Assembly (NCBI GenBank): GCA_013202335.1
Contig: JABMQR010000078.1
Span: forward strand, 1-32,522
Length of the DNA stretch: 32,522 nt
Direction of reading: 5' to 3'
Source of the DNA: Bacteroidota bacterium
GTDB lineage: Bacteria; Spirochaetota; Spirochaetia; JABMQR01
The notes under the pieces were generated by a model. That model saw nothing but the letters and a program-made list of their open reading frames with translations. It was not told where the DNA came from and did not search any database. Positions 1 to 32,522 of the stretch are shown one piece after another (the first letter of the stretch is position 1; every line of letters starts with the position of its first letter). The translations under genes and the position numbers were made by a program.

Positions 1-1
1 T

Positions 2-1450
2 GTTTTTCTCTTACTGATATTCTCTATTACCTTATTAATAGTTTCGGAACTATTCTTTACTCTTTATGTCGGTGTATTTGATATTTTCAATAAACTGGGG
101 CATCTTCTTAAGTTTGTCACATTCTATCTTTTTTACCGGGCGATCATAGAAAAAGGACTCATGTACCCTTATAATTTGCTTTTTAGCGATCTGAAAAAGA
201 AAGAAAAAGGACTGCAGGAAGCTCACAACAAGCTGGAGACCTGGGCCAATGAACGAACAGCCAAACTTACAAAAACCTTACAGCAACTTGAAAGTGAAAT
301 AACCAATCATAAAAACACACAAAAGAGTTTAACAGTTCAATTAGATCGCCTGGCTGCTTTGCGATCGATAGATATCGCTATTGCCGGGAGCTCTGACACA
401 CACCTTACCTTTAATATTATTCTGGAACAGGTAAAATCATCCCTTGGTATTGATGCTGCTGCTATCCACTTGCTAATCCCTCATACTCAGATTTTTGAAT
501 TCGCTGCAAAATCCGGATTTCAAACAGACCTGGTTGAACATATGCAATTGGCAATTGGGGAGGGTTATGCAGGGCTTGCTACACTGGAGAATAGAATCAT
601 CCATGTACCTGATCTCAACGAAACCGATGCCTTTATCAGAAAAGACCTGGCTGAAAAAGAGAATTTTTTAACATATTTTGGAGTACCTTTGTTCGCCATG
701 GGGGAAGCAATAGGTCTACTGGAAGTCTTCCATCGTACCCGATTGAATCCTGACAAGGATTGGTTGAGTTATCTTGAAACCCTTGCAGGGCAAGTTGCAA
801 TCGCAGTTCATAGTGCCACCCTTTATAAAGACCTCAAGAACTCTAATAGTAAACTCATTCGTGCATATGATGCTACTCTTAAAGGGTGGGCTTTCGCTCT
901 CGACCTGCGAGATAATGGAACTGAAGAGCATACAAAACGCGTCACAGCCATGACTGATCGTTTTGCCAAAAAAATAGGAATAATCGATGAGGAGCTCACT
1001 CATGTTCATCGTGGTGCACTATTACATGATATTGGAAAAATCAGTGTCCCGGACAGCGTTCTACTGAAACCCGGGCCGCTCACTAACGATGAATGGGCTA
1101 TTATGCAGCAACATCCTGTCTCTGCCTACAATATGCTGTTTCCTATTGCTTACCTGCGTTCTGCACTTGATATCCCCTATTGTCACCACGAGAAATGGGA
1201 CGGAACAGGATATCCTCGGGGGATCAAAAGGGAACAAATTCCGCTGGCTGCAAGAATCTTTGCTGTAGTTGATGTGTGGGATGCTCTTACTTCTGATCGG
1301 CCGTACCGAAAAGCATGGTCGGAAGAAAAATCCATGGGGTATATTCAGGAGTCATCAGGATCCCATTTTGATCCCACTCTTGTTGATATATTTCTCCAAG
1401 AAGTTCTGCCCTCATGTATGCAGGAAAGAAAAAAAAAGATGGGTTTATAA
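2..1450 (+). CDS. MASE3-GAF-HD-GYP c-di-GMP phosphodiesterase (5' end outside window)
   Basis: Predicted membrane-anchored signalling enzyme that hydrolyses cyclic di-GMP in the cytoplasm. The reading frame is open from base 2, so the gene begins upstream of the window; the first ATG (161) is internal. The first ~60 visible residues are hydrophobic and end in a segment resembling the C-terminus of MASE3 sensor domains (YRAIIEKGLMYPYNLLFSDL). A short coiled coil follows, then a GAF domain (roughly 350-840) and an HD-GYP domain (roughly 910-1405). The HD-GYP catalytic set is complete: HDIGK (HD at 1025-1030), the following HP, YCHHEKWDGTGYPRG with the GYP, and DVWDALTSDRPYR. An active phosphodiesterase is therefore likely. 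The GAF ligand is unknown. The next gene is 88 bases downstream on the same strand and is probably a separate unit. The HD-GYP and GAF calls are firm; MASE3 is judged from its tail only. Confidence 0.93.
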   Translation, partial: VFLLLIFSITLLIVSELFFTLYVGVFDIFNKLGHLLKFVTFYLFYRAIIEKGLMYPYNLLFSDLKKKEKGLQEAHNKLETWANERTAKLTKTLQQLESEITNHKNTQKSLTVQLDRLAALRSIDIAIAGSSDTHLTFNIILEQVKSSLGIDAAAIHLLIPHTQIFEFAAKSGFQTDLVEHMQLAIGEGYAGLATLENRIIHVPDLNETDAFIRKDLAEKENFLTYFGVPLFAMGEAIGLLEVFHRTRLNPDKDWLSYLETLAGQVAIAVHSATLYKDLKNSNSKLIRAYDATLKGWAFALDLRDNGTEEHTKRVTAMTDRFAKKIGIIDEELTHVHRGALLHDIGKISVPDSVLLKPGPLTNDEWAIMQQHPVSAYNMLFPIAYLRSALDIPYCHHEKWDGTGYPRGIKREQIPLAARIFAVVDVWDALTSDRPYRKAWSEEKSMGYIQESSGSHFDPTLVDIFLQEVLPSCMQERKKKMGL

Positions 1451-1538
1451 GATTTAATAAAATTCAGATATATTCCCGATAAAAAATGACACGAATTGAT
1501 CTCTTTATTGTTATATTAAAGAAGAGAGGTGACCGATT

Positions 1539-2471
1539 ATGTATAAAAAAATGATAAAAAAATCATTATTAGTGCTGCTTCTTGCTGTTCTCTGTATTCC
1601 AGGTATCTATAGTGCCGGGACAAATGAAGTGGAGGCCCGTGAACTACAGTTCACTGACCCGTACAAACCGCTTGACCTGCCCTATACTGCAGGTCTTAGC
1701 CTTCAGGATACCCAACTGGAACTTGCATTTGATTTTACCAAACAAAAAGAGACCCGTTATCAATACAAAGAGACTATTCATAGTGTTGAGATTGATACTA
1801 CAGGAATGACAAAGAGAACGATTGAGCAGGAAGTTGATGCTGAAATGGTATTTAACCAGAATGGTCTGGGTTTTGCCGATATTATCTACAATAACATGAT
1901 ATCAGCCATGGCAAAAACTATTACCGACACAGCAGGAGATGCAACCCTGAAATCAGAGACTGTTTCAGACCCGACATCAGTAACTCATGCAGGATATAAT
2001 CCCAAGGGAATCTATCCTTACAACACTACCCTGAATTTTACCTACCACCTTCAATTCCCGATTACCAATTCAGAAATCAAAGCCGGAACAAGTATTACAG
2101 CACCTATCAGTATGCCGGTTATAGTGCTTAATAACGAGGTTGCTGCTGCAGGTGAAATGCAGCTTACCCATGCTGGATTTGTTGAGATCAGAGGTGAACG
2201 GTACGCTAAATTGTTATCAGAAATATCCATAGAAACTACAGCCTTACCTGGGGAGTTCAGCAGTGAGTTCTCTCTCAATACAAGCGGTTATGGGGTATAT
2301 TATTTTAACATTGCAGAAAAAACCTATTACTATGGGCATGTTCAATTTGAAACTACTCTTGAAACAGCAGCACTTATACCGATTTTCTCAAAATTCAGTG
2401 AGCCGGGTCAAAAAGTGGATAAGAGAACTTTGAGCACGCGTGTTTCAATTAGGTATGAACAGCTGAACTAA
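1539..2471 (+). CDS. Secreted or periplasmic protein of unknown function
   Basis: I do not recognise the family. The 310-residue product starts with a typical Sec signal peptide: MYKKMIKK, then a hydrophobic run LLVLLLAVLCIPGIYSA, with likely cleavage after YSA. There is no clear lipobox. The mature part has no membrane segment and is rich in Thr, Ser and alternating hydrophobic residues, with several regions of beta-strand character, which suggests an exported beta-sandwich-like or surface protein. The start is supported by a strong ribosome binding site (AGAGAGGTGA, spacing about 6). A weak stem (2485-2500), with a T run about 12 bases beyond it, may end the transcript. Confidence 0.8.
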   Translation: MYKKMIKKSLLVLLLAVLCIPGIYSAGTNEVEARELQFTDPYKPLDLPYTAGLSLQDTQLELAFDFTKQKETRYQYKETIHSVEIDTTGMTKRTIEQEVDAEMVFNQNGLGFADIIYNNMISAMAKTITDTAGDATLKSETVSDPTSVTHAGYNPKGIYPYNTTLNFTYHLQFPITNSEIKAGTSITAPISMPVIVLNNEVAAAGEMQLTHAGFVEIRGERYAKLLSEISIETTALPGEFSSEFSLNTSGYGVYYFNIAEKTYYYGHVQFETTLETAALIPIFSKFSEPGQKVDKRTLSTRVSIRYEQLN

Positions 2472-2891
2472 TATTGCACAGATTCAGCTGGATTGAGCTG
2501 TAAGTGTAATAATTTTTTATCTCATTATGCGGTTTCCACAGGTGCTGCAGTCTTTTTAACTGCCCGGTCTGCCTGAACCCGCCAGTAGACCCGGATTGCA
2601 TGAAAAACTATGAATATGATAAAAACAGCCCGGGAACAACAAAAAGCGGAATGGCTGTAATATAATCAACCACAAAATGAATCACAAACCAAACACCAAT
2701 TTTCTTCCTGAGATTATCTTTGTCCATTAATTACTCCTAAGCCAATTATAGGGTCTGGACACCTGCAGAACAAGCAAATTCGGCAACCAAACTTACATTC
2801 TATTGACCCAAAATCAGCAATCAGGTAGTGTTAGAATAAGTGGGAAACAATCATCCTGAGTCCGTACTGATACTGTAAAAAGGAAGCATAA
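2472..2891. other. 420-base gap holding a frameshifted small gene
   Basis: Nothing in this gap appears among long ORFs. It contains a frameshifted minus-strand gene for a small membrane protein (2525-2727, entered separately). It also has a weak stem-loop at 2485-2500 (CAGCT/AGCTG) followed by a short T run, which might terminate the preceding gene. A possible but poor promoter for the sulfur-carrier gene lies at 2803-2831 (TTGACC, 17 bases, TAGTGT). No tRNA, repeat array or riboswitch was recognised. Confidence 0.5.
2525..2727 (-). pseudogene. Small membrane protein interrupted by a one-base frameshift
   Basis: Read on the minus strand, an ATG at 2727 with a good ribosome binding site (TTAGGAG, spacing about 7) opens MDKDNLRKKIGVWFVIHFVV and continues through DYITAIPLFVVPGLF. 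It then hits a stop, giving only 39 residues. At a run of five T (A on the plus strand, 2621-2625), shifting frame as if one T were missing gives a natural continuation, FIIFIVFHAIRVYWRVQADR, ending at a TAA at 2525. The repaired product is about 67 residues with two membrane helices and a charged cytoplasmic tail, which is a coherent small integral membrane protein. The break could be a true mutation, a phase-variable tract or a sequencing error in the homopolymer. Family not identified. Confidence 0.6.
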
Positions 2892-3092
2892 GTGAAGATT
2901 ACGTATAATGGAAACATCCACACCATTGAAGCACCCTGTACCATTCATCAGTTTCTGGAAACTGTCGGAAAAGTGACTATGCCTATGATGGCCAAATTGA
3001 ACGGTACGTTAATTCCGGGAAAGGATATGAAAAAGTTTCAGCTTAATGAGGGAGATTCTCTAAGTGTAATTATATTTATGGGTGGGGGGTGA
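2892..3092 (+). CDS. ThiS/MoaD-like sulfur carrier protein
   Basis: The 66-residue beta-grasp protein ends in Gly-Gly (IIFMGGG). That tail is adenylated and thiocarboxylated in ThiS/MoaD-type sulfur carriers feeding thiamine, molybdopterin/tungstopterin or other thiolation pathways. The body fits the family: a leading beta-hairpin, a central helix, and LNEGDSLSVIIFMGGG at the end. The start is GTG, preceded by AAAGGAAG. No E1-like adenylyltransferase or cofactor gene is adjacent. It converges on the 12-gene minus-strand operon that contains an aldehyde ferredoxin oxidoreductase, an enzyme that needs a tungsten-bis-pterin cofactor. A MoaD-like role in that cofactor's synthesis is therefore plausible but inferred; ThiS is the alternative. 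Family confidence is high, pathway confidence is low. Confidence 0.82.
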   Translation: MKITYNGNIHTIEAPCTIHQFLETVGKVTMPMMAKLNGTLIPGKDMKKFQLNEGDSLSVIIFMGGG

Positions 3093-3095
3093 GAC

Positions 3096-3127
3096 AAAAG
3101 GCAGAACCTTTAGTCCGGTTCCTTTTT
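3096..3127 (+). terminator. Rho-independent terminator, possibly bidirectional
   Basis: Directly after the sulfur-carrier stop codon, AAAAG-gca-GAACC pairs with GGTTC-CTTTT across a short loop and runs into TTTTT. On the minus strand the same hairpin ends in CCTTTTG, so it could also help stop the opposing 12-gene operon, whose last stop codon is at 3168. Confidence 0.6.
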
Positions 3128-3167
3128 CTAAAAATTGAAAAAATCTATTTACAATCCGAATCTACAA

Positions 3168-3851
3168 TCATGCATTATCTTTATTATGAGAAAATTCCTG
3201 GATTATCGATTCAAGATTTCGCAAAATATGACTTTTCAGGAATTTACAGGCCTGATCCACATCCCCATCCTTCATCATCTTTGTCAGCATCCGGTGGTTT
3301 TTTGTCGAGTACCCATGATTTTTAGACTTAAGCTCAACTGCCTGAAACAGAACCATCATCTGGCTTGCCAGTACTTTCCACATCTGTATAAGCCGGGAAT
3401 TACCTGACATTTCCACAAGAAAAGAGTGAATCCGCTCAATATCAATACGGCGAACATCGAAAAAATCCTTCTGATCCTCACGTTGGTGCAGCTCCTCAAT
3501 CCTCTCTTCAAGTTCCAGATAATCTTTAGGGGTAAACCTGGGGATGGAGAGGCTAATCGCAATAGATTCCAGTTCTGCCCTGAGGGTAAGAATTTCCCTG
3601 ATATCTTTCTCGGTAAAATCGACTACCGTCAGTTTCCTTCTGCTTTCGTGTACAACAAGACCCTCTTTTGAGAGTTCCCGTATTGCTTCCCGGATAGGAG
3701 TTTTGCTGATATTCAGGTTTTTCGCTATTTCGTACTCCATCAGCCGCTCACCCGGTTTCAGCTTTCCTGATATTATCAACTCTTTTAATTGATTATAGAC
3801 GAGAATATGCAGTGATGTTTTATCGTCCATTGGTTCAAAAATATTTTCCAT
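3168..3851 (-). CDS. GntR family regulator, FCD subfamily (last gene of the 12-gene operon)
   Basis: DNA-binding transcription factor of 227 residues. The N-terminal winged helix-turn-helix is typical of GntR proteins (LKPGERLMEYEIAKNLNISK, then TPIREAIRELSKEGLV, residues about 35-70). The C-terminal all-helical FCD domain carries the usual metal or ligand Asp/His set (DIERIHSFL, KNHRML, KSHILRN). Such regulators usually respond to a sugar acid or other small carboxylate. It is translated 21 bases after the epimerase gene, from an AGGAG site. It is closely similar to the regulator at 15304-15990, and the recognition segment ISKTPIREAIR is identical, so both probably read the AGTCGACT box. As the operon carries its own regulator, feedback control is likely. 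Confidence 0.92.
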   Translation of the reverse strand: MENIFEPMDDKTSLHILVYNQLKELIISGKLKPGERLMEYEIAKNLNISKTPIREAIRELSKEGLVVHESRRKLTVVDFTEKDIREILTLRAELESIAISLSIPRFTPKDYLELEERIEELHQREDQKDFFDVRRIDIERIHSFLVEMSGNSRLIQMWKVLASQMMVLFQAVELKSKNHGYSTKNHRMLTKMMKDGDVDQACKFLKSHILRNLESIIQEFSHNKDNA

Positions 3852-3872
3852 ATCAGATCTCCTGGGATTATT

Positions 3873-4703
3873 TTAAATAATCGCTCTCAACATAGTTAAA
3901 GATTCTTTTAGGTCGTTCTCCGGATCCTTCTCAATAGGCCGCCAGATGCACACATCGCTTCCGGTTGGAAACTCCGGATACACATAGCTCTCAATTACCC
4001 ATGGACCTTTGTAGCCGGCATCCTTTGCCGCTTGTATAATCATCTTCCAATCCAGAAGTCCGCTTCCGGGAAAACCACGCTGATTCTCACTGAGGTGAAG
4101 ATGAAATAATTTACTACCTGCAGCAGCAAAGGCTTCCTGAAAAGAGTTCTCCTCAATGTTCATATGATAAGTATCAAGGTGCAGACCGGCATTCTCTTCA
4201 CCAATCATCTCAAGTATATGTATACCCTGTTTAGCGGTATTTAGAAAAGAGCTCTCATATCGATTTATACATTCCAGGGCAATGGACATATCCAAATCAG
4301 CCGCTCTCCTGGCAACCTCTTTCAGACCGGCAGCACTTGCTTTACGGTTATCTTCCCCTACTCGTTTTCTCAAACCCCAGGCAGAGTGGATTACACCCTG
4401 AAGAGAAGGACTTCCCAACTCTGAAGCGATGTCGATACAGCGAAAAAGATGATCCCGTCCTGCTGAAGAGATTTTTGAATCAGTACTGGATATGTCGGTA
4501 TCAGCCCCCAGACCTGTACCGCAGCAAACCTTTAGTCCTGTTTTTGTCAGAACCTGCTTCACTTCATTAAGCGGGAAGGTTGATGGATCCATAATCGGAA
4601 TCTCCACCAGGGAGAAACCCATTGCAGCTGCCTTTTCCATACATCCCAGAAATGGTGAGGTCCATTCCGGTGTCCAAAGCGATACATGAATACCTATATC
4701 CAT
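3873..4703 (-). CDS. Ketose 3-epimerase (D-tagatose/D-psicose/L-ribulose 3-epimerase family)
   Basis: Cytoplasmic TIM-barrel enzyme (276 residues), predicted to invert C3 of a free ketose. All residues known from D-tagatose 3-epimerase are present at a constant offset of minus 8: metal ligands E144, D177, H203 and E238 (E144 and E238 also being the catalytic pair), plus E150, H180 and R209. The family signatures LECINRYE, LDTYHMNIEE and HLHLSENQRGFPGSG are plain. The alternative family labels (hydroxypyruvate isomerase, sugar phosphate isomerase) fit less well because the substrate-contact residues match the 3-epimerases. The start codon overlaps the end of the oxidoreductase gene by 10 bases, so translation is coupled. 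The substrate could be a pentulose, hexulose or modified ketose; the split transketolase encoded just upstream is the likely consumer. Confidence 0.88.
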   Translation of the reverse strand: MDIGIHVSLWTPEWTSPFLGCMEKAAAMGFSLVEIPIMDPSTFPLNEVKQVLTKTGLKVCCGTGLGADTDISSTDSKISSAGRDHLFRCIDIASELGSPSLQGVIHSAWGLRKRVGEDNRKASAAGLKEVARRAADLDMSIALECINRYESSFLNTAKQGIHILEMIGEENAGLHLDTYHMNIEENSFQEAFAAAGSKLFHLHLSENQRGFPGSGLLDWKMIIQAAKDAGYKGPWVIESYVYPEFPTGSDVCIWRPIEKDPENDLKESLTMLRAII

Positions 4704-6532
4704 TCATCTATTCCTAATGCTTCAATCTTTGCTCTCCCTGGAAAACCGCTCGCTTCCCAGCCGCGTTCTTCGTAGAGCTTCTTCAGTTCCTGCTTAAAAT
4801 CAGCCGGGTATTTTCCTGCCCGTCCACCAGTTTCTGAAGGAATAAAAAAACGTTTTGGGAGCGTATCATCGGCCGCTGAGGCCCCCCAGGAGTTGTTCAG
4901 CACTCGTTGTGTTGTGAAAATTCTGTCACCGGCAGTGATAACGTCATCAACTGACATATCCCATCCGGTAATAACATTGAGGGTTTTCACCATATCTCCA
5001 AGCCCGTATCCGCCCCAAATCATGAACTGACACAGCACGCAGGAGTTATAGAAAGAGGTGAAATCCTGATACACTTTAACCACATGTGCCGCACCTTCTA
5101 ATGTATCCGGAGCCGGTGCTTTATCGATACCAGCCTCGGGAAGCAATGCACCCATAGTTGATATTTGTGAGTAAGCCCGCATATGGCAGGCTCCACGATT
5201 ACCAGTGGCATAGGAGAGAGAGAGATTGTAGTAAACTCTTGGGTCATGCGCCGGAATATCCATTCCTTTTACATGATGTGCATATTCAGCAGCCTCCGGC
5301 GAGAACGCTGCAGCACCTTTACGAATTCCATGGGAGAAAATTCCACCGAATCCTTTTCCTTCAGCCATTTCACTGAGAAATGCCAGAAGTCCCCCGCCAT
5401 CTCCCCATCCAAATGGGTAGTCAGGGGTCTGTCCCTTTGTATGAACCCGTTCAAGGGCTTCCATAGCAAATGCCGCACAGTTTCCCGCACTCATCGTATC
5501 CATTCCAGCCTGATTGCAGAACTGGTTGGCTTTCACCAGAATTTCCAGATCATCGATCATACAGCTTGCACCAAGAAGGGCAAGACTTTCATATTCAGGA
5601 CCTGATCCTTTGTATGTGTAACCATCAGCAAACTCTTTCTCAACAGTTCGGTGACAGGCAACGGTACAGTACATGCAGGCATGTGGTTTTGGGTTCAGAT
5701 CGTTGTACCCGGGATATCCGATTTTCGCCGCTCCCTCTTTCCATTCAGATTCTCCCCAGTTTTTCACCGGAAGATTTCCCGATTCTTCACCGGGAGCCAG
5801 TCCGCCGATAGTTCCTCCTGCACGAAACCCCGCTGAATTTTCAAGAATACTTTTTCGGTATTTTTTTTCCAGCTCCTTCAATGCTTCAGGATTTGCTACT
5901 GGTGGAGTTTGTGTACCCTTTACTACAATTGCTTTGAGATTCTTAGATCCTGCAACTGCTCCGGTTCCACCCCGGCCTACTGCTGAAAATCCATCAACTA
6001 TCATACAGGAGAGTGCAACCTGATTTTCCCCGGCCTGCCCGATTGCCGTAACTGAGGCACCCGGATGCAGTTCCTTCAGCTTATCTGTTGCTGATAGAGC
6101 ATCAACTCCCCATAGATCATCTGCAGGGAGTATTTCAGCACTGTTATCGGTAATATTCAGATAGACGGGAGTGCTGCTTTTCCCGCTTATGGTGAGAAAG
6201 TCAAATCCGGTTCGTTTAAAAAGGATGCCCCAGTTTGCTCCTGCAGCTGAATCCACAAACAGCCCGGTTAACGGGCTCCGGGTAACTACGGTAAATTTTG
6301 CGCTGCCGGATATTTTACTTGACTGAAAGGGACCTGTTGCAAAAATCAGCAGGTTCCCCGGGTCCAGTGCCCCGCACTCAGAAGGTACTTCACGTTTAAG
6401 GTATACCGCTGCTGCACCTGCCCCGCCGATGAATTTCTTAAGAAATTCCTCTTTAATTTCTTCCACAGAAACCGTTCGGTCTGTGAGATTTATTCGGAGA
6501 TTTTTCAACCAGAAACCACAACCACCAGCCAT
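4694..6532 (-). CDS. Tungsten-type aldehyde ferredoxin oxidoreductase
   Basis: Oxidises an aldehyde to a carboxylate and reduces ferredoxin, using a tungsten bis-pterin and a 4Fe-4S cluster. Length is 612 residues from the chosen start, near the family's usual ~605. The cluster ligands are visible: CMYCTVAC gives C286-x2-C289-x3-C293, and the distant fourth Cys lies in NSCVLCQF. Pterin-domain motifs such as GRGGTGAVAGSKNLKAI are typical. A longer frame is open to 6601, but the ATG at 6532 has the ribosome binding site (AAGAGGTG, spacing 6), gives the family's usual N-terminus (GFWLKNLRINLTD) and removes an overlap with the transketolase gene. Clustering suggests that the aldehyde arises from transketolase or lyase chemistry in the same pathway, possibly glycolaldehyde or sulfoacetaldehyde; that is inference. 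Confidence 0.93.
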   Translation of the reverse strand: MAGGCGFWLKNLRINLTDRTVSVEEIKEEFLKKFIGGAGAAAVYLKREVPSECGALDPGNLLIFATGPFQSSKISGSAKFTVVTRSPLTGLFVDSAAGANWGILFKRTGFDFLTISGKSSTPVYLNITDNSAEILPADDLWGVDALSATDKLKELHPGASVTAIGQAGENQVALSCMIVDGFSAVGRGGTGAVAGSKNLKAIVVKGTQTPPVANPEALKELEKKYRKSILENSAGFRAGGTIGGLAPGEESGNLPVKNWGESEWKEGAAKIGYPGYNDLNPKPHACMYCTVACHRTVEKEFADGYTYKGSGPEYESLALLGASCMIDDLEILVKANQFCNQAGMDTMSAGNCAAFAMEALERVHTKGQTPDYPFGWGDGGGLLAFLSEMAEGKGFGGIFSHGIRKGAAAFSPEAAEYAHHVKGMDIPAHDPRVYYNLSLSYATGNRGACHMRAYSQISTMGALLPEAGIDKAPAPDTLEGAAHVVKVYQDFTSFYNSCVLCQFMIWGGYGLGDMVKTLNVITGWDMSVDDVITAGDRIFTTQRVLNNSWGASAADDTLPKRFFIPSETGGRAGKYPADFKQELKKLYEERGWEASGFPGRAKIEALGIDEWI

Positions 6533-6557
6533 ATTATGCACCTCTTTTATCAAATTA

Positions 6558-7523
6558 CTAGTAATGTTTGAGAGAAATTGCCCTGTCCACAGCCTTTTCA
6601 ATAGCCTCAGCAGTCAATCCCAGTTTCTTCCGTAATCCATCTTCCGGACCTATACCGCAGAAGATATCCTGAATACCAACCCTGACAACAGGACTCGGTC
6701 TGTTTTCAGACAAGTATCCGGCAACTGCCTCGCCCAGACCGCCAAGGACATTATGCTCCTCCGCTGTTACAATACAGCCGGTTTCCATAGCCGCTTTGAG
6801 CACCGCCTCTTTATCCATCGGTTTGATGGTATGCATGTTTATCACCCTTGCTGATATTCCGCGTTCGGCAAGCACATCTGCAGCACGCAGCGATTCGGCA
6901 ACCATAATACCAAAACTAATAATTGTGACATCGGTTCCTTCCCGCAGCTGTACTGATTTTCCTACCGTAAATTCATAGTCCTCTGTATAGACAGATTCAA
7001 GTGATCCTCTTCCCATTCTCAGATAGACGGGACCAGGATAGTCGATTACGGCCTGCACGGCTTTGACCGTTTCCATTGCATCACTGGGAGCAACGATGGT
7101 CATATTTGCGAAGCTTCGCATAACGGCAATATCTTCGGTGGAATGGTGCGAAGTTCCGGCTGCAGCCATTGAGAGCCCTGTATGGGTACTCATCAGCTTT
7201 ACATTCATATTCTGGTAGCAGAGGTCATCTCTAACCTGTTCACATGCACGGAATGCCAGCAGAAAGCCATAAGCAGTAGCGATCGGGATTTTTCCGCATG
7301 AGGCAAATCCTGCTGCTGCAGATACCATCTCCATCTCCGCTATACCAAAGTTAAAGGTTCTTTCAGGGAATCTTTTTGCGAATGCAGCGGCCCGGGTGGA
7401 ACCAATTGCATCAGCTCCGAGAAGAACGATATCCTTATTCTTTTCACCTGCCATAACCAGAGCATTACCAAATGCATCACGGGCAGACATTTTTTCAACA
7501 TCAGCTAAACTAAATCCAGCCAT
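6558..7523 (-). CDS. Transketolase, C-terminal subunit (split enzyme)
   Basis: Carries the pyrimidine-binding and C-terminal domains of a transketolase (321 residues). The segment FNFGIAEMEMVSAAAG contains the Glu that activates the thiamine diphosphate aminopyrimidine ring. THTGLSMAAAGTSHHSTEDI and TIVAPSDAMETVKAV follow as in family members. It starts 2 bases after the stop of the N-terminal subunit gene, with GGGGAGGG as ribosome binding site, so the two halves are made together and should form a heterotetramer. Split transketolases occur in archaea and many anaerobes. They are also used in the described sulfo-transketolase pathway for sulfoquinovose, where they release sulfoacetaldehyde. 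Which ketose is cleaved here cannot be read from the sequence. Confidence 0.93.
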   Translation of the reverse strand: MAGFSLADVEKMSARDAFGNALVMAGEKNKDIVLLGADAIGSTRAAAFAKRFPERTFNFGIAEMEMVSAAAGFASCGKIPIATAYGFLLAFRACEQVRDDLCYQNMNVKLMSTHTGLSMAAAGTSHHSTEDIAVMRSFANMTIVAPSDAMETVKAVQAVIDYPGPVYLRMGRGSLESVYTEDYEFTVGKSVQLREGTDVTIISFGIMVAESLRAADVLAERGISARVINMHTIKPMDKEAVLKAAMETGCIVTAEEHNVLGGLGEAVAGYLSENRPSPVVRVGIQDIFCGIGPEDGLRKKLGLTAEAIEKAVDRAISLKHY

Positions 7524-7524
7524 A

Positions 7525-8346
7525 CTAATCCCTCCCCAGGTTTTTTTTGATCTCAGCTACCTGTTCATCACTTGGACAGCCGTAATGCCAGAGATAGTCA
7601 CCCTCAGCGAAAGGCATACCCTTCCCCTTAATGGTGTCGGCAATTATCATAGTTGGTCCCTTTTGGGTATCCGCTTTCTCGAAAGCTTTCAGAATCTCTT
7701 CCATATTATGGCCGTCAATCCTGATTACATTCCAGCCGAAACTCTCCCACTTTTTATCAAGCGGCTCAACTGACATGACCTCATTAATAGGTCCATCCAT
7801 TGAGCACTTATTGTAATCTACAATAGCGGTAAGTTTATCCAGCTTGTGATGGGCAGCTCCCATTGCGGCTTCCCAGTTTGTTCCTTCATGCAGCTCACCA
7901 TCTCCCAGCAGCACAAAAAGTCTTGAGGGAATAGTATCCATACGCAGAGCAAGCGCCATACCTACGGCAATAGGCAATCCATGGCCGAGACTTCCGGTTG
8001 ATGCTTCACAACCCGCAATCTTATTCATATCAGGATGCATTCCGAAGGGGCTGTCCAGTTTATTAAATGTCTTCAAAAGATCTTTGCTGAAAAAGCCTGC
8101 TTCAGCGAGAACGGGAATATAGCCAACCGCTTTATGTCCGGCTGAAAGCAGGAACCGGTCTCTGTCCGGCATATCCGGATTTTTGGGATCAATATTCATA
8201 ACATTGAAGTAGAGTGCGGTCATGATATCCATGGCACTTAGTCCGCCTCCCAAATGTGCACCCCCGGCTTCCTGTCCCATGATAACTGCTTCAATTCGCA
8301 GATCATCGGCCTTTTGTATTAATTCCGCTGTATTCAGTCGCTTCAT
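7525..8346 (-). CDS. Transketolase, N-terminal (thiamine diphosphate) subunit
   Basis: Binds the diphosphate of thiamine diphosphate for two-carbon ketol transfer. The cofactor motif is clear: GDGELHEGTNWEAAMG running to DYNKCSMDG, the GDG-x-N signature with Mg ligands. HLGGGLSAMDIMTALYFNVM and LSAGHKAVGYIPVLAEAGFF are also standard. The frame is open to 8379, but the ATG at 8346 is better placed. It follows the TAG of the ComA-like gene by one base, is preceded by AGGAGG at 9 bases, and gives the usual MKRLNTAEL beginning. The product is 273 residues. Confidence 0.93.
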   Translation of the reverse strand: MKRLNTAELIQKADDLRIEAVIMGQEAGGAHLGGGLSAMDIMTALYFNVMNIDPKNPDMPDRDRFLLSAGHKAVGYIPVLAEAGFFSKDLLKTFNKLDSPFGMHPDMNKIAGCEASTGSLGHGLPIAVGMALALRMDTIPSRLFVLLGDGELHEGTNWEAAMGAAHHKLDKLTAIVDYNKCSMDGPINEVMSVEPLDKKWESFGWNVIRIDGHNMEEILKAFEKADTQKGPTMIIADTIKGKGMPFAEGDYLWHYGCPSDEQVAEIKKNLGRD

Positions 8347-8347
8347 G

Positions 8348-9166
8348 CTACTTGCCCTCCTGTTCCTGGTGATATGCATTAATCAACGGCATCAGCATAA
8401 GCCCGTTTCGCATTAATTCCAGCGGGTATACTTCCTGTGGGAAGATGTTTCCCAGGTTTACGTTCGGGCCGAATCTCAGAATAAGTGCCTGTTCCTGCAT
8501 CCTCAGGGGAGCTTCCCAGATTACTTTATCCATATCGTCAATACCGGCTGTGATCTCTGAGAGTTCTTCCTCGTTGATATTGCCTTTTTCATCAAAAATA
8601 CCAACATCCATGCCGCTCGCTTTTCCCTCGATAATGATATAGTCACTTCCTGCATCAACATTCTCAACGAACTGCTGAAGAATTGTCGGTGCCTTAATAT
8701 TTTCCCGGGGATCTTTCTTGCCTACTTCTGTAGCAACGCGTAATCCCATATCTTTTGCTTCTTTGATGGAATCAAGTCTGTCACTGTCGCTCAGCGGAAG
8801 GTGACCGTCTGCTACCTCTACTACGTTGATTCCTAATTCGATAAGTTTCCGAAAATACTCAGTTCTTGTTCCCTTCCAGTTTGCAATTTCATAATGTGAT
8901 CCGCCGGCTTCAACTTCGATTCCGTATGATCGAATAAGCTCCACTTTTCTCCGCAGAATTGCTTCACTGTAGAGTGCGGCAGTTCCGGATGATATTTTCA
9001 ATATATCTATGTAGCGTCCTGCATAATCAAGGAGATCCCTGGTTTCAACAATTCCGCTTCCCATATCAATAACCATGGTCAAACCACTGGTTCTCGGTGG
9101 TTCTGTTCTTCCCGGTACCGGAAATTCATAGACTCCGTCCATTCCACGTTTCTGTATCAAATTCAT
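8348..9166 (-). CDS. ComA/phosphosulfolactate synthase family protein
   Basis: TIM-barrel protein of the family that joins phosphoenolpyruvate and sulfite to make (R)-2-phospho-3-sulfolactate, the first step of coenzyme M synthesis in methanogens and of sulfolactate synthesis in Bacillus spores. The 272 residues show family features: KRGMDGVYEFPVPGRTEPPR, LTMVIDMGSGIVETRDLLDY, IDILKISSGTAALY, GIEVEAGGSHYEIANWKGT, VVEVADGHLPLS, and a C-terminal GPNVNLGNIFPQEVYPLELM. No comBC or comDE homologue is nearby and the operon is catabolic in style, so the enzyme may run backwards, releasing phosphoenolpyruvate and sulfite, or may act on another substrate; the related plant Hsa32 has no settled reaction. 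It is preceded by a 63-base gap with a small hairpin, and TGGAGG serves as ribosome binding site. Confidence 0.85.
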   Translation of the reverse strand: MNLIQKRGMDGVYEFPVPGRTEPPRTSGLTMVIDMGSGIVETRDLLDYAGRYIDILKISSGTAALYSEAILRRKVELIRSYGIEVEAGGSHYEIANWKGTRTEYFRKLIELGINVVEVADGHLPLSDSDRLDSIKEAKDMGLRVATEVGKKDPRENIKAPTILQQFVENVDAGSDYIIIEGKASGMDVGIFDEKGNINEEELSEITAGIDDMDKVIWEAPLRMQEQALILRFGPNVNLGNIFPQEVYPLELMRNGLMLMPLINAYHQEQEGK

Positions 9167-9188
9167 AATTAGTCCTCCATATAGACTC

Positions 9189-9203
9189 TCAGCTCGTAGC
9201 TGA
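9189..9203 (-). other. Intercistronic hairpin between kinase and ComA-like genes
   Basis: TCAGCT-CGT-AGCTGA is a perfect 6-bp stem with a 3-base loop, in the only sizeable untranslated gap in the lower half of the operon. It has no T run, so it is probably not a terminator; it may protect or mark a processing site in the mRNA. Confidence 0.4.
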
Positions 9204-9229
9204 TTTTGGTTGCAATGTATTCTCGTCGT

Positions 9230-10231
9230 TTATACTAAAACGACATCCAGACACTCTTCCGGGCAGGTAAGAAATTTCCAGCAAGCCTGGATATCCGCAT
9301 ATTTCAAAAATTCCTCTGCGGCTTCCATTCGTTTTATTTGATCACTCCCGGTATCTACTGACGGAATAAATACTTTTTTATAGACATAGCTCGGGGGTGA
9401 TACTTTATCAGAGAGATTCTCATAGGCTGAATAGATAATCCCTGCTTTTTCCAGCGGATACCGCTCTGCCTCCAGCCTGTCGGATTCAATTCTCGGAAAA
9501 AGTATAACGACTTCAGGATGTTCCATTACATCCTCAGGATATTGCCAGGGTTTCAGGTCTACAGAGAGATACTGCTTCCATGGATTTCCATTAGGGGTGT
9601 AATCTATTGAAAAGGTCTCAAGAAGTGAAGGAAAATCCTCAACGAGATTCCCCATTCGGCAGTTCTGCCAGAGAGATCCTTTGTAAAACATCACTTTATC
9701 ATCTTTAATGCTGAAATGGGTAAGTTCCGTACCGAATATCTGCATCCCCTCTTTTACCGCTTTTAGAAGAACTGTACTTTTCCCTGCCCCTGAACCTCCC
9801 AGTATAAGGTAGAGTCTGTTTGTTCCGGGTTGTACAAAACTTGTTGAGTGAAAGGAGTGTATCCCTCTTTTTTCCAGTTCCAGAACAAGAATCTTAGAAA
9901 AAATACCCATATTCCCAAAAATTGAGGCTCTTTTATCACCAGAACCTTCCTCAAGGGCTTTTACCGGACCGCTAAAAACATAGGTCCCGTTCTGCTTTGA
10001 AATAGTCAGGGTTTCCTGCTGGTTATCTTCAATCTTAATCCTGACATCAATCCGTTTTCCGGTATCTGCAGTTAGCTGCACCAGTTCATAAAAATTTGAG
10101 AGCAGTGAGTGCAGTTTACCGTTTTTACCCAAAAAGTACTCATCATCTTCAAGTATCTCCGGGTAATTTGAGGTGAGCTCAATATTCATCCCCAGTAATG
10201 AAAATAGTCTGGGGTATTCTTGTTTCATCAT
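9230..10231 (-). CDS. HprK-like P-loop kinase of unknown substrate
   Basis: Cytoplasmic 333-residue protein with one clear nucleotide-binding motif, GGSGAGKST (residues 145-153), in the context YLILGGSGAGKSTVLLKAV. It is preceded by a beta-strand region containing HSFHSTSFV. This layout resembles the C-terminal kinase domain of HPr kinase/phosphorylase and the related PEP-carboxykinase-like fold. The N-terminal ~110 residues and C-terminal ~100 residues are not recognisable, and no HPr-kinase signature beyond the P-loop region is plain. It overlaps the LarA-like gene by ATGA. The operon has no other kinase, so phosphorylation of a pathway intermediate (a sugar or hydroxyacid) is a reasonable guess. 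A regulatory protein kinase role is the alternative. Confidence 0.7.
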   Translation of the reverse strand: MMKQEYPRLFSLLGMNIELTSNYPEILEDDEYFLGKNGKLHSLLSNFYELVQLTADTGKRIDVRIKIEDNQQETLTISKQNGTYVFSGPVKALEEGSGDKRASIFGNMGIFSKILVLELEKRGIHSFHSTSFVQPGTNRLYLILGGSGAGKSTVLLKAVKEGMQIFGTELTHFSIKDDKVMFYKGSLWQNCRMGNLVEDFPSLLETFSIDYTPNGNPWKQYLSVDLKPWQYPEDVMEHPEVVILFPRIESDRLEAERYPLEKAGIIYSAYENLSDKVSPPSYVYKKVFIPSVDTGSDQIKRMEAAEEFLKYADIQACWKFLTCPEECLDVVLV

Positions 10232-11481
10232 AGAAGCTCCCTTAGGCTCTCGGTGTTTATCGGCAGTACAGATGAACCATTCTGCATCACAGCAGTACGG
10301 ATCGATAAAAGATTGCCGTGTCTTTCTGCAACAGCAAAGATATCCCCAATATTTTTAAGACACCGCATACCTGCTGCTTCGACTTCACTTTCAGGCAAAT
10401 CGGAGTAGAACCAGACGGTATATGAACGTATTATGGAGAGCGCCATGTAGAGGGCCAGCCCATCCATAGTGAATGAACGCTGAAGGTTTTGGGAAATCTC
10501 CTCCAGAGTCATCGTAAAATAAGAAAACAGCTCATCCCGTATTTCCCATCCATGTGAGCACTGGGAGATAATAATCAGTGTGCCTCCGGGTTTACATGCC
10601 CGACTGGAATTAGTCAGGACTTTCATGCTCTGATAAAAAGAGCAGTCTGATGGATAGCCTCCGGCAGATGAAATCACTACATCATACTTTTCCACGATCT
10701 CGACAGAGTGATGCACAGAGACATACTTTCGGCAATCGTCCCATACCGAATCCACCTTGCCGCAGGAAGCGAACTCTATCCTGTTTTGCTCATTCAGCAC
10801 CACATTCAGAGCCCATAAATGTGCAAAACCTTTCGTTCTCTCTCTGATATCATTTAATACCGGATTATTATCAATTTTAGCGGGACCAGTTCCTGTATGC
10901 ACACTGTTTCCGTTAAAATAGAGCCGGTGATTTTGATAAATATCTTTAGATGAAGCTATACCGGGCAGAAGGCTTTTCCGTCCTCCCGAGAACCCTGCCA
11001 TTGGGTGAAAAGTAACCGCACCGGTAACGATAACCCGGTCTGCATTTACTGCATCCTGGTTGAATTCGGCTGTCCCTGAACCTGCAAGAAACTTTTCTGC
11101 ATCATGATTAACCACTCGTACATCAGTGGGAAGTTCACCGCCGCAAATTGTCTGAATTTCTGCAGAGTTTGCAGGTCTGTGAAGTCCCAGCGCAATAATC
11201 AGAGTAATGGATCCGGCTTTAAGTCTCTGCAGCTCTTTCAGCAGCATGGGTACATATATGTCACTTCCGGTAGGTCGGGTATGGTCAGAGACAACAATTG
11301 CCACTGAGCATCCCGGTTCAATAAAGGCTGAAAGGGGGACGGAGGCGTGCAGCAGCGCTGCCTGCACAATCAAATCCGGGGCATCTGCTGATGGGTTTGT
11401 GTAACTGAGATAATCAACATGTGTAACCTTACCGAGATCCAAAGGAACCCGGGTCCAACCGTAGTTGAGTTTGTCCGTCAC
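10228..11481 (-). CDS. LarA-family nickel-pincer-dependent racemase/epimerase
   Basis: Predicted to invert a 2-hydroxyacid stereocentre by hydride abstraction with the nickel-pincer nucleotide cofactor. Length is 417 residues, as in the family (DUF2088 plus C-terminal domain). The residues that hold the cofactor and act as bases in lactate racemase are all present: H101 in GLHRP, H159 in TFHPMAGFSGG, K169 in GGRKSLLPGI (the covalent lysine) and H185 in QNHRLYF. The gene starts with GTG, and GTGA overlaps the preceding stop. The cofactor-making genes larB, larC and larE are not in the window, so they must lie elsewhere if the enzyme is active. Characterised homologues act on lactate, malate, gluconate and other hydroxyacids; sulfolactate would fit the ComA-like neighbour but is unproven. 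Confidence 0.9.
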   Translation of the reverse strand: MTDKLNYGWTRVPLDLGKVTHVDYLSYTNPSADAPDLIVQAALLHASVPLSAFIEPGCSVAIVVSDHTRPTGSDIYVPMLLKELQRLKAGSITLIIALGLHRPANSAEIQTICGGELPTDVRVVNHDAEKFLAGSGTAEFNQDAVNADRVIVTGAVTFHPMAGFSGGRKSLLPGIASSKDIYQNHRLYFNGNSVHTGTGPAKIDNNPVLNDIRERTKGFAHLWALNVVLNEQNRIEFASCGKVDSVWDDCRKYVSVHHSVEIVEKYDVVISSAGGYPSDCSFYQSMKVLTNSSRACKPGGTLIIISQCSHGWEIRDELFSYFTMTLEEISQNLQRSFTMDGLALYMALSIIRSYTVWFYSDLPESEVEAAGMRCLKNIGDIFAVAERHGNLLSIRTAVMQNGSSVLPINTESLRELL

Positions 11482-12398
11482 TTCCCCGCTTCTCCTTCAC
11501 TGTTATTAAAATCCGGCCAATTCTGAAAAGGGCTCATTTTCCACCCTTCATGCATTCTTTTGAAAAATTCATCAACATTGGTTATATAGTCCGGCATGGT
11601 CACCTGATTCCCACCATTTGAGAGGTTGATCATGCCTTTTTCAAGACTTCCCGCTTCAGCTTCAATGGTACATTTCTTATCGTGAAACAGTTCTCTTTCT
11701 CCAAGGTAAAGAGCAGGCAGCATTGCCCAGAGAAAAGCTGCTGCTTTTCCATGCAGCTCTCTGCATCTGCCGGAAAGCAGATACTCTTTTACGAGATAGT
11801 AGAGTCGAATATTATATTCCCTGATTGTAAAGAGATCATCGATTGAAAGTGATGCCAGGGCTCCAATATGCATATTCATAAGAACCAGGTTTTGCGCCTC
11901 ATTCAGTACATGTTCAGAAGCAAGCGGGTCTTGAGAAAGGGTTGTATCCCCCTCAAGGTCCCAACCGGGAATCTGAAGCGGATAGAGCAGTCCGCCACAG
12001 CAGATAATCTGCCTGCAGTGTGCATAAAAATCTTTATCCAATAGTGAGGCGCCGTAGATATTTCCGAGCGGCCCGGTAGAGAGAATTATCAATCCGCTCC
12101 CCCCGCCATCAGCTGATTCAGCTGCACTTTTTGCCAGAAATTCTGCTGCCGCAGTTTGATATTCACCAGATTTATTATGCCCCTTAATAATTGGGATATC
12201 TGATCGGTTATTTATTCTGAGGAGCCAGGAAACGGCGTCCAGTGTTTTGTCAATTGATTCATTTCCCCTGGTTACAGTAACTGCTTTGACATCAACATCT
12301 TTCCGTCCAAGGAGATACAGAAGCGCAAGCCCGCTATCCACTGGTGCACCGGGAAGGCCGAATGTCATGTCAGTATCAAAAATTACAGATTGACTCAT
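11478..12398 (-). CDS. Nucleoside-hydrolase-like protein C, calcium site lost (probable pseudoenzyme)
   Basis: Third of three nucleoside-hydrolase-fold paralogues in the operon (306 residues). The N-terminal signature is altered. Where Crithidia IUNH has D8, D10, D14 and D15, this protein has D8 and D10, a six-residue insertion, then D21-S22, so the calcium ligand D15 is Ser. The position of IUNH N168, Asn in A and B, is Thr here (DTTLSQDPLA, about T153). The position of calcium ligand D242, in YLWDLLPA of A and B, is Ala (FLWAMLPA, A225). Three active-site changes in an otherwise intact, full-length protein argue for a retained non-catalytic partner or sensor rather than decay. It is coupled by ATGA to B and by GTGA to the LarA-like gene. 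No signal peptide. Confidence 0.8.
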   Translation of the reverse strand: MSQSVIFDTDMTFGLPGAPVDSGLALLYLLGRKDVDVKAVTVTRGNESIDKTLDAVSWLLRINNRSDIPIIKGHNKSGEYQTAAAEFLAKSAAESADGGGSGLIILSTGPLGNIYGASLLDKDFYAHCRQIICCGGLLYPLQIPGWDLEGDTTLSQDPLASEHVLNEAQNLVLMNMHIGALASLSIDDLFTIREYNIRLYYLVKEYLLSGRCRELHGKAAAFLWAMLPALYLGERELFHDKKCTIEAEAGSLEKGMINLSNGGNQVTMPDYITNVDEFFKRMHEGWKMSPFQNWPDFNNSEGEAGK

Positions 12399-13312
12399 TT
12401 ACTGCCCTCCCCGCTCTTTTCTTTTATCCATTCATCGTACCAGGGCCCATCCTGATTCATGGTTACCTTTCCCCATGCCTCATACATAATCCGGTAGCAT
12501 CTATCTATATCAACAATATAATCAGGCATGATTACTTCAGCTCCGCTGCTCCCTTCTCTCAGGTATCCCTGTTCAATCTCTTCCGGGCTGGAATCAATTT
12601 GAACCGTTTTTGCATGAAAAAGATCGGGATAGGAGATATATACTGCCGGCAGGAGATCCCAAAGATAATCCTGAGCATCCTCCAGGTGTTCTGCACTTGC
12701 CAGAAGCAGCTCTTTCATGATGAAAAACTGTCTGCGGTCATGCAGAGCTATGGGATCAAGTTCTTTCTGTCCAAAAGGGACAGCAAAACAGATATGTGCA
12801 TTCATAATTACTACCGGGCAGTCAGCTCTGAATACCTGCCAGGAGGCCTCTCCGTCTCCGGAAAAATTCACTTCACCTACATGCGCCCAGCCCTTATAGG
12901 GAAGCCGGTGCAGATAACCGCCCATCGTTAGTATCTGTTTCAGGTTTCCGAAAAATCCCGCATCCTCAGCATTCGCCGCCTTAAGGTTTGCCAGCGTTCC
13001 AATAGCAACAAGGTTAATTTCTCCCGGATGCTCTGCAGCTTTTTCTGCAAGAAACCGGGAGGCCTCGGTTGCTCCGCCGGCATAGTCAGAAGCCCCTCTC
13101 AAAACAGGGATATCAGTTCTTCCCAACTGTTCCATCAGCCAGAGTGTTGCCGGATAGACATCATCAATGGTGCTGTTGCCGAACGTTGCGGTAATTCCGA
13201 GAATCTCGATATCATCTCTGCCGAGCAGATAGATTATCGTCTGTCCATCATCAATAGGTTTGCCGGAGACTCCGAATGTATTGTCACAGTCGATAATAAC
13301 TTTGTGTCTCAA
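12395..13312 (-). CDS. Nucleoside-hydrolase-like protein B
   Basis: Nucleoside hydrolase fold (IUNH family), which classically cleaves the N-glycosidic bond of ribonucleosides to ribose and base with a calcium-activated water. At 305 residues it keeps all the expected acidic ligands: D8 and D10 in IIDCDNTFG, D21-D22 in PIDDGQT, N149 in GEVNFSGD and D219 in YLWDLLPAVYISYP. The usual compact DxDPGxDD is stretched by six residues in all three paralogues of this operon, so the substrate is probably not an ordinary nucleoside. It begins with TTG; TTGA overlaps the ankyrin stop codon, which ties its translation to that gene. An active glycosidase is likely. Confidence 0.83.
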   Translation of the reverse strand: MRHKVIIDCDNTFGVSGKPIDDGQTIIYLLGRDDIEILGITATFGNSTIDDVYPATLWLMEQLGRTDIPVLRGASDYAGGATEASRFLAEKAAEHPGEINLVAIGTLANLKAANAEDAGFFGNLKQILTMGGYLHRLPYKGWAHVGEVNFSGDGEASWQVFRADCPVVIMNAHICFAVPFGQKELDPIALHDRRQFFIMKELLLASAEHLEDAQDYLWDLLPAVYISYPDLFHAKTVQIDSSPEEIEQGYLREGSSGAEVIMPDYIVDIDRCYRIMYEAWGKVTMNQDGPWYDEWIKEKSGEGSK

Positions 13313-14067
13313 CTTTGCAGCTCTTCCTTTGTTCCCCAGATTTCCTGAGGAGTTTTCCCATCAATATTCAGTATTGAATCATCCGCGCCAGCAGAAATAA
13401 GCAGGTCATATATTTCTTTGTTTGCGTACGCTGCAGCTTTATGGAGGGGTGTGCCTTCAAATCTGGTCGTACTAAATGAAAAAGCAAGCTGATTTACATC
13501 GGCCCCATGTTCCAGAAATATCTTTACGGATTTTACATATCCTCTTTCAACTGCATCATGAAGCAGACTCTGTCCACAGATTCCTACGGAATTCAGCGCT
13601 ACCTGATTTACCTCAAGAAGTTCCAGAACAGCAGCAAATCGCTCATCTCCGGTCAACTTTTCAATCCCTTCCCCGGCAGAATCAATAGTGCGCACATTTC
13701 TTGAACCTTTTAAGATTTCAAGAATGATATCAACATACTCTCTTCGCACAGCATCATGCAGCGCAGTCCAGCCTTTACCTTCAGCCAGATCCAGATCTAC
13801 GCCGTAATTAAACAGCAGCTGGATACAATCAAGATGGTTTAACCATGCTGCGAAATGCAGCGGCGTTGTAGCATTATTATCGCGTGCATTTGGGTCAGCC
13901 CCGGACATAAGCAGCAGAGAAACCGCCTCGGTCCAGCCTGATGCACAGGCCAGATGTAAGGCTGTTTTTCCTGACTCATCTTTCTGATCAGGATCCATTC
14001 CTTCAGCAAGAGCCGCGAATAATTCACTGTTTTGGGCAGCAGCCAGTTCAGGCAGGGTGAAATCCAA
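13309..14067 (-). CDS. Ankyrin repeat protein
   Basis: The 252-residue protein consists almost wholly of ankyrin repeats, about six, with typical TALHLA / TPLHFA / TALHDA / SLLHDA / TPLHKA cores and GAD-x-N turns. There is no signal peptide or membrane helix, so it is cytoplasmic. Ankyrin repeats bind other proteins; its place between nucleoside-hydrolase-like genes A and B suggests that it binds or organises one of the operon's enzymes, but there is no direct evidence. The start is TTG at 14067, four bases after GGAGGGG; an ATG just upstream is in another frame. Structural genes for sugar pathways seldom carry such a protein. Confidence 0.88.
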   Translation of the reverse strand: MDFTLPELAAAQNSELFAALAEGMDPDQKDESGKTALHLACASGWTEAVSLLLMSGADPNARDNNATTPLHFAAWLNHLDCIQLLFNYGVDLDLAEGKGWTALHDAVRREYVDIILEILKGSRNVRTIDSAGEGIEKLTGDERFAAVLELLEVNQVALNSVGICGQSLLHDAVERGYVKSVKIFLEHGADVNQLAFSFSTTRFEGTPLHKAAAYANKEIYDLLISAGADDSILNIDGKTPQEIWGTKEELQS

Positions 14068-14129
14068 CTAACCCCTCCATCTTCTTATCATCATATCGGT
14101 TATAAAGCTCGTTATAAATCAATATAAGC

Positions 14130-15104
14130 CTATTCCCAACCATGAGATTCTCGCTCCCACTCTTTACGCCATCCACTTTCCATGATGTCCATAAAACGTT
14201 TCTGATCCAGAATATTATCTGGCATTATTATGGTCACTACCCCATCTAAATTACCTAATTTCTCTTCCTCGGCGGAAACAGGCTGCAGCATTCCACATTG
14301 AAGGCTTTTAACTGTTGGGCAAATAAGTATTTGCTTCAAGTCAAACAGTTCAGGATAGGAGATATAGACAGCAGGCAGCAGATCCCAGAGATAGAATGCA
14401 TCTCCGGAAAAGTGATTAGAGAACTTAGTGTGCCAGTCCCGAACAATCTTTTGACGTTCTTCCGGCCAGTAAGCTATTCGGTTCATATCCTGAATTTTGA
14501 ATGGTGCCTGAAGGCAAATATGTCCATTAAAAACAACAACTGGACACTCAGCTTTCAGCATACTGTATGCGGCTTCCGGGTTGCAGGAAAGGTTCAATTC
14601 CCGACAGTTTATCTCTCCAATATAGAGATCCTCAGTATATCCGCCCATTAACACTATCTCTTTTGTTTTCTGATAAAAATCATTGTCTAGTTTCCATGCA
14701 TCGTAAAGATTCCCGGCAGGTCCCAAAGCTAATATTGAAATCTCACCAGGATATTTATTTACCTGCTCAACTAAAAATCGTGCAGCATCCGAAGGAAATT
14801 CCTGCGTATCAAGTTCATTCTCATATCTATTCCCGGCGCGGATTTCCAGAATCAGCTGAGGGTTCTGTCCGGCAAAGGATTCACCACTAAATCTGGGGAT
14901 ATCTGTTCGCCCTATATCTTTGAGTACCTGCTCTGTATAGTGCACAACATCTCGAAGTGATCCGTTTCCGAAAGTATTTGTTATTCCAAGAATATCAATA
15001 TCATCCCTGCCAAGAAGGTAGAGGAGAACCAGTCCGTCATCAACTTCCCAGTCTGGAAGCCCCATTGTATTATCACAGTCTATTATCACTCTCTTTTTAT
15101 TCAT
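14130..15104 (-). CDS. Nucleoside-hydrolase-like protein A (first gene of the operon)
   Basis: IUNH-fold N-glycosidase homologue with the catalytic calcium site intact: IIDCDNTMG supplies the first two Asp, EVDDGLV the second pair, ELNLSCNPEAA the conserved Asn, and YLWDLLPAVYISYP the C-terminal Asp. Compared with IUNH there is a six-residue insertion within the N-terminal motif, shared with B and C. The frame also has a TTG at 15110, but that abuts the ribosome binding site; the ATG at 15104 sits 6 bases after AGAAGGG and is preferred (324 residues). The transcript leader is very short because the promoter -10 box is at 15129-15134. The gene opens the 12-gene operon. Substrate unknown. Confidence 0.86.
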   Translation of the reverse strand: MNKKRVIIDCDNTMGLPDWEVDDGLVLLYLLGRDDIDILGITNTFGNGSLRDVVHYTEQVLKDIGRTDIPRFSGESFAGQNPQLILEIRAGNRYENELDTQEFPSDAARFLVEQVNKYPGEISILALGPAGNLYDAWKLDNDFYQKTKEIVLMGGYTEDLYIGEINCRELNLSCNPEAAYSMLKAECPVVVFNGHICLQAPFKIQDMNRIAYWPEERQKIVRDWHTKFSNHFSGDAFYLWDLLPAVYISYPELFDLKQILICPTVKSLQCGMLQPVSAEEEKLGNLDGVVTIIMPDNILDQKRFMDIMESGWRKEWERESHGWE

Positions 15105-15128
15105 TTCCAACCCTTCTTTTTGTCATAT

Positions 15129-15157
15129 ATTATATAGTCGACTTTATACTATGTCAA
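15129..15157 (-). promoter_or_regulatory. Sigma70-type promoter with AGTCGACT operator, ahead of the 12-gene operon
   Basis: On the minus strand TTGACA (15152-15157), a 17-base spacer and TATAAT (15129-15134) form a consensus promoter. The spacer contains the palindrome AGTCGACT (15136-15143), where a bound repressor would block RNA polymerase. Nearly the same arrangement recurs at 25029-25058 and, in variant form, at 23415-23453. Binding by one or both GntR regulators of this window is inferred. Confidence 0.85.
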
Positions 15158-15269
15158 ACTTTTTTCACTGAATCACAGCGGAATCACAGCTTTTCGTTAA
15201 GCCGATACCTATTCAAATTACCCGTAATAATCAAATATAGACACTCCTTATCATTTATATGTATAATTC

Positions 15270-15284
15270 AGTCAACTATATAAT
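15270..15284 (+). promoter_or_regulatory. Operator variant and -10 box ahead of the second GntR gene
   Basis: AGTCAACT (15270-15277), one base different from the operator of the other promoters, runs straight into TATAAT (15279-15284), 20 bases before the GntR start codon. There is no convincing -35 box. The position suggests that the regulator represses its own weak promoter. Confidence 0.6.
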
Positions 15285-15303
15285 AAGAAATAGGAAATAA
15301 TGC

Positions 15304-15990
15304 ATGGATCACCTCGTACTAAGTGAATTCGAAAGCCTACCTCTACATAAAATCGTATATATAAAACTCAGAGAATCTATTCTATCCGGAGCATTGAAAC
15401 CTGGTGAAAAACTTATAGAAAACGATCTCTCCAAACAGCTGAAAATTAGCAAAACCCCCATTCGCGAAGCCATCCGCGTGCTCTCTCAGGAGGGGTTAAT
15501 TGTCCACAATACCCGTAGGGGAATAACCGTTATCGATTTCACAGCAAAGGATGTTTGGGAAATTATAACATTGCGGACCGAAATCGAAGCAATGGGAATC
15601 CGTCTTACCATTGATAATATTGATAAAAATGATTACAAAATACTCGACAAAATCATCAATCAATTAGTAGCTTCTGCTAAACAAAAAAAGTTTACCGCAA
15701 TGGCTAAAGCTGATATGAAATTTCATCACTTTCTTATGGAAAAATCAGGAAACTCACGACTGGTTACGGCCTGGAATACTATAGCCTCACAGATGCAGGT
15801 ATTACTGCAAATGATAGATTTCTACTCTTTCACCCCGAATTATTCGGAACAAAACCACCGGAAATTAATTCAGGCGATTCAATCCGGTGATCAGGAACGT
15901 ACTGCAGCATTAATAAAAGAACATGTAGCTACCAGTATGGACCTAATCCTAAAGCAGTTTCATAACGTAAAAAATGGGAATCAGAAATAG
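15304..15990 (+). CDS. GntR family regulator, FCD subfamily
   Basis: Transcription factor of 228 residues. It has a GntR winged helix-turn-helix (LKPGEKLIENDLSKQLKISK, TPIREAIRVLSQEGLI) and a C-terminal FCD domain with metal or ligand residues in ADMKFHHFL, QNHRKL and KEHVATS. It is strongly similar along its length to the regulator at 3168-3851, so the two are paralogues. It stands between the two halves of the catabolic region and is divergent from the 12-gene operon, whose promoter lies in the shared 199-base intergenic region. This is the classic position of a local repressor. Its own promoter carries a variant of the operator. Effector unknown. Confidence 0.93.
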   Translation: MDHLVLSEFESLPLHKIVYIKLRESILSGALKPGEKLIENDLSKQLKISKTPIREAIRVLSQEGLIVHNTRRGITVIDFTAKDVWEIITLRTEIEAMGIRLTIDNIDKNDYKILDKIINQLVASAKQKKFTAMAKADMKFHHFLMEKSGNSRLVTAWNTIASQMQVLLQMIDFYSFTPNYSEQNHRKLIQAIQSGDQERTAALIKEHVATSMDLILKQFHNVKNGNQK

Positions 15991-16013
15991 CAGCACTATA
16001 CCACTCTTTAATT

Positions 16014-18146
16014 CTATTTCATCCTTGCCTTCAAAAGAATATAATCTCCGGCTTCCAGAAAAATTGAAATACTTGTTCCTCCTGGTATGATTTCGTTGGT
16101 CACTAAATCAGTAACTTCTTCATGAGTCCCTACTGTTTCAATACTCCCATGCAGGTCTGAATCGGTACTATTGGTAACAATATATACACGTTCATCCTGT
16201 TTTTGGAGCACATGAAGATCCATGATATGTAAACTATTTTTATCTTGTTTAAGCCAGGCACCTCTTTCCACATCAGCAGATGCTAAAATATGTAATAAAA
16301 GTTCCCGAATACTACTGAATCTCCCTTCATGAAGCCATGACATTCCAGGATGAGTTCCTATATACCATGCCTGCCCAAGGCCAAAACTATGTCTGGTTAC
16401 TGCAGGAAGTCCGTCTGAATCAAAAGATGCAACAATTTCCTTTTCAGTATCATGATAAATTTCAAGTTCTGAACGCTGGTGATAAGCCGGAAATGATTCA
16501 TTGCCGTATATAACACGCTCACCGCTGCAAAGAGTAACATTCTTCTCCTTAACACCAAAAACTTTGTCCAGCCCGGCTCCTGGAATCCTGAGATTGTACC
16601 ATCCGCGGTGGTTCATCATACCGCATTTTGCGGTTCCTACGAGAGTACCGCCTTCTCGGGTAAATGCTTCCAGTGAGGCAGCCAGTAAGGGTCCAATAAC
16701 CAGCTGGTAGGGAAGAATAATCACTTTAATATGGTCAGGTATGCATCCATCCTTCACATCTGAGGGATCAAGAAATTCAACATAGAAGTCCTCACTCCAG
16801 AGGAGATCCACAAATCCGCGAATAGAGTCCTTCAGCAGATCATCAGCTCCATACCCCTGCAGTACAATGGCATTATCGGGTGTCTGGAGCATTGCAATAC
16901 CTTGTTTCGCTACATCTGAATCAAGAAAAAACTGTTCCTCTTTTTTTACCGCACAAATAACCTTTTCCACTTCATCAACCAGAGGTCTTGGATTACCTTC
17001 CAGGTCCACAAGCCCTCCCCAGTGCATCGGCTGCGGTCTCCACTCGCGCCAACCGTGAAAAGAGATCTCCTTCGCCCCATGGCCAATACATTCAGCCATA
17101 TAGCGGCCTATATCCCTTGGAAGCGGAGTATGATCCGGCCCTTTGGAATAACCTCCAATTGGACCTGATTCCAGTTCAGGCACCCAGAAAGGTTTATCTT
17201 TTGCCATGCTCTTCTCAAGAAAAAGTTTACTGGAGATATATTCCCGCTCATGCTTATAGCGGTTTCCAATTCCAGGATAGAGATCCGATCCAAATATATC
17301 CACAGTTTTAGCTAATTCCCAGAGATTTATTCCGAGTAAAATACCGAAAAAATCCCACCGTGAATAGACAAAAGTATTTAGAAGTATTGGATGGTCAGGA
17401 TCCTTCTTACGTATTATTTCTGCTTCAGCAGCAAATTGATTTGTCCAGGCTGCAGCACGGAACTGGTGCCAGTCTATCCAGGGAGAGACAGCTCCCCAGG
17501 CAGCGGGAGTTGCTCTTGGCATCTCAATATCTCCCCAGGAATCAAACCAGAGATTTGTAGCCAGCCACTGCCAGCTCTCATTCAAGGCCTCAATTGTCTC
17601 ATACTTTTTTTTAAGAAATTCCTGAAAAGCTGCTCTGGAGTGATCACAGTAGCAATAGATATTTCCCGCACCCTTCTCCTGTACAAAGGGGTATCCCGGT
17701 TCATTATTTATCTGCCAGTATCCTAAAGCAGGGTGCGTTGAATATCGATCAATCAGCGCTTTCAAGTACCTTGCATGAGCTTCCTGAAACCCTGGATGAT
17801 CAATACATGCCCAGTTATAGGTACCTAAAAGGTACTGCTTATGATTATCTTTGTTTACCGCCTGAATGTCAGGATATTTTTTAACCAGCCAGTGCGGAGG
17901 ACAGCAGGAACCAGTTCCTAATACAACCGTAAACCCATTTACTTCGGCCTCTTCCATAAGACCATCAATAAAGGACCAGTCAAAATCCCCTTCACGCGGC
18001 TCTATTCTATCCCAACTGGTCAAAGCCTCTGCAGTTCTGGTCTGATTGAATCCCACCTTTTTCATGGCGCGAAAATCAGAGACCATCTCTTCATTAGTAT
18101 GATAATACGGATAGTAGTTACAGCCAAAGAGAAAGTTTTTCTGCAT
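16014..18146 (-). CDS. GH42 family glycoside hydrolase (beta-galactosidase-like)
   Basis: Cytoplasmic retaining glycosidase of 710 residues with no signal peptide. The N-terminal catalytic TIM barrel starts with FGCNYYPYY and contains the acid/base E149 in YWQINNEPGYP and the probable nucleophile E324 in FWVPELESGPIGGY. A trimerisation (class-I glutamine-amidotransferase-like) domain and a small C-terminal beta domain follow, as in GH42 enzymes. The NNEP and PELES contexts differ a little from lactose-type members, so the natural substrate may be another beta- or alpha-L-linked glycoside. It is the last gene of the ABC transporter operon, 10 bases after the permease gene, and should act on the imported compound. 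It converges on the GntR gene with only 23 bases between. Confidence 0.88.
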   Translation of the reverse strand: MQKNFLFGCNYYPYYHTNEEMVSDFRAMKKVGFNQTRTAEALTSWDRIEPREGDFDWSFIDGLMEEAEVNGFTVVLGTGSCCPPHWLVKKYPDIQAVNKDNHKQYLLGTYNWACIDHPGFQEAHARYLKALIDRYSTHPALGYWQINNEPGYPFVQEKGAGNIYCYCDHSRAAFQEFLKKKYETIEALNESWQWLATNLWFDSWGDIEMPRATPAAWGAVSPWIDWHQFRAAAWTNQFAAEAEIIRKKDPDHPILLNTFVYSRWDFFGILLGINLWELAKTVDIFGSDLYPGIGNRYKHEREYISSKLFLEKSMAKDKPFWVPELESGPIGGYSKGPDHTPLPRDIGRYMAECIGHGAKEISFHGWREWRPQPMHWGGLVDLEGNPRPLVDEVEKVICAVKKEEQFFLDSDVAKQGIAMLQTPDNAIVLQGYGADDLLKDSIRGFVDLLWSEDFYVEFLDPSDVKDGCIPDHIKVIILPYQLVIGPLLAASLEAFTREGGTLVGTAKCGMMNHRGWYNLRIPGAGLDKVFGVKEKNVTLCSGERVIYGNESFPAYHQRSELEIYHDTEKEIVASFDSDGLPAVTRHSFGLGQAWYIGTHPGMSWLHEGRFSSIRELLLHILASADVERGAWLKQDKNSLHIMDLHVLQKQDERVYIVTNSTDSDLHGSIETVGTHEEVTDLVTNEIIPGGTSISIFLEAGDYILLKARMK

Positions 18147-18156
18147 AAAAGTACCC

Positions 18157-19023
18157 TTATTTACCGTATGAATTTACAGAACCAGCTGCATTCTGTGAAA
18201 GATATTTTGCAGAGAAAATTAGCAATATGATTGTTGGCAGCAAAAAGATAATTCCTAACGTTGAAGTCATGCCATTATCTCCGGAACCCACAAATGAGAA
18301 GAGAAGAAGCGGCATGGTTATAACTCTTCCACCACCGATAAGTACTGTCATTATGTACTCACCCCACGATATGATAAAAGCAAACAATCCCCCTGTAATG
18401 ATACCGGGAGCAATCGCGGGAATTGTTATAAGAAAAAATGTTTTTGTCTTATTTGCACCAAGAATTCTCGCCTGTTCCTCAAATTCAGGATTGTAGTTTG
18501 CAAATACTCCAGTCAGGGCTATGGTCATATAGGGAATAGTCTTGAGTAGATGGACAAGCATTACCCCTACTACTGAATCAGATAATCCGATTTTAATAAA
18601 TACAATATGCATACCCATTGTTACCGCAAGACCTGGAATAATACTTGGCGCAAGAATAAAAAACTGTGCCAGGGTTTTAAACCTGAAAGTATGCATTCCC
18701 AATGCCCTGCCGGCAGGTATACCAATACAGGTTGAAACAAATGTGACTACCGCAGCTATAAGCAGACTGTTTCTAAATGCTGAAAATACATTTGAGCCAG
18801 CCCTGAAAGCACTTCGCCATGGACGTAAACTTAAATTCTCCGGCAGCAAGGTTGGATAGAGCCACCGTTCGCTGAAAGCCCACATAATCATAGGAATCAG
18901 CGGTAGAATAACCAGAACCACAACCCCCAGCATAATTATAGAGAGCATTGTTTTTTTTGTAGAATCGACTTTATTAGGGATCTGTGGTATTGGTGTTTCA
19001 ATCTTACTGATAGTCTTACTCAT
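18157..19023 (-). CDS. ABC transporter permease (second)
   Basis: Inner-membrane permease of the spermidine/putrescine-thiamine-Fe type (288 residues), with about six membrane helices and a charged N-terminal tail before the first. The loop that couples to the ATPase is visible as EEQARILGANKTKTFFLITI. It starts 3 bases downstream of the partner permease's stop, with AAGGAG as ribosome binding site. Together with the gene at 19026-19895 it makes the membrane channel of the importer. Confidence 0.93.
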   Translation of the reverse strand: MSKTISKIETPIPQIPNKVDSTKKTMLSIIMLGVVVLVILPLIPMIMWAFSERWLYPTLLPENLSLRPWRSAFRAGSNVFSAFRNSLLIAAVVTFVSTCIGIPAGRALGMHTFRFKTLAQFFILAPSIIPGLAVTMGMHIVFIKIGLSDSVVGVMLVHLLKTIPYMTIALTGVFANYNPEFEEQARILGANKTKTFFLITIPAIAPGIITGGLFAFIISWGEYIMTVLIGGGRVITMPLLLFSFVGSGDNGMTSTLGIIFLLPTIILLIFSAKYLSQNAAGSVNSYGK

Positions 19024-19025
19024 CC

Positions 19026-19895
19026 CTAACTCCTTCCAGCTACTTTCATAATAATTTTTTGGTACGCTACTACTAACAGCATGACAAATAGTGCAACAAA
19101 AACACTGACAGCCATAGCTTGAGGCCTTCCTTTCAAATCAAGACTCTCATACAACTGGTACGAATAGACACTAAGCATAGTCGGTCTGGTTTTACCCATG
19201 AGAAACGGCACTTCATAAGCTCCAAAAGCAAAAGAGAAGCAGACAATTGATGCCGGAGTTATTCCGGGAATAATCAGAGGCAGCAGTACATGACGAAAAC
19301 TCTGCCATTTACTTGCTCCGAGAGATTGTGCGACTTCTTCATAATCAGTAGCTACTGACTGAAGAATTGCAAGGACAATAACGCCAACATAGGGTATCTG
19401 TTTCCAGAGGTATACCAAAATAATACCAATCCCAAGATCATCTTTGACCAGAATAGGAAAGTCTGAGGGAACGGAAGTTACACCCAGGTGATAAAAAATC
19501 CTGGATATCAGCCCGCTTTGAGACAGCAGCATCATTACCCCAACAGCCACTACAATATGAGGCATAGGTATAGGAATTTGGTAGGTAAACGCTACAAGTT
19601 TTTTTCCTACAAAAGTTTTTCGCAGCATCAAGGCCGTTGCAATGGCAAATACCATTGTAAGAAAAGTTGCTGTTAAGGCAATTAGAAAAGTCATAACAAA
19701 TGAAATTCTAAATGTTGATGTTGCAAAAATCGTCTTATAGGAATCTATTTTTATATCCCGAAAACTACCGGTAAATGGGTTCACTTCCAAACTTTGCAAT
19801 ATGCCAAAGACAAGACCCCCCACGAATAAAAACAGTATCACCGCCACAGCAGGCAGAAGAAGAAGTGCTATTTTAGTATTTGTTTTGAGATTCAT
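19026..19895 (-). CDS. ABC transporter permease (first)
   Basis: Inner-membrane permease, 289 residues, with about six helices starting IALLLLPAVAVILFLFVGGL. The EAA-type coupling loop is EEVAQSLGASKWQSFRHVLL. Its ribosome binding site (GGGAGAGG) lies inside the last codons of the URO-D-type gene, so translation of the two is coupled. E. coli YnjC is a single fused permease; here the two halves are separate proteins. Confidence 0.93.
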   Translation of the reverse strand: MNLKTNTKIALLLLPAVAVILFLFVGGLVFGILQSLEVNPFTGSFRDIKIDSYKTIFATSTFRISFVMTFLIALTATFLTMVFAIATALMLRKTFVGKKLVAFTYQIPIPMPHIVVAVGVMMLLSQSGLISRIFYHLGVTSVPSDFPILVKDDLGIGIILVYLWKQIPYVGVIVLAILQSVATDYEEVAQSLGASKWQSFRHVLLPLIIPGITPASIVCFSFAFGAYEVPFLMGKTRPTMLSVYSYQLYESLDLKGRPQAMAVSVFVALFVMLLVVAYQKIIMKVAGRS

Positions 19896-19899
19896 CGAA

Positions 19900-20952
19900 T
19901 CAACCTCTCCCTAAAAATGTTGGATCATCACACAGTTCATGTAATGTTTTCAGCATCGTTTCGTAATTTGAAAACGGTATACTGTTAACCATGGTATGGC
20001 TTGATGTGAGGACATACCCCCCATCTTTTCCAAGCTTCATGATGTGTTCAGTAACTTTTTCCCGAACCTTTTCCTCGGTTCCCCGAGCTAAAGTTTCAAG
20101 AATATCTATATTGCCAATGAAGGCAATCTTTTTTTTATATGTATTCCGCAGTGCATAAATATCATTACAACTTGGCTGAATAGGATGTACTGCCAGATAA
20201 CCAAGTTCAATAAACATGGGAATAACCTCATCCAGATTTCCGCAGCAATGCCCAATATAGGGAATTCCCAGGGAATTCAGCTTATCAGTTATTATCTTTG
20301 TACGATGAAACCACAACTCTCTGGTACGAGCTTCACCGATCATTAATCCCCTGGAATCTGAAAGATCATCATCAATCAGCACCAAATCAACAGGATACTG
20401 TGAGAGTATCTCTATAACTTTCAGCGCAAAATCCAAATAGATATCCATCATCCTGCCGATAAGTTCCGGATCGTCATACAGGTTCATCATAAAATCCGTA
20501 AGTCCCATACTTAACGAAGTATCAGCAAACACTGAACGTAAAGCAACAGCAGCTCCCACAGATGTTTTTTTTGTCTCATCAGTCAGACGCTTCACATTAT
20601 AGGTAATAAGGTCAAGCTTCCTCTGATATTCACCAATAAAGTCCCAATTATCATAGATTTTTCTGTTTTTTATCAAGCCGTCAGTATATTGTGAAGATCC
20701 ATCATCCATAACTTTATACTGCTGACCAAATTTCCCATACCCTCCGACAAAGAGCATATCAATACCCGTACGTAAAGCAAGCTCCAACTGGTCTGCAGGA
20801 GCCAGTTCCCAACTGTTTTTCCCAATCCGTTTACCAAGAACTGCATCCACATGCTTTGACTCAAAAAGGGTTTCCAGATTTGGAATTCTGTCAGTCTCTT
20901 CCCAACGGAGAGTTTTCAAGAGGCGCACTTTATCGGAATCTCTATAATTCAT
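19900..20952 (-). CDS. URO-D/MtaA-type protein (uroporphyrinogen decarboxylase family)
   Basis: TIM-barrel protein (350 residues) of the group that includes uroporphyrinogen decarboxylase and the cobamide-dependent methyltransferases MtaA/MtbA/CmuA. Family features include LLKTLRWEETDRIPNLE at the start, LVLIDDDLSDSRGLMIG, and YIGHCCGNLDEVIPMFIELG followed by VHPIQPSCND, where His and Cys residues could bind zinc as in the methyltransferases. No corrinoid protein is encoded nearby. The frame is open to 21012, but that ATG lies inside a terminator hairpin and has no ribosome binding site; the ATG at 20952 follows CAGAGGAA and is preferred. Such genes often occur in sugar clusters of anaerobes with no assigned role. 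A demethylase of a methylated substrate is one possibility. It is not a heme enzyme gene by context. Confidence 0.82.
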   Translation of the reverse strand: MNYRDSDKVRLLKTLRWEETDRIPNLETLFESKHVDAVLGKRIGKNSWELAPADQLELALRTGIDMLFVGGYGKFGQQYKVMDDGSSQYTDGLIKNRKIYDNWDFIGEYQRKLDLITYNVKRLTDETKKTSVGAAVALRSVFADTSLSMGLTDFMMNLYDDPELIGRMMDIYLDFALKVIEILSQYPVDLVLIDDDLSDSRGLMIGEARTRELWFHRTKIITDKLNSLGIPYIGHCCGNLDEVIPMFIELGYLAVHPIQPSCNDIYALRNTYKKKIAFIGNIDILETLARGTEEKVREKVTEHIMKLGKDGGYVLTSSHTMVNSIPFSNYETMLKTLHELCDDPTFLGRG

Positions 20953-20973
20953 ATCGTGTTCCTCTGAAATTTT

Positions 20974-21011
20974 AAAAACTGCAGCAGCCCCAGCTTTTTG
21001 AGGCTGCTGCA
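20974..21011 (-). terminator. Intrinsic terminator within the ABC operon, after the binding-protein gene
   Basis: On the minus strand TGCAGCAGCC and GGCTGCTGCA form a perfect 10-bp GC-rich stem (21011-21002 with 20989-20980), followed by G and five T. It stands between the binding-protein gene and the URO-D-type gene. Partial termination here would make more binding protein than membrane components. Confidence 0.82.
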
Positions 21012-21030
21012 TTTAATTCAAATAATTTGT

Positions 21031-22278
21031 CTAGTCACCAAGAACGTAAGTTTTCCAGCCAGCAATCATTCGAATCAAATATTCTGAATTTAATTCTGGA
21101 AGCATATGAGCATTTAAAACTGCTGAAGATACTACCGATTCTGCTCTGGGAATAGCATCAAACTTTGCTTTCAAATCTGCAGATACTGTGGCCATATCAT
21201 TCAGAGGAAGAGCACCCCAACTATCCGGCAGAGCTCTTACATACTGAGCTTCTGGTTCCATAGCCATATTACAAAGTACCATTGCAGCTGCTTTTGCGCT
21301 TGAGTTATAGCTTATTGCAAGATAATTTGCTCCACCAATTGTTCCACTGTCCCAAACATATGTACGAGTTGTTTCAGGGAATTGACCAGTTTTAATAAGG
21401 TTCTTAGGAGTGGTAGGACCATAGGCTACAACAAAATCTATCTCTCCATTTCCAAAGAGTGATTCCAATGCAGGTCGGCTTTCAGGATAGGTTTCACCTT
21501 CTCTCCACAGATAAGGTTTGATCTCATTGAGTTTGTCCCAAAGTAGTGGTGAATATTTATCCCATGTTTCCTGTGAAAATTCCTCAAAAGGTGCTGTTCC
21601 ACCTGATACAGCGTACAGTACATGTTTTACAAAATCCTGTCCGGTGAAGTCATCAACGATTGGGTAGGTAAATCTTCCGGGATTGTCCATGATCCATGCA
21701 AGAAAAGCATCAATGTCTTTAGGAGGATTTGGATTTTTCACAGAATCATAAGCTACTACTACTTGTGTAGTTCCCCAGGGACTCTCATGATCATCAGTAG
21801 GAAATCCATAATCCATGTTCAAACTTGCGTCTTCCCAGTTTACATACTGAATATTAGGAAGCATTGATGTATAGGGTCCAAACAATGCATCTGCATTCTT
21901 CATTTTGTAGAAGTTTGCTCCATTAATCCACATCATATCAACTGAACTACCTGAATCTTTTCCAGCCTCTTTTTCTCCCAAAATTGCATTCATAAAAGTT
22001 TGGGGACCAGTAACCGGCACCTGATTCACTGTCACACCGTATTCTTCTTTCATACGTCCAGCAAGATACCCGGTCACATACTGGTTGGCAGCGTCATTTC
22101 CGCCCCACATATACCAGTAAAGTTCCTGCCCTTCTGCTTCTGCTACAATTTCGTCCCAGGACATGTCCTGATATCTCTCTTCAAATGGGGCACTTTCTGC
22201 ATCAGCACTTGCAGCTGCAAACAGAGAGCCTGTTGCTATCAACAGCATCATCATCACTAAACAGATACTTTTCTTCAT
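21031..22278 (-). CDS. ABC transporter substrate-binding protein, YnjB-like
   Basis: Exported binding protein of an importer, 415 residues. The Sec signal peptide is MKKSICLVMMMLLIATGSLF, with cleavage probably after FAAASA. The mature part has the two-lobed fold typical of YnjB: an early ELYWYMWGGNDAANQY strand, then VDMMWINGANFYKMK, LFGPYTSMLPN, ESPWGTTQVVVAYDS and NPGRFTYP. The family's ligand is not settled. The context (GH42 glycosidase, sugar isomerase) argues for a glycoside or sugar derivative. Ribosome binding site TTGGAGG. It is preceded by a small hairpin and followed by a strong terminator, both consistent with high expression. Confidence 0.92.
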   Translation of the reverse strand: MKKSICLVMMMLLIATGSLFAAASADAESAPFEERYQDMSWDEIVAEAEGQELYWYMWGGNDAANQYVTGYLAGRMKEEYGVTVNQVPVTGPQTFMNAILGEKEAGKDSGSSVDMMWINGANFYKMKNADALFGPYTSMLPNIQYVNWEDASLNMDYGFPTDDHESPWGTTQVVVAYDSVKNPNPPKDIDAFLAWIMDNPGRFTYPIVDDFTGQDFVKHVLYAVSGGTAPFEEFSQETWDKYSPLLWDKLNEIKPYLWREGETYPESRPALESLFGNGEIDFVVAYGPTTPKNLIKTGQFPETTRTYVWDSGTIGGANYLAISYNSSAKAAAMVLCNMAMEPEAQYVRALPDSWGALPLNDMATVSADLKAKFDAIPRAESVVSSAVLNAHMLPELNSEYLIRMIAGWKTYVLGD

Positions 22279-22298
22279 AGTAAACCTCCAATTTTTCT

Positions 22299-22314
22299 AA
22301 TCCTTATAAAAGGA
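22299..22314 (-). other. Small hairpin between ATPase and binding-protein genes
   Basis: ATCCTT and AAGGAT form a 6-bp stem with a 4-base loop, just upstream of the binding-protein ribosome binding site. The T run after it is poor, so it may stabilise the downstream message rather than terminate. Confidence 0.35.
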
Positions 22315-22335
22315 TATAATGACATTTCTATAATA

Positions 22336-23376
22336 CTACTCTTCCAACATCCAAACCTTATCCGGGGGAAAGTAGAGATTAACCTCAGTTCCTTCCAGAT
22401 TGATATTAACTTCAGGGTCTCCAATGATTTCCCACTTGTTTCCTTCAATATATGTTATATACCGATTATAGGTTCCCATATAAATCTGCCGATCTATAAC
22501 AGCTTTCATTGTATTTTTCCCCGGTTCTTTTGCAAAAGAGATGTTTTCCGGTCGAATCAGCAAATAGGCTTTTCCATCCTGAGCAATGGATTCCTTAAAA
22601 CTAAAACTGCCGAGAGAGGAGATGAATTCTTCTCCTCGTTTTTCTCCCAAAAGTACATTCTTGTTTCCAAAAAACGCCGCAGAACGGCGAGTTCTGGGTT
22701 TGTCATAGAATTCCCTGGGAGAAGAATACTGCTGTACATCTCCATCAAGCATCAAGGCTATTTTATCAGCCAGCAGAACCGCCTCTTCCTGGTCGTGTGT
22801 CACAAAAATGGTAGTCAGCTTCAGCTCTCTCTGAATTCTCAGAATCAGCTCCCGCATCTCATCCCGTAAGTGAGCATCAAGATTGGATAAGGGTTCATCA
22901 AGGAGAAGTATCTGCGGACCAATGATAAGTGCACGAATCAGGGCAACACGCTGCTGCTGTCCTCCTGAAAGCTCTGAAGGTTTCCTTTTCTCAAGTCCCT
23001 CGAGCTGTACAAGTTTCATGTATTCCGCAACTTTATCCTTAATTATTTTCTTATCTACATGGCGCATCCTCAAACCGAAGGCTACATTATCCTCTACGGT
23101 CATATAGGGGAAAAGGAGATAGTTTTGATACACCATAACCACTCCCCTTTTTTCCGGTTTTACACCAGCCATATCTAAACCATTAAAAAAAACACTACCA
23201 CTGGTTATGGAGTGCAGTCCGGCTATCATCTTCAGTGTAGTTGTTTTACCGCATCCACTAGGACCAAGAAGAGCTACCAATTCTCCCGGTTTTATCACGA
23301 GATCAATATTCTTTACTGCTGCTTCTTTGCTGTTATCATATACCTTGCTCAATTTCTCAAGCCTAACTTCAGTCAT
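22336..23376 (-). CDS. ABC transporter ATP-binding protein (PotA/UgpC type)
   Basis: Energises the importer encoded downstream. The 346 residues contain Walker A GPSGCGKTT (38-46), the Q-loop at VYQNYLLFPYMTVEDN, the signature LSGGQQQRVALIRAL, Walker B ILLLDEPLSNLDAHL and the switch THDQEEAVLLAD. A C-terminal TOBE/MalK-like regulatory domain of about 100 residues completes the usual length. It is the first gene of the unit and lies directly behind a promoter with two operator boxes. Confidence 0.95.
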   Translation of the reverse strand: MTEVRLEKLSKVYDNSKEAAVKNIDLVIKPGELVALLGPSGCGKTTTLKMIAGLHSITSGSVFFNGLDMAGVKPEKRGVVMVYQNYLLFPYMTVEDNVAFGLRMRHVDKKIIKDKVAEYMKLVQLEGLEKRKPSELSGGQQQRVALIRALIIGPQILLLDEPLSNLDAHLRDEMRELILRIQRELKLTTIFVTHDQEEAVLLADKIALMLDGDVQQYSSPREFYDKPRTRRSAAFFGNKNVLLGEKRGEEFISSLGSFSFKESIAQDGKAYLLIRPENISFAKEPGKNTMKAVIDRQIYMGTYNRYITYIEGNKWEIIGDPEVNINLEGTEVNLYFPPDKVWMLEE

Positions 23377-23414
23377 GCAAGTTTCTCCTTCTAGCTGGCC
23401 TCAATACTTTATTA

Positions 23415-23453
23415 AGTCGACTTTATTATAAGTCGATTGATACCCACTGTCAA
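23415..23453 (-). promoter_or_regulatory. Promoter with two operator boxes ahead of the ABC operon
   Basis: Minus-strand TTGACA (23448-23453), a 17-base spacer and TATAAT (23425-23430). The perfect box AGTCGACT lies just downstream of the -10 (23415-23422), and a degenerate box AATCGACT (plus-strand AGTCGATT, 23431-23438) lies in the spacer, 16 bases centre to centre. Two boxes flanking the -10 suggest tight repression by the local GntR protein(s). Confidence 0.82.
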
Positions 23454-23462
23454 ATTATTTTA

Positions 23463-24872
23463 CTACTGCTTATACGGCTTCCATTGCTTAAAAGGAAGTA
23501 CCTGAAGCCCCATCCATGAAGCCATTTCACGATACACATACTCGATATGGCCCCGACAAACCGGATAATGATGCTCTATTCCATACGCACCTACGGTCTC
23601 TACAAAATCCTTAATTGAAACTCTTTGTTTTTCTGAAGTGAGCTCGCCAAACCACCCGCCGCTTCCGGCATACGGTTTACCCGGCCCCTTAACCACATTG
23701 GCCTCGAATACAAATAATTGTTTTCCATCATCCTCAAGACGCATAACAGTCACGGCTCCCTGGCGAAAACTTATATCAGAAGAGACTCCCGATAAGGGTT
23801 CAGAATCAGGCTTTCTTCGATTGAGTGTATGATGGTATGCCAGTGTCTGACCCTCATCATCAGCCCATGAAGCCGGCCCGGGTCCGCAATGCCACATCTG
23901 GATTGTTCCGGTTCCTTCATCAAAGGCGACAGGATCATTGATAGTTGGGGCTGTACCGGTTATCCGGTGAGAAATAAGCATGCTGAGAGTCCCCACTAAA
24001 TCGCCTTCACAACCGGAGGGAAAATCTATATCGTTGGCATATGCTAAAGCCGCGCACGGCGCCATATCCAACTCACTTTGGAACTCAGGCCAGCATTTTA
24101 CTGCTGCTGCATCTAACTTATACTCATCTTTAACCATTTGCATAGCACCAATGACACGAGCTGTTTTCTCAAGCCAGAAATCATCAACAAGTACTCTGCT
24201 CGACCGCTGTTTCAGATCATGCACCAGCTCGCCTATTCTGCTCTGAGAAACTTGTTTATAGCGATCAAAAAGTTTCTCTACAGCAACAGGCACCACTTCC
24301 ACACCAAGGGATTCTCTGAGTTTATCTACGTCATAACGCAGATTATCAAATGTAGGAACGACCTCACCAATTTGCCCAATTCTACTTCCAGGGAGTGTGA
24401 CTACTGCCCGGAGTGCCTGCAGGGTAATGGAAAATGGTTCATCAAAAGCAGGTTCTCCGGGTGTACCAAAAAACCACTTTGTCTGTACGGAGCTTGAGAA
24501 TTTCTTACAAATGGATGTTGCCAGGTTAAATCCCGTAAGTGAATTTAACTGCAGCTCTCCTCCGTAACTTGGTTCTGGAACGAACCAAAGACCTGTATTC
24601 TTCCCCAGTGCCAAAAGAGGATAGATAACATCTCCCAGAAAGAAAGAACTTGCCTGGATCATGAGAAAATCAATCTTCTGGCTCTCGAAATAGTTTGCTG
24701 CCCGTTTAGAATCCTCTGCTGACTCTATAACATCCGGCCACAGCACGAGCTCTGCCTGATGCTGTGCGGTAATAACTTTCAGCTTTTCGCTTGAGTTTTC
24801 CCATACTTTGTGTTTTCGCGCTTCAAAATTTGGAAAACAGAGACCAACCACTCCAATCCGTACTAAACGCAT
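23463..24872 (-). CDS. L-fucose/L-arabinose isomerase-like protein
   Basis: Predicted cytoplasmic aldose-ketose isomerase of the FucI/AraA superfamily, 469 residues. The C-terminal region has the family's metal-site pattern: E263 in KCWPEF, E289 in SGCEGDLVGTLSML, D313 in TINDPVAFDEGTG and H328 in MWHCGPGP. The N-terminal domain has the usual Rossmann-like start (VRIGVVGLCFPNF). It is diverged from true FucI and AraA, so the aldose cannot be named. With the ketose 3-epimerase and split transketolase of the neighbouring operon it makes a plausible route from a free aldose to central metabolism. The start codon lies one base after the stop of a 43-residue leader ORF, inside the same transcript. 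Confidence 0.86.
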   Translation of the reverse strand: MRLVRIGVVGLCFPNFEARKHKVWENSSEKLKVITAQHQAELVLWPDVIESAEDSKRAANYFESQKIDFLMIQASSFFLGDVIYPLLALGKNTGLWFVPEPSYGGELQLNSLTGFNLATSICKKFSSSVQTKWFFGTPGEPAFDEPFSITLQALRAVVTLPGSRIGQIGEVVPTFDNLRYDVDKLRESLGVEVVPVAVEKLFDRYKQVSQSRIGELVHDLKQRSSRVLVDDFWLEKTARVIGAMQMVKDEYKLDAAAVKCWPEFQSELDMAPCAALAYANDIDFPSGCEGDLVGTLSMLISHRITGTAPTINDPVAFDEGTGTIQMWHCGPGPASWADDEGQTLAYHHTLNRRKPDSEPLSGVSSDISFRQGAVTVMRLEDDGKQLFVFEANVVKGPGKPYAGSGGWFGELTSEKQRVSIKDFVETVGAYGIEHHYPVCRGHIEYVYREMASWMGLQVLPFKQWKPYKQ

Positions 24873-24873
24873 A

Positions 24874-25005
24874 TTAGCCTCTTTTTTTTCTGGATAGAGC
24901 GTTCATTGCAGTACGCGCAATCTTTGTTGAGGATAGATATCTATTTTCCATACGTGACAATTTTATTGCATCACCGCAATTAGATAGTTCTTTCTTATAG
25001 TTCAT
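24874..25005 (-). CDS. Small 43-residue leader ORF
   Basis: Between the promoter at 25029-25058 and the isomerase gene there is an ATG at 25005 with a strong ribosome binding site (AAGAAGG, spacing 7). It opens MNYKKELSNCGDAIKLSRME and ends at a TAA one base before the isomerase ATG. The product is basic, has no membrane helix, ends in SRKKRG and matches no family I know. Its stop/start arrangement would couple its translation to the isomerase. It may be a genuine small protein, a regulatory leader peptide or a translational enhancer. Confidence 0.55.
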   Translation of the reverse strand: MNYKKELSNCGDAIKLSRMENRYLSSTKIARTAMNALSRKKRG

Positions 25006-25028
25006 TAACCGACCTTCTTGTCTAATAT

Positions 25029-25058
25029 ATTATATAGTCGACTTTATATTATTGTCAA
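25029..25058 (-). promoter_or_regulatory. Promoter with AGTCGACT operator ahead of the leader ORF and isomerase gene
   Basis: Minus-strand TTGACA (25053-25058), an 18-base spacer and TATAAT (25029-25034), with AGTCGACT in the spacer (25036-25043). The bases around the box match those of the promoter at 15129-15157 almost throughout, more than a promoter consensus alone requires. This indicates a shared regulator or a duplicated control region. Confidence 0.83.
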
Positions 25059-25120
25059 ACTTTATTTTATTTTATTCACCAAGGTAACGAATAAAAACTG
25101 TTTATAAATATATAATTTCT

Positions 25121-25807
25121 TTATCCCAGCTTGGTATCCAAATATATATATCTACTATCTTCATCACTTCTATTAACAAAGAGATTCTGCTCCAGACTGA
25201 TTAAATCCGCTCTTGTAGTTCTTTTTTCAAGCATAAACAGTATGATAAATGCAATTTTTTGAAAAAATTGAACAATTGGCGTTTCCAAAATTAACCAAAG
25301 GAAAGCATATGCCAGTACCGGAATAGAAAGTGTCACAATTCTAAGAACAAACTGACGCATAGATATAAGCTTTTTCTGTGCCAGTATATGAGTCAATGTA
25401 ATAAAGACATGGCTGAATACAAGCAAACCACCACCAATGGAATGTATGGGGTTTGATATATTTGAGGGATAACAAATAACTACAGTTCCAATCGAACCCC
25501 AATAGTAGAGAAATGCATAAATCTTATAATTCACCGATTTGGTCAACCGATAAAAACGTGCCAGTCTCCACATGATGCTAAAGGCTGCCGCCATTGACAT
25601 GATGAACATAAGAACTGATGTTCTGTTGGTGTATCCATTTGGCGTTACTGTCGATCCTAATGAACTGATTGAGAATTGCCAGAATTTATAGGGTTCTGCA
25701 AAGAAGATCATAGCGAAAAACCAGAACACCACCAGACTGCTAATCATAAGATTAGTGTTTTGTGAAACAAATAGTGATCCTGAAATTTGCTGATAGTCTT
25801 TTTTCAT
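25121..25807 (-). CDS. DUF998/Frag1-like multi-spanning membrane protein
   Basis: The 228-residue membrane protein has about six helices. The first loop contains FSISSLGSTVTPNGYTNRTS, resembling the SxLGS..N pattern of DUF998/Frag1-DRAM-type proteins, whose function is unknown. The last ~35 residues are polar and probably cytoplasmic. ATG start with GGAGAGG about 11 bases upstream. It stands alone, separated from the CotH operon by an inverted-repeat element. The family call is tentative; the membrane topology is clear. Confidence 0.7.
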   Translation of the reverse strand: MKKDYQQISGSLFVSQNTNLMISSLVVFWFFAMIFFAEPYKFWQFSISSLGSTVTPNGYTNRTSVLMFIMSMAAAFSIMWRLARFYRLTKSVNYKIYAFLYYWGSIGTVVICYPSNISNPIHSIGGGLLVFSHVFITLTHILAQKKLISMRQFVLRIVTLSIPVLAYAFLWLILETPIVQFFQKIAFIILFMLEKRTTRADLISLEQNLFVNRSDEDSRYIYLDTKLG

Positions 25808-25892
25808 TAAGTGTTTAACCTCTCCTGTAAAAAAACCATTCTATATATATAGTATAAAATTGAACTCCGGATTATGGCAAGGGGAAATTGTG

Positions 25893-26068
25893 TATAGTGA
25901 TACGGAGATTGGGGGAAAACTGACCTGGGAAAAATGATATGTGGTTTCAGGAACAGCAATTGTTGAATTAAATCTTTAAGAAGGAAGTAAAAAATATTTT
26001 CCTGCTTCGTAAGTTATTATTGGGGAGAGACATATTTATCAATCTCCCCCAATCTCCGTATCACTATA
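25893..26068. repeat. 176-bp element with perfect 24-bp inverted ends (MITE/REP-like)
   Basis: The 24 bases at 25893-25916 are the exact reverse complement of 26045-26068 (arm begins TATAGTGATACGGAG and ends TGGGGGA). The 128-base centre has no ORF. The right arm can also pair locally: ATTGGGGAGA (26019-26028) with TCTCCCCCAAT (26043-26053), one base bulged, giving a rival hairpin. No target-site duplication is evident. It may be a small non-autonomous mobile element or a structured 3' region of the CotH operon. The rest of the 399-base gap (25808-26206) shows nothing else beyond the start signals of the 25807 gene. Confidence 0.7.
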
Positions 26069-26206
26069 AAACCTACACTGATTTGCTTGTTTAACTTTAT
26101 CCCCAAACCAGCTATAAGGTTTGGTGATTTTTGCGTACGTAGGTGTACAGCCCATCAAATCGTTTCATCATTGAAGAGGACTTCAAGACTCCCAAACAAT
26201 GTATTA

Positions 26207-27751
26207 TCAGAATTTTTTTGCAAAAATGATGATTGCTCCGATCATCATAAAAGCGACAGTGAATAACATCAATATTTGACTCAAACTTGATTCAGCTTCC
26301 ACAGCAACCTGAACTGAATTAGTTGACTGATTTTGACCCATTGCTCCAGGACGATCTTCCTGCTGCCTGTTTCCCAGCTCTTGAGGTGCAGGGCGCTGCT
26401 GCGCATTACCTGGATCTTCCGGACCTATTCCGGGGCGTCTCCTAATGTCTCCATTTTGAGCAGAACCAGAGTTCCCCTCTCCATTATTCGTACTGGTAAT
26501 ATCTCCATTAATTTGAAGAGTAACATTCGCAGCTCTGGCGGAAATAAAACTCATCAAACTGAATTGTTCACCTCCCTCCTGAAACAGACCATCTAAAAAC
26601 TCATCATATGTGTAAAAAGAGGTAGGATCGTTTTTCACATACTCCTTTATTAAATTATAGGTGCCTGTTATTTTCTCTGTAATAAAACCCAATGAAAAAT
26701 ACTCTGATGTCAGAATCTCAAGATAATCGTGGTATTTTTCTCTATACTCTTCATTCTGCAGCACAGCCTGAATAAGCGGATAGTTATCCATCACACCTGA
26801 AACAGGTTCATCAATAAGAAACTCCGTTGCTTCCAAATCTGTCAATCCTGACCCGGGAAAGCCGTTAAAAATCATATTCAAATCCCATGTGATCCATTCA
26901 AAAATTCCATTATTATTATACAGATAATAATTGTGGTACATCCCGCCTTGATAACTGTCTACATGCACAGTCATCGTACTTACCGCAAGATATTTCAGAA
27001 AAGAGTCCACATTCAATACTACATCCAGATCTCCGCCCTCTTCAATGTGTGTAATCAGCGCAGCAATGTCAGTATTGTCAGAGGAATCCATATTTTCCGG
27101 GAACATTCCCGTATAATCCGTACCGTTCTCAGCAATATACTTCAGATCTGAACCAATACCCATATCCGGCTTATACAACTCTCCAGAGGACTCTCCAAAA
27201 TGTTCCGTAAGAAAGTAATCATTCACCTGTTCTACTACTAAATATAGACCTGAATACTCACCATTAATTGAAACAGATGCATAACTTGTTCTTGGGACAT
27301 CAGCTCCTAATGTTCGAAGCATATCATAACCGAGATACTCCGCCATCATAGACGGATCGGAATACAAATTATTAAGATTGATTTTGGTAATACCAAAAAA
27401 AGTCTGATCATTCAGGTACTCATTAAAATCTATCTTATAGCTGTAACGGTCACTTTCAGATTTAGCAACATCTCTCAAACTTGAATTGCCTTTCGTTCTC
27501 ATACTAACATCTTTGAAAGTATACTCATTATAAGTAATATCTGCAGTTACAGACTCTTTTGCAATTGCATTGTTGATCATATCATGGTAATCAGATTCAT
27601 CGATAGTGATGTTTATTTCTACCACCTGATCCTGAGGGAATATTACGGTGTCAACCATAGATTCAGTTGTCGTCTCAACAGGAATACTATTAAGAGTAAG
27701 CAGAACCAGAAAAACCAGAACTACTGCAAATACACTTTTCACCCATTTCAT
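26207..27751 (-). CDS. CotH-family kinase-like protein, membrane-anchored
   Basis: Extracytoplasmic protein of the CotH atypical kinase fold (514 residues). A signal anchor (FAVVLVFLVLLTLNSIPV) comes first. The CotH domain (about 40-400) then shows VVEINITIDESDYHDM, RTKGNSSLRD, the YSYKIDFNEY / LNNLYSDPSMMAEYLGYDML block, SINGEYSGLYLVVEQVND and the metal-site-like ITWDLNMIFNG. After it lie a Pro/Gln-rich linker and a C-terminal membrane helix (LMLFTVAFMMIGAIIIFAKK), so the domain is tethered at both ends outside the cytoplasm. CotH proteins phosphorylate proteins in spore coats; related domains occur in non-sporing bacteria. It is the last gene of the VTC-DUF4956-CotH operon, 15 bases after DUF4956. 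Confidence 0.9.
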   Translation of the reverse strand: MKWVKSVFAVVLVFLVLLTLNSIPVETTTESMVDTVIFPQDQVVEINITIDESDYHDMINNAIAKESVTADITYNEYTFKDVSMRTKGNSSLRDVAKSESDRYSYKIDFNEYLNDQTFFGITKINLNNLYSDPSMMAEYLGYDMLRTLGADVPRTSYASVSINGEYSGLYLVVEQVNDYFLTEHFGESSGELYKPDMGIGSDLKYIAENGTDYTGMFPENMDSSDNTDIAALITHIEEGGDLDVVLNVDSFLKYLAVSTMTVHVDSYQGGMYHNYYLYNNNGIFEWITWDLNMIFNGFPGSGLTDLEATEFLIDEPVSGVMDNYPLIQAVLQNEEYREKYHDYLEILTSEYFSLGFITEKITGTYNLIKEYVKNDPTSFYTYDEFLDGLFQEGGEQFSLMSFISARAANVTLQINGDITSTNNGEGNSGSAQNGDIRRRPGIGPEDPGNAQQRPAPQELGNRQQEDRPGAMGQNQSTNSVQVAVEAESSLSQILMLFTVAFMMIGAIIIFAKKF

Positions 27752-27766
27752 TTCTATATCCTTGTT

Positions 27767-28435
27767 TTATGCTGAAAACTCACTGCTGCTAACCAGCGTT
27801 GCCTGGGTAACAGATTCAATCTGCTTAAGTTCATTAATAAATCCCATTTCACCCTCTTTCAGTCTCAATTCAATAGCTAATTCAATTTGATCACTATTTA
27901 TTATTTTCGATTTCACATAATACCGACCTGTCTCTTGTTTGATCCTTTTAAGTACCTGAGGTTCAAGATCAGCCTTATCAAGGTTTATAAGAAGTAAGTA
28001 CGGACTTTCATTCTTAATATTCAGATTAAATACATAAATAACTATCCCAATAACAAAAGAACCAACTATTCCAAGCAGATAAAAGCCTGCACCAATTACA
28101 ATTCCTACGGCAATTGACCAAAACATAAAGACAATGTCCATCGGATCTTTTATCGCTGCACGAAAACGTACAATACTGAGAGCACCTACCATACCAAGTG
28201 AAAGAACGATATTTGATGTGACTGCCATTATTACCAAAGATGTCACCATCGTCATCATTACCAGTGAAATGTTAAAACTCTTAGTATAAACAACATTCTG
28301 ATAACACTTTTTGTAAACCTGAAAAATAAACACACCAACCAGCAGCGACAGTAATAAAGTTATCCCCATATCCAAAGGTGAAAAATCTGTCATATTTTCT
28401 AAAAAACTGTTCTTAAAAATATCCTGAAACGTCAT
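27767..28435 (-). CDS. DUF4956 membrane protein
   Basis: The 222-residue protein has three or four membrane helices near the N-terminus and the hallmark DUF4956 motif MVGALSIVRFRAAIKDPMD (residues 82-100), followed by another hydrophobic stretch and a soluble C-terminal ACT-like domain (YLLLINLDKADLEP onward). Function is not established. It is commonly found beside VTC-domain polymerases and CotH proteins, as here. I infer that it forms the membrane part of that system, possibly a channel or anchor. Confidence 0.9.
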   Translation of the reverse strand: MTFQDIFKNSFLENMTDFSPLDMGITLLLSLLVGVFIFQVYKKCYQNVVYTKSFNISLVMMTMVTSLVIMAVTSNIVLSLGMVGALSIVRFRAAIKDPMDIVFMFWSIAVGIVIGAGFYLLGIVGSFVIGIVIYVFNLNIKNESPYLLLINLDKADLEPQVLKRIKQETGRYYVKSKIINSDQIELAIELRLKEGEMGFINELKQIESVTQATLVSSSEFSA

Positions 28436-28444
28436 GATAGCCTC

Positions 28445-29140
28445 CTACAGCTCATAATTGTATTTTCTCGAAAAAACATATTTCGAGGATGGACCAGCCA
28501 TTACATGTCTGGTTTGAATTAGATTCCGTATATAATCCGGAATAATTCCAGTAAATTTGATTTCCATAATCACATCATCGATTCCGAGAACCGGTGTATA
28601 CATAATTGATTTATTGAAAAGGTCAAGTTGATTACCAGATGTTCGAATATCCGAATCAAACGTAATCCTCAAATTCCCGACTGGATGAACAAATGACAAT
28701 CTTTGGTACTGTACTATCACTTTGGGTTTCAACTTGCTGCAGGTTAATTCCCTATGAAAATCCTGAAAAATGTCACCCTCTTTTTCACTGAGAAATGAAA
28801 AATTACCTGAGAGAATTCTACTGCAGTCTTCATTTAACAAACCAATTGAGATCTTTTTTGTCATCTGATGGATTTTCGTTTTCCTTTCCAGTTTCAGCAA
28901 AACCGTATCCTCATTATAAAAGCGGATTCTATACTTGTGTCTTTGAGCATCTCCATTAATTTTTTGTGACAAGGCGCTGTTATAGGGATCATCAAAGTAA
29001 AGACTGGTGACTTTGTATTCACTCTCTTTACAAAAGCAATCTCTTTTTAAAACCCTATCCAATCTGCCTGCCAGGACTGAACGATCCAGCGAGTTTATCT
29101 GGTACTTTAATTCTTGTCTGTCTGCATATATCGGATTCAT
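28445..29140 (-). CDS. VTC-domain polyphosphate polymerase
   Basis: Soluble 231-residue protein with the tunnel-shaped VTC catalytic domain of the triphosphate tunnel metalloenzyme superfamily, which makes polyphosphate from ATP in yeast. Visible signatures are RQELKYQINSLD, YKVTSLYFDDP, RHKYRIRFYN with LLKLERK (basic and acidic residues lining the tunnel), VIVQYQRLSF and VMEIKFTG. No SPX domain is present. It is the first gene of the operon and divergent from a two-component system, with 140 bases between, so control by that system is plausible. Polyphosphate synthesis is the family reaction; here it is inferred. Confidence 0.9.
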   Translation of the reverse strand: MNPIYADRQELKYQINSLDRSVLAGRLDRVLKRDCFCKESEYKVTSLYFDDPYNSALSQKINGDAQRHKYRIRFYNEDTVLLKLERKTKIHQMTKKISIGLLNEDCSRILSGNFSFLSEKEGDIFQDFHRELTCSKLKPKVIVQYQRLSFVHPVGNLRITFDSDIRTSGNQLDLFNKSIMYTPVLGIDDVIMEIKFTGIIPDYIRNLIQTRHVMAGPSSKYVFSRKYNYEL

Positions 29141-29280
29141 AAAAACTTTCCTTTCTTCTAAGATGGATTGAATGTACGACTGAATTGTTACAGGAACATC
29201 ACAGGATAGTTTTTTTATTATTAACTTTGTAATATAACTGTGATATATCTCAGGTAGATTGTTTGTAAGAGGAATAATGG

Positions 29281-29952
29281 ATGAAAAAGAAAATTCTAAT
29301 AGCAGACGATGAATCTAGAATGAGAATACTAATCTCTGATTTTCTCATTAACGAAGGATATGAAGTTATCGAAGCGCTAAACGGCCGGGAAGCCGTTGAT
29401 AAGTTTGTAGAAGACCCCTCCATACATCTGGTTATTCTCGATATTATGATGCCTGTATTAAATGGCTTTGACACATGCAGTCAAATCAGAAAAATAAGTA
29501 AGGTGCCTATCCTTATGCTCACTGCAAAAAATACTGAAAATGATGAACTTCAGGGATTCAGGAAAGGAACAGATGAATATATTAAAAAACCATTTAGTCC
29601 TTCAGTTTTAGTAGCCAGAATCAATGCGTTAATGCTTAGAATTTATGGCGACAGTAAGAAAATAAGTAAAGGGAATTTACTGATAAATAGTGACTCTCAT
29701 CTTGTTGAAATCAATGGTGCGTCTATTGATTTAAGCCAGACAGAGTTTAAATTACTTCTTTATTTGATTGAAAACGAAAACAGAGTCCTCTCGCGGGATC
29801 AGTTGCTAAACTACGTCTGGGGATATGATTATGACGGAACGGAAAGAACCGTTGACACACATATGAACCGTCTAAGAATTAAGCTGAAATCTTCAGGAAA
29901 TTATCTGAAAACAGTAAGAGGTTTCGGATACAAATTCAAGGTGACACCATGA
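29281..29952 (+). CDS. OmpR-family response regulator
   Basis: Two-component response regulator, 223 residues. The receiver domain has the acidic pair IADDE, phosphoacceptor D54 in VILDIMMPVLNG, the conserved Thr in LMLTAK and the Lys in DEYIKKPFSP. The C-terminal winged helix (TEFKLLLYLIENE, ERTVDTHMNRLRIKLK, TVRGFGYKF) binds DNA. Start supported by AGAGGA. It overlaps the kinase gene by 4 bases. Divergent from, and a likely regulator of, the VTC-DUF4956-CotH operon. Confidence 0.96.
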   Translation: MKKKILIADDESRMRILISDFLINEGYEVIEALNGREAVDKFVEDPSIHLVILDIMMPVLNGFDTCSQIRKISKVPILMLTAKNTENDELQGFRKGTDEYIKKPFSPSVLVARINALMLRIYGDSKKISKGNLLINSDSHLVEINGASIDLSQTEFKLLLYLIENENRVLSRDQLLNYVWGYDYDGTERTVDTHMNRLRIKLKSSGNYLKTVRGFGYKFKVTP

Positions 29953-31484
29953 ATTCCATAATGAAAAAACTTTTTCTTCAGATGGGTGCTTTGATTTTAT
30001 TCTTTATTGCTTTTGTTATTCTGGTTAACTCTCTGTTCTTGGAATTTTATTACATCTCTAATCAGAAAAATAAATTGAAGGACTACTACCAGACTATTAA
30101 TTCAATGAAATCAGAAGATTACAATAACAGGCTCGCAGATTTCGTATTAATGGAGACTACTTCAAATATCGATATTCTTGTTTTAAACAGTGCAGGTGAT
30201 CTTCTTTACGCAACAAACAGTTATATGTCCGATAAAAACAAGATAGACAATCTACTCCTAATTACAAAACCGGCAGAGCTTTTCCCGGAAGATTTTGCAA
30301 AAAATACACCTGAAAAGCCACGGCCAGCCCCCATGAAAATCACTAAGGTTGAAGAAATAAATAATGATGTGAAATTTATATGGACACAGGATCCCAATTT
30401 TAATCACCAGGTTCTGTTATTATCCGGGAATCTCGATAACGGGAATCTTATTGAATTAGCAATTCCTTTAGCCTTAATTAAAACTAATATTAAATTATCT
30501 AATAATTTCTTACTAATAATCGGAATACTAATACTTATTTTGGCTTTAATCTCTGTGTATTTTGTTTCCAGGCATTTCACAAAACCAATTAGGGAGATGA
30601 ATGATGTAACCAAACGGATGAAAAATCTTGATTTTAATATAAGTTGTACGGTTCGAACAAAAGATGAAATTGGCGAGCTGGCCGGCAGTATTAATGAGAT
30701 GTCAATAGAACTATATAAAACAATTCAATCAATAAAAGAAAAAAATGAACAGCTGGAAAAAGAGATAAACGAGAAAAACAGGTTGGCAGAAAAAAGAAGA
30801 GAACTACTGAGTAATGTCTCTCATGAATTAAAAACACCTTTGGCACTCATGCAGGGATATGCTGAGGGTCTCAAAATTGGTGTGGCAAAAGAGAGTGATA
30901 AAGCTGATTTTTACTGTGATGTTATTTTAGATGAAACAAATAAGATGAATCAGCTTGTAGAAGGCCTGTTGAATATTGATGAAATGGAGCTGGGGCAAGT
31001 AATTCTCAAAAAAAGCGAGTTTGAAGTTAATGCTTTCCTCTTACATATTTTTAATAAATATAAAAAAATACTCAATGAAAAAGAGATTAAATACTTAATA
31101 AATATAATAGAACCGATCATGGTAGTGGCCGATGCCTTTAAAATTGAAAGGGTCTTTACTAATTACATCACCAATGCAATGAACTATGTAGACGATAAAC
31201 GTCTTATAAAAATCACAATACTACGCCTGGATAAACATATACGTGTGGAAATTTTTAACACCGCTAACCCGATTATGGAAAAGAAAATTCCAAAACTATG
31301 GGATAGTTTTTATAAAATTGACAAAGCCAGAACAAGAGATTTCGGCGGGCATGGTTTGGGACTGTCCATTATAAAGGCAATTCAGGATCTACATCATAAT
31401 GCATATGGAGTAAAAAATGTTCCAGATGGGATATGCTTCTGGTTTGATATAACACTCTCGGAAAATCAGAATATAATTTCGTAA
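29949..31484 (+). CDS. Sensor histidine kinase
   Basis: Membrane sensor kinase of 511 residues, partner of the regulator just upstream (ATGA-type overlap). Helix 1 is MGALILFFIAFVILVNSLFL. An extracytoplasmic domain of about 140 residues senses an unknown signal, then helix 2 (LLIIGILILILALISVYFV), a HAMP domain (RHFTKPIREMNDVTKRMKNL), the phosphoacceptor His in NVSHELKTPLALMQGY and the ATPase domain with the N box NYITNAMNYV and the G boxes FYKIDKARTRDFGGHGLGLS. Confidence 0.95.
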   Translation: MNSIMKKLFLQMGALILFFIAFVILVNSLFLEFYYISNQKNKLKDYYQTINSMKSEDYNNRLADFVLMETTSNIDILVLNSAGDLLYATNSYMSDKNKIDNLLLITKPAELFPEDFAKNTPEKPRPAPMKITKVEEINNDVKFIWTQDPNFNHQVLLLSGNLDNGNLIELAIPLALIKTNIKLSNNFLLIIGILILILALISVYFVSRHFTKPIREMNDVTKRMKNLDFNISCTVRTKDEIGELAGSINEMSIELYKTIQSIKEKNEQLEKEINEKNRLAEKRRELLSNVSHELKTPLALMQGYAEGLKIGVAKESDKADFYCDVILDETNKMNQLVEGLLNIDEMELGQVILKKSEFEVNAFLLHIFNKYKKILNEKEIKYLINIIEPIMVVADAFKIERVFTNYITNAMNYVDDKRLIKITILRLDKHIRVEIFNTANPIMEKKIPKLWDSFYKIDKARTRDFGGHGLGLSIIKAIQDLHHNAYGVKNVPDGICFWFDITLSENQNIIS

Positions 31485-31531
31485 GGCAATTACTGTTACC
31501 TCTTTTTCATTAGATTATTGAAATTTCCCAA

Positions 31532-32197
31532 TCACACCAAATATAGAGCAAACCCAATGTAAAAACTGACACCGCCGGAAATCACAAACAGATGCCATAT
31601 CACATGACTCAGGGGGAATTTATTGAAAATGTAGAACAGGATGCCAATACAGTATGATGCAGCACCTAAAAACATCCATAGAAAGAACCCGTTCGGCATA
31701 GCAGCTATCAGGGGTTTTATAGCAATAACAATCAACCAGCCCATAGGGAGGTAGAGTAAATCAGAAGCTATATGTTTACCGGTAAATATAAAGGACTTCA
31801 TAAAAATACCGGCAGCAGCCATCCCCCAGATCAGCCCAAAAATAACCCATCCCCATGTACCGCCAAGTGCAAGCAGGGCAACCGGCGTATATGTTCCGGC
31901 AATCAGCAGGTATATAGCTGACTGATCCAGTATATGAAGCCGTTTATGAAAAGCCGGAACATCGGTAAATTGATGCATGACAGATGACGACAGATAGAGG
32001 AGTATCTGAAAAGCCCCGTAGAGAGTAAAACTTACCAAAGCCACTGCACTGCTGCCATTCAGCTTAGTAAGTACGAGTAGAAAAATCAGCCCGGCGATAC
32101 TCATTCCGGCGCCAATCGCATGAGTCATTGAATTTAGCCGCTCCTCAACAGAGTGCGAATCTTGTTTTGTTCTATTTATCATAATTTGTGTTTCCAT
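31532..32197 (-). CDS. Hemolysin III / TrhA-type PAQR membrane protein
   Basis: Seven-helix membrane protein of the hemolysin III (YqfA/TrhA, PAQR) family. The conserved zinc-site pattern is present: His in SMTHAIGAGMS, His in SSSVMHQF, Asp in ILDQSAIYLLIAGTYTP and His in HVIWHLFVISGG. A TTG at 32233 would extend the frame, but there is no ribosome binding site for it. The ATG at 32197 (METQIMINRTK, 221 residues) matches usual family length, though its own ribosome binding site is weak. The cellular role of bacterial members is poorly defined (membrane homeostasis). Confidence 0.9.
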   Translation of the reverse strand: METQIMINRTKQDSHSVEERLNSMTHAIGAGMSIAGLIFLLVLTKLNGSSAVALVSFTLYGAFQILLYLSSSVMHQFTDVPAFHKRLHILDQSAIYLLIAGTYTPVALLALGGTWGWVIFGLIWGMAAAGIFMKSFIFTGKHIASDLLYLPMGWLIVIAIKPLIAAMPNGFFLWMFLGAASYCIGILFYIFNKFPLSHVIWHLFVISGGVSFYIGFALYLV

Positions 32198-32268
32198 GTT
32201 TATACTATATCCAATTGAATCCTTAATCAACAATCATCAATAATAATCATCTAAGGGGTTAATAATAA

Positions 32269-32522
32269 CTAGGCATATATAGTATCTGCAGTTTTTGTGA
32301 GTTCGCCGTACTGGAGGGTAAGCCCAAAAGCCTCCTTGCAGTTCTCCAGCTTCATCTGAAAACATAGAAAAAAACGCAGGTTTGTCAGGAATATGTAGTA
32401 AATAACCAGGGGCATAACTATCAGAAGCAGTACCGGATCATTGATCCGAAGGAGAAGTGGCATTTGAGGCATTATCTGGTGGCAGGTATAGATACGGAGG
32501 TGGTGCGTGAGTCTACCAAGAA
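32269..32522 (-). CDS. 3' end of an unidentified ORF (open to the window edge)
   Basis: This minus-strand frame is open from the window edge to a TAG at 32269, so it may be the C-terminal part of a longer gene rather than a 67-residue protein starting at 32472. It has a hydrophobic segment (PVLLLIVMPLVIYYIFLTNL) followed by a polar tail ending ELTKTADTIYA. I do not recognise it; it could also be a chance ORF. Confidence 0.35.
   Translation of the reverse strand, partial: LGRLTHHLRIYTCHQIMPQMPLLLRINDPVLLLIVMPLVIYYIFLTNLRFFLCFQMKLENCKEAFGLTLQYGELTKTADTIYA

What the first reader, a model, noticed from the sequence alone, without database searches (positions are those of the whole stretch)
8348..11481. 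LarA-like racemase + HprK-like kinase + ComA-like lyase: possible new route for breaking a C-S bond
Three adjacent coupled genes form a chemically sensible chain. A nickel-pincer racemase would set the configuration of a 2-hydroxyacid, a kinase would phosphorylate its hydroxyl, and a phosphosulfolactate synthase homologue working in reverse would release phosphoenolpyruvate and sulfite. The family reaction of ComA (PEP + sulfite giving phosphosulfolactate) is established; the reverse catabolic use and the kinase substrate are my inference. I know of no described sulfolactate pathway built this way. No sulfite exporter or reductase, and no comB-E, is in the window. A weaker alternative is that the ComA-like protein eliminates a different group.
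Basis: partly seen in the sequence, partly recalled or inferred. Interest (0 to 1): 0.85.

Follow-up and report, generated by a model that had tools for sequence, protein, structure and literature searches.

The report
Possible anaerobic methylthio-riboside breakdown gene cluster
A large, rare gene cluster in uncultured anaerobic bacteria looks like a new assembly line that takes up modified ribose compounds, trims the sugar and uses a repurposed coenzyme M enzyme to expel the group at its end, probably methanethiol rather than sulfite.

Summary
The three genes are real, adjacent and on one strand, but they are the middle of a larger conserved cluster: ABC importer, two nucleoside-hydrolase-like enzymes with intact metal sites, L-fucose-isomerase-like isomerase, ketose-3-epimerase-like protein, split transketolase, aldehyde:ferredoxin oxidoreductase, LarA, kinase, ComA-like protein. 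The same set recurs in three other long spirochaete loci, in one with the order reshuffled (in one the isomerase is truncated). The 'HprK-like' protein has a PEP-carboxykinase fold. The ComA-like clade (61 sequences) keeps the core residues, but against the 58 nearest ordinary ComA sequences it has Met for Lys35, KA for RE and ML(M)P for R(G/A)DT, and gains two His, with almost no overlap. The LarA specificity residues are non-polar in 6 of 6 loci. A sulfite-reductase domain was found in 0 of 5 cluster-bearing genomes. This argues against sulfolactate and for a neutral group. Best reading: 5-X-5-deoxyribosides are hydrolysed, isomerised, epimerised and cut by transketolase to 3-X-lactaldehyde; oxidation, inversion and phosphorylation follow, and the ComA-like enzyme releases X and PEP. 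X is most likely methylthio (from 5'-methylthioadenosine), giving methanethiol. Every enzymatic step is inferred; gene set, linkage and residue swaps are shown.

The parts
8348..9166 (-). ComA-like lyase candidate (clade-specific active-site pattern)
   Evidence: Pfam PF02679 253.6 bits; arch_ComA 271.5 bits, cut-off 280; MjComA 1qwg E 1.1e-46; fixed differences, 61 clade vs 58 ordinary sequences
9230..10231 (-).
10228..11481 (-). LarA-like nickel-pincer 2-hydroxyacid racemase
   Evidence: Pfam Lar_N/LarA_C; best NCBIfam NPN_LarAH10 271.5 bits, below cut-off 540; catalytic residues kept, non-polar specificity residues
7525..8379 (-). Transketolase N-terminal half
   Evidence: PF00456; catalytic His kept against E. 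coli TktA
6558..7523 (-). Transketolase C-terminal half
   Evidence: PF02779/PF02780; R358, S385, H461, R520 kept, D469 to A
4694..6601 (-). Aldehyde:ferredoxin oxidoreductase (listed TTG start overlaps the previous gene; an in-frame ATG at about 6532 is likelier)
   Evidence: PF02730/PF01314; AOR structures E 1e-98 to 1e-95
3873..4703 (-). TIM-barrel epimerase, nearest D-psicose 3-epimerase (ketose C3 epimerase type)
   Evidence: PF01261; NF051856 201.9 bits, below cut-off 300
3168..3851 (-). GntR/FCD regulator
11478..12398 (-). Degenerate nucleoside-hydrolase-like paralogue (IUNH1): first DxD kept here, second Asp pair and C-terminal Asp changed
   Evidence: PF01156; alignment
12395..13312 (-). 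Nucleoside-hydrolase-like enzyme (IUNH2), metal-binding pattern intact
   Evidence: PF01156; PDB nucleoside hydrolases; alignment
13309..14067 (-). Ankyrin-repeat protein; fused to an ADP-ribosylglycohydrolase domain in L003, L004 and (its end only) L001, domain absent here
14130..15110 (-). Nucleoside-hydrolase-like enzyme (IUNH3), metal-binding pattern intact
   Evidence: PF01156; alignment
15304..15990 (+). GntR/FCD regulator 2
18157..19023 (-). ABC permease 1
   Evidence: PF00528; conserved in L003, L004, L005
19026..19895 (-). ABC permease 2
   Evidence: PF00528; conserved in L003, L004, L005
21031..22278 (-). Solute-binding protein of the importer
   Evidence: PF13416; conserved in L003, L004, L005
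22336..23376 (-). ABC ATPase with TOBE domain
   Evidence: PF00005/PF08402; conserved in L003, L004, L005
23463..24872 (-). L-fucose-isomerase-like aldose-ketose isomerase candidate
   Evidence: homologues named L-fucose isomerase-like, some with PF02952; full-length in L004 and L005/L038, truncated in L003

Best explanation
The cluster encodes an anaerobic catabolic route for ribosides whose ribose carries a blocking group X at C5 (5-X-5-deoxyribosides). Steps, all inferred from family membership: (1) ABC import; (2) nucleoside-hydrolase-like enzymes free 5-X-ribose; (3) the fucose-isomerase-like enzyme makes 5-X-ribulose; (4) the 3-epimerase makes 5-X-xylulose; (5) the split transketolase passes C1-C2 to a sugar phosphate and leaves 3-X-lactaldehyde of D configuration; (6) the aldehyde:ferredoxin oxidoreductase makes 3-X-D-lactate and reduced ferredoxin; (7) LarA inverts it to the L form, which is the configuration of the ComA product; (8) the PEPCK-fold kinase phosphorylates the 2-hydroxyl; (9) the ComA-like enzyme removes the 2-proton and expels X, giving phosphoenolpyruvate. 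No classic sugar kinase was found in the cluster, which fits a C5 that cannot be phosphorylated. X is most likely methylthio (substrate 5'-methylthioadenosine or a related methylthio-riboside; products PEP and methanethiol), because the changed LarA and ComA-like positions are non-polar and Met-rich. The general scheme is likelier (about 0.5) than the methylthio identity (about 0.35).
For: Gene set kept in 4 of 4 long loci (window, L003, L004, L005; the isomerase truncated in L003) although the order is reshuffled in L005. ComA clade: core kept (E147, K150, K151, E180, E218, N237, N240), but K35M (61/61 vs K in 58/58), F60S, F91H, T122H, R182K, E183A (61/61 vs E in 56/58) and R257M with ML(M)P for R(G/A)DT (60/60 non-gapped vs 58/58). 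Kinase fold = PEP carboxykinase, with H128 and the P-loop aligned to E. coli Pck. LarA: catalytic and NPN residues kept, specificity positions P, M, M, L, A/G in 6 of 6 loci; the nearest NCBIfam family, LarAH10, belongs to a group found to act mainly on 2-hydroxyacids with hydrophobic side chains, 2-hydroxyvalerate among them (PMC11770544), which is isosteric with 3-methylthiolactate (own reasoning). Two hydrolases keep the metal site. Transketolase keeps catalytic and phosphate-binding residues. NIR_SIR in 0 of 5 genomes. Precedents: E. coli grows on 5'-methylthioadenosine by another shunt (PMC10986504); transketolase accepts 5-deoxyribose in vitro (PMC8102628); methylthiolactate arises from methylthioadenosine in anaerobic Rhodospirillum rubrum (PMC4958253).
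Against: No step is tested. LarA and epimerase score well below the curated cut-offs of their nearest families. LarAH10 itself had its best efficiency on D-mannonate/D-gluconate, which its authors think is its native substrate, and very low efficiency on the hydrophobic acids (PMC11770544); the group rule of F/Y at the W358 position is not met here, where Leu stands. Which residues of ComA contact sulfite and which PEP could not be read (paper not held), so the loss of cationic residues could concern another part of the substrate; the 58 ordinary sequences are the nearest listed ones, out of 2008 hits of which 120 were shown. The transketolase D469-to-A/G change is unexplained. NPN maturation gene larC was found in only 1 of 5 genomes, probably incompleteness. 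The 2-3 hydrolases, plus an ADP-ribosylglycohydrolase domain in L003, L004, L005 and (its end) L001, suggest several aglycones or anomers, more than methylthioadenosine alone needs. G003 also has an ordinary MTA/SAH nucleosidase above its cut-off.
Confidence: 0.4

Rival explanations
1. Sulfonate route (first reader, extended): X is sulfonate. A 5-sulfo-riboside or sulfolactate is processed to phosphosulfolactate and split into PEP and sulfite.
For: ComA's known chemistry run backwards; the transketolase logic parallels the sulfo-TK pathway, where transketolase SqwGH cuts sulfofructose (PMC12890257); core ComA residues kept; sulfite could be exported (TauE family in 5 of 5 genomes).
Against: Loss of two cationic residues that are invariant in the 58 ordinary ComA sequences compared; no cationic residue in the LarA specificity positions in 6 of 6 loci; NIR_SIR in 0 of 5 genomes; TauE is in 14 of 14 controls, so it says nothing; 'sulforibose', 'sulfopentose' and '5-deoxy-5-sulfo' occur in no held paper.
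Confidence: 0.15
2. Arsenosugar route: X is dimethylarsinoyl; 5-deoxy-5-dimethylarsinoyl ribofuranosides with several aglycones are hydrolysed and the C-As bond is broken by beta-elimination.
For: These are beta-ribofuranosides with a 5-deoxy-5-substituted ribose (PMC6656958, passages); several hydrolase types would suit several aglycones; the group is uncharged (recalled).
Against: No arsenic gene was named among the Pfam-scanned neighbours; carbon yield from trace compounds would be low. Not tested directly.
Confidence: 0.08
3. Ordinary pentose route: X is OH. Free ribose is broken down without a sugar kinase through glyceraldehyde and glycerate; the kinase makes a 2-phosphoglycerate and the ComA-like enzyme dehydrates it.
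For: Nucleoside hydrolases, isomerase, epimerase and transketolase all have ordinary pentose substrates; LarA relatives can act on glycerate (PMC11770544).
Against: D-2-phosphoglycerate needs neither a racemase nor a second enolase; the LarA specificity residues differ from those of lactate/glycerate racemases (F, F, W, E/Q there).
Confidence: 0.12
4. Two joined modules: the isomerase, epimerase, transketolase and oxidoreductase process the sugar, while LarA, kinase and ComA-like act on the aglycone, an unrelated 2-hydroxyacid.
For: In L002 LarA sits beside the oxidoreductase and epimerase, which separate it from kinase-ComA; in L005/L038 LarA is at the far end of the cluster from the kinase.
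Against: Kinase and ComA adjoin the transketolase genes in the window, L003, L004 and L005; the single-chain scheme uses every enzyme once.
Confidence: 0.15

Closest known systems
ComA, (2R)-phospho-3-sulfolactate synthase (Methanocaldococcus jannaschii 1qwg; bacterial relatives)
   Same: Same family by sequence; the acidic, Lys and Asn residues conserved in both groups are kept.
   Different: Separate clade with swaps at K21, F/W46, L/F77, S/T108, R170-E171 (Mj numbers) and at the R(G/A)DT motif of the bacterial relatives (that end of the Mj chain was not in the alignment); in a sugar-degradation cluster without coenzyme M genes.
Sulfo-TK sulfoglycolysis (SqwGH), review PMC12890257
   Same: Transketolase cuts a ketose whose last carbon carries a hetero-group.
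   Different: C5 rather than C6 scheme, starts from a riboside; the product is oxidised and the hetero-group expelled instead of leaving the cell on a C2 unit.
DHAP shunt and MTA-isoprenoid shunt for 5'-deoxynucleosides (PMC10986504, PMC4958253)
   Same: Proposed substrate class (5'-methylthioadenosine and similar) and use as carbon or sulfur source.
   Different: Transketolase and a PEP-forming elimination instead of a sugar-1-phosphate, aldolase, RubisCO-like protein or cupin, none of which was named in the cluster.
PEP carboxykinase
   Same: Fold over nearly the whole protein, P-loop and the preceding His strand.
   Different: 333 residues instead of 540 (E. coli Pck); where Lys213 would fall, one residue before the aligned stretch, stands Met108, invariant in 33 of 33, so carboxykinase activity is not expected.
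LarA superfamily, hydrophobic 2-hydroxyacid racemases (LarAH10 group, PMC11770544)
   Same: Catalytic and NPN-binding residues; nearest NCBIfam family is LarAH10.
   Different: Scores 271.5 against a cut-off of 540; Leu instead of Phe/Tyr at the W358 position.

Membership tests
ComA / PF02679 family | Sequence match over the domain | tested here: met
   253.6 bits, cut-off 25.2
ComA equivalog (phosphosulfolactate synthase, TIGR03849) | Score above curated cut-off 280 | tested here: not met
   271.5 bits, only slightly below
ComA equivalog (phosphosulfolactate synthase, TIGR03849) | Residues conserved in the 58 nearest ordinary ComA sequences (DKG, GRE, R(G/A)DT) | tested here: not met
   Met at K35 and KA at RE in 61 of 61; R(G/A)DT in 0 of 61, ML.P in 60 of 61
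ComA equivalog (phosphosulfolactate synthase, TIGR03849) | PEP + sulfite activity | not testable with these tools
   needs assay
PEP carboxykinase superfamily | Fold | tested here: met
PEP carboxykinase (enzyme) | Catalytic Lys pair before GMFS (K212/K213 in E. coli; role recalled) | tested here: inconclusive
   N107-M108 stand there if the hhalign alignment, which starts at G109 = G214, is extended by two residues
HPr kinase (HprK) | HprK sequence family match | tested here: inconclusive
   no Pfam or NCBIfam match at E 0.001; HprK not among the 50 rows listed, which does not exclude it
LarA superfamily | Catalytic D72, H108, H174, K298 and NPN residues R75, K184, H200 | tested here: met
   conserved in 6 of 6 loci (H108 as the G[YL]HR motif, the position table being one residue off for it)
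Malate-type racemase (dianionic substrate) | Lys at the T359 position | tested here: not met
   Ala in 5, Gly in 1 of 6 loci
Hydrophobic 2-hydroxyacid racemases | F/Y at the W358 position, hydrophobic pocket | tested here: inconclusive
   Leu in 6 of 6; other specificity positions non-polar
Nucleoside hydrolases (PF01156) | DxD...DD metal site and C-terminal Asp (motif recalled) | tested here: met
   kept in 5 of 5 IUNH2 and 4 of 4 IUNH3; incomplete in 3 of 3 IUNH1
Transketolase | Catalytic His and phosphate-binding residues of E. coli TktA (roles recalled) | tested here: met
   H26, H66, H100, H261, H473, R358, S385, H461, R520 in 4 of 4; D469 changed in 4 of 4

The most novel reading that the evidence does not exclude
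An undescribed oxygen-independent pathway that breaks down 5'-methylthioadenosine (or other methylthio-ribosides) through transketolase, an aldehyde:ferredoxin oxidoreductase and a nickel racemase, and ends with a PEPCK-fold methylthiolactate kinase and a ComA-derived lyase that yields PEP and methanethiol: a new enzyme function in each of the last two families.
Probability: 0.33. Interest if true: 0.85.

Novelty: new variant of a known kind. Interest (0 to 1): 0.7.

Why it matters
If right, a coenzyme M biosynthesis fold has been turned into a degradative lyase, and the PEP carboxykinase fold into a small-acid kinase. It would also give anaerobes a way to gain PEP and low-potential electrons from sugars that cannot be phosphorylated at C5, and a biological source of methanethiol in anoxic habitats. 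The proposal names a substrate for every enzyme, so each step can be assayed singly, and it lets two automatic annotations ('phosphosulfolactate synthase' and 'hypothetical protein') be corrected in a whole clade.

Tried and rejected
The window's own genome is not held. HprK membership: no family match and no HprK in the 50 listed fold rows, so I moved to PEPCK; the absence is not proof. Viral contigs: 13 stretches matched a pattern, none encodes the kinase. Searches of solved structures with the solute-binding protein, the isomerase and the UROD-like protein gave nothing. TauE as a sign of sulfite export: rejected, 14 of 14 control genomes have it. LarC as a test of racemase function: 1 of 5 genomes, uninformative for incomplete genomes. 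Ordinary coenzyme M synthesis: no comB-E named in the window, and the ComA-clade profile matched 1 of 392 Spirochaetota genomes drawn, the cluster genome G003. Kinase family in the same draw: 5 of 392 at E 0.001, of which only G003 is full-length, the other four being 19-23 bit partial matches. In both draws only some first-look candidates per genome were scored, so misses are possible. Order of G005: 1 of 139, itself. Literature: no held paper holds three of 'phosphosulfolactate synthase', 'nucleoside hydrolase', 'lactate racemase', 'transketolase', 'fucose isomerase'; among the titles listed (19 of 19; 15 of 23) none describes a transketolase-based methylthioribose route. Tree: the 61 ComA-clade sequences are monophyletic, and with P0137 the node has support 0.997; the printed support of 0.0 for the 61-tip node follows re-rooting and is not used. 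The predicted ComA-like model (pLDDT 80.5) was not searched further. My first ORF picking missed permease 1 and the kinase in L004; both are there by tblastn.


Full report
What is in the window. They sit inside a run of close-set genes: ankyrin protein, two nucleoside-hydrolase-like proteins, LarA, kinase, ComA-like, transketolase N and C halves, aldehyde:ferredoxin oxidoreductase, a TIM-barrel epimerase, and a GntR/FCD regulator. A third nucleoside-hydrolase-like gene and a second GntR regulator follow at 14130-15990. A GH42 protein, an ABC importer, a UROD-like protein and a 469-residue protein without a Pfam match occupy 16014-24872.

Relatives. A pattern-plus-tblastn scan of the genome collection (one genome for each of 84,980 species) found 5 loci, all from spirochaete metagenome-assembled genomes by their titles. 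The kinase family has 75 listed members, all with E of 2e-42 or lower; of the five that carry an organism name four are spirochaetes and one Atribacteria. In an evenly drawn set of 392 genomes of the phylum the ComA-clade profile matched 1, and the kinase profile matched the same genome at full length. The system is therefore rare but recurrent.

Conserved set. L003 (with L040) has, in order: IUNH3, binding protein, two permeases, ATPase, isomerase (truncated), ADP-ribosylglycohydrolase-ankyrin fusion, IUNH2, IUNH1, LarA, kinase, ComA, transketolase halves, oxidoreductase, epimerase, GntR. L004 repeats this order without IUNH1. In L005 with its continuation L038 the order is: kinase, ComA, transketolase halves, IUNH3, binding protein, IUNH2, permeases, ATPase, isomerase, ADP-ribosylglycohydrolase, LarA, oxidoreductase, epimerase. 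L001 and L002 are short contigs that hold parts: ankyrin, IUNH2, IUNH1, LarA, kinase, start of ComA in L001; LarA, oxidoreductase, epimerase, kinase, ComA in L002. That the same enzymes stay together after reshuffling is the strongest evidence that they form one pathway. Across metagenome proteins, 22 of 33 ComA-clade clusters on contigs of at least 9 kb share an exact contig length with the kinase family (21 of 32 without the window) and 19 of 33 with the isomerase family; of 27 ordinary ComA clusters none do (80 of 100 listed isomerase homologues used).

Isomerase. The 469-residue protein has homologues named 'L-fucose isomerase-like protein', several with Pfam PF02952.

ComA-like protein. 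The comparison sets are the 61 clade members and the 58 nearest ordinary ComA sequences among the 120 hits shown of 2008. The clade keeps E147, K150, K151, E180, E218, N237 and N240 (K151 equals Lys137 of the M. jannaschii enzyme, which I recall as catalytic but could not check). It differs at K35M, F60S, P87A, T90S, F91H, S119A, T122H, R182K, E183A, K222R and R(G/A)DT257-260 to ML(M)P, nearly all without overlap; exceptions are 2 of 58 ordinary sequences with Ala at 183, 1 with Arg at 222, and variation at 87 and 259 inside the clade. P0137, at 50% identity, is intermediate: Leu at 35, Gln at 91, Thr at 122, KA, MLQP. One part of the conserved residues is kept and another exchanged; I infer that PEP is kept and the leaving group is new. 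Two gained His could protonate a poor leaving group such as a thiolate (speculation).

LarA. In 6 of 6 loci the catalytic and cofactor residues are kept, and the specificity positions F175, F176, V297, W358, T359 read P, M, M, L, A (G once). In malate racemases a Lys sits at the last position, and Mar2 has Tyr-Lys in the loop (PMC7583248, section 7 read; PMC11770544, sections 5 and 6 read). A sulfonate side chain would want such a charge. The nearest family, LarAH10, belongs to a group that acts mainly on 2-hydroxyacids with hydrophobic side chains; against my use of it, LarAH10 itself was most efficient on mannonate/gluconate and weak on the others.

Why a racemase at all. D-ribose-derived 3-X-lactate has D configuration at C2; (R)-sulfolactate, the ComA stereochemistry, is L by geometry (own reasoning). 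An inversion step is therefore needed, and LarA supplies it.

Sulfite. A NIR_SIR domain was found in 0 of 5 cluster-bearing genomes and in 11 of 14 control genomes. The five are metagenome-assembled and may be incomplete, so this is supporting evidence only. TauE tells nothing.

Hydrolases. IUNH2 (5 of 5) and IUNH3 (4 of 4) keep the metal-site pattern; in IUNH1 it is incomplete in 3 of 3. The ADP-ribosylglycohydrolase domain of L003, L004, L005 and (its end) L001 gave no significant match in the window, so it is not essential.

Literature. Growth on methylthioadenosine and 5-deoxyadenosine through the DHAP shunt of E. coli is in PMC10986504 (abstract read). Transketolase action on 5-deoxyribose in vitro is in PMC8102628 (passages). 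Sulfo-TK and sulfolactate lyase routes are in PMC12890257 (passages). Methylthiolactate as a product of anaerobic methylthioadenosine metabolism is in PMC4958253 (passages), where a RubisCO was required and its role was left open. None of the titles listed by the ten searches describes the present cluster; only looked for its gene combination.

Verdict. The sulfonate reading is possible but disfavoured. The best-supported proposal is a transketolase route for 5-substituted ribosides ending in PEP and a released neutral group, most likely methanethiol.

Noticed in passing
window 19900-21012 and 16014-18146: A UROD-family protein lies inside the importer genes and a GH42 beta-galactosidase-like gene at their end; neither had a match in L003-L005. 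UROD relatives include methyl-transfer enzymes (recalled), which could matter if methanethiol is made.
   Followed up: partly
window 11478-12398; L003:7873-8766: The third nucleoside-hydrolase-like paralogue (IUNH1) has an incomplete metal site (wholly lost in L003) yet is kept between IUNH2 and LarA in the window, L001 and L003: a possible regulatory or structural subunit.
   Followed up: partly
window 13309-14067; L003:5392-7014; L004:6026-7855; L001:1-1098: ADP-ribosylglycohydrolase domain fused to ankyrin repeats inside a catabolic operon; the hydrolase part is gone in the window while the ankyrin part stays.
   Followed up: partly
window 6558-7523 (transketolase C half): Asp469 of E. coli TktA is Ala or Gly in 4 of 4 cluster transketolases, a change near the acceptor hydroxyl site (role recalled).
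   Followed up: partly
G005 genome (loci L005, L019, L023): Ten LarA-family matches in one Sphaerochaeta genome, but no LarC match.
   Followed up: no
window 26207-29140: CotH kinase, DUF4956 and VTC-domain genes side by side, followed by a two-component system at 29281-31484.
   Followed up: no
L003:4830-5426: The isomerase ORF in L003 is only 198 residues and matches only parts of the second half: truncated gene or assembly error.
   Followed up: partly
L005:5103-6602: An oxidoreductase molybdopterin-binding domain (sulfite-oxidase-like family, recalled) protein in a second transporter cluster next to the locus.
   Followed up: no
L002:173-883; L038:10289-10984: A ThiF-family gene flanks the cluster in two loci.
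   Followed up: no
protein P0137: A 50%-identical relative on a 6.7 kb contig with an intermediate set of active-site residues, useful for tracing how the clade arose from ComA.
   Followed up: partly
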